A stretch of DNA of 64,000 nucleotides from Dokdonella sp. (GTDB taxonomy: Bacteria; Pseudomonadota; Gammaproteobacteria; Xanthomonadales; Rhodanobacteraceae), in assembly GCA_016712865.1 (NCBI GenBank), contig JADJQH010000002.1:744001-808000 (forward strand), given 5' to 3'. The stretch's first letter is position 1; each line of letters begins with the position of its first letter. Shown here piece after piece: positions 1 to 64,000 of the stretch. Made by a program: the position numbers and the translations under genes. Under the pieces are notes generated by a model that was not told the DNA's origin, ran no database searches, and saw only the letters and a list, made by a program, of their open reading frames with translations.

Positions 1-932
1 GCGCCCAGTTCGCCGTGTTCGAGCTCAAAGCCCAGCATGGCGCCAAATCCTGCCTGCTGGCGTTTGGCCAAAGCATGGCCTGGGTGCGATTCAAGGCCCG
101 GGTAATGGACGATGCGCACCGCGGGGTGGGCATCCAGCAGTTGCGCGAGCGCGTGCGCATTGGCCTCGTGCACATTGAAGCGTGCCTTCAGGGTGCGCAG
201 GCCGCGCAGGGTGAGATAGCTGTCGAACGGAGCACCGGACAAACCCAGGCAATTGCACCACCAGGCGAGCTTCTCGCCCAGGGCCGCATCCCGCCACAGC
301 ACGGCACCTCCGACCACATCGGAATGCCCGTTGATGTACTTGGTGGTGGAGTGCACGACGATGTCGGCGTTGAAGGTGAATGGCTTCTGCAGCACCGGTG
401 AAAGGAAGGTGTTGTCGACCGCCGCCAAGGCACCGGTGGCGTGCGCCGACTCGACCACGTGGCGGATATCGGTTATGCGCAGCAGCGGATTGGATGGCGT
501 CTCGATCCACACCAGCTTCGGTTTCTCCGCGAGCGCGGCGGCGAGCGCCAGCGGATCGTGGAAGTCGACAAAGGCAACCCGGTACAGGCCACGTTGTGCC
601 TGCGCGTTGAACAGGCGCCAGGTGCCGCCGTAGCAATCGTGCGGCGCCAGCAGCAGTTCACCGGGCTCCAGCAAGGTGGCCACCAGGGCCACCGCCGCCA
701 TGCCGGTTGCGGTCACCACGCCACCCGCTCCCCCTTCGAGTTCAGCCAAAGCGCCAGCCAGGGTATCGCGCGTCGGATTGCCGGAGCGTGTGTAGTCGTA
801 TTTCCGTTTCTCGCCAAAACCGGCAAAGCTGTAGTTGCTGGACAGATAGATCGGCGGCATCACGGCACCGTGCGCGGAGTCGCAATCGATACCGGCACGC
901 ACCGCCGCGGTCGATGAACACGGGGCGCTCAT
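1..932 (-). CDS. metB: Cystathionine gamma-synthase / O-acylhomoserine-dependent PLP enzyme (partial, runs off left edge)
   Basis: Cys/Met-metabolism PLP enzyme of methionine synthesis; the family joins an activated homoserine to cysteine (or sulfide) in the cytosol. About 310 codons are present with no stop before the window edge, so the C-terminus is missing. The start ATG at 930-932 overlaps the metX stop (ATGA), indicating translational coupling. Visible motifs are the N-terminal YDYTRSGNPTR segment, the cofactor-contacting TATGMAAVAL stretch, the VDNTFLSPVLQ strand and the PLP-lysine motif STTKYINGHSD. The choice between cystathionine gamma-synthase and a sulfhydrylase cannot be made from motifs alone. 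Placement directly after metX supports the methionine role. Both genes lie downstream of the SAM-I riboswitch. Confidence 0.93.
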   Translation of the reverse strand, partial: MSAPCSSTAAVRAGIDCDSAHGAVMPPIYLSSNYSFAGFGEKRKYDYTRSGNPTRDTLAGALAELEGGAGGVVTATGMAAVALVATLLEPGELLLAPHDCYGGTWRLFNAQAQRGLYRVAFVDFHDPLALAAALAEKPKLVWIETPSNPLLRITDIRHVVESAHATGALAAVDNTFLSPVLQKPFTFNADIVVHSTTKYINGHSDVVGGAVLWRDAALGEKLAWWCNCLGLSGAPFDSYLTLRGLRTLKARFNVHEANAHALAQLLDAHPAVRIVHYPGLESHPGHALAKRQQAGFGAMLGFELEHGELG

Positions 933-1918
933 GCCGCAATCTCCGCCGCCAACGCGTACTTCAGCACGCAGGCAAACTCCCCGCTCTCCTTGAGGAATGC
1001 ATCGTGGCCGTAGGGAGATGAAATGCGAGCCAGCTCCGCATGCTTGCCAATCCGCTTCACGAATTCGCGCGCCAATGACAAGGGCACCAGCAGATCCTCG
1101 GCGATGGCAACCACGGTGGTGCTGGCCTTTATCCGTGACGGATCGAATTCGTGGTGATCCAGCGAACGCGACAGGCACAGGAAGCTCGATGCATTGAAGC
1201 GTGCCGAAAAGCGCTCGCCGTGTGCGCTCAGCCAGCCAAGCACGCCGGTGGCCGGATCAGTTTCGCCAAAGCGTGACTCAAGCTCGGTTGGCGTGCGATA
1301 CCCCAGCACCGCCAATTGGCGGGCACGTTCCAGCGCCCGCACGCGACTGGCGCGGTCGGTGCTGGATTCAATCCCGGCTCGCTGCAATGTGCGCAACGCC
1401 AATGCCCAGGGACTGGCCCGATGCGCCGCGCCGATCACCACAAGGCGCTTCAGGCGATTGCCGAGCAGCCCGGCCAAGTGCTGGGCAACGCAACCGCCGT
1501 AGGAGGCACCAACCACCGCCTCGACTTGTGCAATGCCCAGGTGATTGAGCAGAAGCAACATCGCATTGGCCTGGTCGGAACTTTCGACTGGGGCAAATTC
1601 CTGATCGTTGCGCGGTCCGCTGGACGCATCGGCGCCGCCGATCCAGTCGATCGAAACCAGGCGCAAGAAGGTGGGGTCCAGAGCCAGGCCGTTTCCACAC
1701 TGGCTGGACCACCAGGTGCCAATGTCCCTGCCTGCGGAAATGCCGCCGAGCACGATGACCACCGGCGCGTTGTGTGGCCCCCAGGATTGCCAGGCCAGCT
1801 CGCCATGGGTCAGCTGCGAACCGCAGGCAAGGTTGAACCCGTGCAGTTGCAGTACGCCGCGCTCGGGCTCTGGCGAGGTTTCAACCTGCCGGGCTTGCTT
1901 GATCTGGACTACCGCCAT
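929..1918 (-). CDS. metX: Homoserine O-acyltransferase, MetX type (alpha/beta-hydrolase fold)
   Basis: Activates homoserine by acetylation or succinylation, the committed step of methionine synthesis. The 329-residue product has the alpha/beta-hydrolase acyltransferase signatures: nucleophile elbow GASYGG with Ser139, a late acidic residue in AIAEDLLVPL and the histidine of SSPYGHDAF. The frame is open further upstream, but the start at 1918 is preferred because GGAGGG lies 4-5 bases before it and the longer reading would run into the riboswitch leader. The stop overlaps the metB start. Related Lysobacterales enzymes are often succinyltransferases despite the MetX fold, so the acyl donor is left open. 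Confidence 0.92.
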   Translation of the reverse strand: MAVVQIKQARQVETSPEPERGVLQLHGFNLACGSQLTHGELAWQSWGPHNAPVVIVLGGISAGRDIGTWWSSQCGNGLALDPTFLRLVSIDWIGGADASSGPRNDQEFAPVESSDQANAMLLLLNHLGIAQVEAVVGASYGGCVAQHLAGLLGNRLKRLVVIGAAHRASPWALALRTLQRAGIESSTDRASRVRALERARQLAVLGYRTPTELESRFGETDPATGVLGWLSAHGERFSARFNASSFLCLSRSLDHHEFDPSRIKASTTVVAIAEDLLVPLSLAREFVKRIGKHAELARISSPYGHDAFLKESGEFACVLKYALAAEIAA

Positions 1919-1952
1919 GACGCCCTCCGCTTGAGTGGACGGGAGGCGGCAA

Positions 1953-1973
1953 CAGTCCGCCAGGGGCGGACTG
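1953..1973 (-). terminator. Hairpin between riboswitch and metX start (expression platform candidate)
   Basis: A perfect 9-bp stem (CAGTCCGCC / GGCGGACTG) with a 3-base loop lies just after the SAM-I aptamer. It is not followed by a T-run. A CCTCC stretch next to it could pair with the GGAGG ribosome-binding site of metX, so the switch may act on translation rather than by intrinsic termination. The mechanism is inferred. Confidence 0.55.
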
Positions 1974-1975
1974 CA

Positions 1976-2104
1976 GCTCATCTCCCGGGACAATGCCCGC
2001 TGGAATTGGCACCGTCGGTGGTTTGCCGTGGTTGCCTCGGCGTTCAGCGCGACATCGATGGATGTCGCACAACGGGCCAGTCCCTACGCCGATCTGGATG
2101 AACG
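1976..2104 (-). promoter_or_regulatory. SAM-I (S-box) riboswitch upstream of metX-metB
   Basis: Read on the minus strand, the leader contains the S-box core in order: a P1 strand UUCAUC, the P2 strand CGGCG, the invariant AGGGACUGGCCCG, the P2 return CGCCG followed by AGGCAACC, then GGUGCCAAUUCC and the closing P1 strand GAUGAG. This order matches the SAM-I consensus. Binding of S-adenosylmethionine should switch metX-metB off. It lies about 60 bases upstream of metX and begins at the predicted transcription start. Confidence 0.93.
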
Positions 2105-2110
2105 GCGCGG

Positions 2111-2139
2111 ACTCTATCCTCTTGCGGAATGGCCGTCAA
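2111..2139 (-). promoter_or_regulatory. Promoter of the SAM riboswitch-metX-metB transcript
   Basis: On the minus strand a TTGACG -35 box (2134-2139) is followed after 17 bases by TAGAGT (2111-2116) as -10. The implied start near 2104 is the first base of the riboswitch P1 stem, which supports the call. Confidence 0.6.
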
Positions 2140-2169
2140 GACGTCTGGACGTCCATTTGCGCGATTGCT

Positions 2170-2685
2170 TCAGATCGCGATGACCGCGTGCAATGGCGCA
2201 TTCCTTTGCCAGCGCGAGCGCCCTTGCAGCGCAAGCAGTTCGATCAGCAGGCCGGCACCGACAATTTCGGCACCCGCCCTGTCCAGCAGCGCAGCCGCCG
2301 CGGACAAGGTGCCGCCGGTGGCCAGCACGTCATCGATCAGCAACACGCGGGCACCGGGCCTGATGGCATCGACATGCATTTCAAGGCGATCACTGCCGTA
2401 CTCGAGCGCGTAGTCCACGCTGATCGTTGCCGCTGGAAGCTTGCCGGGTTTGCGCATGGGCACGAAACCGCATCCGAGGCCGGTTGCTGCGGCAGCGCCA
2501 AAGATGAAACCGCGCGCCTCGATGCCGCAGATGCAATCGACCTTGCTTTCGCGAAATGGCGCAATCAACTGTTCGATGGAATCGGCAAATGCACGGGCAT
2601 CGCCGAGCAGCGGGGTCAGATCCTTGAAGCCGATGCCGGGTTTGGGAAAGTCCGCAATATCGCGGATGTATGGGGCGAGGTTCAT
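2170..2685 (-). CDS. apt: Adenine phosphoribosyltransferase
   Basis: Converts adenine and PRPP to AMP in purine salvage. The 171-residue length is typical. Motifs seen are the N-terminal IRDIADFPKPGIGFKD, the ICGIEARGFIFG strand and the PRPP-binding loop VLLIDDVLATGGT. The ATG at 2683-2685 overlaps the stop of the upstream transporter gene (ATGA), which fixes the start although the frame is open far beyond it. It is the last gene of a leftward three-gene run. Confidence 0.95.
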   Translation of the reverse strand: MNLAPYIRDIADFPKPGIGFKDLTPLLGDARAFADSIEQLIAPFRESKVDCICGIEARGFIFGAAAATGLGCGFVPMRKPGKLPAATISVDYALEYGSDRLEMHVDAIRPGARVLLIDDVLATGGTLSAAAALLDRAGAEIVGAGLLIELLALQGRSRWQRNAPLHAVIAI

Positions 2686-3599
2686 GCCACCTCCGTCGAT
2701 TCGGCGGGCGCACGTTTTCGTGGCCGCCAGGTGCCAATGAAGATGCCGATCAGGGACAAGCCGATGCCCATCCAGTCCAGACGGGTCGTTGGCCTGGCAA
2801 ACAGGATGACATCGAACACGAAAGACAAGGCCGGTTGCAGCAGAAGCAGCAGGCCAATGATGGACGCCGGCAGGTGTGGCATGGCCCGGATCAACAGTAT
2901 CCAGCCCAACACCTGACCGACCAGCGCCAGTGCCAGCAAGGACCACCACGATTGCGCATCCGGCAGCCCCAGCCCCTGCCCTTCCCAAGCCAGGGCGAGC
3001 AGCAGGATCGCCGCGCACAGCAGGGATTGCACGCACAGCAATTGCGCCGGGGCCAGATCGACGTGCCCCATTCGTTGGGCATGGCGCGTGGTCAGCATAT
3101 AGACGGCATAGGCGACGCCGGTCAAAAGGCCCAGCCCCACGCCCAGTCGGTACTGTGCGCCCAGGCTGCTCCAATCGACGCCGACCAACAGGTAAAGGCC
3201 GGCGAAAGCCAGCAAGACTCCGCCCAGGAATCGCAGGTCGAGGCGCTCGCGATAAATCAGCCAACCCGCCAGCGCCATCACGAACACCTGGAAATTGCCC
3301 AGCAGGGTTGCCAGTCCGGGGCCCACATGCAGGATGCTCCGATGCCACATCATCAGATCGACGGCAAAAGCAAACGCGGGAATCAACATCCAGCCCAGAT
3401 GCGCGGCACGTACCCGTCGCCATCTTCGCCAAACCAGGAGGCCGACGAGCAGGATCGCGCCGCCCAGGAACATCCGGTAAAACGCGGAGACCGTAGGTCC
3501 GACATGGGCGAGTTTGACCAGGATGCTGGTGGTGCTGATCAGGGCCGCGCCGCCGATCATTTCCAGCAGGGCGCGTCGCGGCAACGCAGGGCGATTCAT
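2682..3599 (-). CDS. EamA/DMT-family inner-membrane transporter
   Basis: A 305-residue integral membrane protein with about ten hydrophobic helices and the two-fold EamA arrangement, as in drug/metabolite transporters. The second repeat is recognisable from PASIIGLLLLLQPALSFVFD and the closing LDWMGIGLSLIGIFIG. The substrate cannot be predicted. It is coupled to apt through a four-base overlap and follows the DUF2007 gene after 34 bases. An export role linked to nucleobases is possible but unproven. Confidence 0.85.
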   Translation of the reverse strand: MNRPALPRRALLEMIGGAALISTTSILVKLAHVGPTVSAFYRMFLGGAILLVGLLVWRRWRRVRAAHLGWMLIPAFAFAVDLMMWHRSILHVGPGLATLLGNFQVFVMALAGWLIYRERLDLRFLGGVLLAFAGLYLLVGVDWSSLGAQYRLGVGLGLLTGVAYAVYMLTTRHAQRMGHVDLAPAQLLCVQSLLCAAILLLALAWEGQGLGLPDAQSWWSLLALALVGQVLGWILLIRAMPHLPASIIGLLLLLQPALSFVFDVILFARPTTRLDWMGIGLSLIGIFIGTWRPRKRAPAESTEVA

Positions 3600-3633
3600 G
3601 AAGTCGGGTCGTCAGGTACGTGCGGGCAAAGGA

Positions 3634-3906
3634 TCAACCCGGAGAGGGCAAGGGATCGTCCAGGAAGCGGGTATCGGCCGGGTCGACGGGCACGCTCAAG
3701 GCCGCGCTGATCTCCTCGACCACCGGCTTGGCCCGATCGATGTCGACGCTCGAAACCATGACATTGACCAGCCCGCAAACCGGCAGATCGCCCACGCCGC
3801 CGGTCAGGTATTCGCCGCTCACATAGGCCGGAATGCCCATGTTCTCAAGCGCCAACTTGACCAGGTTGGCATCGATGATCGAGTCGGCTCGGTAGATGAT
3901 CTGCAT
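3634..3906 (-). CDS. DUF2007-family small protein
   Basis: A 90-residue product. From MQIIYRADSIIDANLVKLALE through GIPAYVSGEY it matches the DUF2007 pattern (ferredoxin-like fold, annotated as putative signal-transducing protein, function unknown). The start at 3906 is chosen because the family domain begins directly there; 12 further codons upstream are open but lack the pattern. It is the first gene of the run with the DMT transporter and apt. Confidence 0.75.
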   Translation of the reverse strand: MQIIYRADSIIDANLVKLALENMGIPAYVSGEYLTGGVGDLPVCGLVNVMVSSVDIDRAKPVVEEISAALSVPVDPADTRFLDDPLPSPG

Positions 3907-4123
3907 TCGTGGCGATTCCCGTGGACCCAGCCCGGTAACCAAGCTTCACACAAAACCCCGCGACACGGCGACCTTGAAAACGCTATGATGCCCGGCAACC
4001 GTCCCTCGGCATCGCTCGCACCGACCGGAAGGCGGGGGGGAAAATCAGAGCAATGCGCAGGCCATCGATGGCCAGCGTTCCCGTGGCCATGGAGCGGTCT
4101 TCCACCTTGCCTGGCCGGAACGT

Positions 4124-4435
4124 TTGATCAACAAGGAACTCCCTGAAGACGCTCTTGCGCGGCACATTCGTGAGTGCCTGCTCGAGCTGCTCATCGAACG
4201 CGGCCCCGGACGCACCATCTGCGTCAGCGAGGCCGCGCAATCATTGTCCCTGCGCATTGGTTACCACTGGCACGAATTGATGCGCCCAGTGCGCACGGTC
4301 GCTGCATCCATGGTGGAAGCCGGCACCATCGAAGCCCTGCAACACGAAGCCGTCGTCGACATTCGCGCCGCTCGCGGCCCGATCCGGCTGCGCCTGCGCA
4401 CCCTGCCCGGTCGGCGCAGCGCGCAATTGGCCTGA
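4124..4435 (+). CDS. DUF3253-family protein
   Basis: A 103-residue protein matching DUF3253, a winged-helix-like family of unknown role: RTICVSEAAQSL, the LMRPVRTVAASMVEAGTIE segment and the C-terminal DIRAARGPIRLRLR. No ATG fits in frame; the frame is open from about 3989 and the first usable codon before the domain is TTG at 4124, so the start is uncertain. It stands alone between the leftward apt group and a repeat-rich gap. Confidence 0.7.
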   Translation: MINKELPEDALARHIRECLLELLIERGPGRTICVSEAAQSLSLRIGYHWHELMRPVRTVAASMVEAGTIEALQHEAVVDIRAARGPIRLRLRTLPGRRSAQLA

Positions 4436-5096
4436 ACGCCTTGACGGGCTGAAGCCCGATCAACGACAACGCAGAAACGGCGCAAGCCTGCCTGCCTGCG
4501 CAATCACCGTTCGCGCTTGTGCCTTTGTTTCAACCCGACGCGATTGGCCTTGCCGTGGTCCCTCGTCGGGCTACAGCCCAACCTGCAACCGATCTGCGAT
4601 GCCGCGATTGGTCTGGGTCGGGTTTCAGCAGGCTGTTAACTCGGATATTTCATGAGGGGGCGCGGATGATCGCGGAGGATCTTGCGGCAATCGCGAGGCG
4701 CGCGAAGCCCCAATGGTGGTTCCCATGATATGAGTCCCGCGTAGCGGGATGCCGTGTTCCCTCGCCCGCACAGCGGGAGAGGGGGAACCGTTCGCGGCAG
4801 CGAACGGTGGGTGAGGGAACGGCCATGGCCTCATGGCCGTAGGGCGACAAGCAACGTGGCGATTGCCGCAATAGACCCGCGAGGGCCGGCAGGCATCTGC
4901 TCCTTGCAATTCCTGCACTCCCACCGTCCTTGGCGGTCGCGTCAGCGCAAAATGGCCGCGTCCGGCGTGTCATCGAGTCCAGTCCTGTCGAAACGCCGGC
5001 GTTGTCAGGGTTGATAACACCATTTTGCGCGACCTCATGAAATGTCCGGGTTAAACTGCCGGATTGTTTCCGCAGCGCCTGGCGCAATCCATTGGC
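4436..5096. repeat. Gene-free repeat region holding a 430-bp inverted-repeat element
   Basis: No gene is seen. Two imperfect GTCGGGCTnnAGCCC hairpins of a family found elsewhere in the window lie at about 4443 and 4564. From 4631 to 5060 is an element with about 26-bp imperfect terminal inverted repeats ending in TTTCATGAG. Its interior (GCGGATGATCGCGGAGGAT onward) is shared with the element at 14365-14611. About 106 bases (4736-4841) with GGGAGAGGG-type palindromes interrupt the shared part, so one repeat has inserted into another. The element ends 37 bases before glnS. Confidence 0.75.
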
Positions 5097-6830
5097 ATGA
5101 CCGACTCGACGACTCCGACCAATTTCATCCGCCAGATCGTGCTGGCTGACCAGGCCAGCGGCAAGCATGGCGGAGAGGTGCGCACGCGCTTTCCACCCGA
5201 ACCCAATGGATACCTGCACTTGGGCCATGCCAAGAGCATCTGCCTGAATTTCGGCATTGCCCGCGATTTCGCCGGCACCTGCAACCTGCGTTTCGATGAC
5301 ACCAACCCAACCCGCGAAGATCCGGAGTTCGTCGAGGCGATTCGCAATGATGTGATCTGGCTGGGATTCACCTGGCACGAGCAACGCCACGCCTCGGATT
5401 ATTTCGAAGTGCTGTACCGCGCGGCACTCAAGCTGATTGCCGACGGCAAGGCCTTTGTCTGCGACCTCAGCGCCGAGCAGGTGCGTGAATACCGCGGCAC
5501 GCTGACCGAGGCGGGCCGCAACTCGCCCTATCGTGAGCGCAGCATGGAAGAAAACCTCGACCTGTTCCAGCGCATGCGCAACGGCGAGTTTGCGGACGGC
5601 TCACGCACCCTGCGCGCGAAGATCGACATGTCGGCGGGCAACATCAACCTGCGCGATCCGGCGCTGTACCGCATCCGCAAGGCCACCCACCAGAACACCG
5701 GCGATGCCTGGCCGATCTATCCGATGTACGACTATGCGCACGCACTGTCGGATGCGATTGAAGGCATCACCCATTCACTGTGCACGTTGGAGTTCGAGGA
5801 TCACCGACCTCTGTATGACTGGTGCGTGGAGAACGTGGATCTGCCGGCCAATCCGCAACTGGGCGAATCCCTGGTCGCCGCCGGCCTGCACTATGCACCC
5901 GGCCGCCCGCGCCAGATCGAATTTGCGCGCGGCAACCTCGATTTCACCGTGATGAGCAAGCGCAAGTTGATGGCACTGGTGACCGACGGCCTGGTCGACG
6001 GTTGGGACGATCCGCGCATGCCGACCCTGAGCGGCGTGCGACGCCGAGGCTTTCCCGCAGCCGCAGTCCGCACGTTCTGGGAGCGTGCCGGTATCAGCAA
6101 GCAGAATTCGGTGATCGAGTACGGCGTGCTTGAAAATTGCGTGCGCGATGAACTGGACGCCAGCGCGCCGCGACGCATGGCCGTGATCGACCCGCTGCGA
6201 CTGGTGCTGACCAACCTTGCCGCTGATCATTCCGCCGTGCTGGATTTTCCGAACCATCCCAAGAACGAAGACTTCGGCCGCCGCCAGGTCAGGTTCTCGC
6301 CGGAACTGTGGATCGAACGCGAGGATTTCATGGAGACGCCGGTCAAGGGTTTCCACCGCCTGGTTCCCGGCGGCGAGGTGCGCCTGCGCGGAGCCGGCAT
6401 CATCCGCTGCGACGACGTCATCAAGGACACATCCGGCCAGGTGATCGAACTGCGCTGCACCCTCGACGAGCAATCCACACCTGGCAGCGCGGGTGCCGAC
6501 CGCAAGGTCAAGGGCACCATCCATTGGGTTGATGCGCGCAGCGCGCTGGCGGCCGAAGTGCGCCTGTTCGACCGCTTGTTCAAGGTGGCCGATCCGGATG
6601 ACGACAGCGACGGCAAAAGCTATCACGATCATCTCAATGCGGATTCGCGGCGCATCGTGAAGGGCTGGCTCGAAGCCGGGCTGGCGGGAGCCGCCGCGGA
6701 GTCTTCGTGGCAATTCGAACGTCTCGGCTACTTCGTCGCCGACCGCGTTGATCACCAGCCGAAGCGCCCGGTATTCAACCGCGTGGTGACCCTGCGCGAC
6801 ACCTGGAACAAGGCAGGCGCAAAGCCGTGA
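5097..6830 (+). CDS. glnS: Glutamine--tRNA ligase
   Basis: Class I aminoacyl-tRNA synthetase charging tRNA-Gln. The 577-residue length is normal for the gammaproteobacterial enzyme. The ATP-binding motif PPEPNGYLHLGHAKS is near residue 35 and the KMSKS counterpart VMSKRKL near residue 285. The C-terminal beta-barrel anticodon-binding part carries VKGTIHWVDA. The ATG at 5097 is preferred over an upstream TTG because the conserved N-terminus begins there. No strong ribosome-binding site is visible. The stop overlaps the next start (GTGA). Confidence 0.97.
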   Translation: MTDSTTPTNFIRQIVLADQASGKHGGEVRTRFPPEPNGYLHLGHAKSICLNFGIARDFAGTCNLRFDDTNPTREDPEFVEAIRNDVIWLGFTWHEQRHASDYFEVLYRAALKLIADGKAFVCDLSAEQVREYRGTLTEAGRNSPYRERSMEENLDLFQRMRNGEFADGSRTLRAKIDMSAGNINLRDPALYRIRKATHQNTGDAWPIYPMYDYAHALSDAIEGITHSLCTLEFEDHRPLYDWCVENVDLPANPQLGESLVAAGLHYAPGRPRQIEFARGNLDFTVMSKRKLMALVTDGLVDGWDDPRMPTLSGVRRRGFPAAAVRTFWERAGISKQNSVIEYGVLENCVRDELDASAPRRMAVIDPLRLVLTNLAADHSAVLDFPNHPKNEDFGRRQVRFSPELWIEREDFMETPVKGFHRLVPGGEVRLRGAGIIRCDDVIKDTSGQVIELRCTLDEQSTPGSAGADRKVKGTIHWVDARSALAAEVRLFDRLFKVADPDDDSDGKSYHDHLNADSRRIVKGWLEAGLAGAAAESSWQFERLGYFVADRVDHQPKRPVFNRVVTLRDTWNKAGAKP

Positions 6831-7387
6831 GCATGCTGCGCGTTGAATTGAGCCTGCCCGAGTGGGTCGAGCGCGAGGTGGATTTCACGCGCAGCTACGG
6901 CACTCCCGAATCGCGCATGCAGCTGGCCATCGATTTGGCCCGCAGCAACATCAGGCATGACAGCGGCGGTCCGTTCGGTGCGGCCATCTTCCGCGATGAC
7001 GGTCAACTGCTTGCGGTGGGCGTCAATCGCGTGGTGCCGCAGAATTGCTCGGCGGCACATGCCGAGGTCATGGCCTTCATGCAGGCACAGGCACGCCTTG
7101 GCAGCTTCCGCCTCAACCAGGATGGGCAACGCTACATCCTGGCCACGAGCTCGCAGCCGTGTGCCATGTGCTATGGCGCCAGCTTCTGGGCCGGCATCGA
7201 TGCCCTGGAGATCGGCGCACGCTCCGAAGACGTGATGGAACTGAGCGAATTCGACGAAGGACCGCTGCCGGCCGACTGGACCGGGGAATTGGAGCGACGC
7301 GGCATCGCGGTGAGCCGCGACCTGCTGCGTGAGCAAGCGCGCGATGTGTTCCATCTCTATCGCGCGCATGCCGGCGTCGCCTACTGA
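6827..7387 (+). CDS. Nucleoside/cytidine-deaminase-family zinc hydrolase
   Basis: A 186-residue deaminase-fold protein. The zinc site is complete: HAEVMAF supplies His and the catalytic Glu, and SSQPCAMCYGASFWAGI supplies the PCxxC cysteines. The N-terminal GGPFGAAIF and the DALEIG strand resemble the guanine-deaminase/TadA-like branch, but the helical N-terminal extension differs from short TadA. Substrate is not assigned. GTG at 6827 overlaps the glnS stop; ATG at 6833 is an alternative. Confidence 0.8.
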   Translation: MSMLRVELSLPEWVEREVDFTRSYGTPESRMQLAIDLARSNIRHDSGGPFGAAIFRDDGQLLAVGVNRVVPQNCSAAHAEVMAFMQAQARLGSFRLNQDGQRYILATSSQPCAMCYGASFWAGIDALEIGARSEDVMELSEFDEGPLPADWTGELERRGIAVSRDLLREQARDVFHLYRAHAGVAY

Positions 7388-7407
7388 AATCGCGTGACAG
7401 GTCCTGC

Positions 7408-8475
7408 ATGAGGCCGACCAGCACCAGCCTGCTTGCCTATTGCAGGCCAGGTTTTGAAAGCGAGTGCGCGCAGGAGCTGGCGTCAGCGGGGGAACGCTTG
7501 GGCGTGATCGGCTTTGCCCGCACCACGCGCGGCAGTGGTTTCGTTGAGTACGTGTTGCCGGATTCGTCGTCGCAGCAGGCATTCTCTGCAGGAGTCCAGC
7601 TCGCCAACCTGACCTTTGCGCGCCAATTGCTGCGTGTCATCGAGCGCATCGATGACCTGCCCGCGAAGGATCGCCTCGGCCTGCTGATGCCGGTGGTGCG
7701 ATCCACTGCGCGCCGCTTTGTCGACGCCTGGATCGAATCTCCCGACAGCGACGCCGCCCGCGAACTGGCCGGCCTGTGCCGCTCCCTCAACAACGCGCTG
7801 GTTGCGGCGATGAAACGCGAGTCGCTGATCGATGCGGCATCGCAATGGCGCCTGCATGTCTGCCTGGTTGATGCGCAAACCGCGTTCGTCTGCGAGGCGG
7901 AGATTGCGCATGCCGCGCCCTGGCCGGGCGGCATTCCGCGCCTGCGCTTTCCCGCCGCCGCACCCAGTCGCTCCACCCTCAAACTTGAAGAAGCCTTCCT
8001 CACCCTGCTGGACGAAGACGAGCGATCCCGCTGGTTGCAAGCCGGCATGTGCGGGGTCGATCTGGGCGCCGCGCCGGGCGGATGGACCTGGCAACTGGTG
8101 CGACGCGCGATGCGCGTGATTGCGGTGGACAATGGACCGATGAACCAGGGGCTTCTGGATTCCGGCCTGGTCACCCACCTGCGCGAGGATGGTTTCCGCT
8201 ATCGCCCTGCCCATCCCGTCGACTGGCTGGTGTGCGACATGGTGGAGCAACCCCGCAGGGTCGCCGAGTTGATCGGCGAATGGCTGATTGGCGGACACTG
8301 CCGCTTCGCCGTGTTCAACCTGAAGTTGCCGATGAAGCAACGCTTCAAGGAAGTGGAGCTGTGCCGCCAGCGCATGCATGAGGCCGCGCAAGCCGCAGGC
8401 AAGCGCCTCGATTGGCGCGCACGCCAGCTCTACCACGACCGCGAGGAAATCACCGTGTTTGCGCGCCTGCGCTGA
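7408..8475 (+). CDS. rlmM: 23S rRNA 2'-O-ribose methyltransferase RlmM
   Basis: Methylates C2498 of 23S rRNA with SAM. The 355-residue protein has the N-terminal THUMP-like half (SLLAYCRPGFESECAQEL) and the C-terminal FtsJ-like domain. The SAM motif GVDLGAAPGGWTWQL is near residue 216, and the conserved WLVCDMVEQP and FAVFNLKLPMKQR segments supply the catalytic Asp and Lys. It follows the deaminase after 20 bases, probably in the same transcript. Confidence 0.93.
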   Translation: MRPTSTSLLAYCRPGFESECAQELASAGERLGVIGFARTTRGSGFVEYVLPDSSSQQAFSAGVQLANLTFARQLLRVIERIDDLPAKDRLGLLMPVVRSTARRFVDAWIESPDSDAARELAGLCRSLNNALVAAMKRESLIDAASQWRLHVCLVDAQTAFVCEAEIAHAAPWPGGIPRLRFPAAAPSRSTLKLEEAFLTLLDEDERSRWLQAGMCGVDLGAAPGGWTWQLVRRAMRVIAVDNGPMNQGLLDSGLVTHLREDGFRYRPAHPVDWLVCDMVEQPRRVAELIGEWLIGGHCRFAVFNLKLPMKQRFKEVELCRQRMHEAAQAAGKRLDWRARQLYHDREEITVFARLR

Positions 8476-8567
8476 AATTGCCCATCAAGCCGGTGGGGTT
8501 TCACCCAATCTTAAAGATTCAAGGTTATCCTGATCGTTCTGTTTACATCGTCCAGCTGGGGAAAATC

Positions 8568-11354
8568 ATGTTGCGATCCGTAATAGCTGCAACGCTGATG
8601 GCGTTGCTGGGTGCAGTCTGCGGTCATGCGCAGGCGCAGGTGGTAATCAGCCAGGTGTATGGCGGGGGTGGCAATGGCGGCTCCACCTTTACCCATGACT
8701 TCATGGAAATCTTCAATGCTGGTCCCAGCGCGCAGAGCCTCAACGGCTGGTCCATCCAGTACACATCCTCGTCGGGTACCACTTGGATCGTGACCAATCT
8801 GACCAATGTCACCTTGCAACCCGGCCAGTACTACCTGATCCAGCAAGCCCAAGGCGCCGGCGGCACCACGCCGCTGCCAACGCCCGACGCCACCGGCACT
8901 GTCGCCATGCAAGGTTCGAACGTGAAAGTGGCGTTGTCAAATTCCACCGCCGCGCTTTCCGGATCCTGCCCCAGTGGCGGCGCCGTGCAGGACCTGGTCA
9001 CTACCGGATCGGCCAATTGCCCGAATCCGGCCGGCGCCATGTCCGCAGTCAATTCGGCAAGCCGCAATGGCAACGGCTGCACCAACACCGGAAACAACAC
9101 ACTTGATTTCACCATTGCGCCGGCGGCACCGCGCAACACCGCTACACCCGCCGTACCCTGCGGTGGCGGCGGAACGCCGCTCATCAGCATGGCCAATATC
9201 GCATTGCCCGAAGGCAATACCGGCCTGACGCCCTTCGTGTTCACCGTGCAATTGAGCCAACCGGCAGGTGCTGGCGGTGTCAGCTTCAGCTACACCACGC
9301 AGGACGGTACCGCCCTCGCCGGAGTTGACTACAACACCGCCAGCGGCAACGGATCGATTGCACAGGGCTCCAGCTCGACCACCATCCAGGTCGACGTGAT
9401 TGCCAACACTGCCACCGAGCCGGACAGCCAGTTCTCCGTGCAATTGAGTGCGGTCAGCGGCGCTCTGCCGGCCACCTTGAGCGCAACCGCGACCATCGAA
9501 GATGACGACATCGGCACCTTTGCCATCCACGACATCCAGGGCTCGGGAAGCGCATCACCCAATGCCGGACAAACCGTGAACACCAACGGCAACATCGTCA
9601 CCGCGGTGGATACCAACGGCTTCTTCATCCAGGCCCGCGATGCCAGCGCGGACGCCGACCCGATGACCTCGGAAGGCATCTATGTGTTCACGGGCTCGGT
9701 ACCGACCGTGCAGGTGGCCGATGAAATCAACCTGACCGCCGATGTCTCCGAGTTCTTCGGGCTGACCGAATTGAGCAACATCAGCGCCCTGAGCATCACC
9801 AGCACCGGCAATGCATTGCCAACGGCCATCGTGTTCGATGCCAGCCGACCCTCGCAGGATGTCAACGCACTGAGCTGCGGCAGCTCCAATTTCGAGTGCT
9901 ACGAAGGCATGCGCGTGCAGATCGACAACGGCATCGTGGCGCGCGCCAATCCCAGTTTCGGCACCGATCCCTACGCGCAGATCTTCGTCTCCGCCTCAGG
10001 CGAGCGTTCGCTGCGCACGCCGGGCGTGTTGTATCCACTGGTGCCCGGCGTTGACAACCCGGCTGCCGGCACTTTTGGCGGCAATCCGCATATCTTCGAA
10101 ATCGATGCGGATGCACTCGGCGCGGTACCGCCCAACACGGCCATCACCGGCGGCAGCCGCTTCAGCGCAACCGGCGTGATGACCTACACCTTCGGCGACT
10201 ACGAGCTGTGGCCGACCGCGTTCAGCGTGACTGAGGCCAACACCATGCCGCGGGCCGTGCGCGCAGGACAGGGAGGCGACGAACTGCGCATCGGCAGCTT
10301 CAACATGCTGCGCCTGTGCGACACCCAAGCCAACACCACGTTCACCTGTGGCGACGGTGGCGAACCGAATCAGGCGGAGCTCGATCTGAAGGTCGCCCGC
10401 CTGTCGGACTACGTGGGCAATGTGCTGGAACTGCCGGATCTGCTGGCGGTGGTCGAGGTCGAGAACATCGCGGTGCTGACCCAGCTTGCGGCAAAAATCC
10501 AGACCGACTTCGGCATCATCTACACGCCGTATCTGGAGGAAGGCAATGACGGCGGCGGCATCGACGTCGGCTACCTGGTGCAGAGCGCACGCATCAGCAA
10601 TGTCGTCATCACCCAACTCGATGCCACGGAAACATGGCTCGATCCGGATGATGGCCAGCTCGACACCCTGCACGATCGTCCGTCGCTGAAACTGGAAGGC
10701 ACCTTCGCCGGCCAGAACTTCGCCACCATTGTCGTGCACCCGAAGTCGCGCAGCTGCGTGGACGCGCCCACCGGCGCCAACTGCACCCAGGCCAATGTCG
10801 ACCGCAACCGTCTCAAGCGCTTCACCCAGGCGCGTTCGATTGCCTTGCGCGTGCAAGCGGAACAGGTCGCCCAACCCAATCGACCGCTGCTGGTGATCGG
10901 CGATTTCAACGATTACCAGTTCAGCGACGGCTTCGTGAACATCACCGGCCTCATCGCCGGCACCTACGACGATGCCGCCAACGTGATCGACCTGGGCACG
11001 CCCAACATCGTCACTCCGGCGTTGTGGAATGCGGTGACATCGCTGCCGGCCAATGAGCAGTACTCGTTCCTGTTCACCCAGCAGTTCGGCGCGATCCTCG
11101 GCTACACGCCACCGCCCAGCGGCTTCGACACCGGGCGCGACGTGCCGATCATGCAGGTGCTCGACCATGCGCTGTTGAATGGCCCGGCCCATGCGCTGTT
11201 TGACGGCTTCGAGTACGGTCGCGGCGACCTGGATGCGGCCGATGAGGACGCGGAGAACAGCACCACTGCCATCGGCGTATCCGACCACGATGGATTCGTC
11301 GTGCGCCTAGTCCTCGACCGAATCTTTGCCGACAGTTTCGGCGGGGACCAGTAA
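8568..11354 (+). CDS. Secreted multidomain ExeM/NucH-type endonuclease with FADGFE-like C-terminus
   Basis: A 928-residue exported protein. The signal peptide is about residues 1-24 (ending GHAQAQ). Then come a lamin-tail domain (VVISQVYGGGGNGG, DFMEIFN), a Calx-beta domain at about 205-305 (ending ATIEDDD), an OB-like linker, and from about residue 570 an endonuclease/exonuclease/phosphatase domain. Catalytic motifs seen there are GSFNMLRL, VEVEN, GDFNDYQ near 780 and VSDHDGF near 904. This is the layout of extracellular nucleases such as ExeM that use DNA as nutrient or remodel biofilm. It ends in DRIFADSFGGDQ, a variant of the FADGFE motif shared by other exported proteins here. The frame is open upstream, but the ATG at 8568 precedes a clean signal peptide. 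Confidence 0.88.
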   Translation: MLRSVIAATLMALLGAVCGHAQAQVVISQVYGGGGNGGSTFTHDFMEIFNAGPSAQSLNGWSIQYTSSSGTTWIVTNLTNVTLQPGQYYLIQQAQGAGGTTPLPTPDATGTVAMQGSNVKVALSNSTAALSGSCPSGGAVQDLVTTGSANCPNPAGAMSAVNSASRNGNGCTNTGNNTLDFTIAPAAPRNTATPAVPCGGGGTPLISMANIALPEGNTGLTPFVFTVQLSQPAGAGGVSFSYTTQDGTALAGVDYNTASGNGSIAQGSSSTTIQVDVIANTATEPDSQFSVQLSAVSGALPATLSATATIEDDDIGTFAIHDIQGSGSASPNAGQTVNTNGNIVTAVDTNGFFIQARDASADADPMTSEGIYVFTGSVPTVQVADEINLTADVSEFFGLTELSNISALSITSTGNALPTAIVFDASRPSQDVNALSCGSSNFECYEGMRVQIDNGIVARANPSFGTDPYAQIFVSASGERSLRTPGVLYPLVPGVDNPAAGTFGGNPHIFEIDADALGAVPPNTAITGGSRFSATGVMTYTFGDYELWPTAFSVTEANTMPRAVRAGQGGDELRIGSFNMLRLCDTQANTTFTCGDGGEPNQAELDLKVARLSDYVGNVLELPDLLAVVEVENIAVLTQLAAKIQTDFGIIYTPYLEEGNDGGGIDVGYLVQSARISNVVITQLDATETWLDPDDGQLDTLHDRPSLKLEGTFAGQNFATIVVHPKSRSCVDAPTGANCTQANVDRNRLKRFTQARSIALRVQAEQVAQPNRPLLVIGDFNDYQFSDGFVNITGLIAGTYDDAANVIDLGTPNIVTPALWNAVTSLPANEQYSFLFTQQFGAILGYTPPPSGFDTGRDVPIMQVLDHALLNGPAHALFDGFEYGRGDLDAADEDAENSTTAIGVSDHDGFVVRLVLDRIFADSFGGDQ

Positions 11355-11363
11355 AACGGCAAC

Positions 11364-11396
11364 GCGACCCTTCCGATTCATGGAAGGGTCGCTTTT
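11364..11396 (+). terminator. Rho-independent terminator after the secreted nuclease
   Basis: A perfect 11-bp stem GCGACCCTTCC / GGAAGGGTCGC with a short loop is followed by TTTT, ten bases after the nuclease stop. Confidence 0.9.
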
Positions 11397-11411
11397 CCTG
11401 ATGCAGGCAAT

Positions 11412-11475
11412 CAGCCGAGCAAGCTCGGCTCTACGACCGCAACGCGGGTTTTGTAGAGCCGAGCTTGCTCGGCTG
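11412..11475. repeat. Perfect 23-bp inverted repeat (GAGCAAGCTC family)
   Basis: CAGCCGAGCAAGCTCGGC and five more bases pair perfectly with 11453-11475 across an 18-base loop. The core GAGCAAGCTC recurs in the small mobile elements at 22.4, 50.1 and 51.4 kb. It lies between convergent genes. Confidence 0.85.
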
Positions 11476-11547
11476 GGTGTACCCCATTGCCTTGATCAGC
11501 GCACGCTTCGCCCTGCTACCGCAATGGTTAGCGTATTTTCGGGCTGA

Positions 11548-12390
11548 TCAATTGCTCTCGGTGGACGGCGCGTACAAGGCCTTGCGTGGCGCGCCGGTGA
11601 TCGCCGCTGCCATGCGCGCTGCACGCGCCGGTGCCATCTCCTCGCACAACAAGGCAAACACGCGACGACCTTCCGCCAGGGTTGCGTCGGCCTGCTCGCC
11701 GCTGGCACCGGCAACCATCACCACGAACTCGCCGCGCTGCTGATTGGCATCAGCGGCTACCCGCGCTTCGAGTTGCGCGAGCGAACCTGAAATCACGGTC
11801 TCGAACACCTTGGTCAATTCGCGCGCGATCACTGCCTGCCGTTCGGAGCCGAACACGGCGACCAAGTCGCGCAGGGTCTCCAGGATGCGATGGCTCGATT
11901 CGTAGAAGATCAAGGTGCGGGCTTCCGCAAACAGCTCGCCAATCCTTTCGCGTCGTGCGGATGCCTTGGCCGGCAGGAATCCCTCGAACACGAAACGATC
12001 ACTGGCAAGCCCCGCCACGGACAGGGCGGCGATGGCGGCGCAAGGCCCCGGCACCGGACTCACGCAGATCCCCGCATCGCGCGCCGCGCGCACCAGCCGA
12101 TAGCCGGGATCGCTGACCAGTGGCGTGCCCGCATCCGAGATCAGCGCGATGTCGGTGCCCTGCTGCAATCGCTCAAGCAGATGCGCCACCTGATCGCGCT
12201 CGTTGTGTTCATGCAAGGCAATGCACGGTGCGCGGCTGCCCACGCGTGCGAGCAAGAGTGCGCTGTGCCGGGTGTCCTCGGCGGCGATCAACTGCACCGT
12301 GCGCAGCACGTCCGCTGCGCGCGGCGACAAGTCATCCAGATTGCCGATGGGCGTTGCCACCACCCACAAGCGCCCTTGAGCCACGTTCAT
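11548..12390 (-). CDS. rsmI: 16S rRNA (cytidine1402-2'-O)-methyltransferase RsmI
   Basis: SAM-dependent methyltransferase for C1402 of 16S rRNA, with the tetrapyrrole-methylase fold. The 280-residue product opens with LWVVATPIGNLDDLSPRA. Conserved stretches AEDTRHS, LISDAGTPLVSDPGYRLV, PVPGPCAAIAAL and FYESSHRI are all present. The ATG at 12388-12390 is chosen because the domain starts there, although the frame is open upstream. It is divergent from lpoA across 142 bp, the same gene order as yraL-yraM in Escherichia coli. Confidence 0.95.
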   Translation of the reverse strand: MNVAQGRLWVVATPIGNLDDLSPRAADVLRTVQLIAAEDTRHSALLLARVGSRAPCIALHEHNERDQVAHLLERLQQGTDIALISDAGTPLVSDPGYRLVRAARDAGICVSPVPGPCAAIAALSVAGLASDRFVFEGFLPAKASARRERIGELFAEARTLIFYESSHRILETLRDLVAVFGSERQAVIARELTKVFETVISGSLAQLEARVAADANQQRGEFVVMVAGASGEQADATLAEGRRVFALLCEEMAPARAARMAAAITGAPRKALYAPSTESN

Positions 12391-12532
12391 GCCCGAATCC
12401 TGCACATCATTGCCCGCAGCATAGCCGACCCTGCTTTGCGGGTGCGCACTGCGTAATGCAAGTGAGCACGCAAACGTCATGCCCGCTGCATCCGGGCTAT
12501 CATGCGCGCTGTTCCTGATTCGGCTCACGACC

Positions 12533-14365
12533 ATGCCCGAACGCGCTTGCACACTTCTGATCCGCCTGACCTTGCTTTTGCTGCTCGGCTTGCTGGGCGC
12601 CTGCGCGTCCAGCGGTGTCGTCACACGGGACTCGGTGCCGCAAGGCGAAAGTGCGGAGCAGCTGGTCGAAGCAGGCAAGCTGGAAGAGGCCGCTGCGGAA
12701 TTCCTGCGCCTTGCAGAAACCGGCAGTCGTGCGGACAGCGCGCACTATTCCCTGCGCGCAGGCGAGACACTGCGCGAGAATGGCGATTATGCCGGCGCCC
12801 AGCGCGCGATCGCCGACATCCGGCGCAAGCGTCTGGCAGGCGAGGACCTGGTGCGATTTGATCTGCTCGATGCGGAGATTGCCTTGAACGCGGGCGATGC
12901 TGATCGCGCATCGGCCCTGCTGGCCATGCCAACCGATGGCCTGTCGCCACCGCTGCTCGCGCGCCTGCTGGAATTGCAGGCACGCGCAGCCGATGCCAAC
13001 CAGGATCATTTCGCTGCGGTGAGAATCCGCGCCAGTCTGGATGCGCTCCTCGCCGGCGCGGACCGCGACATCAATCGCAGGCAGATCCTGGAAGTTCTCA
13101 CAAAGCTCGATCCGGATAGCCTCAAGGCAAAGGCAATGTCGCTGCGACCGGACGATGCCCTGCAGCCATGGATTGAGTACGCACTACGCCAGCGCGGCCA
13201 GATGCTGGCTCGCGACCTGCCACGACCACAACGACCGGTGGGCACCCTGCTGCCGGATTCCGGCCAGGGCGACCGTCGCGAAGGCTATGGAGAGGTTGGC
13301 CAGGTGGCCGTGTTGCTGCCTCTGACCGGCCAGGTTGCCGGTGTCGCGCATTCCATACTCGATGGAATTTTCGCCGCCCACTTTGCCGACGCGGGAGCAG
13401 AGCGCCCGCTGCTGCGCGTGTACGACGCCGGACAGACACCGCAGGATGCGGTGGCCGCATACCAGAAGGCCGTGGCCGAAGGTGCCCGCCTGGTGGTGGG
13501 TCCGCTGCTGCGCGAGGCGGTGGGCGAATTGTTTCGCCAACAACTGCCGGTACGCGTGCTGGCATTGAATCATCCGGACAGCGGCGAAATCCCGCCTTCC
13601 GGCAGCGCGGAATTCGCCCTGCTGCCGGACGCCGAAGGTGCGCAGGCCGCGGAACGCATGCTTGCACTGGGTATCCGCCAGGCTGCGGTGATTGCCGCCA
13701 CAACCGACTGGGCGGAGCGCGCGTCCCTGGCCTTCCGCGCGCAGTTCGAAGCGGGCGGCGGCAGCATCGCCGGTGAATCCCGAATCGCGGACAAGGATTT
13801 CAACTTCAAGAGTGCCATTGCACAGGCCGCCGGCAACTTTGCCACGCGCGACATCATCAACAACGACCCGACGATTGCCAGCCAGACTGCACCACCTGTT
13901 CCCGATACCGGTGTCTTCATCAGCATGCGTCCGCAGCAGGCACGCCTGCTGCTGCCGCAATTGAAACTGGCCCGAGTCACCTCACCCGTCTTTGCCACTT
14001 CGCACGTCAACGCCGGAGGCAGCAATCCCGGCGCCGACCGCGACCTGCAGGGCGTCGAGTTCTGCGATGCGGCGTGGCTGTTCGCACCCGTGGCGGGACG
14101 GCCGGATCGCGAAACCATGGCGCGCAATCTCGGCACCGCGGCCGGTCTCGGTGGCCGCCTGTTTGCCTTTGGCATGGATGCCTATGCGCTGCTGCCTTAT
14201 CTCGACTGGCTGCTCGCGCACCCGGACGCCTACCTGGATGGCGCCAGCGGCCAGCTCGCCGTCGACAATTTCGGTCGCGTGCACCGATTGCTTTCCTGGG
14301 CACGATTCAGCGACGGTATTGCACAACCCGTGCAAGGTGCGCTCAGTCCGTTGCCGCTGCAGTAG
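12533..14365 (+). CDS. lpoA: LpoA-type outer-membrane lipoprotein activating penicillin-binding proteins
   Basis: Lipoprotein that in E. coli reaches through the periplasm to stimulate PBP1A. The 610-residue product has a lipobox LLGAC at about residue 22, an N-terminal TPR-like helical part to about 210 and a periplasmic-binding-like domain starting with VAVLLPLTGQVAGVAHSILDG near 258. Position between rsmI and yraN matches the conserved order. The start at 12533 gives a normal lipoprotein signal; earlier codons do not. The stop codon shares its last base with an inverted-repeat element. Confidence 0.9.
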   Translation: MPERACTLLIRLTLLLLLGLLGACASSGVVTRDSVPQGESAEQLVEAGKLEEAAAEFLRLAETGSRADSAHYSLRAGETLRENGDYAGAQRAIADIRRKRLAGEDLVRFDLLDAEIALNAGDADRASALLAMPTDGLSPPLLARLLELQARAADANQDHFAAVRIRASLDALLAGADRDINRRQILEVLTKLDPDSLKAKAMSLRPDDALQPWIEYALRQRGQMLARDLPRPQRPVGTLLPDSGQGDRREGYGEVGQVAVLLPLTGQVAGVAHSILDGIFAAHFADAGAERPLLRVYDAGQTPQDAVAAYQKAVAEGARLVVGPLLREAVGELFRQQLPVRVLALNHPDSGEIPPSGSAEFALLPDAEGAQAAERMLALGIRQAAVIAATTDWAERASLAFRAQFEAGGGSIAGESRIADKDFNFKSAIAQAAGNFATRDIINNDPTIASQTAPPVPDTGVFISMRPQQARLLLPQLKLARVTSPVFATSHVNAGGSNPGADRDLQGVEFCDAAWLFAPVAGRPDRETMARNLGTAAGLGGRLFAFGMDAYALLPYLDWLLAHPDAYLDGASGQLAVDNFGRVHRLLSWARFSDGIAQPVQGALSPLPLQ

Positions 14366-14611
14366 CCTGCATTATTCACGAACGTCGCAGGAAAACGCTC
14401 GAAGCTTAGGTATGACAACGCATCCGACAACTCTGCTATTTCAACAAAGCGTCCACATGCGTTTCCCTGCTGGCACGGCCATCGCGGGTCTTTTCCCCCA
14501 ATCGCTGCGTTGCTTGTCGCCCCAATGGAACCACCATTGCGGCTCCGCGCGCCTTGCGCTTGGGGCAAAATCCTCCGCGATCATCCGCGCCCGCTCATGA
14601 ATAATGCAGGC
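14365..14611. mobile_element. 247-bp MITE-like element between lpoA and yraN
   Basis: Terminal inverted repeats GCCTGCATTATTCACGA (14365-14381) and its complement with one mismatch (14595-14611) bound the element. The interior shares about 150 bp, in inverse orientation, with the element at 4631-5060. It has no coding capacity of its own. It runs from the lpoA stop to a possible yraN start, so it has inserted exactly between two normally adjacent genes. No clear target duplication was found. Confidence 0.75.
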
Positions 14612-14980
14612 TGGCGGCAGGTCATGCGCAGCAGCGGTTCACTGTTCGAGGATATTGCGCTGGCACACGCCAAGGCCCAGGGATTGAGCCTGGTCGAACG
14701 CAACTTCAACTGCCGCTTCGGCGAAATCGACCTGATCCTGCGCGAGGGCAATATCGTGGTATTCCTGGAGGTGCGTTACCGGAAGTCACAGGAATTCGGC
14801 GGCGCCATGCAGTCCATAGGCTCGCAGAAGCGCGAGCGATTGCTGAAGGCGGCCAGCCTTTTCCTGCAATCCCGCCCCGAATTTGCCCGCAACGCCTGCC
14901 GCTTCGATGTGATGGCCATCGCCGGCAGTGCGCAACAACCCGACATCAACTGGCAACGCAATGCCTTTGAAGCCTGCTGA
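14597..14980 (+). CDS. yraN: YraN-family protein (UPF0102, endonuclease-like fold)
   Basis: Small conserved protein of restriction-endonuclease-like fold whose cellular role is not established. GSLFEDIALAHAKAQGL, the GEIDLILREGNIVVFLEVRYR core and CRFDVMAIAG match the family. The start is uncertain: ATG at 14597 gives 127 residues and lies in the terminal repeat of the element, whereas ATG at 14624 gives 118 residues and starts closer to the conserved region. An insertion may therefore have supplied a new N-terminus. It is followed after 9 bases by the BON lipoprotein gene. Confidence 0.9.
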   Translation: MNNAGWRQVMRSSGSLFEDIALAHAKAQGLSLVERNFNCRFGEIDLILREGNIVVFLEVRYRKSQEFGGAMQSIGSQKRERLLKAASLFLQSRPEFARNACRFDVMAIAGSAQQPDINWQRNAFEAC

Positions 14981-14989
14981 GGATTCTCC

Positions 14990-15598
14990 ATGCATTCCAC
15001 GTTTTCCCGCCCCATCGCGCTGATCCTGCTCATCCTGCTGCCATTGCTTGGCGGCTGTGTCGCGGCAGTCACCGCCGGTGCGATTGCCACGGGTTCCAGC
15101 GTGCATGATCGGCGCGGATTCGGCACCGTGGTGGACGACAAGCGCATCCAGCTTGGCGCCTATGACGAGATCAACCGCGACAAGGAACTGGTGCTCAAGA
15201 ACCGCGTGATGATCGCGGTCTACAACGGCGTGATGCTGCTCATGGGCGAGGTGCGCACGCCCGATCTCAAACAGCGTGCAGAGCAAACCGTCACTGGATT
15301 CGAGGGCGTGCGTCGCATCGTCAACGAGATCGATGTGATGGAGCCGGAAGGCTTCTGGACCCGGCGCAACGACAACAAGATCACCGCGCGGGTCAAGCTG
15401 GCGCTTGCCGACATCACCAGCGTGCCTGGCTTCGACGCGACCAAGGTCAAGGTCAGCACCGCGCATCGGACCGTGTACCTGATGGGCCTGCTCAGCACCG
15501 AAGAGGTGGAGATCGTCACCGAGATCGCGCGCAACGTTCCCGGGGTGGAGCGCGTGGTCAAGGTGTTCGAGTACACGGAACCATCCACCTCGCACTGA
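14990..15598 (+). CDS. dolP: BON-domain outer-membrane lipoprotein (DolP/YraP type)
   Basis: A 202-residue lipoprotein: LPLLGGC is a lipobox near residue 23. Two BON domains follow: one around RVMIAVYNGVMLLMGEV and one around VKVSTAHRTVYLMGLL. In E. coli DolP supports outer-membrane integrity at division sites. Location after lpoA-yraN matches the conserved cluster, lacking only diaA. The spacing to yraN and to the next gene (4 bases) suggests one transcript. Confidence 0.9.
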   Translation: MHSTFSRPIALILLILLPLLGGCVAAVTAGAIATGSSVHDRRGFGTVVDDKRIQLGAYDEINRDKELVLKNRVMIAVYNGVMLLMGEVRTPDLKQRAEQTVTGFEGVRRIVNEIDVMEPEGFWTRRNDNKITARVKLALADITSVPGFDATKVKVSTAHRTVYLMGLLSTEEVEIVTEIARNVPGVERVVKVFEYTEPSTSH

Positions 15599-15602
15599 TG
15601 CG

Positions 15603-16973
15603 ATGAACCCTTCGACTCTCGATGCGCTGCACGAAATCTTCGGCGCCGATGCCTTGAGTACGGAGGCTGCCGAATGCGCTGCCTACGGCTACGACAATTC
15701 GCGCCGGGAAGCACGCCCCGAAGCGGTGGTGTTTCCGACCGCGCACGATCAGGTTGGCGCGCTGACGAAACTCTGCCATGACCAGCGCGTGCCACTGGTT
15801 GCACGCGGTCGCGGCACCAACACCACCGGCGCCAGCGTGCCCCTTGCCGGCGGCATCGTCGCCAGCTTCGAGCGCATGAACCGCATCCTCGCCATCGACC
15901 CCGGCAATCGCCTTGCCGTGGTCCAACCCGGCGTGCTCAATGCAGACCTGCAAACGGCGCTGAAGCCACACGGTTTCTTCTGGGCGCCCGATCCCACCTC
16001 TGCACCGTTTTGTTCGATTGGCGGCAATCTCGCCTGCAATGCCGGCGGACCGCGCGCGGTGAAATACGGCGCCACCCGCGACAACGTGCTCGCGCTACGC
16101 GCTGTGGATGGGCGCGGCGCGGAGTTCCGCTGCGGCAAGCCGACCACCAAGGGTGCCACCGGTTACGACCTGACCCGACTCCTGATCGGTTCGGAAGGCA
16201 CTCTCGCCATCGTCACCGAAGCCACCCTGAAGCTGACCCCTCTGGCCGGCGCAACGCGCACGCTTGCGGCAACCTTTGTGGATGTCGCATGCGCAACCGC
16301 GGCGGTCACCCGCATCATGGCGCAGCCAGTCATTCCCTGTGCGCTCGAGTTCATGGATGGCGAGGCGCTGCGCCTGGCCCGCAACCACGCCGGCGACGCC
16401 ATCCCGCAGGCCGGTGCCATGCTGATCATTGAAGTGGATGGCGAGGCAGAGACTCTGGATTCCTCATCGCAGGCCATCCGCAAGGCGGCCAGCGTCGATG
16501 GCATGCTGGATATTCGCATCGCTGCCGACGGGGCCGAAGCCCATCGTTTGTGGCAGGCACGCAAGGCCCTGTCGCCTGCACTGCGCACGATTGCGCCAAA
16601 CAAGATCAACGAAGACGTGGTGGTGCCGGTCAGTCGCGTGCCCGAGCTGATCGCGCGCCTGCAGGTCATCTCGAAAAAGCATGACATTCCCATCGTCACC
16701 TTTGGCCACGCCGGCAACGGCAACATCCACGTCAACCTGCTTTACCAACCGGAACGCACCGATCAGGTGCGAAACGCACCGGCCTGCCTGTCGGAAGTCT
16801 TCGACGCCGTGCTGGACCTGGACGGCACGCTCTCCGGCGAACATGGCATCGGCCTGCTCAAGCGCGAATTCCTGCCGCGCGCCATCGATCCGGTTGCGCT
16901 CGAGCTGATGCACGCGATCAAGCGCCAATTCGATCCCGCAGGCATCCTCAATCCGGGCAAGTTGTTGCCTTGA
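15603..16973 (+). CDS. FAD-linked oxidase (GlcD / D-lactate dehydrogenase type)
   Basis: A 456-residue flavoenzyme of the PCMH/FAD-oxidase_C family, oxidising a 2-hydroxy acid such as glycolate or D-lactate. FAD-binding segments are VARGRGTNTTGASVPLAGG and SIGGNLACNAGGPRAVKYG. LIGSEGTLAIVTEATLKL, HAGNGNIHVN and the C-terminal SGEHGIGLLKREFL with FDPAGILNPGKLLP complete the pattern. There is no signal peptide. It follows the BON gene after four bases. The substrate is not defined. Confidence 0.9.
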   Translation: MNPSTLDALHEIFGADALSTEAAECAAYGYDNSRREARPEAVVFPTAHDQVGALTKLCHDQRVPLVARGRGTNTTGASVPLAGGIVASFERMNRILAIDPGNRLAVVQPGVLNADLQTALKPHGFFWAPDPTSAPFCSIGGNLACNAGGPRAVKYGATRDNVLALRAVDGRGAEFRCGKPTTKGATGYDLTRLLIGSEGTLAIVTEATLKLTPLAGATRTLAATFVDVACATAAVTRIMAQPVIPCALEFMDGEALRLARNHAGDAIPQAGAMLIIEVDGEAETLDSSSQAIRKAASVDGMLDIRIAADGAEAHRLWQARKALSPALRTIAPNKINEDVVVPVSRVPELIARLQVISKKHDIPIVTFGHAGNGNIHVNLLYQPERTDQVRNAPACLSEVFDAVLDLDGTLSGEHGIGLLKREFLPRAIDPVALELMHAIKRQFDPAGILNPGKLLP

Positions 16974-17484
16974 AGGCCGGGATTCGGGATTCGGGATTCG
17001 GGATTCGGGATTCGGGATTCGGGATTCTGAGATCGAATCATGTGCTTGTCTCCCTCTCCCGCTGGCGGGAGAGGGTTGGGGTGAGGGTGGTGCATTGGCA
17101 ATCGTCGTCGTTCCTGCGAAGGCAGGGGCCCAGTGCCTTCTGGCGGCGTGTGCGATTGGCGATTCGTAACTCGATGCTTTTCCGTCTCTCTCGCGGGCGC
17201 ACCCAGAGGGCATGGAGGAGAGGTCGCGCCAAGGGCGCGGGTTAGGGCGGGACCTGGGTTTGCTTGAAGCTATGCACTTGCGTGACGCTCCACCCTCACC
17301 CCAGCCCTCTCCCGCCAGCGGGAGAGGGAGAAAAGTGGCGTACACCAGCGGTAGAGCGAGAAAAGCGACGTGGACTCAGGATTCGAATTGCGAGTTCCGG
17401 GAATCTGGGCGCGGAATTCGAGAGCCGGGCTTCAGCCCGACACGAATGCCACATTTCGCCAAAGCCGTCAGGCTCAAACCGGAC
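16974..17484. repeat. Gene-free repeat region with GGGATTC microsatellite and GGGAGAGGG palindromes
   Basis: Six tandem copies of GGGATTC occupy 16979-17020. Palindromes of the form CCCTCTCCCGCTGGCGGGAG lie near 17050 and, inverted, near 17300. An imperfect GGGCTTCAGCCC hairpin is near 17430. No convincing gene was found; the frames that stay open are the repeats read through. Confidence 0.8.
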
Positions 17485-17991
17485 CTACACGAAGCCGCCG
17501 CACAGGTACGCGAGCAAGGCCGCCAGCACCAAGGCGGCGTACACACCCGCCAACGCGTCATCCAGCATTACGCCGAATCCGCCTTTCACGTGACGATCCG
17601 CCCATGAGCACGGCCAGGGCTTGATCACATCAAAGGCTCGAAACAACAGGAACGCGGCGAACAACCAGCCCCAGTGCACGGGCCACACCAGCAGCGGCAG
17701 GCAGGCGATCCACTGGCCGACAAATTCATCCCATACGATCACGCCCGGGTCGCTGATCTGCAGACGCTCGATGACCACATTCGATGCCCAGATGCCGATC
17801 GCGAAAGCCAGCAGGATGATTGCTGCCAGGGCGGCTATGGGCAGTTCACGCATCAGCAGCCAGGGCAACAGCGCCGCTGCAGAACCCGCCGTACCCGGGG
17901 CAAAGGGGCTCAAGCCCGAGCCGAAGCCGCTGGCGATCCAGCCCGCGGGGTGGCTGAAGACGGCGCGACGCTGATCACCATCAAGTCTCAC
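17485..17991 (-). CDS. pgpA: Phosphatidylglycerophosphatase A
   Basis: Inner-membrane phosphatase turning phosphatidylglycerophosphate into phosphatidylglycerol. The 168-residue protein shows the family motifs GFGSGLSPFAPGTAGS near the N-terminus and VIVWDEFVGQWI in the middle, then RAFDVIKPWP and MLDDALAGVYAAL, with four hydrophobic helices. It starts with GTG (17989-17991) overlapping the thiL stop. It is last in the ribH-nusB-thiL-pgpA order common in proteobacteria. Confidence 0.93.
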   Translation of the reverse strand: MRLDGDQRRAVFSHPAGWIASGFGSGLSPFAPGTAGSAAALLPWLLMRELPIAALAAIILLAFAIGIWASNVVIERLQISDPGVIVWDEFVGQWIACLPLLVWPVHWGWLFAAFLLFRAFDVIKPWPCSWADRHVKGGFGVMLDDALAGVYAALVLAALLAYLCGGFV

Positions 17992-18956
17992 GAAAAATGC
18001 TCCCAGCCGCCGCGCGGGGGCGTAATTTCATTCCCTACCGAATCCAGCACGCGCACGCCCTCGCCTTCCACCACCCGGCCAATGCAGGTGATTGCACAAC
18101 CAACTCCCGTGAGCGCGTCGTTCATGGCGTCGATTCTCTCCGCAGGCACGGTGAACGCAAGCTCATAGTCATCGCCGCCGGTCAATTGCAACTGCGCGCG
18201 CAGCGCGCTGGTGCAGCACGATTGCAGTGCGGACGATGCGGGCAGCTTCCACTGATCAATCTCGATGGCTACACCGCTGGCATGGGCAACATGCCCAAGG
18301 TCGGCCAGCAGTCCGTCGGAAACATCGATGCAGGCGTTGGCCAGTGTTCGCAAGGCGATACCACAGGCCAGCCGGGCTTGCGGGCGGTTGAGGCGAACCA
18401 GCAATCCGGCATCAGGCGACCCGACCGCACGCTGCAGATGCTCCGACTCAAGCAAATGCAGTGCCGCTGCCGCATCGCCCAATGTGCCACTGACAAACAC
18501 CCGATCACCAACCTGGGCGCCGGATCGGCGCAGGGCCTGGCCCTTCGGCACGAACCCGTGCACGGTCACGCTGATCGACAAGGGCCCTTGCGTAGTATCG
18601 CCACCCACCAATGCCACGTCGTGCACTGAGGCCAGCGCCGAGAAGCCGTCGGCAAGTGCACGCACGAAATCCGCGTCGGCTTTCGGCAAGGTCAAGGCCA
18701 GCAGGGCCCAGGCCGGTGTGGCACCCATCGCGGCGAGATCACTCAGGTTCACCGCAAGCGCCTTCCAGCCGATGTCGAATGCGGATGTGTCCACGGGAAA
18801 GTGCACGCCCGCGACCAGGGTATCCGTGCAGATGACCAACTCGTTTCCTGGAGGAACCTCAACCAGCGCCGCATCATCGCCGATGCCAAGCACAACGTCG
18901 CTGCGCGAACTTGCGCAGCGCTGCCTGATGATATCGATCAGCGAAAACTCACCCAT
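17988..18956 (-). CDS. thiL: Thiamine-monophosphate kinase
   Basis: Phosphorylates thiamine monophosphate to the diphosphate cofactor. The 322-residue protein begins MGEFSLIDIIRQRC and contains the metal/ATP motifs GIGDDAALVEVP, TDTLVAGVHFP, LVGGDTTQGPLSISVT and CIDVSDGLLADLGH. The ATG at 18954-18956 has a strong GGGGAGG site six bases upstream; the open frame further upstream is not needed. About 600 bp of minisatellite separate it from nusB, unusual for this operon. Confidence 0.95.
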   Translation of the reverse strand: MGEFSLIDIIRQRCASSRSDVVLGIGDDAALVEVPPGNELVICTDTLVAGVHFPVDTSAFDIGWKALAVNLSDLAAMGATPAWALLALTLPKADADFVRALADGFSALASVHDVALVGGDTTQGPLSISVTVHGFVPKGQALRRSGAQVGDRVFVSGTLGDAAAALHLLESEHLQRAVGSPDAGLLVRLNRPQARLACGIALRTLANACIDVSDGLLADLGHVAHASGVAIEIDQWKLPASSALQSCCTSALRAQLQLTGGDDYELAFTVPAERIDAMNDALTGVGCAITCIGRVVEGEGVRVLDSVGNEITPPRGGWEHFS

Positions 18957-19026
18957 CGGAACCTCCCCAACAGGAGGGAAGGCTATCTTGCACATCCCGG
19001 TCAGCAAGGAGCAGCGCGATGGTCCT

Positions 19027-19513
19027 GCAACACCTGCCTTGCTCCCTCTCGCGCTGGCGGGAAACTGGGGTGAGGGCGGCGCAACACCTGCTTTGCCCCC
19101 TCTCCCGCTGGCGGGGGACTGGGGTGTGGGCGGCGCAGCACCTGCTTTGTTCCCTCTCCCGCTGACGGGAGACTGGGGTGAGAGCGGCGCAGCACCTGCT
19201 TTGTTCCCGCTCGCGCTGGCGGGAGACTGGGGTGTGGGCGGCGCTGCACCTGCTTTGTTCCCTCTCGCGCTGGCGGGAGACTGGGGTGTGGGCGGCGCTG
19301 CACCTGCTTTGTTCCCTCTCGCGCTGGCGGGAGACTGGGGTGTGGGCGGCGCTGCACCTGCTTTGTTCCCTCTCGCGCTGGCGGGAGACCGGGGTGTGGG
19401 CGGCGCTGCACCTGCTTTGTTCCCTCTCGCGCTGGCGGGAGACTGGGGTGAGGGCGGCGCTGCACCTGCTTTGTTCCCTCTCGCGCTGGCGGGAGACTGG
19501 GGTGAGGGTGGCG
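19027..19513. repeat. Minisatellite of nine 54-bp units between nusB and thiL
   Basis: Nine head-to-tail copies at exact 54-base spacing, each with GCTGGCGGGAGACTGGGG and GCACCTGCTTTGTTCCC. Units at the left are more divergent than those at the right. As 54 is a multiple of three, several frames on both strands stay open and give 18-residue periodic reading frames; these are artefacts. The unit resembles the CCCTCTCCCGCTGGCGGGAG palindromes at 17.05 and 17.3 kb, suggesting amplification of that repeat. No gene lies in 18957-19557. Confidence 0.93.
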
Positions 19514-19557
19514 CCCGGAACTGCGAAAGTCATCTTCCGGCTTGCCCGAATCGTCGC

Positions 19558-20019
19558 TCAACGCACCTTGCCGCGATACTCGACTTCGCGCCATTCGGCG
19601 GCGAGCTTGTCCAGCACACCATTGACGTAGGTGTGGCCCTGGTCGGCACCGAAGCGCTTGGTCACCTCCAGCGCCTCGTTTATGACGACCCGATACGGCA
19701 CATCCGGCCGATGGCGAAGCTCATAAGCGGCAATGCGAAGCGCGGCACGCTCGATGGGATCGACTTCTTCCACCTCGCGATCAATATGGGTACGGATCCC
19801 GGCATCGAGTCCGGCAAGATGTTTCTCGATCCCACGCAGCAAGTCCTCGAAATACTCCAGGTCGGCAATTTCCATGTCCTGCTCGTGGCGGAATTGCTCG
19901 ATCACCTGCGCCATGCGGTTGCCACCCACCTGCCAGGCATAGATCGCCTGCAATGCGCGACGCCGTGATCGCGAACGGGCGGCCAGATCGACGCCTTCGG
20001 GTCGGTGCGGGTGATTCAC
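19558..20019 (-). CDS. nusB: Transcription antitermination factor NusB
   Basis: RNA-binding helical protein that joins NusE, NusA and NusG in antitermination of rRNA operons. The 153-residue product shows [49 protein letters not shown] and [10 protein letters not shown]. The start is GTG at 20017-20019, overlapping the ribH stop as GTGA; a longer open frame exists but does not encode family sequence. Confidence 0.95.
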
Positions 20020-20480
20020 AGGCTTCTCCAAAGGTCGATCATTTCCAGCGCAGCAAGCGCGACTTCCTCGCCCTTGTTGCCGTGCTTGCCACCCGCGCGC
20101 GCTTCGGCATCTGCATGCCGTTCCACCGCCAGCACGCCATTGAGCACCGGCATGCGAAATTCGTTGGCCACCCGCATCAGTCCTTCGGCGCAGCCATCGG
20201 CAACGTGCTCGTAGTGGCGTGTCTCGCCACGCACGACGCAACCCAGGGCAAGTATCGCCGCGTGCGCACCGGCCGCAGCCAGTTTCGCCGCCGTCATCGG
20301 AATCTCCCAGGCACCCGGCACGCGAATCAGGTCGATGGCATCGGCAGCCACGCCATGCTCAAGCAGCGCGCGCTCCGCGCCGTCGACCAGGGCATCGACA
20401 ATGCGCGGATTCCAGCGACTGGCAATGATCGCGAAGCGACTGTCGGGATGGGCACGCACGGTGCCACTCGTGATGTTCAT
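20016..20480 (-). CDS. ribH: 6,7-dimethyl-8-ribityllumazine synthase
   Basis: Penultimate enzyme of riboflavin synthesis. The 154-residue product has [20 protein letters not shown], the [17 protein letters not shown] strand, [19 protein letters not shown] with the catalytic His, and [13 protein letters not shown]. The ATG at 20480 is chosen by family length; ATG at 20492 is possible and neither has a strong ribosome-binding site. It is the first visible gene of the ribH-nusB-thiL-pgpA operon. Confidence 0.95.
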
Positions 20481-20920
20481 GGGATCGGGCATGCAGACGG
20501 GGTTTGCCGGCCAACGCGGCAACAGGCGCGCAGTCTAGCGGACTGGCTGCACAAGCCAAAATTGCCGTCGCACGGAAACCACGTCGGCGACAACTCCAAC
20601 CCGATGGAACCGACGTGCCGATGCCCGACTTGGCATTGCGCAGAAGCGTCGGGTTGAAACCCGACCCACGACGAAGCTGCAACGCCACACGCATGCCTAC
20701 CTGCACAACCGCGGCTTGTGTTCGTGTGGGTCGGGCTTCAGCCCGACAAGCCCACTCGCGCAGGTTGGTTCAAGCGGCGAAGCCGCGGAAGCGGCCGTGC
20801 GCCCCTCCCGTGATTCTTGGTGCCATGCAGCCGTCTTGCTACCCTGCAAAACCTGCGCGCAGGCGTGTATGATGCGCGCCCGTTTCATCCCTCCATCCGT
20901 ATTGAAGGATATATGCCGCA
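20481..20920. repeat. Gene-free region with GTCGGGCT-type hairpins and the metK promoter
   Basis: Inverted repeats GTCGGGTTGAAACCCGAC near 20649 and GTCGGGCTTCAGCCCGAC near 20727 belong to a family seen about a dozen times in the window. TATGAT at 20868-20873 is a plausible -10 for metK, but no good -35 or riboswitch was recognised. Confidence 0.65.
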
Positions 20921-22114
<1,194 letters not shown>

Positions 22115-22414
22115 TGCGCCTGGTTCTCCCTTCGCCAGAGAAGTGACCTGGTCATCGGGCAACACGGAATGGTTGGTTCCCGTTCGTGGTGAGCCCGTCG
22201 AACCATGAATGGAATCATGGCGCTTCGCACTCATCCTTCGACAGGCTTTTCGAAGGATGGGTTCAGGACGAGCAGGAGTAGACAGGCGTTGTCTTGGAGC
22301 GTGAAGCAGAACGGGTCGCAGCGATGCGGCCCGCTTTCATTGGACCTGCCATCACGCCAGCAAGCAGCGCCACGCCGCCACCGAAAGTGTTCAACACAAG
22401 CAAGGCACCCATCA
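22115..22414. other. Gene-free spacer after metK
   Basis: Contains fragments of the TTCGTGGTGAGCCCGTCGAAC repeat family common at 59 kb and a TCCTTCGACAGGCTTTTCGAAGGA inverted repeat near 22232 that could act as a transcript end. A short minus-strand frame with a hydrophobic stretch ends near the mobile element at 22415 but is not recognisable as a gene. Confidence 0.5.
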
Positions 22415-22532
22415 CTAAGGAAACTCTGAACAAGTACGGAACTCATTCGTCGCGAGCAAGCTCGCTCCCACAAAATCAGGCAATGGTGGGAGCGAGCTTG
22501 CTCGCGACAATACTTGTTCAGACCTTTCCTAA
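22415..22532. mobile_element. 110-bp MITE flanked by CTAA (IS5-related ends), copy 1
   Basis: Element 22419-22528 is flanked by CTAA on both sides. Its ends GGAAACTCTGAAC and GGAAAGGTCTGAAC (inverted) match the two ends of the IS5-type element at 41086-42276. The centre is a long palindrome TCGCGAGCAAGCTCGCTCCC. The right CTAA supplies the stop codon (TAG on the minus strand) of the XRE gene. Confidence 0.85.
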
Positions 22533-22792
22533 GCGCCTTTCGGGTTCGATGAATCGGCGTTGCTGCTTTCCCCATCGAGATCCGCAATCGCCGGGTCGTA
22601 GCGCAGAATATCGCCGGGCTGGCAGTCCAATGCGGCACAGATGGCCGCCAGGGTTTGAAAGCGCAGGCCGCGCGCCTTGCCGGTCTTGAGGATGGACAGG
22701 TTGGCCAAGGTAATGCCGACCCGTGTCGAAAGCTCGGTCAGCGTCATCCGCCGCAGATGCAGCATTTCATCCAGAGTGACCACGATCGCCAT
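22529..22792 (-). CDS. XRE/Cro-type transcriptional regulator (YozG-like)
   Basis: An 87-residue helix-turn-helix protein: LDEMLHLRRMTLTELSTRVGITLANLSILKTGKARGLRF is the DNA-binding domain, then FQTLAAICAALDCQPGDILRY. This type of single-domain regulator is usually paired with a DUF2975 membrane protein, as here with one base between the genes. It probably represses its own operon through the ACGATA palindrome at 23344. The last residues and the stop fall at the edge of a mobile element, so the C-terminus may have been altered. Confidence 0.85.
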   Translation of the reverse strand: MAIVVTLDEMLHLRRMTLTELSTRVGITLANLSILKTGKARGLRFQTLAAICAALDCQPGDILRYDPAIADLDGESSNADSSNPKGA

Positions 22793-22793
22793 G

Positions 22794-23315
22794 TCAGATC
22801 ATCCCGTCCAGGTCGCGTCGCATGCGCGTGCCTTCCGCAAACACTTGGGATAGTACGAACAACAAGGCAACCGCCAGCCAGCCGGTCAGCGACGGCTCCC
22901 ACTCAATATTCGAGCCCGCAGCGTTCATCGTTGCAGCGAACACTCCGAACAACAGCCCCAGCGCCTCGATCGCGAATCCGCAAACCGCCATGGTTCGCAG
23001 CCGCTGCGCGTTTTCCGCCACGAAAGGGTCACCGTCGCCGACGCTGTCCACCACGCCAAGCAGCCGAGTCAGGAACACGTGCACGATGGCGACCATGGCC
23101 ATGGCCGCTACAAGCCAAATGCGCAGCACCGGCAGCATCCAGTCGGCGTCGATAGTCCCTGGCCGCTTGGTGAAAAAGGTCACCATGGCCTCCGCAAAGG
23201 GCAGACTGGCAATCAGAGCCAACCCCATGCCGATGCCCATGGACAGGTTGACTACTCGCAGCAGGATCAACAGGGCGCGCGAAATCTTGAGGGCCGATGT
23301 TGCCGATGTATTCAT
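22794..23315 (-). CDS. DUF2975-family membrane protein
   Basis: A 173-residue protein with four hydrophobic helices (ALLILLRVVNLSMGIGMGLAL, WLVAAMAMVAIVHVF, MAVCGFAIEALGLLFG, LTGWLAVALLFVLSQVF) and the DUF2975 signature GDPFVAENAQRLRTMA. Function is unknown; the family is nearly always next to a small XRE regulator, as seen here, and may sense a membrane or envelope signal. It is the first gene of the pair. Confidence 0.85.
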   Translation of the reverse strand: MNTSATSALKISRALLILLRVVNLSMGIGMGLALIASLPFAEAMVTFFTKRPGTIDADWMLPVLRIWLVAAMAMVAIVHVFLTRLLGVVDSVGDGDPFVAENAQRLRTMAVCGFAIEALGLLFGVFAATMNAAGSNIEWEPSLTGWLAVALLFVLSQVFAEGTRMRRDLDGMI

Positions 23316-23343
23316 GGTGGAAGCCTCTGTAATTTATTGTTTT

Positions 23344-23362
23344 ACGATATGTTCGTTATCGT
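23344..23362 (-). promoter_or_regulatory. Operator candidate of the DUF2975-XRE operon
   Basis: Perfect half-sites ACGATA and TATCGT separated by seven bases, within a repeated GTTTTACGATAT / CGTTATCGTTTTAC context, lie 29 bases upstream of the DUF2975 start. The position fits autoregulation by the XRE protein; binding is inferred. Confidence 0.6.
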
Positions 23363-23515
23363 TTTACGGCAATGTGCCGTAGGTAATGGGCGGCGACGGA
23401 TACCCGACGCCAAAAGCAACAACGCTGGGAGGCTGCGCCCGCATCGTTTAGGCTCCCGCGTTGACCTCGGTATCCGCCCTGCACCGGATGCCTCACCGAC
23501 TTCAGGAGCCCACAG

Positions 23516-24562
23516 ATGTTCAAGACCTTGCGTCCCACGGCCGTTCCATTGCTTCAGGTACTCCTGGTCTGCGGCCAGCTCGTCTTCAGCGCCCTTGCCG
23601 CGGCCGCACCCAAGGCCAAACCGCCGCTGGATGTGCTGTTCCTGGCTGAATCTCGTCTGGTGGTCGGAAGCCTGGTCGAAAAGAACCCGGCCGGTCGCCT
23701 GGTCTTCAAGCGTGAGAAGGTCTACGGCCAATCCACCGATGTCCCTGAGCTCATCGACGTGCGCGCGGAACCGGCGCTGCTGGATTCAACGCGGATTGGC
23801 ACGCGCTATGTCATCGGCTACTCGTTGTTCCATCGCGACAAGCGTGATCCGAGCGGGTACGCGGAAAATCGCAAGGGCGCCATCCTGATCAACACCTCGG
23901 GTTTGCAGCCAGCCCTGTTCGAGGATTCCCGCCTCATCCACAAGATCCTGTCAAAGTCGGAAGATTGGGAGGGTCGCCATTCCGCCGCCATGAAACGCTT
24001 GCTGATGAAGGCGCTGGAAGGCCCCGAACCGGCACTGCAACTCTTGGCCGCCGCGCAGTTCGTCTACGCCCCTGCCTTGAGTCGACAACTCGCCAGCACG
24101 GACCGCCGCATGTTCGAGCAGCGTGCGCGTGATGCCGCTGCCAATCCCGCCTTGCGCGAGCTGATGTTGATCGGCGCGATCGAGCGACCTTCCGAATTCG
24201 GCGAGTGGGCGGGTAGCGCCATTTCAGAACTGCTGGCATCTACGCCTTCAGGCGGATATCCTCCGGGGACTGCGGACCTGACTTCCTTGGTCCTGCTGGC
24301 CTTCGACGAAACCCTGTTGCATCGGTATCCGGTGCCATTCACCTCGTTGACGCGCTGGCTGCACAGCCCGCAGCGCGTGTTTGTAGAACGTTCCACCGCC
24401 CTGCTCGGCGTGCTTTACCCAACCCGGCAGGCAAACGCGCTTGAGGAGGCGCTAGGGGACTCCTCACTGACGGGTGATACCCGCAAATATATCGACGATC
24501 AGTTGCGCATCATCCGCGGGCCGGATTCCGGGATCGATACGCAACAGCAAGGACCCGGATGA
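23516..24562 (+). CDS. Exported protein of unknown function
   Basis: A 348-residue protein with a signal-like N-terminus (TAVPLLQVLLVCGQLVFSALAAAA). The next part resembles a small beta domain (ESRLVVGSLVEKNPAGRLVFKREKVYG, RYVIGYSLFHRDK, KGAILINTSG). The rest looks alpha-helical. No family was recognised. It is followed by the large secreted protein gene 76 bases on, both rightward. Confidence 0.6.
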   Translation: MFKTLRPTAVPLLQVLLVCGQLVFSALAAAAPKAKPPLDVLFLAESRLVVGSLVEKNPAGRLVFKREKVYGQSTDVPELIDVRAEPALLDSTRIGTRYVIGYSLFHRDKRDPSGYAENRKGAILINTSGLQPALFEDSRLIHKILSKSEDWEGRHSAAMKRLLMKALEGPEPALQLLAAAQFVYAPALSRQLASTDRRMFEQRARDAAANPALRELMLIGAIERPSEFGEWAGSAISELLASTPSGGYPPGTADLTSLVLLAFDETLLHRYPVPFTSLTRWLHSPQRVFVERSTALLGVLYPTRQANALEEALGDSSLTGDTRKYIDDQLRIIRGPDSGIDTQQQGPG

Positions 24563-24637
24563 TCGATGGTTTGACGACGGCACCATGTGATCCGGCGTCG
24601 AATCGCACAGCCCAGAATCTTGATGAGGAATTCCACC

Positions 24638-27520
24638 ATGCGTTTGCAAAGTAGACTGATCTTCCTGGGAGCGGCAAGCCTGCTTTCCCTGGGCGCGCAG
24701 GCAGCGAGCCCCCAACCCGAGATCCTGCGCGCGGTGCGCAGTGACGTCTCGGCACCCATGCGCGACATCATCCGCAACCTGCCCCCCGAGCAGGCCAAGG
24801 ATGCAACTGCCCCGCACTACATTCCCAACATCTTCATCAAGCCGTCCGCCAGCGCGAACCAATGGGCGGTTCCCGACTATTCGGGCGTGCAACGCACGCC
24901 ATCGGGATCACCTTCGCCTGCAATCGGCGCCAACTTCAATGGCATCGGCAATCCGACTGCCTGCGGCAGCTGTATTCCGCCGGATACCAATGGCGACGTC
25001 AGTGATGTGCATTTCATCCAGTGGGTGAACAGCAAGTGGGCGGTCTACAACAAGTCCACTGGCGCAGTGGTGCAGGCCCCGGTGGCAGGCAACTCCTTCT
25101 TCGTCGGTTTCGGCGGCAAGTGTGAAACCACCAATGCCGGTGATCCGATTGCCTTGTACGACCAGCAGGCGCAGCGCTGGGTGATGAGCCAGTTCGTCAC
25201 CTCGACCCCGTATGCCCAATGCGTGGCGGTGTCCGCCACCTCCGATCCACTCGGCGCCTATTACCGCTACGAGTTCAATTGGCCCCTGTTCGGCGACTAC
25301 CCGAAAATGGGCGTTTGGACCGACGCCAGCCACTCGCAGGACTCCTACCTGCTGATCACCCATGAATTCAACGCACAAAGTGCATTCCAGGGCGCAGCCC
25401 TGATCGCCATGGACCGCAACGCGATGCTCGCCGGCGCCCCCGACGCGGCGATGGTTCGCTTCCCGGGCTACGATGCCTACGGCGTGCAACCGCTGCACCT
25501 GATCGGGCCCAATCTGGCCCCTGCAGGCGCATGCCCGGTATTCACGCATTTTGATTTTGCCGAGGGCAACTACCGCTTCTGGGACATGTGCGTGAACTGG
25601 GGCAATCCGGCCAGCACCACGATTTCCACGCCGAACACGGTAGCCGGCGCGCCGTTCTTCCCCTACTTCGATGACATCCCGCAGGCGGGTACTGCTGCCA
25701 CGCTGGATTCGTTCGGCTCCAACACGATGTATCGGGCCACTGCCCGTTCCTTCTCTGCCGATGCACCAACGCGCATGTCGCTGGTGCTCACCCATACCGT
25801 CCAGGGCGCGCCCTCGCAGGCCGGCGTCAAGTGGACCCACGTTGCAATGAAGCTGGCGTCAGAGCCGACCGGCGATGTCGACCGCATCTTCGGCGATGGC
25901 TACGACGGCACACCGCTTCCGGTTGCTGCACCGGCAGCGTTGACCAAGTCCATGTTCGACGAAGGCACCTATGCCCCGGCCGACAGCCTGCAGCGCTGGA
26001 TGGGTGGCGTGGCCATCGATGCCAGCGGCAACATTGGACTCGGATTCTCGCGTTCCAGCGCATCGACCAATCCTCAGGTCATGTACGTGGCGCGCACCGC
26101 CACGGACCCGGCCGGCCAGATGCGCGACGAACAGAACTGCACCGCCGGAATTGCAAACGGATCGCAGACCGACAGCGCGGGTCGCTGGGGTGACTACGCA
26201 TCGATGAGCGTTGATCCGAGCGACCAGTGCACGTTCTACTTCACCTCCGAGTACTACGCCACGAACTCGGCGCGCAATTTCCAGACCCGCGTCTGCTCGT
26301 TCACCTTCCCGGATTGCGGCGATCCGAACTTCCTGCTGGTCAACGAGACGCCGGCCCGCGTGGAACTGTGCGGAGCAACGACGTCGACCGATCCGACCTG
26401 GACCCTGCGTGCCGGCGTGTACAACGGCTTCACCGGTGCCGTGACCCTCAACGCGTCCGGCTTGCCCGGCGGCACCTCGGCCAGCTATTCGACCAACCCG
26501 TTCAACGCTCCTGGCAGCAGCGTGCTGACCCTGGTCGGTGGCGAGGCCTTGGCCAGCGGCGAGTATTCGTTCTCGGTCACCGGCACCAGCGGAGTGCTGA
26601 ACCGAGGCTCCAGCCTGGAACTGGGCGTTTCCGCGACGACTTCCGCGGCGACCACCCTGGTGGCACCGGCCAACAACTCCACCCAGGTTTCGGTACTGCC
26701 TACCCTGAGCTGGACTGCCAGCGCAGGTGCCCTGGAATATCTGGTTGAAGTGGCCAGCGACGCCGGCTTCACCAACATCATTGCGAGCGCCACGGTGTCC
26801 ACCACCAGCTGGAAGGTGTCGAGCCTGCTCAACCAGTCGACCCAGTACTTCTGGCGTGTCACGCCGCAGAACTACTGCGGAAACGGGGCGGTGTCGTCGG
26901 TATTCGCCTTCACCACCGGCCTGATCGGGCAGTGCCCGAGCGGCACCACGGTGTCCACGGTGTTCAGCGACAACTTCCAGGGCGGCATCAATGGCTGGAC
27001 GACTGGCGGTACCGGTGCAACGGCCTGGACCCAGCAGGCGGCTCCGGCAGGCACCGGCTTGAGCACGACCGTGTGGGGCATCCCGAACAACGCCACCACC
27101 AGCGACCGCAACGTCGTTTCGCCGTCCATCGTCATTCCGGCGAATGCCGCCGCGGCGTTCCTCAAGTTCGACACCTACCACAGCTTCGAGATCGACGGAC
27201 CGACCGGGTGCTGGGACAACGGCACGATCAACATCAAGGCCGGCGCGGGTCCATTCGAATATGTGCCGAACAACCGCCTGTTCACCGACCCCTACGACGG
27301 CCTGGTCTCCGCGGGTGAAGCCAATGCCGGCGAACTGGGTTACTGCCACAAGCCGAACCCGGTTCCGACCGGTGGCATCGCCTCGGTGGTTGACCTGGAT
27401 GGCTATGCCGGTCAGAGCATCCAGATCCGCTACCGCGCGGTGACCGATTCCAACACGATCGGAACCGCTCCAACCGGATTCTTCATCGACAACTTCCGGG
27501 TGGAAGCCTGCGTGCCCTGA
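24638..27520 (+). CDS. Large secreted protein with fibronectin-III-like and jelly-roll-like C-terminal domains
   Basis: A 960-residue exported protein; signal residues 1-21 end LLSLGAQA. The ATG at 24638 has GAGGA seven bases upstream. Residues about 30-550 look like a beta-propeller-type adhesin region beginning with a proline-rich segment. A copy of the FADGFE-like motif (DVDRIFGDGYDG) is internal near residue 412. A fibronectin-III-like domain is at about 674-765 (LPTLSWTASAGALEYLVEVA). The last domain begins FSDNFQGGINGW near 776 and ends in FFIDNFRVEACVP, like MAM/lectin-type jelly rolls. No catalytic motif was identified. The 3' end is echoed by a decayed fragment at 31.85 kb. Confidence 0.75.
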   Translation: MRLQSRLIFLGAASLLSLGAQAASPQPEILRAVRSDVSAPMRDIIRNLPPEQAKDATAPHYIPNIFIKPSASANQWAVPDYSGVQRTPSGSPSPAIGANFNGIGNPTACGSCIPPDTNGDVSDVHFIQWVNSKWAVYNKSTGAVVQAPVAGNSFFVGFGGKCETTNAGDPIALYDQQAQRWVMSQFVTSTPYAQCVAVSATSDPLGAYYRYEFNWPLFGDYPKMGVWTDASHSQDSYLLITHEFNAQSAFQGAALIAMDRNAMLAGAPDAAMVRFPGYDAYGVQPLHLIGPNLAPAGACPVFTHFDFAEGNYRFWDMCVNWGNPASTTISTPNTVAGAPFFPYFDDIPQAGTAATLDSFGSNTMYRATARSFSADAPTRMSLVLTHTVQGAPSQAGVKWTHVAMKLASEPTGDVDRIFGDGYDGTPLPVAAPAALTKSMFDEGTYAPADSLQRWMGGVAIDASGNIGLGFSRSSASTNPQVMYVARTATDPAGQMRDEQNCTAGIANGSQTDSAGRWGDYASMSVDPSDQCTFYFTSEYYATNSARNFQTRVCSFTFPDCGDPNFLLVNETPARVELCGATTSTDPTWTLRAGVYNGFTGAVTLNASGLPGGTSASYSTNPFNAPGSSVLTLVGGEALASGEYSFSVTGTSGVLNRGSSLELGVSATTSAATTLVAPANNSTQVSVLPTLSWTASAGALEYLVEVASDAGFTNIIASATVSTTSWKVSSLLNQSTQYFWRVTPQNYCGNGAVSSVFAFTTGLIGQCPSGTTVSTVFSDNFQGGINGWTTGGTGATAWTQQAAPAGTGLSTTVWGIPNNATTSDRNVVSPSIVIPANAAAAFLKFDTYHSFEIDGPTGCWDNGTINIKAGAGPFEYVPNNRLFTDPYDGLVSAGEANAGELGYCHKPNPVPTGGIASVVDLDGYAGQSIQIRYRAVTDSNTIGTAPTGFFIDNFRVEACVP

Positions 27521-27558
27521 TCCACACCCACGGAAAGGAATCCTGAAGCTCCACATTG

Positions 27559-27590
27559 AAACGGGCCGCATCACGCGGCCCGTTACTTTT
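27559..27590 (+). terminator. Rho-independent terminator
   Basis: AACGGGCCGC and CGCGGCCCGTT pair around a four-base loop and are followed by ACTTTT, 40 bases after the large secreted protein gene. Confidence 0.85.
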
Positions 27591-27886
27591 CAGCTGGTGG
27601 AAATCATGGGGAGCCCGGCGTCTTGGCACAATTCGGGTGGCCCGTTGGGCTGAGGCCTGGCCGCGAGAGAGATGATCGGGAATCTCGCTTCAAAGCGGGT
27701 TCCTCCTGCAGTCTCAAATAGCCACCTTTACGGCCAATGTGGTGTGAGCAGAATCGGCCCCCAGCACGATCCGTCGAATCCGTCACACATCAACGCTGCG
27801 TAGTGGAGGATGCTGCCCGGCCAAAAGGCTGGCAAAGTGCGCGCAATGGGTGGTCCGCGCGCCTGTCGGCAGACGCCGAGGTGAGC

Positions 27887-28996
27887 ATGCTCGAAAACCG
27901 CACGGTTGTCTTCGCGGCCATCGCCCTGGCGCCGGCATTTTGTCTCGCCGGCGGCTTGCCCGACGGACTCGGTTGGCATGAGCTGCCGAACACGCAAATT
28001 CGTCCCCTGTGTCCAGCCGATGAGCTATACCCCGGCATCAGCGGCAACACCGGCTGCGATTCGGTGATCATTGCCTGGGGTGGCGCGGCATTTGATGTCG
28101 AAGGCAACCGCCTGCTGATCACCGGCGGTGGACATGGCGACTATGCTGGCAATGAAGTCTACGAGCTTGACCTTGATACGCGCGTCATGCGCCGCATCAA
28201 TGCACCCAGTTATCCCCTGCGCGATGGCTGCGAGGCCGGCAACAACAGTACCTACGCCGATGGCCGACCGGTGTCCCGGCACACCTACAATCATCTGGCA
28301 TACATCGAAGACCAGGACCTGCTGTTCCTTTTCGGTGGTTCGCGCTGGCAATGCGGTTACTTCGGCGCCGACACCTGGACCTACGCTCCTGCGCAGGACC
28401 AATGGTTGCCACGCAACAATACCGACGCGCCCGACGGTACATTCGGATTATCGATTTCACGCGACCCGCTCACCGGACTGCTGTGGGCACGCGACGCCTA
28501 CCACCTGTATGACTACGACCCCGCCACGCATCGCTGGCAGCGTCGCTCCGACGACAGCGATATCGGCTTGAGCGATTATCGCAGCGGTGTGATCGACCCG
28601 ATCCGCGGCCGCTATTTCCTCTACACCGCGGCCAATCGCACGCTGTATCACTACGACATCCGCAGCAGCGCGCAGATGCTGACCATCGTCAGCCGCCCAG
28701 CTCCGACCTGCGCCTTCATGGACGATGACGCAGCCGGCTGGACCTACGATCCAAGGCAGGACCGCCTCGTCGCCTGGAATGGTGGCGATACGCTTCACAT
28801 TCTCAACGCAGATACGGCCATCTGTACGACGCTCACGATTCCGGGCGGTCCCGTCGCACCCGAACAGGGCACCTACGGTCGATTCGCCTACTCACCGCAA
28901 GATGACGTGTTCGTCACCTGCAACGACATCGACACCAACTGCCACATCCTGCGCCTGCGGCCCAGCGATGCCTTGTTCGCCCACGGTTTCGAGTAG
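27887..28996 (+). CDS. Secreted Kelch-like beta-propeller protein with C-terminal FAHGFE
   Basis: A 369-residue exported protein: signal about 1-22 ending FCLAGG, start ATG at 27887 with GAGGTG just upstream. Kelch-type blades recur: LLITGGGHGDYAGNEVYELD, LLFLFGGSRW..DTWTYAP, LYDYDPATHRWQRR, GWTYDPRQDRLVAWNGG. The protein ends exactly with ALFAHGFE, a form of the FADGFE motif. The ligand or substrate is unknown. The beta-helix gene follows after four bases. The 27591-27886 stretch upstream shows no gene. Confidence 0.75.
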   Translation: MLENRTVVFAAIALAPAFCLAGGLPDGLGWHELPNTQIRPLCPADELYPGISGNTGCDSVIIAWGGAAFDVEGNRLLITGGGHGDYAGNEVYELDLDTRVMRRINAPSYPLRDGCEAGNNSTYADGRPVSRHTYNHLAYIEDQDLLFLFGGSRWQCGYFGADTWTYAPAQDQWLPRNNTDAPDGTFGLSISRDPLTGLLWARDAYHLYDYDPATHRWQRRSDDSDIGLSDYRSGVIDPIRGRYFLYTAANRTLYHYDIRSSAQMLTIVSRPAPTCAFMDDDAAGWTYDPRQDRLVAWNGGDTLHILNADTAICTTLTIPGGPVAPEQGTYGRFAYSPQDDVFVTCNDIDTNCHILRLRPSDALFAHGFE

Positions 28997-29000
28997 AACC

Positions 29001-30815
29001 ATGTCCGGCCTCGGCACTTGCGCAGTCCGGCTCATGGCCCTGATTTCTGCGTTCCTCCCTGCACTGGGCAGCGCTGGAAACCTGCCGTTGGGCACGCTCG
29101 TCCACGATGGCCCGGCCACGCCTGAACAGCTTTCCCTCTATCTGCCGCTGACGGCGGCGCTACCCACCACAGCGCGAGCAACCGTGCGCTATCGCGTTGA
29201 AGGTGCGCCCACCTGGCGAGAGGGACATCCGCTGCACCGCATTCGGCCCGAGTTCGCAGAGACACCAAGTGCGGGCAGCGTGCCCGACGCGTTCGCCTGG
29301 CCCGTGATCGATCTGCTGCCCGGCACACGCTATGAAGTGGAGGTCACCGTCACCAGCGGCGCAACAAGCGACGTGCGCAATGGTGTTTTCACCACGCGCT
29401 CATTGCCTGCGGTCGCGGGCACGCCCAACAAGACCATCGCCAGCGGATCCAGCCTGGCCACCATTCAGGCCGCAATGAACGCCTTGAATCCGGGCGACGT
29501 GATCGAATTCGAGGTTGGTGTCTACACCCTGGGCGGCGATATCCAGATTTCGCGCAGCGGTACACCGGCCCTGCCCATCGTGATCCGCGGCGCGACGCGC
29601 AATGGGGTAGTGCTCGCACGTGGCGGCAGCGGTCGCGTGATCCAGGTCCTTGGCGCCAACCATGTGGTGCTGGAAAACCTGACCTTGCAGGGCAGCGGCG
29701 TCGATTCCGGCACAGACGCGAGCTCCAGAGGCATCGAGTTCTGGAACGGCGCACCCAACCAGACCGATGTCGTCGTGCGCCAGCTGACGATCCGCGGCGT
29801 CGATGTGGGCATCAAGGCCTACGGACCGTTGCGTGAGTTCCTTGCCTACGACAACACCCTGCTCGGCAACAACACCTGGACCGAGGAGATGATCACCACC
29901 AACGCGACCTGGAACGACGATGGCCTGTGCATTCCCGGGTTCGGCAACGCTGCCTTCAACAATACGCTGCGCGGTTTCGGCGACAGCCTGGCATTCACCG
30001 TGGATGGCGCAGAAGCCGTAGGCGTGCATTTCTACCGCAACGAAATCATAAGCACCGGCGACGACACGCTGGAGGCCGACTATGCGCATCGCAACCTGAG
30101 TTTCTATGACAATCGGGCGCACAATGCGGCCACTTTGCTGTCGCTGGATCCGCTCTACGGCGGCCCGCTGCTGGCCGCACGCAACATCAGCATCAATACG
30201 CAGCGCAGTCCGTTCAAATTCAACAACACCAACACAGGGCAGTTCGTCTACAACAACACCCTGATCCGTACCACCGGCAACGGCAGCCACGCCAACTGGG
30301 GCTGGGTGCAATTCAACAATGGACCGCAACGTGCCTGGGGCTATCGCAACAACGTGTTGGTCTATCAAGGCCAAGGCGATCTGCTCGCGTTCGAAGCGGG
30401 CGGCAACGACCCGATCGACTTCGATCACAATGCGTGGTATCCCGACGGCGATGTCTGGTGGTCTACCTCGGGCGGCAGCTATTCCAGTCTCGCTGCGGCC
30501 GCCGCCGCACTGCCCTTGACCACGCCGCTGTACGGCACCGCCACGCGTCGCCACGACAGCGACGTGCTCACCACTGCCAACCCATGGACCAGCACCATCA
30601 CCTTGGGCGCGACCTTTCTCACCGAAATCGTGGCAACTTACCTGCCCACACCAGCGGTCGGCGCATCAATCAAGAATTCGGGTGTCGCAATTCCCAACAT
30701 TACCGACGGCTTCCTTGGTGCTGCGCCCGATCGAGGCGCGGTGATCGAAGGCCGCCCGCCGGTCGTGTACGGTGATCGCAGTGCCGACCTGCTGTTCGCC
30801 GATGGGTTCGAGTAG
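29001..30815 (+). CDS. Secreted parallel beta-helix protein with C-terminal FADGFE
   Basis: A 604-residue exported protein: signal about 1-25 (ALISAFLPALGSAG). An N-terminal fibronectin-like sandwich (ARATVRYRVEGAPTWREG, GTRYEVEVTV) precedes a right-handed beta-helix from about residue 145 (SLATIQAAMNALNPGDVIEF, VVLENLTLQGSGVD, FKFNNTNTGQFVYNNT), as in pectate-lyase-like polysaccharide-active proteins. Catalytic residues cannot be assigned. It ends DLLFADGFE. It probably shares a transcript with the Kelch-like gene. Confidence 0.75.
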   Translation: MSGLGTCAVRLMALISAFLPALGSAGNLPLGTLVHDGPATPEQLSLYLPLTAALPTTARATVRYRVEGAPTWREGHPLHRIRPEFAETPSAGSVPDAFAWPVIDLLPGTRYEVEVTVTSGATSDVRNGVFTTRSLPAVAGTPNKTIASGSSLATIQAAMNALNPGDVIEFEVGVYTLGGDIQISRSGTPALPIVIRGATRNGVVLARGGSGRVIQVLGANHVVLENLTLQGSGVDSGTDASSRGIEFWNGAPNQTDVVVRQLTIRGVDVGIKAYGPLREFLAYDNTLLGNNTWTEEMITTNATWNDDGLCIPGFGNAAFNNTLRGFGDSLAFTVDGAEAVGVHFYRNEIISTGDDTLEADYAHRNLSFYDNRAHNAATLLSLDPLYGGPLLAARNISINTQRSPFKFNNTNTGQFVYNNTLIRTTGNGSHANWGWVQFNNGPQRAWGYRNNVLVYQGQGDLLAFEAGGNDPIDFDHNAWYPDGDVWWSTSGGSYSSLAAAAAALPLTTPLYGTATRRHDSDVLTTANPWTSTITLGATFLTEIVATYLPTPAVGASIKNSGVAIPNITDGFLGAAPDRGAVIEGRPPVVYGDRSADLLFADGFE

Positions 30816-31120
30816 TCGTTGCAGGTCGGTTTTCAACCCGTCGCTTTGGCTTGATGGGCTTTCACGTCGGGCTGAAGCCCGACCTGCAAGAGCATCTTGT
30901 GAAGGGCTGAAGTCCGACCTGCAAAGGCATCTCGTGGAGGGCTGAAGCCCGGCTTGCACCAACTTGAGCCAGATTGTTCAGGTACCCGTGCTTGCGCCGT
31001 TGCAGCGTCGCCGTGGGTCGGGTTTCAACCCGACCCTTTGGTCATACGCAACCGGGCTGCGCAAACGCGACGCGCAGCGCCCGCATTCATGCTTCAACGT
31101 CGCCTTGCCGCCTGCGCGCA
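30816..31120. repeat. Cluster of GTCGGGCTGAAGCCCGAC hairpins
   Basis: At least five related inverted repeats (near 30828, 30868, 30903, 30938 and 31014) of the form GTCGGGyTnnAryCCGAC fill this gap between convergent genes. They could act as transcript ends. No gene is seen. Confidence 0.75.
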
Positions 31121-31723
31121 CTACTCGACATCGAACGATTGCAGTTCGACAGGCGTCGTGCCCGCAAAAGTAACTTCATAGTTGAAGAAGTCACCATTGT
31201 CGAATGTAGTCAGCACAAAAACCCGGGTTTGACCTGAGGGAATGCTGACCCCCGTCATGCTGGGACAACGATCCGCCGCACCGTTGGTGTCGTCATTCAC
31301 CAACAGACAATTGGTCAAGGGCGATGCGGGATTGAAGCTGCCGTCGTAGAGGACCATGTACGGGTCGATCACCGTTCCGCAGGCCGCCGCAGGATCACCG
31401 GACTGACCGAGTCGCACATTGACCGTGGCAGTACTGGCGCCGGAATTGGTCAAGGTGATCGTGTCATACGACACGGCGGTGCCTACACCTGAAAGTGCAG
31501 AGCATGTGAGCGGTCGATTGAATGTCGAATCCTGCGCGTCGAACGAGCCGGGCACGTTGGCCGGCGGCGTTCCACCCGGATAGTCGATCGGCGTGTCGGT
31601 GCTCGCCCGGATAACCGGAGCCACCGCCGATTCTGCGCTGGCGACGTCGATCTTGGTGTCAGCCACCGCTATGCCAGAAGCGAGAATCAGGGAACTCATG
31701 AACCACGCGTTGCAGAGTCTCAT
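31121..31723 (-). CDS. Exported protein of unknown function
   Basis: A 200-residue protein; signal residues about 1-21 end SGIAVADT. GGGAG lies seven bases before the ATG at 31723, which fixes the start within a much longer open frame. The mature part contains conserved-looking beta segments (VSYDTITLTNSGASTATVNVRLG, YMVLYDGSFNPASPLTNCLLVNDD, SGQTRVFVLTTFDNGDFFNYEVTF), like proprotein-convertase-P or bacterial pre-peptidase domains. No enzyme motif was found. It ends without the FADGFE motif. Confidence 0.65.
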   Translation of the reverse strand: MRLCNAWFMSSLILASGIAVADTKIDVASAESAVAPVIRASTDTPIDYPGGTPPANVPGSFDAQDSTFNRPLTCSALSGVGTAVSYDTITLTNSGASTATVNVRLGQSGDPAAACGTVIDPYMVLYDGSFNPASPLTNCLLVNDDTNGAADRCPSMTGVSIPSGQTRVFVLTTFDNGDFFNYEVTFAGTTPVELQSFDVE

Positions 31724-31847
31724 GTTGCACTCCCAATTGAAAAATCTGCTTGCCAACCGAAACGGACCCGTAGCGTCGGGCCACATATTCGGAAGCGCAT
31801 GTTGCGCCCGGTTCGAGGGGGAAGACAAGGCCGGATGCCCGGCGCCG

Positions 31848-31925
31848 GGCAAATCCAGCGTGGATGCCTGCGTACCCTGATTCGCACGCAGGGGAGAGGA
31901 ATCCCTAGGCTCCAAATTGAAAAAC
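31848..31925 (+). pseudogene. Remnant of the 3' end of a paralogue of the 24.6-kb secreted protein gene
   Basis: The reading ...SSVDACVP-stop, the following GGAGAGGAATCC, and GGCTCCAAATTGAAAA parallel VEACVP-stop, GGAAAGGAATCC and GCTCCACATTGAAA at 27505-27565. Nothing upstream is recognisable, so only the tail of a duplicated gene survives. The remainder of 31724-32239 shows no gene. Confidence 0.55.
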
Positions 31926-32239
31926 GTGAATGCACCAGCACGCCGTGCCTGTGAAAAATCGACGATTGAAACGGCAGGAGATTGCTGGAATCGTGAATAT
32001 ACCGGTTGTTCTCTCCCGGTTGGTGATCTGGATGTCCCAGTTGGTGCGCTTGGCGATGTCTCATTGGGGTCTTCGGAATGCTGCGGAGTAGGCAAGCGAA
32101 GCACATTCGTCGCACACTGCGTCGGTGAACACAGACGCAAGCACGAGATCGCATATGTTCCTGCGCGACTCCGCGATGACATGCAGATGCCCGGGTTTGT
32201 TTCGATTGCCGGATACCATGCGAACAACAGGAGATCACC

Positions 32240-32650
32240 ATGTCCATCGACAGCGTTCGTGCCATCGGCAGCAACACACCGTATGCGGTGGCCTTGAGCG
32301 ACGATCTCGGTCACACCTGGACGGGTGACGAACCCGAATCGCTGGGCGGCGGCAACACCGGGCCTTCGCCATCGCGCCTGATCCTTTCCGGCCTCGCGTC
32401 CTGTACCGTGGTCACCGTGCAGATGTATGCGGCACGCAAGCAATGGCCACTGAGAGGTATCGAAGTCGAGGTGCAATGGAATCCGAACGGCAAGCCCGAA
32501 GATGGATCCACCGAGATGCGACGCCGGGTCACCTTGCGCGGCGATTTGTCGGCCGAACAACGCGAGCGACTCCTGCAGATCGCCAACGCCTGCCCCATGC
32601 ACAAAGCACTGACCGGCATCATCCGCGTCCCCACCGAGATTCAAGACTGA
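32240..32650 (+). CDS. OsmC/Ohr-family protein
   Basis: A 136-residue protein of the OsmC fold: GNTGPSPSRLILSGLASCTVVTVQMYAARK holds the first conserved cysteine, and LLQIANACPMHKAL the second. OsmC/Ohr proteins use these two cysteines to reduce organic hydroperoxides, though some OsmC-like members have other roles. The ribosome-binding site AGGAG precedes the ATG. It is the first gene of a probable operon with the FMN-reductase frame (9 bases on) and pirin, a plausible redox-stress set. Confidence 0.85.
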   Translation: MSIDSVRAIGSNTPYAVALSDDLGHTWTGDEPESLGGGNTGPSPSRLILSGLASCTVVTVQMYAARKQWPLRGIEVEVQWNPNGKPEDGSTEMRRRVTLRGDLSAEQRERLLQIANACPMHKALTGIIRVPTEIQD

Positions 32651-32659
32651 GGAGGCATC

Positions 32660-33229
32660 ATGTCCGCATCCGTGAAAGTTCTCGGCATTTCCGGCAGCCT
32701 GCGCCGCAACTCCTACAACACCGCCGCCTTGCGCGCGGCACAGGAGCTGGCGCCACCCGACATGCGCATCGAGATGGCCGACCTCTCTGCCATTCCCCTC
32801 TACAACCAGGACGAGCAAGACCGCCAGGTGCCCGAGTCGGTCGCGCGCCTTGTCGCCCAGGTGCAAGCTGCCGATGCCATCCTGTTTGCCACGCCGGAGT
32901 ACAACTACTCGGTTCCGGGCGTGCTGAAGAACGCCATCGACTGGGTGTCGCGCGCCAAACCGTAACCGTTTGCCGGAAAACCTGCCGCCGTGATGGGTGC
33001 CAGCCCCGGCGCATTGGGCACCGGACGCGCGCAATACCATTTGCGCCAGATTGGCGTGTTCCTCGACCTGCATTTTCTCAACAAGCCGGAAATCATGATC
33101 GCTTCGGCCCATGAGCGATTCGATGCGCAAGGCAAGCTGACCCACGAGACGACCCGTGAATATCTCGGCAAACTGCTGCTTGCGCTCCAGGACTGGACCC
33201 ATTTTCTCCAGCGGGGGAAATCCGCATGA
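32660..33229 (+). pseudogene. NADPH-dependent FMN/quinone reductase interrupted by in-frame TAA
   Basis: Two segments in the same frame form a complete ~189-codon flavodoxin-fold reductase: KVLGISGSLRRNSYNTAALR at the N-terminus (FMN phosphate loop), FATPEYNYSVPGVLKNAIDW in the middle, and PAAVMGASPGALGTGRAQYHLR after the break. The only fault is TAA at 32963-32965. ATG at 32993 could restart only the C-terminal half, which lacks the FMN loop. Upstream is OsmC; the end overlaps pirin (ATGA). Real nonsense mutation, recoding and sequencing error are all possible. Confidence 0.8.
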
Positions 33230-34179
33230 GCACATCGCAATCCAGCCCGGAAATTTCCCGCTCGCGCGACTGCGCGGAATGCCCCACGGAACCCGTGCTG
33301 GAGCGCATCGCCTCGCGCGTGGCAGAAATCGGCGAAGGGTTCAGCATCCGCCGCGCCCTGCCCAACCGGCAGCGGCGCATGGTCGGCGCATGGTGCTTCC
33401 TTGATCACGCCGGACCGGTCGACTACGCACGCGGCAAGGGCCTGAATGTCGGGCCGCATCCGCATATCGGCCTGCAAACCTTCACCTGGATGATCGAGGG
33501 TGAAATCCTGCATCGCGACAGCCTGGGGTATGAGCAGGTGATCCGACCTGGTCAGGTCAACCTGATGACCGCAGGCAGCGGCATTTCCCACGCCGAGGAC
33601 GCAGTCAACGACGAGCCGGGTCGCCTGCACGCCGCGCAACTGTGGATTGCCTTGCCGGATATCGAGCGCCATCGCGCGCCCAGCTTCCATCACTATCCCG
33701 AACTTCCGTTTCTCGATGACGGCGGATTTCGCATCACCGTACTCGCCGGCGAAGCCTGCGGACTGCAATCGCCGGCCAGGGTTTTCTCGCCATTGGTCGG
33801 CATCGACTTCAGCGCCAGCGCTGCAGCGCAAACCCGCGTCGCGCTCAAGCCGGGCTTCGAGCATGCGGCGATGACTTTGCGTGGCCGTGTCACCATCGAC
33901 GGCGAAGTGCTGGAACCAGGTGCCCTGCTCTATCTCGGCACCGGCCGCAGCTCACTGCACCTGGCCTGCGATGACGCCGCGCAAATGCTGCTGGTCGGCG
34001 GTGAACCTTTCGGTGAGGAAATCCTGCTGTGGTGGAACTTCATCGCGCGCACGCAAGAGGAACTGCAAACCGCCACCGCAGACTGGAACGCCCAACGCAG
34101 CTTTGGCGAGGTCAAGGGCAGCCCATCGCCACGCCTGGTTTCGCCCGATATCGGAGCGATCAAGCTCAGGAAATCCTGA
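33226..34179 (+). CDS. Pirin-family protein
   Basis: A 317-residue bicupin. The N-terminal metal-binding cupin shows FLDHAGPVDY, VGPHPHIGLQTFTWMIEGE and the MTAGSGISHAED motif, supplying the usual three His and one Glu. The second cupin has EPGALLYLG and the family tail EEILLWWNFIARTQEEL. Pirins can be quercetinases or regulators; the role here is open. ATG overlaps the stop of the reductase frame, so translation is probably coupled. Confidence 0.92.
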   Translation: MSTSQSSPEISRSRDCAECPTEPVLERIASRVAEIGEGFSIRRALPNRQRRMVGAWCFLDHAGPVDYARGKGLNVGPHPHIGLQTFTWMIEGEILHRDSLGYEQVIRPGQVNLMTAGSGISHAEDAVNDEPGRLHAAQLWIALPDIERHRAPSFHHYPELPFLDDGGFRITVLAGEACGLQSPARVFSPLVGIDFSASAAAQTRVALKPGFEHAAMTLRGRVTIDGEVLEPGALLYLGTGRSSLHLACDDAAQMLLVGGEPFGEEILLWWNFIARTQEELQTATADWNAQRSFGEVKGSPSPRLVSPDIGAIKLRKS

Positions 34180-34681
34180 TCTTGCCCGTCATCCTGGAAT
34201 CGCGAAGCGATGTCCGGGACCCAGTGACTTTGGCTTCCGCGCATCGAAGTAATTCCTGATGGATGTGCTGCGCTTATCCACCCTACGGGTGGCGGATGGG
34301 CACACGGTGGATGTGCTGCGCTTATCCACCCTACGGGTGGCGGACGGGCACACGGCGGAAGGTCTGCGCTTATCCACCTTGAGGCATTGCAAAAGGTACA
34401 AGACGCGGGCATTTTCTGGTCGTCCCGGAATCGCGAAGCGATGTCCGGGACCCAGTGACTTTGGCTTCCGCGCATCGAAGCAATTCCTGGTGGATGCGCT
34501 GCGCTTATCCACCCTACGGGTGACCGACGAGGCACACGGTGGATGCGCTTCGCTTATCCACCCTACGGGTAGGGGAAGGGACCTCGGTGGATGCGCTGCG
34601 CTTGCGCACCCTTCCGATGACACTTTCCGGTCGACCCGGGATTGCAAGGCAAGACCGGGACTGCGTGCTTCCCTGCCCTGG
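34180..34681. repeat. Composite direct-repeat cluster (GGTGGATGCGCTGCGCTTATCC units)
   Basis: Five to six copies of a ~33-base unit containing GCGCTTATCCACCCTACGGG lie between 34259 and 34615. Two copies of a ~60-base block with GCGAAGCGATGTCCGGGACC start near 34198 and 34430, each followed by the first unit type. GGTGGAT/ATCCACC can form hairpins. No gene is seen; open frames here are repeats read through. Confidence 0.85.
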
Positions 34682-36094
34682 TCAGCGCCCGATGGGACTG
34701 ATCACCACGGATGGCGTGACGCTTGCCTCCGGCGCAGCCGTTGCGGGGTCGAAGCCGTTGGCAAAGATCGTGTCGTTGACCACCGATTCCTCGACGAGGA
34801 CGAAAATGTCGCTGGCGCCGTTGGTGTCGGCGGGGTCGATATCGGATGCATTCGACTCCCACGCCATCGACAGCCCGGACGCGTTGAGCGCGAGCGTGTA
34901 ACCGGAGGCGCTGTTGCCGGGTTGCCCGCCACCGGTGACGCTGATCATTTCCGGTGCGGGCCCATAGATCAGGTACCAGAACACCTGCGTGTACGCACCT
35001 CCGCCAGTCCAGGAGTGGTTGCAGGCAAACACCAGGTTGCCGATGTCGGACACGTCCGAAATGCTGCAACTGTCGTAATTGGTCGTGGGTATGACCGGAG
35101 GGCGCGGTATTGCGGTGGTGGTGCCGAGGAATCGATCACGCAGATAGAGGCCGCTGTTGCTCTCGATGTTGGTGCCATCGGCGTATCCGAGCCCACCGTA
35201 TCCACGGGTCTGAAAGCTCACGTAGCTGCCATCGGGCGAGATCGCCAAGCGGTTGACGAAGGTACTCGTTCCGTTCGGCGCTGCGGTTCCGCGACTGATC
35301 AACTCGGTCGTGTTGGCTTGCAGGTCACGCACATAGGCCTGGCCGTTGGTTGCGGATGGAAGCATGGCCACATTGCAGATCATGGCGAGAAAGCGTCCGT
35401 CGGCCGACAGGGCATGACGTTGCAACTGGCAGGTTCCGCCGGATGCAGTTCCATCCGATTTGGTGGATGCCCGCTCGACCAGCCCGGATTGCATGTCCTT
35501 GACGTAGATCTCCCCCGAGCTTCCAGCCGGTGCATAGCCGCCTGCATCGGGCACTTCGATGCCGGTGAGGTTGGCGTCGGTCTGGAATGCCACGTAGCGT
35601 CCATCGGCGGAAATGGAAACGGTGTTGTCGTTGATGCCATTGGCGGGCGGTTGTCCCGCGGAGTTGGCACTGGCCAGAGCCAGTGCGCCGGTTTCACGGT
35701 CCTTGCGCAATGCCTGCCAGCTCGGCCCGAACGCGGAATTCAGGGTAAGGAATGCCACGTAGCGCCCATCGCCCGATACCGCCGGAGCTTCACCACGAAA
35801 GACCGTACCGCCGGTCGAAGACACGGCCTCCACGTCACCGGTGTCGAGATCCACCGCCAGTGCGCGGGTACCGTTGTAGCTGTCGCCCACCCAATTGTTT
35901 GCCGTACTGACAAACACGACAGTGCGGCCATCGGCAGAGACATCCACATTGGTGGACTCGCCGTTGGGATTGACTCCGGCACCGGGAACCAGGCGGCCAT
36001 AGATGAAGTCGGCGCGGGCGGCATCCGGGAAACCGGCTGCGGCGCAAAGGACGGCGCACGATGCGAGCGTGCGGATCGACAGGGGAAACGACAT
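34682..36094 (-). CDS. Secreted TolB-like (PD40) beta-propeller protein with FANGFD motif
   Basis: A 470-residue exported protein: signal about 1-29 (ASCAVLCAAAGFPDAARA). PD40-type blades recur: VSADGRTVVFVSTANNWVG, VSGDGRYVAFLTLNSAFG, ISADGRYVAFQTDANLTG, ALSADGRFLAMICNVA, ISPDGSYVSFQTRG. Near the end is NDTIFANGFDPAT, followed unusually by about 23 further residues. GGAG precedes the ATG at 36094. The ligand is unknown. Confidence 0.75.
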   Translation of the reverse strand: MSFPLSIRTLASCAVLCAAAGFPDAARADFIYGRLVPGAGVNPNGESTNVDVSADGRTVVFVSTANNWVGDSYNGTRALAVDLDTGDVEAVSSTGGTVFRGEAPAVSGDGRYVAFLTLNSAFGPSWQALRKDRETGALALASANSAGQPPANGINDNTVSISADGRYVAFQTDANLTGIEVPDAGGYAPAGSSGEIYVKDMQSGLVERASTKSDGTASGGTCQLQRHALSADGRFLAMICNVAMLPSATNGQAYVRDLQANTTELISRGTAAPNGTSTFVNRLAISPDGSYVSFQTRGYGGLGYADGTNIESNSGLYLRDRFLGTTTAIPRPPVIPTTNYDSCSISDVSDIGNLVFACNHSWTGGGAYTQVFWYLIYGPAPEMISVTGGGQPGNSASGYTLALNASGLSMAWESNASDIDPADTNGASDIFVLVEESVVNDTIFANGFDPATAAPEASVTPSVVISPIGR

Positions 36095-36265
36095 GGCGGA
36101 CTCCGGGTGGGGGTTCGCCTCCTGATTACGCGGTTTGGTGGCGAATCCCCCAACCAAACGCCTCACCCGCGCTGGCAGCGCCTGACGATCCTGCACGCCG
36201 GGATCCCCGAGGAGCCTGTGAATCCATGCGCGAACACCTTCTATCTCTCTATCCGCAACAAGCGA

Positions 36266-36271
36266 TATAAT
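36266..36271 (+). promoter_or_regulatory. -10 box of the ahcY transcript
   Basis: A perfect TATAAT lies at 36266-36271; the expected start near 36278 is just before the first stem of the SAH riboswitch. No strong -35 was seen. Confidence 0.6.
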
Positions 36272-36282
36272 GCCGCCCTTCG

Positions 36283-36366
36283 CCGCCGAGGGGCGCTGCA
36301 GGTCAGTTCCGCAACGGGACCAGACACAGGCTCGGCACGCGATCCCCATTCCAACTGCGCCCGCCC
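36283..36366 (+). promoter_or_regulatory. S-adenosylhomocysteine (SAH) riboswitch upstream of ahcY
   Basis: GCCGAG (36285-36290) pairs with CTCGGC (36331-36336). Between them are the conserved GGGGCGCTGCAGG and ACAGG elements. GCGCCC (36357-36362) can form the 3' pseudoknot with GGGCGC at 36291. This order matches the SAH riboswitch, which switches ahcY on when SAH accumulates. The ahcY ATG is 22 bases downstream. Confidence 0.93.
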
Positions 36367-36387
36367 CAATGAAACGGAGCGAAACGC

Positions 36388-37818
<1,431 letters not shown>

Positions 37819-37838
37819 TCCGGTTGCCGCTTGACCCG

Positions 37839-37871
37839 AAAGCCCGCAGAGCGATCTGCGGGCTTTTTTAT
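37839..37871 (+). terminator. Rho-independent terminator of ahcY
   Basis: AAGCCCGCAGA and TCTGCGGGCTT pair around a GCGA loop and run into T6, 20 bases after the stop. Confidence 0.95.
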
Positions 37872-37887
37872 TGCCATGGATGGCATG

Positions 37888-38158
37888 TATGCCTGCAATG
37901 CAGGAGCAATTGCAGGCGTATGGCCATGGATGGATTGTATGCCTGCAATGCAGGAGCAATTGCAGGCGATGGCCATGGATGACCGGTATGCCTGCAATGC
38001 AGGAGCAATTGCAGGCGATGGCCAGGGAACGCATGGCACCCACGCCATGTGGATTCCATTTATGGATGGCCGGTATGCCTGCAATGAAGGAGCAATCGCA
38101 GGCGTATGGCCATGGATGGCCGGTATGCCTGCAATGCAGGAGCAATTGCAGGCGTATT
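37888..38158. repeat. Five-copy array of a ~50-bp hairpin repeat upstream of the antitoxin gene
   Basis: Copies begin at 37888, 37938, 37987, 38074 and 38124. Each has TATGCCTGCAATGCAGGAGC then AATTGCAGGCG, so GCCTGCAAT pairs with ATTGCAGGC. The linkers are short variants of GGCCATGGATGG, and one linker is about 37 bases longer. The linkers are related to each other, which speaks against a CRISPR array. Confidence 0.85.
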
Positions 38159-38173
38159 GCCAGCATTGCGTAT

Positions 38174-38199
38174 TGTGGCGTTTTGCCACATTATGTGGC
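38174..38199 (+). promoter_or_regulatory. Operator candidate of the ParD-like antitoxin gene
   Basis: TGTGGC (38174-38179), GCCACA (38185-38190) and TGTGGC (38194-38199) form a palindrome plus an extra half-site directly before the ATG, a layout typical of antitoxin autorepression. Binding is inferred. Confidence 0.5.
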
Positions 38200-38493
38200 A
38201 TGGCCAAGAACATCCGTATCTCCGATGCGCTCTACGATCTGGCAACGGTCGAAGCCCGGCTGCAGCACCGAAGCCTAGCCCAGCAGGTCGAGTTTTGGGC
38301 AAAGCTCGGCATGGCGGCCGAACGCCTTGGCGACGGCCGCGCGGTCACCGCGCTGGACGCCAGCCTCGAGGCCACGCGCCGACAGGATGTTCTCGACGTT
38401 CTGAGCGGGAAGCGCCGCGCCGATTACACCTATGCGATTCCCCGCTCCGTAGCGCGTCGAAGCAAGGCGAAATTCCGGGGCCAGGAACCGTGA
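38200..38493 (+). CDS. ParD-like antitoxin
   Basis: A 97-residue protein starting MAKNIRISDALYDLATVEARLQHRSLAQQVEFWAKLG, which has the ribbon-helix-helix look of the ParD-like antitoxin family. The C-terminal half (LDASLEATRRQDVLDVLSGKRRADYTYAI) is likely the toxin-binding part. The ATG at 38200 follows the operator-like palindrome. The longer open frame upstream is only the hairpin array read through. The stop overlaps the start of the damaged partner gene (GTGA), as in toxin-antitoxin pairs. Confidence 0.7.
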   Translation: MAKNIRISDALYDLATVEARLQHRSLAQQVEFWAKLGMAAERLGDGRAVTALDASLEATRRQDVLDVLSGKRRADYTYAIPRSVARRSKAKFRGQEP

Positions 38494-39298
38494 GCGGTGA
38501 TCGCGAGGCTTTCATGCCGCCCGACATGCTGCGGCGGGTGCTGGAGTGCACGCCGCCGGACCTGATCCTGGTCGGCGGGCAGGCGCTGGCGTATTGGATC
38601 GGCTACTACGACATCCCCGAGCCTGATGGCTTGGGGCCGGCGATCTCTCGTGACGTCGAATTTCTCACCAGCAGCCCTGCAAATTCGAAACCCTTGGTCG
38701 GGTTTGCGCGCGCCATCGGCGGTCGGTCGATCGTCCAACCTCCGGAAGCCATTTCGGCGCTGGTCGGCAGTGCGGTCGCACCGGCCGACGACGACAGCGT
38801 CTAAAACGTGGACCTGCTGCACCGGGTTGTCGGGCTCGACCGTGCCGAGATCGAAGCCCATGCAGTCACGGTCAGCCTGACCGGCTCGACGGCTCCGATC
38901 CGCGTAATGCATCCGGTGCACGTACTGCAAAGCCGAAACGCGAATCTGCACACGTTGGCAAGCAAACAGGACGAGATCGGCTGCAAGCAGTTCGCGTTGG
39001 CCATTGCCGTTGCGCGCGCCTACCTGGAAGGCCGCATCGACGAGATCGAACGCCGCAAGAGCGATGCCGGGAACGGGCGCCGGCGCGCGGCCCTGGCGGC
39101 GATCAAGCGCGTCGTCGAGTATTCGGGGGAAGACGCCGCGAAAAAAATGCGGCCCGTTACGGAATCTTCCTCGCCGATGCCATTCCCGCCTGGCGGATCC
39201 ACGTTCCTGAGTTCTGGAGCAAGCAATGGCCGCAACTGCGCCAGTGCATGTCACCGGACTACGCCAGGCGGTGTGAAGAGCGCTCAGGAAAGACCTGA
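38490..39298 (+). pseudogene. Broken nucleotidyltransferase-like toxin partner
   Basis: The frame begins VSGDREAF, has the nucleotidyltransferase-like LILVGGQALAYWIGYY and later RDVEFLTSS, then stops at TAA (38802-38804). It continues in the same frame (NVDLLHRVVGLDR ... LHTLASKQDEIGCKQFALAIAVARAYLE). After a run of seven A (39141-39147) the sequence fits only in another frame (AARYGIFLADAIPAWRIHVP ... SGKT). One nonsense codon and one missing A separate it from a complete gene of about 270 codons. Its C-terminal segment is echoed at 42.8 kb. The fold resembles AbiEii-type proteins, but the family is not certain. Confidence 0.7.
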
Positions 39299-39397
39299 CA
39301 GCCTGCCCCGCGCCGCGAAGCTCCCATTTCGTTCAACGCATTGCTGGACAATTTGACTTGACGGTTACAATCACCGTGGGCCGATGGAGAAGTGACG

Positions 39398-40348
39398 ATG
39401 CAGTCGAAGGACCGGACGATCAGTGCCCGTCGAGTCGCGATCATCAGCGCCGTCCTGCTTGTGCTTGGCTTCCTAGTACTGATGGGATCGATTCTGGCGG
39501 TTGCACCCGCGCCCACAGACGAGCGCAACACAATAAGCGACTCGGCGCTACAAGCAATCAACTACGGTGTGCCTGCAGATGTCGTCCGTCGCCGCGAGCG
39601 GGTGAGAGAGGCAATCCAGATGCCACCGCAGGCGGCATGGGCAGGCGAGTACCTTGAAGGTGACGGACTGGGTGAGAACGTCGTGTTGAGTCTGGCACCC
39701 AGCGCAGGTATCGCCGCGACCTGGCACGGATGCATGGGACTGTACGGATCCAACGAAGGCGAGGTGGAGGAGCGGGACGATGGCTCCCTGCTTTTCCACT
39801 TCAACCGTCCCAATGGCGAAATCGGCCTGCCCACTCCAGGCACGTTTCCGTCGAAGGTCAGACTCGTGCGCTGGGGCGCTCGTCGCTATCTGCTGAGCGA
39901 CGGGCAAATGATGGACTTCGTCAATGCCATGCATCGGGGGTGGGAGCCTCGCTCAGAACCCCAGGGATTCTTCCTGCTGGCAAAAGGCGACGAAAAAATT
40001 CAGGTATCAGGCCTGCCGGAGTTGCCGAAATCGGTTCTGGCTTCCGTTCGTTACTCACCGCTGATCGGTCATGTGTCCGCGATCGAAAGCAGGGAGCGCG
40101 TGGGACGTCCCGATTTCCCCCAGTGCCGAGTGCGCATCCGGGTTCGGATTCCCGATGGCGAGTGGGTTGTTCCAGGACTCGAATTCAAGGTGATCGACCC
40201 GATCAACGAATATGCGGACTTCCGGATCACCGAGGTTGCAGGTACACAAGTGCTGGCGGAGGACGTCATGCTCCAGGATTGTCTGGACACTGCACACATG
40301 CCAACTACAACCTGGATACTGAGCAGTGGCGTATACGCAGAATGGTAG
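39398..40348 (+). CDS. Membrane-anchored protein of unknown function
   Basis: A 316-residue protein with one N-terminal transmembrane helix (VAIISAVLLVLGFLVLMGSIL) and a large, probably periplasmic part rich in beta segments (GSLLFHFNRPNGEIG, KVRLVRWGARRYLLSDG, CRVRIRVRIPDGEWVVPG). ATG at 39398 is preferred to GTG at 39392. No family was recognised. It is followed closely by the ERCC4-type nuclease fragment. Confidence 0.65.
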   Translation: MQSKDRTISARRVAIISAVLLVLGFLVLMGSILAVAPAPTDERNTISDSALQAINYGVPADVVRRRERVREAIQMPPQAAWAGEYLEGDGLGENVVLSLAPSAGIAATWHGCMGLYGSNEGEVEERDDGSLLFHFNRPNGEIGLPTPGTFPSKVRLVRWGARRYLLSDGQMMDFVNAMHRGWEPRSEPQGFFLLAKGDEKIQVSGLPELPKSVLASVRYSPLIGHVSAIESRERVGRPDFPQCRVRIRVRIPDGEWVVPGLEFKVIDPINEYADFRITEVAGTQVLAEDVMLQDCLDTAHMPTTTWILSSGVYAEW

Positions 40349-40382
40349 TCGACCTTATGCAAGATCAAAGTCAACCATATCC

Positions 40383-41085
40383 ATGACCGCGACCTGGACC
40401 ATCCAAGAGACGTTTGACGAACGCTTCCCCTTCCGCATCGCCGTCGAACAAAACGGTCGCGTGTTGTTTGCCGTGCGCGCCAAGGCGCCATGGCCTGGGG
40501 CGGGCACGCAGGTTTTCTGTTTGCGTGAGCGCGAACTGGCGATTGACGAGCTGTTGACCGAGATCGAGCGGGTTCCGGTTTTGCAGTTTGCGCGACTCGG
40601 CCGCAAGCTCTCGATTACCCTGGATCGCGCGCAACGCAAGCGTTGTGAGTTCCTGATTCTGGAAAAACCGCGCAAGGACGGCGGCAGCTACGAACAGGTA
40701 TTCTTTCGCACTGAAGCCGCCGTGCGTGCACACAAATCCAGCAAACGCGCCGAATTGTCCACTCGCTCGGATGAAGCGCTCGACATCGTGATCGACAGCA
40801 GGGAGCGCTACCCCTGGAGCTTCCCCGCTGCAACCGTGCTGCGTCGCAATCTGCCGGTCGGCGACTACGCGCTGATGCATGACGAACGCCCGCTGGCGAT
40901 TGTCGAGCGCAAGACCCTGGAAAACCTGCTCGGTGACCTGGCGGAACTCAAGGGCCTGCACCAGCAATTGAGCGAACTGTCGGCCTGGCCACATGCGGCG
41001 CTGGTCATCGAGGCGCAGTACGCCGATTTTGGCAATCCGGAACGCATCGGCCGCTGGCCGGCCGCGCATCTGCTGCGCGTGCTAG
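40383..41085 (+). pseudogene. ERCC4-type nuclease, 5' part (split by IS5-type element)
   Basis: About 234 codons up to the insertion point. The ERCC4 domain is visible: DIVIDSRERYPWSF, NLPVGDYAL, LAIVERKTLENLLGDL. The classic signature GDxnERKxxxD has Asn in place of the last Asp, so activity may be weak even when intact. The frame runs into the element and ends within it (41096). Removing the element and one CTAG copy rejoins it seamlessly with the 3' part (LLRVL then GELPALFPHVQCVFAGNRK). Confidence 0.85.
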
Positions 41086-42276
41086 GGATGGTCTGATCAA
41101 TCAGCGAATTTGCATGAAGCGCCTGAGGTCGCGCATAGCGCTTCGTACGCTCGCGAATTGAGGCCTCGATTCTCATCGTTTTCGGGGGTTTTTGCCTCGA
41201 TTCGTCAGGATTTCCCATCCTTCAGACGCAGCTATCCTGTCGTGGCGAGGAGTCGTTTGCGGGCCATCCACAGATTGGCCAACGCAAACAGGGTTTTCAC
41301 CTGCGCCCCATTCTTGGCCAGCCCGCGGTAGCGCGCCTTGGTGTGGCCAAACTGGCGCTTGATGACGCGGAAGGGATGCTCCACCAGCGCACGGATCGAT
41401 GCCTTGATGTGCTCGATGTGCTCATGAAGGTCGCGTAGCTTGGGGTCCTGGATTCGCTTGATCAGATTGCGTTTGGCGGCAATGTGCCAGTGCCGCCCAC
41501 GCTTTGTATCCCGCTTGTCCGCGCCCGTGTAGCCGGCGTCGGCGTACACGTGCCGCTCCTTGCCGTGCAACAGCTCCGTGGCCTGCGTGACATCGGCAAC
41601 ATGAGCTGCCGTGCTGGTCACCGCATGCACCAGGCCCGTGGCCTTGTCCACGCCGATGTGGGCCTTCATGCCGAAGTACCACTGATTGCCTTTCCTCGTC
41701 TGATGCATGTCCGGGTCGCGCTTCTTGTCGCGGTTCTTTGTCGAGGAGGGTGCCGCGATGATCGTGGCATCCACGATGGTGCCTTGCGATAGCTTCATGC
41801 CCTGTTTGCTCAGGTGCGCCTTCACTACGGCAAATATCGTGTCTGCCAATCCGTGCTGTTCCAGCAGGTGGCGGAACTTGCAAACGGTCGTTTCGTCCGG
41901 TGCACCTTCCTGACCCAGATCAATGCCCACGAAACGCCGCATCGACGTGGAATCGTAAAGAGCTTCCTCCACCGCCGGATCCGACAACGCGTACCACTGT
42001 TGCAGGAAATGAATCCGCAGCATCCGCTCCAGACCGATCGGACGACGGCCGCTGCCGTCTTCGCGCACCTTCGGATAGTGGGGTTCAATGGCAGCACACA
42101 GCTCAGACCAAGGTACAACCTTGTCCATCTCCGACAGGAAGACATCACGTCGTGTCGGCTTGCGGAACTGATCAAAACCAGCATCCGCCTGCGCCGACAG
42201 GGTCATTTGCTTATGCGTCATCGGGTAGTCTCCAATCCGGGTCAGCCTTTGACCTCAGGGCAAAATCAGAGTTTCC
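41086..42276 (-). mobile_element. IS5-family insertion sequence (1191 bp) with CTAG target duplication
   Basis: Ends GGATGGTCTGAT (left) and GGAAACTCTGAT (right, inverted) form the terminal repeats; CTAG flanks both sides (41082-41085, 42277-42280), a typical YTAR target of IS5-family elements. It carries one transposase gene read leftwards. It interrupts an ERCC4-type nuclease gene. The exact rejoining of that frame proves the boundaries. Confidence 0.95.
41232..42221 (-). CDS. IS5-family DDE transposase
   Basis: A 329-residue transposase. The N-terminal DUF772-like domain (RRPIGLERMLRIHFLQQWYALSDPAVEEALYD) is followed by the DDE core: first Asp in GTIVDATIIAAPSSTKNRDK, second in HVYADAGYTGADKRD, and the Glu in an R-x3-E-x6-K arrangement (RALVEHPFRVIKRQFG). 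Length and motifs are complete, so the element may still be active. It could also mobilise the three small elements with matching ends. Confidence 0.95.
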   Translation of the reverse strand: MTHKQMTLSAQADAGFDQFRKPTRRDVFLSEMDKVVPWSELCAAIEPHYPKVREDGSGRRPIGLERMLRIHFLQQWYALSDPAVEEALYDSTSMRRFVGIDLGQEGAPDETTVCKFRHLLEQHGLADTIFAVVKAHLSKQGMKLSQGTIVDATIIAAPSSTKNRDKKRDPDMHQTRKGNQWYFGMKAHIGVDKATGLVHAVTSTAAHVADVTQATELLHGKERHVYADAGYTGADKRDTKRGRHWHIAAKRNLIKRIQDPKLRDLHEHIEHIKASIRALVEHPFRVIKRQFGHTKARYRGLAKNGAQVKTLFALANLWMARKRLLATTG

Positions 42277-42657
42277 CTAGGTGAACTGCCTGCCTTGTTT
42301 CCCCATGTGCAATGCGTGTTTGCCGGCAACCGTAAGCTGGCGAATGTGTGGACCCAACGCTGGTTTGCTGCCGTGCACGCGGCCCTGCGGCAACCGCGCC
42401 TGCCCCAGGTGGCCGAAGCGGTCGCGCGTTATCGCACACAACCAGCGGATGGCGGTCTGGATGCACGCATCCGTATCGCCGTGCTGCGCGAGATGCCCGC
42501 GCGATTTGCGGCCGAGATGCTGCGCGCACACTTTCCCGAAGCCCCGCCCGTCCGCATCAAGCGCGTGCTCGATCAACTGCGCAATGAAGGCCGCCTGCAA
42601 ACCGAGGGTCGTGGGCGCGGAACGATGTGGTGCAGGTCGGAGAGTGTTGATCGTTGA
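42277..42657 (+). pseudogene. ERCC4-type nuclease, 3' part
   Basis: Continues the frame cut by the IS5-type element: GELPALFPHVQCVFAGNRKLANVW, then an FTHAALRQ-like helical stretch and a C-terminal part (IRIAVLREMPARFAAEMLRAHFPEAPPVRIKRVLDQLRNEGRL) that looks like a winged-helix or HhH domain. It has no start of its own that would yield a nuclease. The stop is at 42655-42657. Confidence 0.85.
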
Positions 42658-43038
42658 TTTGCGCCCTGGTCGCCGCGCGGGAGGCTGCGACCTTGCACGC
42701 TTGCCATTCGTGCGGGTGCAGGTCGGGCTTCAACCCGACAGGGGATTCCGCAGGTGTCGAGGCATCGGGTTGAAACCCGGCCAATCAAAGCGGCACACAA
42801 GCGTTCCGAGCGCTTTGGAATCCCCCTCGCCGGCGCGATCCCGGCATGGCGTATTCGCGTTCCGGCGTTCCCGGAAAAGCATTGGCCGAAACCACGCCCG
42901 CAGACGTCAACCGCCCTCGCCAAGCAGTGCAAACTTCGCGCGACCCACGGGCAGCCCTGAGTGCGCACGCGCTATCCATATGACGCGATTGGGGGATTTC
43001 GTCTACCCTAGCCTGGGGATCCGGGGTGGGGAGCGATC
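42658..43038 (+). pseudogene. Spacer with a remnant of the nucleotidyltransferase-like toxin C-terminus
   Basis: Frame 42817-42960 reads FGIPLAGAIPAWRIRVPAFP then EKHWPKPRPQ, closely parallel to YGIFLADAIPAWRIHVPEFW then SKQWPQLRQ of the broken toxin at 39.2 kb. Only this tail is left. Two GTCGGGCTTCAACCCGAC-type hairpins lie at 42725 and 42767. Nothing else is recognisable. Confidence 0.55.
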
Positions 43039-44931
43039 ATGCCGCTTTTGGCGGAACTCAAGCGCCGCAACGTCATTCGCATGGCCGGCTTGTACCTGGT
43101 CGGTGCATGGTTGGTGACGCAGGTTGCGGCGACCCTGCTGCCGGTGTTCGGTGCACCGGACTGGGTGATGAAGGCGCTGCTGGTACTACTGTGCATTGGC
43201 TTCTTTGCCGCACTGATGTTTTCCTGGGTGTTCGAATTGACACCACAGGGCCTCAAGCGCGACGCGGAGGTGCCTGCGTCGGAGTCCATTGCACCGCAGA
43301 CCGCGCGGCGGATGGAGCGTGTTTTCCTCGTTCTACTGACCTTGGCGCTGGGCTACTTCGCTATCGACAAGTTCGTGCTCGCACCCAAGCGCGAAGCGGC
43401 ACGGGTGGCGGAGGTGACACAAGCGACCAAGGTCGACGCCGTGCCAACGAGTGCCACCCCGATCCCCGCTGTGTCGGCCATACCGGAAAAATCGATCGCC
43501 GTGCTGGCTTTCGCCAACATGAGTGCCGACAAGGACAACGAATACTTCTCCGACGGCGTGGCCGAGGAAATCCTCAACTCGTTGGCGAACGTCAAGGATC
43601 TGAAGGTCGCTGGACGCACTGCTTCGTTCTACTTCAAGGGTCGCAACGAACCCATGGCCGCCATCGGCGCCGTATTGGGCGTGGCGCACATTCTGGAAGG
43701 CTCGGTGCGCAAGCAGGGCAGTCGTCTGCGCATCACAGCGCAGCTCATTCGCGTCAGTGACGGTTTCCACCTCTGGTCGGAGACGTTTGACGGCACCGAC
43801 GCCGACATATTCGCGTTGCAGGAAAACATTGCTTAGCAGGTTACTCGCGCCATGCAGGTGGCGCTCAATGCAGGCCAACGGGAACGCTTGGTCAACGCCG
43901 GCACCACAAACGCAGATGCCTACGCGCTGTACCTGCAGGCCACCTCCATCTTCAACCGGCGCGATCGCACCCATTTCCTCGCTGCCATCGCCGCCTTGCA
44001 GCGTGCGGTGCAACTGGATCCGCACTTTGCCCGCGCCTTTTCCCGGCTGGCCGCGCTGTACACGGTGCTGCCCTCCTACACCGACGCCGATCCGCGCCAG
44101 GCGCACGAACAGGTGATGCGTTACGCCGAGCAGGCCTTGGCGCTGGATGCGAACTCGGCCGAAGCCTGGGCCGCGCGCGGTGGGTCGATGAACAAGTTTC
44201 CCGGCCTGCAGGCTGAAGGCCGCGACGCCTTCGAGCAGGCCATACGGCTCGACCCGAACGATGCCAACGCGCGCTTCTGGTACGGGCTGACCCTGCTGAC
44301 CACGGGCTATCGCCGTGAAGGCACGGCACAGATTGAGCATGCCCTGGCGCTGGACCCGCTGCTGCCAAACGCCCTGCGTTGGCGCGGCATGCTCTACCTG
44401 CAGGAGAGGGATCTCGCGCATGCCGAGCCGCTGCTACAACGCGCCTACGACCTCGGGCTGGCCACCACCGCGGCCGCGCTGGCGGAATTGGCCATGCTGC
44501 GCGGCGATGCGGAAGGCTCCGCCCGCCTGTGGGTCGATGGCAATCACGGGCTGGCTTTCAACATGTCCCGAGAAGAATTGCTGCTCGTGCATCGCGGCCT
44601 CTTCGGTGATGCAACCGCCAAACAGGCGGCGGTGAAGGACGTGCAGGATTACCTGACCAAGCGTGGCAAGGAGCGACTGTGGCCGTGGATTCCGCTGCTC
44701 CTGTTCCGGCTCGATGCGCCAGCACTCGGCTTGCAGGTGCTGCGCGAACGCCAGATGGGCGAGAACGTCGATTCCATGAACTGGTTGTGGACGCGCGAGG
44801 GAGCCCTGATCCGCGCCCTACCCGAGTTCCAGGATTTCCTGCGCGAGTACCACCTGCCCGAACTGTGGGACAAGTACGGCGTGCCGGACCTGTGTCAGAA
44901 GCTCGCCAGCGGCGAGTACCGTTGCGACTGA
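43039..44931 (+). pseudogene. TolB/FlgO-like plus TPR membrane protein interrupted by in-frame TAG
   Basis: A 630-codon frame broken only by TAG at 43834-43836. N-terminal part: three hydrophobic helices (MAGLYLVGAWLVTQVAATLL, ALLVLLCIGFFAALMFSWVFEL, MERVFLVLLTLALGYFAI), then the TolB_N/FlgO-like domain (KSIAVLAFANMSADKDNEYFSDGVAEEI ... ILEGSVRKQGSRLRITAQLI). After the stop: TPR repeats (AIAALQRAVQLDPHFARAFSRLA, ALALDANSAEAWAARGG, AIRLDPNDANARFWYG). Such proteins are usually continuous in Lysobacterales. GGGGAG precedes the ATG at 43039; ATG at 43852 could restart the TPR half. Confidence 0.8.
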
Positions 44932-44963
44932 ACCAGCCGCCCAGCACCCGGAGGTACGAGCCC

Positions 44964-45734
44964 ATGCTGCTACGCCGCGTCATTGAACATGTGCGGGAAC
45001 AGAACTGGACCGCAATCAGCATTGATTTCGTCATCGTGGTGATCGGTGTGTTCGTGGGTCTGCAGGTGCAGGAATGGAGTCAAGGGCGAGCGGATCGCCA
45101 GTCAGAGAGACAGATCGTCCAGGACCTTCTTGCCGATCTGGAACTCGATCGATCCAACTACGCGAGTGCAGTGACGGCGGACGAAGGTGCGATTGTCGCC
45201 GCTGCGACTTCTCTTGCAGAAGCGGGACTACCACCAATCGCGATTGATCGCCTCATTTCTCGCACCAATTTGGCCAATTACACGCTGGACGTATCCAGGC
45301 TCGCTGCCGTTCCGGCCGGCCGGCGCGACCTTCTGTGGACCGATGTCGTGTCCGGCTACTTTCCGATTCCAAATACGGTGACCTACGACGCCATGGTCGG
45401 TGCCGGAGATCTCAAGATCATCAACAACCGCGACATCGTTCGTGAGCTTCAGACCTACCATGCGCTCACCGGAACCGTGAATTCCCAGAATGTGAAATTG
45501 CTCGCGCTGCGCGCAAACACCTTGAGTGTCGGCGCGACCTACGGTCTGGCACCATTTGCGACGATGCCGGAGCAGGACTATTTCAACTTGGTGGCGAATT
45601 CGCCGCAGTTGGCCGCGACGATTCGGATCCAGGCAACTTTCGCGATCTTTCACCGCGGTGAAGCTGCGAGTGCCGACGCACGCGCAGCGCGCCTGCAACA
45701 GCATCTCAAAGACTACCTGAAGGCCGAAGAATGA
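44964..45734 (+). CDS. DUF6090-family membrane-anchored protein
   Basis: A 256-residue protein starting MLLRRVIEHVREQNWTAISIDFVIVVIGVFVGLQVQEW, the DUF6090 signature with one transmembrane helix. A long helical periplasmic part follows. Function is unknown. GGAGG precedes the ATG, whose position is fixed by the signature, although the frame is open upstream. It follows the TPR gene after 32 bases. A decayed second copy starts at 46638. Confidence 0.8.
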   Translation: MLLRRVIEHVREQNWTAISIDFVIVVIGVFVGLQVQEWSQGRADRQSERQIVQDLLADLELDRSNYASAVTADEGAIVAAATSLAEAGLPPIAIDRLISRTNLANYTLDVSRLAAVPAGRRDLLWTDVVSGYFPIPNTVTYDAMVGAGDLKIINNRDIVRELQTYHALTGTVNSQNVKLLALRANTLSVGATYGLAPFATMPEQDYFNLVANSPQLAATIRIQATFAIFHRGEAASADARAARLQQHLKDYLKAEE

Positions 45735-45851
45735 TCGTGCGCCGCCTGATCCTGCAGTTGGTCGGACAGACCTGCACCGTAACAGCTGCGCGGCGGTCCG
45801 CGCGCGACGCAATGGCTTGACGCCCCGGGTTCCGGAATACAGACTCCATCC

Positions 45852-46028
45852 ATGAATCCGACCGCCCCCATGCGCCGCCCCAGCGCCAGCGCCCCGGAAC
45901 CTTCGACGCGCAGCCCAGCGAGCGCGCGCGAACGCGTCTTGCGCGCGCTGGAGCTGGGTCGTCGCGGCCAGATCTTGCGCCGGCTTGGCGAGCATGCTCG
46001 ATCCAGCCGTATCCCTCGCGCTCGCTGA
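45852..46028 (+). CDS. Small basic protein, possible antitoxin-like partner
   Basis: A 58-codon frame rich in Ala, Arg and Ser (ARERVLRALELGRRGQILRRLGEHAR could form two helices). It overlaps the start of the nucleotidyltransferase-like gene by about 35 bases, the position an antitoxin would take. No family or ribosome-binding site was recognised, so this is weak. Confidence 0.3.
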   Translation: MNPTAPMRRPSASAPEPSTRSPASARERVLRALELGRRGQILRRLGEHARSSRIPRAR

Positions 46029-46596
46029 GCAGGTCGCACTCGCGGCCAGAAAGCTGGGCTTTGACAGCGCCTTGATCGGCGCGGCCGCACTGGCGGTGTA
46101 TCGCTACACCCGTGGTACGGAGGACATCGACCTCGCGGTTTCGATAGAGCCATGGTCGCAACTGCGCGCGCTTGAGCAAGCGCTTGTGTCGGCAGGCCGG
46201 CATACGCTTGCGCGCATGCCGGACGACGACGACCCGCTGGGCGGCGTGCTGGTGGTCTGGGACTCGGAAGACGAGTCCGGCGAGCCGGAAGACGTGGTCG
46301 AAGTAGTCAATTTCCACAACCCCGCACGCCGGGTTGCAAGCCCTGGGGCTGCGGCCATCGCACGCGCCGAATATCTGCCCGGGAGCCCTCTTCGTTGCGT
46401 GAAGATCGAAGACTTGGTAGCGCTCAAACTTTACGCCGGGGGGCTGTCCGATCTTGCTGACATCGTGCAACTGCTAGCGCGCAACCCGGAGACGAACCTG
46501 GAAGCGGTACGCGTCACGGCGTTGCCGTTCGACGCCGAGAACAGGCTGGAAACATTGATTGCACAGGCCGCGAAGCTCCGGTCGCGGTATCGATAG
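45994..46596 (+). CDS. Nucleotidyltransferase-like protein (AbiEii-type toxin family candidate)
   Basis: About 200 residues with a nucleotidyltransferase core: ALIGAAALAVYRYTRGTEDIDLAV matches the Gx(A/S) ... R.T.DIDL motif with the two catalytic carboxylates, and LRCVKIEDLVALKLYAGGLSDLADIVQLL resembles the C-terminal KxxAxxxKDxxDI pattern of AbiEii-like proteins. A TTG nine bases upstream is an alternative start. It lies between an intact and a decayed DUF6090 gene, suggesting insertion. A toxin role is inferred. Confidence 0.65.
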   Translation: MLDPAVSLALAEQVALAARKLGFDSALIGAAALAVYRYTRGTEDIDLAVSIEPWSQLRALEQALVSAGRHTLARMPDDDDPLGGVLVVWDSEDESGEPEDVVEVVNFHNPARRVASPGAAAIARAEYLPGSPLRCVKIEDLVALKLYAGGLSDLADIVQLLARNPETNLEAVRVTALPFDAENRLETLIAQAAKLRSRYR

Positions 46597-46637
46597 CCCA
46601 GACTGTGCATTGGGCGCCAACGCCTCCAAGAAAAGCC

Positions 46638-46870
46638 CATATTGCTACGCCACGTCATCGCCCCGTCTGCAAGCAGGAATGGACCGCGATTGGCATGGAT
46701 TTTTGCACCGTGGTGATCGGCGTGTTTGTCGGAATCCAGGTGGCGAACTGGAACGGGGCGCGGGTCGAGGGTGCGCGGGCGCAGGCCTACTTCGCGCATA
46801 TCCCTGATAACCTGAAACCGACCTGCAATCGATCAAGCGTCACCAAATTTTCTGGCGACAGGTCAGCAAC
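46638..46870 (+). pseudogene. Decayed DUF6090 duplicate
   Basis: Base by base, ATATTGCTACGCCACGTCAT matches the start of the intact DUF6090 gene (ATGCTGCTACGCCGCGTCAT), with the initiation ATG lost. A frame change follows, and the signature resumes as KQEWTAIGMDFCTVVIGVFVGIQVANW. It is unrecognisable after about 46870. The gap 46597-46915 holds nothing else. Confidence 0.7.
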
Positions 46871-46915
46871 AACGGCAACGCCACGTTTAGAACCATGGCA
46901 TGCTCGCGTCGAGCA

Positions 46916-49900
46916 TCAGCTTTCGCGTTCAAACTCGGGCCATTGCACGCTGCCGACGGTCGTTTCCGCACCGTCCACCACCAACACGGCACGGTCACGA
47001 CCCCGCTTCTTGGCTTCATAGAGCGCGCGGTCGGCCTGTGCAATGGCCGCCTCGATCGCCAACATCGCAGGCCGCTCGTCACCCTCTCCCTGCGCCAGAT
47101 AGGTGGCAGCGCCAGCCGAGATCGAGATTTTCAATGGAGCCCCCGGAATTTCGACCGGTTCATCGCTCACCGTTGTCAGCACATTGCGCAAGCGTGCTTC
47201 CACCGCTGTCGATTCACAGTCGCTGAGAGCCAGCAGGAATTCCTCGCCGCCCCAGCGCACCAGCATGTCGGTCCCGCGCACGCAATGACGCAGTCGTGCA
47301 GCAACGGTCTGTAGCACAACGTCACCCACGGCATGGCCGTGGGTATCGTTGATGACCTTGAACCGATCCACGTCGATCAATACCAGAAGCAGTTCCTGCC
47401 GGGATCCGCTGCGCCGACGCTCGCGCTGTGCCTTCGCCAATCCCGGCAGCACACCGAGTGCATGGCGACGGTTGTGCAGCCCGGTGAGTGCATCGGTGCG
47501 GGACATCTCCTCCAACAGGAGATTGGCATCGGCAAGCTCCGCGGTTCGGATCGCAACATCCTGGGCGAGCTCCTCGGCGCGCATTCGCAATGCCCTGCTG
47601 CGCCACCGTCCATACAGGAAGCCGATGGCAACAAACGCCAACGCACCCAGAACCAGCGCCCACGGTCGCTGCCACCAGGGTGCCAGCACGTCGAACGGAA
47701 ACAGCAAGGGGCCACTGACCACGCCATTGGCATCGCGGCCCCAGACTCTTGCCTCGTATGCCCCGGGTGCAAGGCGGCTGAACTCGAACCGATTCTCGGC
47801 CGTCCATGCCTGTGGCTCGGCTTGCAGGCCGACCAGCTGCACGCGATAGCGGATATGTTCCTCGCGCTCGAACGCGAGCAGGCGCGCGGAAAACACCAGT
47901 GACGAGGTATCTGCCGGCAAATCCTCCCCCACAGACAACTCTCGGGCCGGCGATCCTTCGGCCACCGACTCCCAGACCAGATTCGACGTGTTGCCGATTG
48001 CCGATTCAGACTCCGGGTCGAACACCTGAAGTGCCGCCGTGCTCGCAACCCAAACCCTGCCACGCTCATCGCTTGCAACGCCACGCCCAACCAGGAAATT
48101 GCGATCCACCAGACCGTCTTCCCGGCCATAACGGGTGACCTGCAGCGACTGCAGCGGAGCGTCACCCGGCCCGTCAAGGCGAGCCGCACCACCGGTGCCG
48201 AACAGATAGGCGCGGCCATTTTTGTCGAACCCGATCTGCTCGACAAAGCCATCGGCAAATACATTCTCCAGGCGCTCGCAAGACCCCGCCCGCTGGCGCA
48301 CCACCGGTCCATCGCTTCCAATCCAGATTTCTCCTCCGGATGCTCCTTCGTGCGCGACGATCGTGGTTACGTGCGCACCCCTTGAGGCAATCGCCCGCTG
48401 CTTGCTGCCAACGCCCACCGTCCCAATGCAACACGCCTTCATCAAGACCCACCCAGGTGCCCGGAGCATCCTGGCCAAGGCGCGCGAATGCCAGCGCACG
48501 GATCGCGGGCCCGCCGTGCAGCAGCGGGTGATTGTCGACCTTGGCCAATCCTTCGGATGCACTCCAACGTGCCAGCCCATGTCCGGTTCCCACCCAGAGC
48601 GTGTCGTTTCCGGACGAACTCGATTGCACTGCAAGCAGGCCGGCATAGACGGCGGGAAGCTGCGAATTGTCCGCCGTGTATTCGCGGCGCACTGTGCCAT
48701 TCAGTTGCCACAGTCCGGTCTGCGCCGCCACCCACAGCGAGCCGTCCGCCGTAGCCGCCATGTCAACGACAACAGCGCCCTGAGGAATACCCTCGATCGC
48801 CTTCCATCCGGTTTGGGTCAAGCGCAGGGTTGCTCGAGAAGAACCCAGCCAGAGGGTTTCCATGCCATCGGGAAAACGCAGCGATCCCAGACCCACCATG
48901 CCGCGAGACGAAACGTCGCGTCGTTCATCCAGCAATTGCCAGCGTCCCGGATCGGCCCGCGCAATGCCACCAGCCACGGTACCCACCCACAGCAAGGGCG
49001 TGCTGCTGCCCTTGTCGGTGTAGGCGAGATGTTGAACCGCGCTGTCAGGCAGTCCCTCGGCCTGACCTGCAAGTCCCCAACTGCCGTCCTCCCGAATCAG
49101 CGCAAGTCCTCCCGGGCGCAGGCCAACAAAGAGCAGCCCGCTATCGCGACCGCGTCCTGGAAGGATGGCCTGCACCGCGCCGGGAAATCCCACCGCCGGC
49201 GTGTAACGGACCAGTCGTTCTCCATCGAAGCGTGCCAGTCCGCGACCGGTTCCGATCCACAAGTCGCGCCCATCCTTGCCACCCCACTGCACCAGCGGCT
49301 TCACAAAACTGTTGGGTAACCCGTCAGAGCGATCAAGCAGGAAATCGGACAAGACGGGTTCGCCGCGTGCATTGAAATCAATGCGCAGCAATCCCGCTCC
49401 ACCGGTCCCGACCCACAAGCACATGCCCGCAGGGCTCGTACCGTTCAATACTTCGCGCACGCGCTTGCCGCGCAACGGCTCGAACATGCGGCATCCATCA
49501 GCCATGCAACGCGCAAGGCCACCATCGGTAGCGGCCCAGACGCCGCGTTCGCCATCAACCGCCAGTGCGTATACGACGCCGGCCTCCCCTGAGAGACCCG
49601 GTACCGGTTCGACCTTGCCGCCTCGCACGCGAAACACGCCGACGCCATCCGTGCCTGCCCACAACGACTGATCTGCGCCAAGGAGCAGTGCACCGACAGC
49701 GTGAACACCGCGCACTCCGGGTAACGCCACTCTTTCCCAACTTGCACCGTCGTATCGGGCAAGGCCATCGCCGAGTCCGGCATAGACCTCGCCCGTCTCA
49801 TCCTGGGCAATGGCATAGGCGAGATTGTTGGGCAGGTGGTCGTTGCTGGAGAACAAGCGCCAGGCGCGCCAAGGGAATTCCAGCGGCAGCGACGCACGCG

Positions 49901-50042
49901 GCGCATCCACGCTGGGGACAGGCCTCGCTGTTTCGGCCAAGGCAAACTCCACGCACAGGGTCAACAATGCGGCCAGAACCAAACCGTAGCCGCATCCTGC
50001 CCGTGCTCGAGAGTTCGCCATCCCCACGGCTGTCTTGCGCAT
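46916..50042 (-). pseudogene. Two-component-type beta-propeller sensor with GGDEF domain (single frameshift)
   Basis: About 1040 codons in two overlapping frames joined at 48378-48381. N-terminal part: signal (GLVLAALLTLCVEFALAET) and a periplasmic ligand-binding propeller (LPNNLAYAIAQDETGEVYAG, SLWAGTDGVGVFRV, DLWIGTGRGLARFDG). C-terminal part: Y_Y_Y domain, transmembrane helix (ALVLGALAFVAIGFLYG) and diguanylate cyclase with RTDALTGLHNRR and the active site RWGGEEF. The frames fit if a GGGG run is read as GGG. Intact, it would make cyclic di-GMP in response to a periplasmic signal. Confidence 0.8.
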
Positions 50043-50109
50043 GCGCCGAGCCTAAGACATCGCGCTGCGCCTCGCCACATGGCCCGCTTTCGATATCTGG
50101 AACGAGGCC

Positions 50110-50227
50110 CTAGGGAAGGTCTAAACAAGTATTGTCGCGAGCAAGCTCGCTCCCACCAGTGCTTGATTTTGTGGGAGCGAGCTTGCTCGCGACGAATGAG
50201 TTCCGTACTTGTTCAGAGATTCCCTAG
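50110..50227. mobile_element. 110-bp MITE flanked by CTAG (IS5-related ends), copy 2
   Basis: Element 50114-50223 between two CTAG copies, the same length as copy 1. Ends GGAAGGTCTAAAC and GGAATCTCTGAAC (inverted), same palindromic centre. It lies just upstream of the propeller-GGDEF gene, where it may affect the promoter. Confidence 0.85.
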
Positions 50228-50289
50228 AACACCTGCCCCTTCCCGCAGTGCAACGCGCGCATGAGCCGTGCGCAGACAGACGTCGTCCT

Positions 50290-51030
50290 TCAGGCTTTGC
50301 CACCCAGCACTGCGAACACCCTCTGCCTGACGTAGACTGCGGTGGAAGGATCCAATGCCTTGCCGATCACATGTTCGAATGCCGACACCAGTTGATCGCG
50401 ACTCGCCTTGTTTGCCGTGCGCCAGTAGTCGGCCACGCCCTTGGCCAGCGGTGCTTCCGACAGCGCGCAGGTCACCAGGTCGGCATTCGATTGCGTATCC
50501 CAGCCCACGCCTTCGAGCAATGTCACCGCGCCAATGGCCCCCACGAAGTCCCCGGCATCGGCCTGGGTGAATCGGGAAGTCAGCGTCCTGCTCACGATCG
50601 GATCCAGACAGCTTGCAAACAGGGACAGTGCGCCCCTGGCCACGTCCCGTCTCGACTCGTCCCTCTGCAGCAGGTAGGCCGACTCGATGGCGCCGGTCAC
50701 CACCTGTTCGAATTCGCCCGGGCGCAGCTTGAGATCCCGCAGCATGGCCTGGGTGCGGATGGCCGACGCCAGGGCGTACAGGTATTCGTACAGGCTGCTT
50801 GCCTTGATGCCGCCACAGGACTCGAGTTGCAAGGTGTGGCCGGCGGCAATGGCAAATTCACGGAACTTGCGTCCGCGTGCGCGCTGGTTCAGGTGCAGGG
50901 CATACGCGACCAGCCCCTGCCAACAGGGGCAACAACAGGTAGATCCACACTGGCGAGCACTCCTGAGCCCACTCGTCAGCGCGGGCTCCAAGTCCACAAG
51001 AATCGCGCAATTCGGACCTTTCTGCACCAT
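50290..51030 (-). CDS. Protein of unknown function, probably membrane-anchored; N-terminus doubtful
   Basis: The frame gives 246 residues. The part from LVAYALHLNQRARGRKFREFA to the end looks like a real helical protein. The first 40 residues (with CGSTCCCPCWQG) do not. In another frame, just upstream, is a hydrophobic segment VWIYLLLPLLAG that would join this protein if the CCCC at 50914-50917 were CCC, giving a normal single membrane helix. The family is not recognised and the true start unclear. Confidence 0.55.
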   Translation of the reverse strand: MVQKGPNCAILVDLEPALTSGLRSARQCGSTCCCPCWQGLVAYALHLNQRARGRKFREFAIAAGHTLQLESCGGIKASSLYEYLYALASAIRTQAMLRDLKLRPGEFEQVVTGAIESAYLLQRDESRRDVARGALSLFASCLDPIVSRTLTSRFTQADAGDFVGAIGAVTLLEGVGWDTQSNADLVTCALSEAPLAKGVADYWRTANKASRDQLVSAFEHVIGKALDPSTAVYVRQRVFAVLGGKA

Positions 51031-51338
51031 GTCATTTGGAATGGTTCGACACCGGACCGTCTGTGCGCGAGGCCTGGAGTCACCGGACGGATGCCCGAGC
51101 CACGCGGGAGCTTGAACGTGGTGCCCCGCTGATGCGGATCAAGACGGATTGCTGGCCATTGAGTGATGATTGGGCTGGGAGCCTGCGCGGCAGAATGAAT
51201 TCGAAGCGAAACGACGCTGGCGCGATTCAGTGGATCAATCGGAAGGTGCGCATGGCGGGCTCTATGCAATCCTGACGATTGACCCAATCAATCGATGGCA
51301 GCGACGTTGCAGCCGGATGGCTTCTGCCGTACAGGCCC
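51031..51338. other. Spacer without a recognisable gene
   Basis: No gene was seen. A TTGACCCAATCAA sequence near 51275 resembles an FNR box but has only three spacer bases. The mobile element at 51339 follows. Confidence 0.5.
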
Positions 51339-51492
51339 CCAGGGAAGGTCTGAACAAGTATTGTCGCGAGCAAGCTCGCTCCCACCATTGCTTGATTTTG
51401 TGGGAGCGAGCTTGCTCACACCATTGCTTGATTTTGTGGGAGCGAGCTTGCTCGCGACGAATGAGTTCCGTACTTGTTCAGAGTTTCCCTAG
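51339..51492. mobile_element. MITE (IS5-related ends), copy 3, with internal 36-bp duplication
   Basis: Element 51343-51488 has ends GGAAGGTCTGAAC and GGAAACTCTGAAC (inverted). The flanks CCAG and CTAG would be a target duplication with one change. It is 146 bp instead of 110 because CCATTGCTTGATTTTGTGGG and neighbouring bases occur twice. It ends 82 bases before the P-type ATPase gene. Confidence 0.8.
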
Positions 51493-51573
51493 AAGCCCGG
51501 GCATCGGTGTGAGCGGCAGGTTGCCGATGACCGCAGATGCCGAACCGGTTGCCATCGACGAGGACGAAGCTGG

Positions 51574-54118
51574 ATGAATGCGACACGCCCACCCTCCATC
51601 GTGGATCTCAAGGGCCTCGACAGCACGGAAGCCGCGCGGCGCCTGGCCAGCGAGGGGCCCAACATCCTTCCCGGCAATTTGCCGAAGTCGCTGCCGGGAA
51701 TTGTCGCCGGAGTCCTCGTCGAGCCGATGTTCCTCATGCTGCTGGTGGCAGGCGGACTCTACCTGGCGCTGGGCGACATGGCCGAGGCGATATTCCTCCT
51801 GGCCTGCGTGTTTGCCGTCATCGGCATCACCCTTGCCCAGGAGCGCAAGACCCAGCGCGCACTGGAATCCCTGCGCGACCTGTCCGCGCCGCGTGCGCTG
51901 GTCGTGCGCGATGGCGAGGAGGTTCGCATTGCCGGTCGTGATGTCGTGGTCGGCGACCTGCTGGTCCTGCACGAAGGTGATCGCATCGCTGCCGATGCGC
52001 TGCTCGTCGACGGCCAGCTCGATGCCGACGAATCCCCTGCTGACGGGCGAGGCGGTGCCGGTCGCCAAACTGCCGGGAGGACAGTCCGCATCCCTGTTCG
52101 CCGGGACCCTGGTCACGCGCGGCGTCGGCCTCGCCGAAGTGACCAGCATTGCAGGCGCAACGGCGGTGGGACGGATTGGCGAGGCCCTGGCGGCAACCCG
52201 TGAGCCGCCATCGGCGCTGCAAATGGCATCCCGGCGTCTGGTGCGCTGGCTGGCGCTTGGCGGACTCTCGCTTGCAACCCTCTATTTCCTCACCAACTGG
52301 GTGTGGAATGGACAGGGAATGCTGGAAAGCCTGCTCGCCAGCATTGCCCTGATCATGGCCATTCTTCCCGAGGAGATTCCGGTCATCCTCACCGTGTTCC
52401 TTGCGCTCGGCGCCTGGCGCATCTCGCAGCGCAAGGTGTTGACGCGCCGGATACCGGCCGTCGAAGCGCTGGGAGCCATCACGGTGCTGGCAGTGGACAA
52501 GACCGGCACCCTGACCGAGAACCGCATGCAGGTGGCGGAGCTGCAACTGGAGGACGCGCACTTCGTCCACGCCGGCGCCACCACCCTGGAAGAGCCATTT
52601 CACGAACTGGTCGAGTTCGCCATGTTGGCTACGCCCGCCGATCCGTTTGATCCGATGGAAAAGGCGATCCAGCAATTCGGTTTGCATTGGCTGACCGGCA
52701 CCGAGCACGTGCATGCCGAATGGTCGCCCGAGTTCGAGTACGGATTGTCGCCCGACATCCTCGCCATGACGCGCGTGTTTCCGGCGGGTTCAAGCACCCG
52801 GCACATGCTGGCGACCAAGGGCGCGCCCGAGGCCGTGGTCGATCTTTGCCATCTCGACAGCGCGCACGCTCGCAGCATTCTCGATCAGGCGGGGGCCATG
52901 GCTGCGCGCGGCCTGCGTGTGCTCGGCGTGGCCCGCGGTCAATGGCAGGGCGAGTCACCACCGCGCAGCCAGCATGATTTTGATTTCCGCTTTCTCGGCC
53001 TGCTTGGGTTCGTCGATCCACCCCGCGCGGAAGTGCCAGCGGCCATTGCCGAGTGCCGCGCCGCGGGCGTGCGCATCATCATGCTCACCGGCGATCATCC
53101 CGCGACCGCACTGGCCATAGCGCGCGACGTGGGGCTGAGCGAGCGCCCCGATGTCATCAGCGGTGCGCAGATCGACACGCTTGACGATCGGGCGCTGGCC
53201 GAGCGCCTGCGCCAGGTGGATGTCTGCGCGCGCCTGCAACCGGTACAGAAACTGCGCCTGGTGCACCTGCTTCGCCAGCAAGGCGAGGTGGTTGCCATGA
53301 CCGGCGATGGCGTCAACGATGCTCCGGCACTGAAGGCGGCCGACGTCGGTATTGCCATGGGCAAGCGCGGTACCGACGTGGCCCGCGAGTCGGCGTCGCT
53401 GGTCCTGCTCGATGACAGCTTCAGCAGCATCGTCGCCGCCATCCGCCAGGGACGACGCATCTACGACAACATCACCAAGGCCACGCGTTTCGTGATGGCC
53501 GTGCACATGCCCATCATTGCGCTCACCCTGATCCCTTCACTGCTGCATTGGCCGGCCATGTTGACGCCGGTGTTGATCGTCCTGCTCGAACTGCTGATCG
53601 ATCCGGCCTGCTCGATCGTGTTCGAGGCCGAGCCCGAAGCCGATGACATCATGCGCCGTCCGCCACGTTCAGTGAACGCGTCTCCGTTCGCCATCGGCAA
53701 TATCGTTCCTGCCGCGATCCAGGGAATTGGAGCGTCGATCATCCTGCTGGTCGGCTACGGCAGCATGCTCGGCCTTGGCATCGATCCTGCGCACAGCCGC
53801 ACGGCGATTTTCATCGCCCTCGTGCTGGGCTTGTTTGCACTGATTCTCGGCAATCGCCATCCCGAGGATCCACTGATCTCCGGCAGTGGCGTGCGCAACC
53901 GCTGGTTGTGGCCCATGCTCGCCGGTGTCGTGCTCGTGCTGGTACTCGCCGTGGGCACGCCCTACCTGCGCGACATCATGGGCCTGACCGTACCGGGCGC
54001 GATCAGCCTCGGCGCCTCCGCAATGCTGCTGCTTGCAACATTCATCTGGCTTGAAGCGTTGCGTCTCGTGCTGCGCCGGCACTCGGGTGCATCATTGGCG
54101 CACGGAGGAAAGCCATGA
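51574..54118 (+). CDS. Cation-transporting P-type ATPase (probable single-base frameshift)
   Basis: About 847 codons of a P2-like cation pump in two overlapping frames. The first (from ATG 51574) holds the actuator domain start and ends sensibly at DGQLDADES. The second continues LLTGEAVPVAKLPGG. They join if the CCCC at 52034-52037 is read as CCC. Motifs: TGE of the actuator, PEEIPV in the transport helix, phosphorylation site VDKTGTLTENR, LTGDHP and MTGDGVNDAP, followed by C-terminal membrane helices. The ion cannot be assigned. Its stop overlaps the metallo-beta-lactamase gene (ATGA). Confidence 0.85.
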
Positions 54119-55506
54119 TCATCTACGCATGCCACGGCGGCGCCAAGCAGGTGACCGGATCCTGTCACCTGGTCACCTGCAACGAGCGTCGCATCCTGAT
54201 TGATTGCGGCCTGTTCCAGGGTAGCCGCGAGGAGGAGCAGGCCAATGCCGAACCCTTCGGTTTTGATCCCGCCTCGATCGATGCCCTGCTGCTGACCCAT
54301 GCCCATCTCGATCATTGCGGGCGCATACCCTTGCTGGTCAAACAGGGCTTCCGCGGTCGCATCCACTGCACATCCGCCACGCGCGAACTGGCGCGCCTGG
54401 TCATGCTCGATGCCGCCAGCCTGCAGGAGGAAGATGCACGACGCGCAGCCACGCGCGCACGCAATGGCGAAGCCGTCGAAGAGCCGCTCTACACGATCGA
54501 TGATGCTTTGCATGCGCTGGACTACTTCGCCGCGGACAGCGCATACGGCGACACCCTCGACGTTGCTGCCGGGGTGCGCGCCCGTTTCCTCGATGCCGGG
54601 CATATCCTCGGTTCCGCCTCTGTCCTGCTCGAACTCGATGACGGACAGATCCAGCGGCGCATGCTGTTTTCCGGAGACCTCGGCAACGCGGGCCGTCCCA
54701 TCGTGCGCGATCCGATGCCCGCGCCGCCTGCCGACTACGTGGTCATGGAAAGCACCTATGGCGACCGCCCGCACCGATCGGTCCCGGATTCGGTGGATGA
54801 GCTGTACCAGGCGATCCGCGAAACCGCGCAGCGCCAAGGCAACGTGGTTATCCCCACCTTTGCGCTTGAACGCACCCAGGAGCTTCTCTACTACCTGCAC
54901 CAGGGCATCCGCAACGGGCTTGTGCCCAGTCACATCCGCGTATTCCTCGATTCACCGATGGCGATCTCCGCCACGGAAATCTTCCGTCGCCATCCCGAGT
55001 GCTACGACATCGGTTTCCTCAAAGAACTGGAGCATGGCGATCCGTTCGGCATGCCGGGCCTGCACTTCACCCGCGAAACCGGCGAGTCGATGGCGATCAA
55101 CGCCATCGAGAGCGGGGCGGTGATCCTGGCCGGCTCGGGCATGTGCAACGGCGGACGGGTGCGCCACCATCTCAAGCACAATCTCTGGCGAGAGCGCAGC
55201 AGCATCGTGTTCGTCGGTTATGCCGCCGAAGGCACCCTTGCCCGCAGCATCATCGACGGGGCGAAGAGCGTATCCATCTTCCATCGGGAAATCGCCGTTC
55301 GCGCACGCATCTGGACGATCAATGGCTTCTCCGCCCATGCCGATCAACCCAACCTGATCGACTGGCTGGGCAGCGCGCCGCGACGCAAGGTGTTCCTCGT
55401 GCATGGCGAGTACGAGCGCGGCATGACCCGCTTGCAGGAAGTACTCCGCAAGCGCGGTTTCAACTGCCAGCTTCCCGGCAAGGGCGAACCGATAAAGATC
55501 GACTGA
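54115..55506 (+). CDS. Beta-CASP metallo-beta-lactamase RNase-type protein
   Basis: A 463-residue protein of the RNA-processing exonuclease (COG1236) group. Motif 2 is THAHLDHCGR, motif 3 FLDAGHILGSASV and motif 4 FSGDLGN. Beta-CASP features are VIPTFALERTQELLYYL, the SGMCNGGRVRHHL segment and the final histidine region INGFSAHADQ. It is translationally coupled to the P-type ATPase. In some proteobacteria this pair occurs in low-oxygen stress islands; that parallel is from memory of the families. Confidence 0.88.
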   Translation: MIIYACHGGAKQVTGSCHLVTCNERRILIDCGLFQGSREEEQANAEPFGFDPASIDALLLTHAHLDHCGRIPLLVKQGFRGRIHCTSATRELARLVMLDAASLQEEDARRAATRARNGEAVEEPLYTIDDALHALDYFAADSAYGDTLDVAAGVRARFLDAGHILGSASVLLELDDGQIQRRMLFSGDLGNAGRPIVRDPMPAPPADYVVMESTYGDRPHRSVPDSVDELYQAIRETAQRQGNVVIPTFALERTQELLYYLHQGIRNGLVPSHIRVFLDSPMAISATEIFRRHPECYDIGFLKELEHGDPFGMPGLHFTRETGESMAINAIESGAVILAGSGMCNGGRVRHHLKHNLWRERSSIVFVGYAAEGTLARSIIDGAKSVSIFHREIAVRARIWTINGFSAHADQPNLIDWLGSAPRRKVFLVHGEYERGMTRLQEVLRKRGFNCQLPGKGEPIKID

Positions 55507-55521
55507 GGCGATCGCTGCGAA

Positions 55522-56136
55522 TCAGAGTTGCCTGATCGCGAACAGGAGCACCTCCAGCATTCCGCTGCGCAGCAGCCAGGCGAGCACGCCAAGGTTGATG
55601 GCCACCATGAACCAGAAGGTGATCTGGAAGGACAGCTTGCGCGTCTTGTGACGGAAGCTGCCTTGCGCGATCAAAGCTCCCGGCCAGCCCCCCAGAAGTT
55701 CCAGCAGGTGCAGCGTGCTTTCCTGGGTTCGCCAACGATCCTTGCGAGCTGCCGACTTGTCCAGCCCGTACGCGCCGAAGGCGATGACGCTCATCGCGAA
55801 GTACAGCGCCGCGACCGGAATCGGCAAGCGTCCGGACCACGCTGCAAATGCACACGCGGCAAGTGCAAGGAATCCGGCGGTCCGGCGCGGAAACACCGAA
55901 CCACGCGCCGGGGATTCATCGGATTCCCCCGTCACCAGTCGGACTTTCACGGCATTCAATCTGCGCCGATCATCCAGCATGGTGTGGTAGGAAATCAGGT
56001 CGCCTTCAATTGGCCGTCGGCTGCGTTTCTCGAATGCCCTGATGTGGACGAAGGCGCGGGCTCCGCCGCCATTGGGCTCGACGAAGCCAAATCCCTTGTC
56101 GTCCTTCCAGCCATTGATTCGTCCAACCCGCCGCAT
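55522..56136 (-). CDS. Cold-shock domain - DUF1294 membrane fusion protein
   Basis: A 204-residue fusion known in proteobacteria. Residues 1-70 are a cold-shock-type RNA-binding domain (GRINGWKDDKGFGFVEPNGGG, AFVHIRAFEKRSRRP). Two or three transmembrane helices follow with the DUF1294 signature YGLDKSAARKDRWRTQESTLHLLELLGGWPGALIAQ. It may link RNA binding to the membrane; function is unknown. It converges on the metallo-beta-lactamase gene (15 bases between stops). Confidence 0.88.
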   Translation of the reverse strand: MRRVGRINGWKDDKGFGFVEPNGGGARAFVHIRAFEKRSRRPIEGDLISYHTMLDDRRRLNAVKVRLVTGESDESPARGSVFPRRTAGFLALAACAFAAWSGRLPIPVAALYFAMSVIAFGAYGLDKSAARKDRWRTQESTLHLLELLGGWPGALIAQGSFRHKTRKLSFQITFWFMVAINLGVLAWLLRSGMLEVLLFAIRQL

Positions 56137-56244
56137 CCTGGTCCCCTCGGCCGTTCACCTTCGGCGCCATATTGACGTGATCCCGACGGATTTTCGATCC
56201 CGGCTTGAGGAAGTCGCCCTGCCGAGTGGTCGACTCACCTCCGC

Positions 56245-56286
56245 CTGATCCAGGTCAATGTCACAACGCGGTGTCGACCGGATACT
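56245..56286 (+). promoter_or_regulatory. FNR/Anr-like box and -10 upstream of the PLP decarboxylase gene
   Basis: CTGATCCAGGTCAA (56245-56258) differs from TTGAT-N4-ATCAA at two positions. GATACT at 56281-56286 is a good -10 and places the box centre at about -41, the distance for activation by FNR-family regulators. The gene starts 73 bases further on. Confidence 0.5.
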
Positions 56287-56358
56287 GGCCCCAGCGTGCG
56301 CGGCTTGAGCCGCGCAGCATCGGGAATTTCCTGGCACCAGATCACTCGCGAAACACTC

Positions 56359-58305
56359 ATGCCCGCCGAATCACCACTGACCCGACACCGCATCGATGCC
56401 TGCTTCCTCGGGCCCTACGGCGAAAACAACAACCTGCTGGAAAAGCTTGTCGTCGAATTCCTGCGCGATCACGTGTACTGGCGGCGCAATTTCCATCCCG
56501 AGGATCCGCCGGCCATTTCCACCGAGGCCTCGCGCCATCCGGATTACCTGGCGTTCGAATCGCGCATGCGTCGCGAGCTGCACCAGCTGTCGGCATCGTT
56601 GAAGAAATCGGTGCCCTTCCACAGCCCACGCTACATGGGCCACATGGTGTCCGACCTGCTCATGCCCGGGCTGATCGCCCAGATCCTCACCCTGCCCTAC
56701 AACCCGAACAATGTCAGCGAAGACTCGGCGCCTGTCACCGTGGACATGGAGGTTCAGGTCGGCCTGCAACTCGCGCGCATGGTCGGCTATGTGCACGATC
56801 CGCTGCGCGCAGACTGTGCGTTTGGCCACCTCACTTCGGGCGGCACCCTGGCCAACTACCAGGCCTTGCGGGTGGCGCTCGCCTTGAAGGCGTTTCCGGT
56901 TGCCCTGCGCAGTGCCGGAGTTCCCGACCTCGACCTGCCGGAAGATGACTGGAGCGCATTCAACCTGCATCCGCACAAGGCGACGCAACTGCTCGATGAT
57001 TGGCTCACATGGCTGGCGGCGCAGCCGCTTCGCGAACGCAAGACCTGGCGACAGCGCGTACAGCAGGAGCGACTCGAATACCTGGGCATGCTCGAATTCT
57101 TCACCCGCCATGCGCAGTTGCGGGTTCCGCACGTGCTTGCGCCGGTCACTGCGCATTACTCCTGGAGCAAGGGCCTGAAACTGCTTGGCCTCGGCCGCAG
57201 CCAACTGCAACTGCTGCCCGAACAGGGCATGCGCCTGGATACCGACGCGCTGGAATCCACCCTCGAAAAATGCCGGCGCGAGCGCCAACCGGTGCTGATG
57301 TCGGTGGCCGTGCTGGGCACCACGGAATACGGAACCTTTGATCCAGTTGATGGCATCGTGGCAGCACGCGAACGCGCCGCTGCCCTGGGCCTTGGCCACA
57401 GTGTGCACGTGGATGCGGCGTGGGGCGGCTACCTTGCCACCGTGTTCCGCAACGAGGATGGCAGCTTGCGCAGCCGCGATGAAGTGGCCAGGGGATACCA
57501 CGCATTCCCCGCGCCGGAAGTGCACGCAGCCATCGCGGCGCTGGCCGACACCGATTCAATCACCATCGACCCGCACAAGCTCGGCTATCTGCCATTTGGT
57601 ACCGGCGCCTTCATCTGTCGAGACCACCGCGTCACGGCCTTGCTGTCGGAGGAAGCGGACTATGTTTTTGGCGGCGCTTCGGCCACGAGTTACCACGAAC
57701 GCTATCGCGGGCTGGGTCAATTCATTCCGGAAGGCTCGAAATCCGGTGCCAATGCCGCAGCGGTGTATGTCACCCACCGCGTGCTGCCACTGGATCACCT
57801 GCATTTCGGTCGGCTGACCCGGCAGACCCTCCTTGCCGCCGAGTCATTCCACGCAGGAGCCAATCGCTTTGCCGACAAAATGCACGGGCGCGTGAATGCC
57901 ATTGTCCCGTTCCAGCCGGACAGCAATCTCGTTTGCCTCGCCCTGAATCCCGCAGGCAACACCCGCGTTGCCAACGCCAATGCATTCGTGCACCGCCTGC
58001 ATGACGACATGCGCGCCGATCCGCGCCAGCCGCTGCAACTGAAGCAGTTCTTCGGCTCGATGACCACCTTGCGACCGGAGGCCCTGGGCGATACTGAAAT
58101 GCGCCGCATCCTTGGCCAGCTTGGCCTGGACGTGGCAACCCTCGATGGCGTCGGCAATGGCGATGACCGCCTGGTGATCCTGCGCCACACCCTGATGAAT
58201 CCGTATCTGATCGACCACGAAAATGGCATCAGCTACATCGATCTGTACTTCGACTATCTGGCCAGCCGGGTTCAACAATTGCTTGTCGCCCATGACGCGG
58301 CATGA
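56359..58305 (+). CDS. PLP-dependent group II decarboxylase (glutamate/aspartate/aromatic type)
   Basis: A 648-residue fold-type I decarboxylase. Markers are FHSPRYMGHMVSDLLMPGLI, GHLTSGGTLANYQAL, VHVDAAWGGYLAT and the cofactor lysine in ITIDPHKLGYLPFGTGAF. The later EGSKSGANAAAVYVTHRVLPL and the C-terminal LRHTLMNPYLID are typical of the long bacterial branch. The amino acid substrate cannot be read from motifs. ATG at 56359 begins the family region; the open frame upstream overlaps the promoter. Confidence 0.85.
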   Translation: MPAESPLTRHRIDACFLGPYGENNNLLEKLVVEFLRDHVYWRRNFHPEDPPAISTEASRHPDYLAFESRMRRELHQLSASLKKSVPFHSPRYMGHMVSDLLMPGLIAQILTLPYNPNNVSEDSAPVTVDMEVQVGLQLARMVGYVHDPLRADCAFGHLTSGGTLANYQALRVALALKAFPVALRSAGVPDLDLPEDDWSAFNLHPHKATQLLDDWLTWLAAQPLRERKTWRQRVQQERLEYLGMLEFFTRHAQLRVPHVLAPVTAHYSWSKGLKLLGLGRSQLQLLPEQGMRLDTDALESTLEKCRRERQPVLMSVAVLGTTEYGTFDPVDGIVAARERAAALGLGHSVHVDAAWGGYLATVFRNEDGSLRSRDEVARGYHAFPAPEVHAAIAALADTDSITIDPHKLGYLPFGTGAFICRDHRVTALLSEEADYVFGGASATSYHERYRGLGQFIPEGSKSGANAAAVYVTHRVLPLDHLHFGRLTRQTLLAAESFHAGANRFADKMHGRVNAIVPFQPDSNLVCLALNPAGNTRVANANAFVHRLHDDMRADPRQPLQLKQFFGSMTTLRPEALGDTEMRRILGQLGLDVATLDGVGNGDDRLVILRHTLMNPYLIDHENGISYIDLYFDYLASRVQQLLVAHDAA

Positions 58306-58715
58306 ACCTGATTGATCGCGCCTGAAGGCGTCTATCCCTGTTTCGGGGCTTGCCCCTGTTTCGGGGATCCCACAGGATCGCACGCTTCGGGTTCGCGCCT
58401 GAAGGCGCTCCTACAGGGCCGATCCGTTCGGCTTTTGTAGGAGGCCCTTCAGGGCCGATGGCGTTCATGGCCCGAGCGATGCAATGCAAGATCGCCCCTA
58501 TTTCGGGACTCCTACAAGGCCGATCCGTTCGGCTTTTGTAGGAGGCCCTTCAGGGCCGATGGCGTTCATGGGCCAAGCGAAGCGATGCAAGGTCGCGCCT
58601 GAAGGCGTTTATCCCTGTTTCGGGGCTTGCCCCTGTTTCGGGGCTCCTGCAAGAACCGGCCTTGCGGCTCGCGACCCGTCCACCCGCGCCTTGCGCTGAT
58701 GCGATGAAACCAACC
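58306..58715. repeat. Gene-free direct repeats (CGCCTGAAGGCG and GTAGGAGGCCCTTCAGGGCC types)
   Basis: Two copies of a ~75-base block (GGCCGATCCGTTCGGCTTTT through GGGCCGATGGCGTTCATGG) start near 58418 and 58520. Blocks with CCTGTTTCGGGGCTTGCCCC start near 58337 and 58613. GCGCCTGAAGGCG hairpins recur. No gene. Confidence 0.8.
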
Positions 58716-58970
58716 TCAGGAACACTGGCCGCAGCAGGTGTTGCCGCCCTGGATGTGAACCGGGACGCCGGCGTCCTTCAACTCGACCGGGCCACACTGG
58801 GCCTGGACCAGTGCCGCGCGCGCCTGGGCTACGCTGATGTCACCGTCAATCAGCACGTTTTGTCCGGCGAACTCGGCACGCACGATCGCCTCGGGATCGT
58901 ACTGGTGGACCGCATCGACGATGTCGGCAACCATGGCGCGGGTAATGGGATGCGTGGTTGTAAACAGCAT
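58716..58970 (-). CDS. Small HMA-like protein with C-terminal CCGQC
   Basis: An 84-residue protein. ARVADIVDAVHQYDP-type helices and ENVLIDGDISVAQARAALVQAQ-like strands resemble the ferredoxin-like heavy-metal-associated fold, but the N-terminal CxxC is absent. Cysteines instead cluster at the very end (GGNTCCGQCS), so metal binding would be there. It is preceded by a perfect TTGAC-N4-GTCAA palindrome. Assignment to the HMA fold is tentative. Confidence 0.65.
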   Translation of the reverse strand: MLFTTTHPITRAMVADIVDAVHQYDPEAIVRAEFAGQNVLIDGDISVAQARAALVQAQCGPVELKDAGVPVHIQGGNTCCGQCS

Positions 58971-59695
58971 GGCGTGGTTTCCTCAGTCGTGAAGGGCATG
59001 GAAAGCGTCAGGCTGACGCGATGTCCCTGCATCTTCTCCTTCCGGCGCACGGCAGGCATTGACCGCGGTCAAATTCGGTGCCTCCGCTGCACGATGGGGC
59101 AACGCGAATCGTCTCGCTCACCCTGAGTCAGTCGAAGGATGCGTGTGAATTGCCCGGATTCCGTTCATGGTTCGACAGGCTCACCACGAACGGCTCAAGA
59201 GGCGTACATGGTTCGACAGGCCTGTCCTGAGCACAGTCGACAGGCTCACCACGAACGGCTCGAGATGCGTTCACGGTTCCCTTCGACAAGCCTGTCCTGA
59301 GCAGAGTCGAAGGGCTCAAGACAGGCTCTGGTTCACCACGAACGGCTCGAGATGCGTTCATGGTTCGACAGGCTCACCACGAACGGAATTGTGGGTTCAC
59401 CACGAACGGTAGCCGCTTGATCAACATTGCCCAAAAACCGTTCGTGGTGAGGAGGAGACGTCGAGACCGAAGGTCGAGCGCCGACGTCTCGAACCACGCG
59501 TCAACTCGCTCTGTCGACCATCAAGGCAGCGCGGATCAAGTCCTGCTTGTCCGGAGCCCACCTGCAAATGAGCGCATGGTGCCTTCGTTCCGTTCATGGT
59601 TCCCTTCGACAAGCCTGTCCTGAGCAGAGTCGAAGGGCTCAGGACAGGCTCTGGCTCACCACGAACGGAGCTTGGGAGCTCCCCTCGAACGGAAA
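58971..59695. repeat. Gene-free region dominated by TTCGACAGGCTCACCACGAA repeats
   Basis: At least six copies, in both orientations, of GTTCGACAGGCTCACCACGA and its variant with CCTTCGACAAGCCTGTCCTG lie between about 59160 and 59690. These are a widespread intergenic repeat type. The only other signal is the FNR-like box at 59059. Confidence 0.85.
59059..59072 (-). promoter_or_regulatory. Anr/FNR-like palindrome upstream of the HMA-like gene
   Basis: TTGACCGCGGTCAA is a perfect 14-base palindrome of the TTGAY-N4-RTCAA type, 89 bases upstream of the start at 58970. The matching -10 is weak. Confidence 0.55.
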
Positions 59696-61690
59696 CTACG
59701 ATTTCAGCGTTGCCTTCAGTTGTCGCAGCGCCATGCCCGCGAGTAGAAGTCCAAGCAGCATGAGCAGAGTCGGATGCAGGGCGGGAATGGATACCGCAAC
59801 GGCACCGCGACAGGCGGTGAATTCCGGTGCGGGTGCGGGTCCCGGCCAAGCGGCGATCAGCGCCTGGGCATCGGCGCAATCCACGCGACCGTCGCCATTG
59901 AAGTCACCTGCCCGGCACTGCTCGGCATTGGCCGTGTTGTTGAGGCACACGCGGAAGCTGGCGACATCATCCTCATCCAGTACGCCATTGCCGTTGAAAT
60001 CCCCACGCACGAAGCTGCCCAGTGCAATCGAGGCACTGGCCATGGTGATCGGCGCGGCGCGACCGCTCTGCTCCCACAGATCGTGCAGGGTGTCGCCCCA
60101 GTGGTTGGTCTGGTTGCCGTCACGCAGGGCCTCGATGTAGTGGCGGGTCACGGTCTGGTACAAGACCCGCACTTCCGCGGTGGCTGCCGCTTGCGGAATC
60201 CAGAATTGGCTGTCGTCCCAGTACTCGCCATCCGCGTAGCTGTGCGCCACGGCCGGCGCGCCGGCCGCGGCAAATGCCGCGTTGTTGAACCCGCGCGGTG
60301 GAATGCGTGAATCCTTGACGATGGTGTCGGCCAATGCCATGTGCGTGGTGCGTCCGGCTTCATTGCCGGTGGCCGCTGCCGCCGCTGCGGACAAGCCCAC
60401 CGCCATTTCATAGACGGTCGTTGATTCCTCGTCGAGATGCGCGCTGCCCGCATCGTAGTGACCGTATTCGCGCAACAGGTTGCCGCCGGAATCCAGCAGG
60501 CGCACTTCGACCCAGGCGCGCCGACCTTCGATGTGGCCGGTGGGCAGCTTGTGGCCGCTCTCGTTGATGACGCGCGTGCGCAGCACGCCGCCGGCATCCT
60601 GTTGCAGTTCCAGCGAAGCGGCGCGCGCGAGCATGTCGTTGGCCGCAGCCATGCCTACTGCCAGCGCGTCCTGATCGATGGCCGGATCATCGGCGTAGTA
60701 GCGACCGATGATGTCGAGCACCCAGGACGAGGCACCGGCGAAATCATGGCTGCGCAGGTCTTCGCGCTCCGGACCGAAGCGACAGGCAAGCCCGGCACGC
60801 ACCGGCATGTGGCAATCCTGGCAGGAGGAAACAATGCCTGCGCCTTCACCACCAAAACGTCCGCCCATGTCCACGCCGCCATCGGCAAACGATGACAGCT
60901 TCCATTCGGTGTAGGTGCGTTCCAGCGGGAAGTGGGTTGCCAGGTCTTCATTCTCGACCGGCGTATCCAGTGCGTTGTAGGCGTAGCTGCCGTCTTCCTG
61001 ACGCGACACGGCGACATTGCCCACATCATGGCAGGTGCCGCACAGCGAGGCGCTGCGGTGGTAGGGCGACACCAGCAATTCATGCGAAGGCGCGGCATCG
61101 GTGCGCGGGCCGCGGCGCACACCGTCCGGATCAAGCACGAACATGGCGTTGCCGGTATGCGCGGGAATCGACTCCAGCGCACCCAGCACTTCGAGGTCGC
61201 GCGGCGGGCTCACCCCGGCCTGATAATCGGGATTGACCATGGCATGGCAGAAATGACAATCCACGCCATCCTCGTCGCGCGCATTCAAGGTGCTGCCGTC
61301 GGCAACCAGGGCATTGCCGCTGACCACCGCATTGGGCACATGGCAGCGCAGGCAGAAGTAGCCGACGTTGGCGACATCCTGGTTGGCGGTGGCAAGCTGG
61401 GCGAAAAACAGCGGATCACGCCCGGCATTCGCCATCAGGCTGCCCTTCCAGCTGGCAAAGGGTTCCGCAGTGGTTTCGGTACCGGAGTGGCAACCCGAAC
61501 ACACCTGCGGCGACTGGAATGAAGCCGGGTTGGCATCGCCGACCTGGGTGCCGGACACGTGGAAATCGCGCAGGGTGGCCGGTACCGGATCGGCAAGGAC
61601 CACCGCTGCGTGCAGCAACATCAGCAGCATGCCGATACCGGCGGCAGGGCCGAACCGACGCGACGACGCCCACCCATCCGCAGCACGCAT
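59696..61690 (-). CDS. Exported pentaheme cytochrome c with dockerin-like repeats and IPTL-like C-terminus
   Basis: A 664-residue exported protein; signal about 1-34 (GIGMLLMLLHAAVVLADP). ATG at 61690 has GGGAG six bases upstream. Five CxxCH haem sites: CSGCH 64, CLRCH 113, CHFCH 145, CGTCH 217 and CQDCH 290. The middle part (HKLPTGHIEGRRAWVEVRLLD) resembles cytochrome c554-type proteins. Near the C-terminus are two EF-hand/dockerin-like repeats (GDFNGNGVLDEDD, GDFNGDGRVDCAD), then SIPALHPTLLMLLGLLLAGMA with basic residues, like an IPTL-CTERM sorting signal. It probably moves electrons outside the inner membrane with the reductase encoded upstream. Confidence 0.85.
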   Translation of the reverse strand: MRAADGWASSRRFGPAAGIGMLLMLLHAAVVLADPVPATLRDFHVSGTQVGDANPASFQSPQVCSGCHSGTETTAEPFASWKGSLMANAGRDPLFFAQLATANQDVANVGYFCLRCHVPNAVVSGNALVADGSTLNARDEDGVDCHFCHAMVNPDYQAGVSPPRDLEVLGALESIPAHTGNAMFVLDPDGVRRGPRTDAAPSHELLVSPYHRSASLCGTCHDVGNVAVSRQEDGSYAYNALDTPVENEDLATHFPLERTYTEWKLSSFADGGVDMGGRFGGEGAGIVSSCQDCHMPVRAGLACRFGPEREDLRSHDFAGASSWVLDIIGRYYADDPAIDQDALAVGMAAANDMLARAASLELQQDAGGVLRTRVINESGHKLPTGHIEGRRAWVEVRLLDSGGNLLREYGHYDAGSAHLDEESTTVYEMAVGLSAAAAAATGNEAGRTTHMALADTIVKDSRIPPRGFNNAAFAAAGAPAVAHSYADGEYWDDSQFWIPQAAATAEVRVLYQTVTRHYIEALRDGNQTNHWGDTLHDLWEQSGRAAPITMASASIALGSFVRGDFNGNGVLDEDDVASFRVCLNNTANAEQCRAGDFNGDGRVDCADAQALIAAWPGPAPAPEFTACRGAVAVSIPALHPTLLMLLGLLLAGMALRQLKATLKS

Positions 61691-61717
61691 GACCCACTCC
61701 CTGACCGGCATTCGCGC

Positions 61718-61760
61718 GATCATGCGCAGCGCCGTGCGCGCCTGCCTTGACCTCCGTCAA
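61718..61760 (-). promoter_or_regulatory. Anr/FNR-like box and -10 of the pentaheme cytochrome gene
   Basis: On the minus strand TTGACGGAGGTCAA (61747-61760) is a perfect TTGAC-N4-GTCAA palindrome. CATGAT (61718-61723) is a fair -10 and puts the box centre about 42 bases from the start of transcription, class II spacing for FNR/Anr. Translation starts at 61690. Confidence 0.6.
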
Positions 61761-61817
61761 GCCGGCGCTCTGGAAAGCGATGTTCCGCGACGATCTGCCG
61801 CGATGGCTGGACAAAGG

Positions 61818-63752
61818 TCAGTCGGAGGCGCGTCCACTGTCGGTGGCTTCGCCGGGTCGTGCCGGATTGAAGGCATCGGAATAGCAAGCCTCTTCGGCCA
61901 GTCCACGCGCAAGGAAGTCAGGCACGGCACTTTCGACCATCTTCACCGAGCCACACACGTAGGCCTCGTAGCCGCGCAGGTCGGCGTGGTCCTCCAGCAT
62001 CACCTGGTGCACCAGGCCGGTGCGGCCATGCCAGACCTCGGCAGCATCCGGATCGGACAACACCGGCACGATTCGGAAATTCGGGTGTTCGCGCGCCCAG
62101 CCCTCGGCGAGATCGAGCATGTACAGGTCATCGACATTGCTCACGCCCCAGTACAGTTGCATGGGTCGTTGCACACCGCGGTGGAATGCGTCTTCAAGGA
62201 TGCTCTTGATCGGCGCAAAGCCGGTGGCACCGGCCACCATCAGCATCGGTCGCGTGCCGGCATGCAGGGTGAAGCGCCCCAGCGGCCCTTCGAAATCGAG
62301 CGTGTCGCCCACCTGCATGCGCTCGAACACGTGCGTGGTGAAACGCCCGCCGGGAATCAGGCGCACGTGCAGTTCGATGAACTCGTTCTCATGCGGCGGG
62401 TTGGCGAAGGAGAACGCACGCCGCTCGCCATCATCGAGGATGATGTTGATGTACTGGCCGGCGACAAAACTGATGCGTTGGCCACCAGGCAAGGACAGCA
62501 TGACCCGCATCACCGTGTCGCTCAGCCGCTCCATGCGCTCGACGCGGCCGCTGTAGCGGATGACCGACGCCGCAGCCGCACGCAGGGACTCGATCGGCAC
62601 CTCGAACTCCACGTCCTCCAGTGCCACCGCACAGCACATCAGGGCCTTGCCTTCCGCGCGCATCTGCTCGGTCAGGGTATTGGGCTGGAATGCACCCTGG
62701 TCGATGCGCCCGTTGAGGATGGTGCACACGCAGACACCGCAACCGCCGTTGCGGCACTCGAAAGGCAGGGTCAGGCCGGCGCGCAGGCCGGCCTCCAGCA
62801 GGGTCTCGCCCTCGCGCGCGTTGACATGCTCGGGACCGGGATGCGCGGTCAACTGGTAGATGCTCTGCGCACCCGGCTTGCGCTTGCCTCGGGCAAGCCA
62901 GGGAACCAGCACCAGCAGCGCGGTGCCGATCACGACCAGGGCCCAGACCGCGGCCAGCGACCAGGCCTTGAGCAATGGATAGACCGGCAGGAAGAACCAG
63001 TCCAGTGCCACCGTCACCACCTCGCTGGCGAGATCGGCCGCTCCGCCGTGACTGTGCACCGGCACCAGCAGCGCCATCGCCAGCAGCATGGCCATGAGGC
63101 CGACGCGGATCGCCTTTGGTGGATTGGTGCTGGCCTTGGGCACGCGCTGCACATGCACCCACATCAGCAACAGCAGCAACAAGGGCACGCCGATGTGAAT
63201 GAAGGCGAGCAGCGAAAACAGGCGATCGTTGACGCTGGATGGATCGATGAAATTGCGGATCAGCGCGCCACCGAATCCGGGCAGCCAGTCCATCCATTCA
63301 AAACTCGAAACCACGACGTACTGCGCCAGCTTGTCCCACGGCAGCATGTAGCCGTTGATGCCGGAAATGTAGACCAGCCAGATCAAGCCGACGCCAGTCA
63401 GCCACGAAAAGGTGCGGAAGCCGTGCATGCGATCGAAGGCGAAGTAGCGCAGCATGTGCAGCAGCATCAACACCACCATCGCATCCGAGGCGTAGCGGTG
63501 AACGCTGCGCAGGATGCCGCCGAAGTACCACTGGTTCTCGGTCAGCGCCTGCACCGAGCTGTAGGCGCCGCTGACACTGGTGTCAAAGAACGCATACAGG
63601 TACAGGCCGCTGCCGGCGACGATCCAGAACAGGAAAAAGGTGATCGAACCCAGGTGGTAGAACGGATTCAGGCGATCTCCAAAGGCGCGGTTGAAGAGGG
63701 CTTCGACCAGCATGAACAGTCGGCGCAGCGCGCCCTGCAGTGCAGCGATCAT
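61818..63752 (-). CDS. Cytochrome b - [2Fe-2S] ferredoxin - flavin reductase fusion
   Basis: A 644-residue three-part redox protein. Residues 1-215 are cytochrome b6-like with two pairs of haem ligands, each 14 residues apart: His85/His99 and His186/His200. More membrane helices reach about 287. Residues about 300-395 are a plant-type [2Fe-2S] domain (Cys333, 338, 341 and about 373). From about 400 is a ferredoxin-NADP-reductase-like module: RAFSFAN for FAD, VAGATGFAPIKSIL for NAD(P) and a YVCGS end. GGAGGGG precedes the ATG. The start overlaps the oxidase-like gene (ATGA). It could couple NAD(P)H oxidation to membrane haems; direction is not known. Confidence 0.88.
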   Translation of the reverse strand: MIAALQGALRRLFMLVEALFNRAFGDRLNPFYHLGSITFFLFWIVAGSGLYLYAFFDTSVSGAYSSVQALTENQWYFGGILRSVHRYASDAMVVLMLLHMLRYFAFDRMHGFRTFSWLTGVGLIWLVYISGINGYMLPWDKLAQYVVVSSFEWMDWLPGFGGALIRNFIDPSSVNDRLFSLLAFIHIGVPLLLLLLMWVHVQRVPKASTNPPKAIRVGLMAMLLAMALLVPVHSHGGAADLASEVVTVALDWFFLPVYPLLKAWSLAAVWALVVIGTALLVLVPWLARGKRKPGAQSIYQLTAHPGPEHVNAREGETLLEAGLRAGLTLPFECRNGGCGVCVCTILNGRIDQGAFQPNTLTEQMRAEGKALMCCAVALEDVEFEVPIESLRAAAASVIRYSGRVERMERLSDTVMRVMLSLPGGQRISFVAGQYINIILDDGERRAFSFANPPHENEFIELHVRLIPGGRFTTHVFERMQVGDTLDFEGPLGRFTLHAGTRPMLMVAGATGFAPIKSILEDAFHRGVQRPMQLYWGVSNVDDLYMLDLAEGWAREHPNFRIVPVLSDPDAAEVWHGRTGLVHQVMLEDHADLRGYEAYVCGSVKMVESAVPDFLARGLAEEACYSDAFNPARPGEATDSGRASD

Positions 63753-64000
63753 GATTGCCCCTCCTTCGCCACGGATTGCGGCGCACGCAACGCCTTCCAG
63801 ACAACAATCACGAACAGCAAGCCTCCGATGATGGCGATCAATCCGCCCATGCCCATCAACCCCATGCCGGCGATTTCCGCCTTGCTGCGCAAGATCTGTT
63901 CGGCGCCGGCAACCTTGCGCTGCACGCCATAACCACCGGACCACACCAGGCCGATGATGTGCATGAGCTGGCCCGCCCCATACAGGCTGGGTTGCCAGCG
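63749..64000 (-). CDS. Haem-copper-oxidase-like subunit I, C-terminal part (runs off right edge)
   Basis: 84 codons, open to the window end. LYGAGQLMHIIGLVWSGGYG followed by VQRKVAGAEQ and a last membrane helix (MGGLIAIIGGLLFVIVVW) resemble the end of a cytochrome-oxidase subunit I-like protein. With so short a piece the family is tentative. The stop overlaps the start of the cytochrome b fusion gene, so the two are translated together. Confidence 0.6.
   Translation of the reverse strand, partial: RWQPSLYGAGQLMHIIGLVWSGGYGVQRKVAGAEQILRSKAEIAGMGLMGMGGLIAIIGGLLFVIVVWKALRAPQSVAKEGQS

What the first reader, a model, noticed from the sequence alone, without database searches (positions are those of the whole stretch)
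59696..64000. Redox module: oxidase-like subunit, cytochrome b/[2Fe-2S]/flavin-reductase fusion, and a pentaheme cytochrome
One gene fuses a b6-type cytochrome (two His pairs), a [2Fe-2S] ferredoxin and an NAD(P)H:flavin reductase. It is coupled by a 4-base overlap to a haem-copper-oxidase-like subunit and lies upstream of an exported five-haem cytochrome. This could form an electron path from NAD(P)H through the membrane to periplasmic haems or oxygen outside the known complexes.
Basis: partly seen in the sequence, partly recalled or inferred. Interest (0 to 1): 0.8.

Follow-up and report, generated by a model that had tools for sequence, protein, structure and literature searches.

The report
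Electron-feeding genes of a nitric-oxide-reductase operon
The three genes are the tail of a larger bacterial gene cluster built around a probable nitric oxide reductase (eNOR type); two of them, a membrane cytochrome wired to an NAD(P)H-oxidising domain and an oxidase look-alike that has lost its copper site, are recurring parts with an unproven electron-transfer role, while the five-haem cytochrome is mostly a local extra.

Summary
The fusion is window 61818-63752(-), 644 aa: b6-like cytochrome, [2Fe-2S], FAD/NAD(P). It overlaps the oxidase-like gene by ATGA; the third gene has five CxxCH. The window cuts the cluster: to the right the same strand carries COX2 (CuA), COX1, haem O synthase, Sco, a second cytochrome b fusion (two [4Fe-4S], FlpD) and a small anchored protein.

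The operon's COX1 has Gln where oxygen reductases have Tyr (89 of 97 rows; the other 8 look like paralogues), the published eNOR mark. So this is most likely a nitric oxide reductase operon.

The 'oxidase-like subunit' keeps its haem ligands but lacks the helix VII CuB His pair: a CuB-less haem-copper family, sister to eNOR in my tree, in 46 of 369 class genomes, also found without eNOR. At least one cytochrome b-FeS fusion stands in 64 of 64 full-context eNOR loci; the pentahaem cytochrome in 3 of 64.

Best reading: the fusions carry electrons from NAD(P)H (and an unknown Fe-S donor) outward to the periplasmic side of the eNOR system; the acceptor is unproven.

The parts
61818..63752 (-). Fusion protein, 644 aa: b6-like cytochrome b + [2Fe-2S] ferredoxin + FAD/NAD(P)H reductase
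62883..63752 (-). Cytochrome b part of the fusion (about residues 1-290), four invariant haem His; conserved LPWD and a D-W motif where cytochrome b has PEWY
62622..62834 (-). [2Fe-2S] (Fer2) domain, residues about 307-377, four invariant Cys
61926..62546 (-). FAD and NAD(P) binding domains, residues about 403-609, like BenC, GcoB, NqrF, Fre
63749..64000 (-). 3' end of the CuB-less haem-copper paralogue (478 aa; the rest lies right of the window, to G000:C2:809185), overlapping the fusion start by ATGA
59696..61723 (-). Five-CxxCH cytochrome, 675 aa, with a C-terminal dockerin-like domain and hydrophobic tail; rarely found beside the cluster elsewhere
60809..61501 (-). Stretch holding the five CxxCH haem motifs (residues 75, 124, 156, 228, 301)
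59852..60004 (-). Dockerin_1-like domain of the cytochrome (residues 574-624)

Best explanation
The genes are the promoter-distal end of an eNOR-type nitric oxide reductase operon: COX2(CuA) - COX1(Gln) - haem O synthase - Sco - [cytochrome b + 2x4Fe-4S + FlpD] - small anchored protein - CuB-less haem-copper paralogue - [cytochrome b + 2Fe-2S + FAD/NAD(P)] - (here) pentahaem cytochrome. The fusion takes hydride from NAD(P)H on FAD in the cytosol, passes single electrons through [2Fe-2S] to the two b haems and so outward across the membrane. The second fusion does the same from another low-potential donor through FlpD and [4Fe-4S]. On the periplasmic side the electrons reach the eNOR system (by the CuB-less paralogue, the small protein, or CuA), which makes N2O from NO. 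Shown: gene order, domains, ligand sets, loss of the CuB His pair, conservation. Inferred: NO as substrate, direction of flow, contact between the b cytochromes and eNOR.
For: Gene order to the right of the window with four-base overlaps. COX1 has Gln at His+4 with an intact His-His pair in 89 of 97 aligned rows; the other 8 carry Phe and Tyr there and are taken by that signature to be CuB-less paralogues (a few rows are duplicate loci). 12 of 12 other B-type relatives from the same class have Tyr. PMC8756737 gives Gln as the eNOR mark (passages). CuA ligands in at least 97% of 88 COX2 rows. G000 has NirK above cut-off, no NirS, no NosZ by TIGR04244 above cut-off (its one weak match is the operon's own COX2), and four PF00115 proteins: an aa3- and a cbb3-like one (named by eye from the ORFs), this one and its paralogue. 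NirS (E below 1e-100) in 19 of 22 genomes with the paralogue against 41 of 129 without; 20 of 22 against 60 of 129 if all Pfam-passing hits count; 19 of 21 against 16 of 38 inside four families (typed subset of 59). A cytochrome b-FeS fusion in 64 of 64 full-context loci: 4Fe-4S type 60, FNR type 48, both 44; small protein and Sco 64 of 64; also in 5 of 5 loci fetched by eNOR alone (L161-L165). In 95 second fusions all 8 Fe-S Cys and 4 FlpD Cys, and the haem His where the row reaches them (89 to 95 rows), are kept. Paralogue and eNOR share 28 genomes, of 46 and 34 in 369.
Against: No biochemistry exists here. Most loci were fetched with the paralogue as query and the named ones are the 80 most similar, so 60 of 64 (paralogue) and 48 of 64 (FNR type) are biased: in the 369-genome class sample a full-length FNR-type fusion is plain only in G000, G231 and, cut by contig ends, G489 (list truncated). 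From the eNOR side 28 of 34 genomes have the paralogue and 17 of 34 within 8 kb. In G231 the FNR-type fusion stands alone far from the operon. The paralogue occurs without eNOR in 18 genomes; of 14 of these looked at, 7 have it beside cox, CtaA or CtaB genes, which fits assembly as well as electron transfer. The b cytochromes keep quinol-site-like motifs, so electrons could come from or go to quinone. NirK shows no link (2 of 22 against 26 of 129). In one Accumulibacter strain the 'ba3' genes, if they are this enzyme, are grouped with aerobic genes repressed by FNR (PMC6446978 passage). eNOR elsewhere is said to take electrons from cytochrome c (recalled).
Confidence: 0.45

Rival explanations
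1. Maturation reductase: the fusions bring reducing power to the periplasm to build the enzyme (for example Cu(II) to Cu(I) for Sco/CuA/CuB, as CcoG is recalled to do for cbb3), and the CuB-less paralogue is a haem-handling or assembly factor.
For: Sco 64 of 64, haem O synthase 48 of 64 and the small anchored protein 64 of 64 in the same loci; paralogues away from eNOR lie by CtaA, CtaB or cox genes in 7 of 14 loci and by RpoH in 2; one fusion type can stand in a locus without the other.
Against: No FixG/CcoG-type domain among the 18 Pfam families listed for the second fusion, and the cytochrome b frame with a D-W motif looks respiratory.
Confidence: 0.2
2. Quinol:NAD(P)+ oxidoreductase: the fusion re-oxidises quinol and makes NAD(P)H, as proposed for the 'novel quinol reductase' of Accumulibacter.
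For: PMC4930944 reports that proposal (passages); PMC2289847 mentions a novel cytochrome (one passage); LPWD and D-W motifs resemble the outer quinol site of b6f (the latter E = 0.14).
Against: Uphill for the electrons and against the membrane potential unless coupled (inference); the reductase part resembles BenC/GcoB/NqrF, which by general knowledge oxidise NADH; identity with the Accumulibacter protein could not be checked.
Confidence: 0.15
3. The operon's oxidase reduces oxygen at low O2 and the module is an oxygen-respiration branch.
For: The same debate exists for sNOR in Nitrosomonas (PMC6967387, passages); the operon carries haem O synthase, with CtaA beside it.
Against: Gln, not Tyr, in all 89 rows taken as true COX1 against Tyr in 12 of 12 B-type relatives; association with NirS.
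Confidence: 0.12
4. Path to periplasmic or extracellular acceptors through the pentahaem cytochrome.
For: Adjacent in G000, L035, L036 and G073; close homologues (56% identity or more) in 7 order genomes, 6 of which have the cluster.
Against: Absent from 61 of 64 loci; in at least three of the co-occurring genomes (G104, G041, G030) it lies elsewhere.
Confidence: 0.05

Closest known systems
eNOR (haem-copper nitric oxide reductase, B-type like)
   Same: COX1 with Gln in place of the cross-linked Tyr, adjacent CuA subunit (criterion from PMC8756737 passages)
   Different: In the loci seen here accompanied by cytochrome b-FeS fusions, a small anchored protein and usually a CuB-less paralogue; whether the eNOR papers describe these is unknown to me (the main one is not held)
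'Novel cytochrome / quinol reductase' of Candidatus Accumulibacter (Garcia Martin 2006; Skennerton 2015)
   Same: By recall a cytochrome b/b6 fused to flavin and NAD(P) domains; cited in PMC4930944 and PMC2289847 (passages)
   Different: No gene context with eNOR in the passages read; sequence not available here
Cytochrome b6 / cytochrome bc1 b subunit
   Same: Four haem His, LPWD, E-F loop weakly like subunit IV (E = 0.14)
   Different: D-W (often LDWF) instead of PEWY, no Rieske gene in the operon, cytosolic redox domains fused
BenC / GcoB / NqrF / Fre reductases
   Same: FAD and NAD(P) domains and, except Fre, a [2Fe-2S] domain; shared fold
   Different: Here fused to a membrane cytochrome; below the NCBIfam cut-offs (BenC 206 of 430 bits)
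Bacterial NADPH oxidase (SpNOX); MsrPQ with Fre; CcoG
   Same: Outward electron delivery from the cytosol across membrane cofactors (SpNOX appears; the functions and the other two are recalled)
   Different: Different membrane parts and acceptors (recalled)

Membership tests
eNOR | Gln at the position of the active-site Tyr (His+4, helix VI) | tested here: met
   89 of 97 rows Gln, 8 Phe rows judged to be paralogues; 12 of 12 B-type controls and the A-type Tyr
eNOR | CuB His pair and three haem His present in subunit I | tested here: met
   H69 96 of 97 (1 gap); H231, H385, H387 97 of 97; H280 and H281 89 of 97 (taken to be the same 8 rows)
eNOR | Adjacent cupredoxin subunit II with CuA ligands | tested here: met
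   64 of 64; at least 97% of 88
eNOR | Clusters with characterised eNOR sequences | not tested
   no reference eNOR sequence at hand
eNOR | Predicted proton channel | not tested
   channel residues were not compared
eNOR | NO reductase activity | not testable with these tools
   needs enzyme assay
Catalytic haem-copper oxidase (for the oxidase-like subunit) | COX1 fold | tested here: met
Catalytic haem-copper oxidase (for the oxidase-like subunit) | Low-spin and high-spin haem His | tested here: met
   H83, H362, H364 in 101 of 101; in the 14 away from eNOR H362 and H364 14 of 14, H83 13 of 14
Catalytic haem-copper oxidase (for the oxidase-like subunit) | Three CuB His | tested here: not met
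   helix VI His kept; helix VII pair replaced, Tyr at the second in 99 of 101, one row His; pair also absent in 14 of 14 away from eNOR
Catalytic haem-copper oxidase (for the oxidase-like subunit) | Active-site Tyr | tested here: not met
   Phe in 98 of 101
Cytochrome bc1/b6f (for the fusions) | PEWY at the outer quinol site | tested here: not met
   Asp-Trp instead: D251 in 32 of 32, Trp in 90% or more of these; D and W in 95 of 95 of the 4Fe-4S type
Cytochrome bc1/b6f (for the fusions) | Rieske protein in the operon | tested here: not met
   no Rieske domain in the nine operon proteins; elsewhere in the genome not searched
CcoG/FixG cupric reductase (second fusion) | FixG-type domain | tested here: not met
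   none among the 18 Pfam families listed for P0003 at E up to 0.1
Accumulibacter novel quinol reductase | Sequence relation to this fusion | not testable with these tools
   sequence and 2006 paper not held

The most novel reading that the evidence does not exclude
eNOR, the CuB-less paralogue and the two cytochrome b fusions form one membrane complex in which quinol is oxidised at the D-W site and its electrons are split: one goes up to NO through the CuB-less two-haem subunit and CuA, the other down the b haems to NAD(P)+ or a ferredoxin, so that NO reduction pays for low-potential reductant. This would be a bc1-like bifurcation without Rieske, with a copper-less haem-copper protein as the high-potential arm.
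Probability: 0.08. Interest if true: 0.92.

Novelty: new variant of a known kind. Interest (0 to 1): 0.62.

Why it matters
By sequence the Gln-type enzyme is easily named ba3 oxidase. Many nirS-bearing Accumulibacter genomes are reported to lack a nor gene while a 'ba3 oxidase' is annotated in all (PMC6446978 passages); if that is this enzyme, the gap closes and N2O budgets change. The CuB-less family is a natural test of what a haem-copper fold does without copper, and the b-FeS fusions pose a clear question: who feeds eNOR?

Tried and rejected
Oxygen-reducing ba3 oxidase: set aside because of Gln for Tyr. Active oxidase role for the oxidase-like subunit: set aside, CuB His pair gone. Pentahaem cytochrome as core part: set aside (3 of 64). 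sNOR reading (Asn mark): set aside, residue is Gln. Literature: in the rows listed by full-text searches (titles and abstract starts, top rows only) I saw no paper on a CuB-less haem-copper family or on b-FeS fusions in eNOR operons; I looked at passages of ten papers and read one short section of one of them. The main eNOR paper and the 2006 Accumulibacter paper are not held, so 'not in print' cannot be claimed.

Weak points of my own computations: one search read minus-strand loci on the wrong strand and was discarded (replaced). In one search the 'best COX1 hit' picked apparent paralogues in 8 of 97 rows. L161-L166 and L166 are labelled as standalone though they are eNOR subunits. In one search the A-type query was an antisense ORF by mistake; 'near cox genes' rests on the COX1/COX2/CyoE hits and CtaA. 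One search's first pass on the second fusion kept only 6 rows and was redone. One search treats genomes as independent and uses my own NirS limit (E below 1e-100); one search repeats it with all hits over the Pfam cut-off. One search uses only genomes whose family label was printed. G102 was left out of the 22 paralogue genomes because its only hit is the eNOR subunit; with it 19 of 23. In the class searches only the top 3 or 4 first-look candidates per genome were scored, so absences are soft. One search started from 98 loci, dropped 3 exact duplicates and 31 without full context; near-identical loci (such as L003 and L035) were kept.
Full report
WHAT IS THERE. The window lies at G000:C2:744001-808000. 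The three genes of the finding are on the minus strand. The fusion runs from ATG at 63752 to 61818 (644 aa) and holds Pfam Cytochrome_B, Fer2, FAD_binding_6 and NAD_binding_1. The oxidase-like gene ends at 63749, overlapping the fusion start by ATGA; only its 3' end is in the window. The downstream gene (59696-61723) has five CxxCH motifs, a Dockerin_1-like domain and a hydrophobic tail. Reading on to the right shows the rest of the set on the same strand, in L003 coordinates (window = L003 + 56000): COX2 14926-15486, COX1 13236-14936, haem O synthase 12212-13111, Sco about 11190-12221, a second fusion 9682-11229 (cytochrome b, two [4Fe-4S], FlpD), a 167-aa protein 9182-9685 with one N-terminal hydrophobic stretch, and the oxidase-like gene 7749-9185. 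From the second fusion to the FNR fusion, neighbours overlap by four bases. CtaA (COX15) lies divergently upstream.

THE CATALYTIC CORE IS A PROBABLE NO REDUCTASE. COX1 of the operon is a B-type relative (PDB best 7deg, then T. thermophilus ba3 chains), but the residue four after the helix VI CuB His is Gln. In 97 aligned rows from the related loci 89 have Gln with an intact His-His pair; the 8 others carry Phe and Tyr at these places and are, by that signature, CuB-less paralogues picked by the script. Twelve of twelve other B-type relatives from the same class have Tyr there. PMC8756737 (passages and its Table A4) gives Gln as the mark of eNOR, Asn of sNOR, Asp of gNOR, Tyr of oxygen reductases; PMC6431628 (passages) notes Tyr-less B-type operons with SCO in Magnetospirilli. 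COX2 keeps its CuA ligands in at least 97% of 88 rows. G000 has four PF00115 proteins: an aa3-like and a cbb3-like one, named by eye from their ORFs, the Gln enzyme and its paralogue; so no recognised cNOR or qNOR. It has NirK above the cut-off, no NirS and no NosZ above the TIGR04244 cut-off (other NosZ models not tried). In 151 genomes of the order, NirS (E below 1e-100) is in 19 of 22 with the paralogue and 41 of 129 without (Fisher 2e-6, not corrected for kinship); counting every hit over the Pfam cut-off, 20 of 22 and 60 of 129 (1e-4); in four families, on the subset of 59 genomes with printed labels, 19 of 21 against 16 of 38. NirK shows no such link (2 of 22 against 26 of 129), nor does NosZ (2 of 22 against 8 of 129).

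THE OXIDASE-LIKE SUBUNIT HAS LOST THE CuB PAIR. Twenty homologues and then 101 rows keep H83, H230, H362 and H364 without exception, that is, by alignment with COX1, the two low-spin haem ligands, the high-spin haem ligand and one CuB ligand. The helix VII His-His pair is gone; the second is Tyr in 99 of 101, and the place of the active-site Tyr/Gln is Phe in 98 of 101. The model (pLDDT 83) matches COX1 folds. No NCBIfam model hits it at E up to 0.1. In a FastTree tree of 66 sequences the 35 CuB-less ones form one clade (support 1.0, long branch 1.9) that joins eNOR (support 0.96) apart from 12 Tyr-bearing B-type oxidases (few outgroups, no other NOR families). In the class sample the paralogue is in 46 of 369 genomes and the eNOR subunit (62% identity or more) in 34; 28 have both, 18 only the paralogue, 6 only eNOR; they lie within 8 kb in 17 of 34 and within 20 kb in 2 more (draft contigs may hide more). 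Of the 18 without eNOR, 14 were fetched: all 14 lack the pair (Tyr280 in 9, H83 in 13); 7 lie beside cox, CtaA or CtaB genes, 2 beside RpoH, one (L153) beside the small protein at a contig end. So it is a wider CuB-less haem-copper family with ties to haem-copper enzymes in general.

TWO CYTOCHROME b FUSIONS. The b parts of the two fusions are 45% identical over 269 residues. Of 64 non-duplicate loci with full context around eNOR, the window's own included (from 98; 3 exact duplicates and 31 short ones dropped), all 64 have COX2, Sco, the small protein and at least one fusion: the 4Fe-4S type in 60, the FNR type in 48, both in 44; haem O synthase in 48, the paralogue in 60, the pentahaem cytochrome in 3. 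These shares are biased: most loci were fetched with the paralogue, the named ones being the 80 most similar. The five loci fetched for eNOR without the paralogue (L161-L165) all have the 4Fe-4S type and the small protein and none the FNR type. In the class sample a full-length FNR-type fusion is plain only in G000, G231 and, in two contig pieces, G489 (list truncated), plus G515. Gene order is the same or has the two fusions swapped in most loci seen; in some the FNR type or the paralogue is turned round or apart (output cut in the middle). Cofactor ligands are strictly kept: FNR type in 32 sequences; 4Fe-4S type in 95 sequences, all eight Fe-S Cys, four FlpD Cys, two haem His in 95 of 95 and two in 89 of 89 rows that reach that far. 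The E-F loop resembles b6f subunit IV weakly (E = 0.14) with Asp-Trp where PEWY stands; the Asp is invariant in both types, the Trp in all 95 of the 4Fe-4S type and 90% or more of 32 FNR-type rows. In G231 an FNR-type fusion stands alone by dxs/ispA-like genes while its eNOR operon has only the 4Fe-4S type (neighbours named by eye), so the fusion can act in trans or elsewhere.

HOW IT MOST LIKELY WORKS. The cytosolic part resembles BenC, GcoB, NqrF and Fre, which by general knowledge oxidise NAD(P)H, and SpNOX, a bacterial NADPH oxidase, is among the matches. I therefore favour outward flow: NAD(P)H, FAD, [2Fe-2S], two b haems, periplasmic side of the eNOR system. That either fusion type can stand in a locus without the other (4 loci FNR only, 16 loci 4Fe-4S only) suggests that both feed one partner, though the missing type may lie elsewhere in the genome, as in G231. 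The partner (CuB-less protein, small protein, CuA, or copper being loaded) is not shown. Confidence 0.45 for this mechanism; for 'eNOR-type operon' alone I would say about 0.85.

WHAT IS KNOWN. eNOR is a described family; papers that use it (PMC8114936, PMC10734462, passages) treat it as an NO reductase with a proposed proton channel. A 'novel cytochrome' or 'quinol reductase' of Accumulibacter, proposed to let quinol be re-oxidised anaerobically, is cited in PMC2289847 and PMC4930944 (passages); by recall it is a cytochrome b/b6-flavin-NAD(P) fusion like this one. PMC6446978 (passages) reports that only a few Accumulibacter genomes have norZ although nirS is widespread, while a 'ba3 oxidase' is annotated in all; its transcripts are high in the anaerobic stage in one strain but group with FNR-repressed aerobic genes in another. 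If that ba3 is the Gln type, both puzzles would meet in this operon; I could not test it.

AGAINST MY READING. Association is not function; the paralogue's place beside ordinary cox genes and the constant presence of Sco fit an assembly role nearly as well; quinol-site-like motifs allow the reverse direction; sampling was partly done with the paralogue itself; NirK and NosZ do not track the cluster.

Noticed in passing
L148-L160, L167: CuB-less haem-copper paralogues without a nearby eNOR, 7 of 14 next to cox/CtaA/CtaB genes and 2 next to RpoH: a wider family without an NCBIfam name (for P0001) whose role there is unknown.
   Followed up: partly
window 59137-59694: Cluster of repeated intergenic units (16 to 78 nt; a 16-nt unit in 6 places, 94-100% alike) reaching up to the 3' end of the cytochrome gene.
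   Followed up: partly
window 51578-54118: P-type cation ATPase ORF whose first ~150 residues do not match the family (E1-E2_ATPase match starts at profile position 54), as if the start lies in another frame; sequencing error or frameshift possible.
   Followed up: no
window 59852-60004: Dockerin-like domain and hydrophobic C-terminus on a multihaem cytochrome, suggesting sorting or surface anchoring; an unusual pairing.
   Followed up: no
G000 against its family f1: In the 151-genome order sample the cluster is in G000 but in no other f1 genome, including one of the same genus: likely acquired or patchily lost.
   Followed up: partly
L122-L125, L127 (family f8): The CuB-less gene lies near the eNOR operon but in the opposite orientation; the three put in the tree (L122, L123, L125) group with RpoH-side ones.
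   Followed up: no
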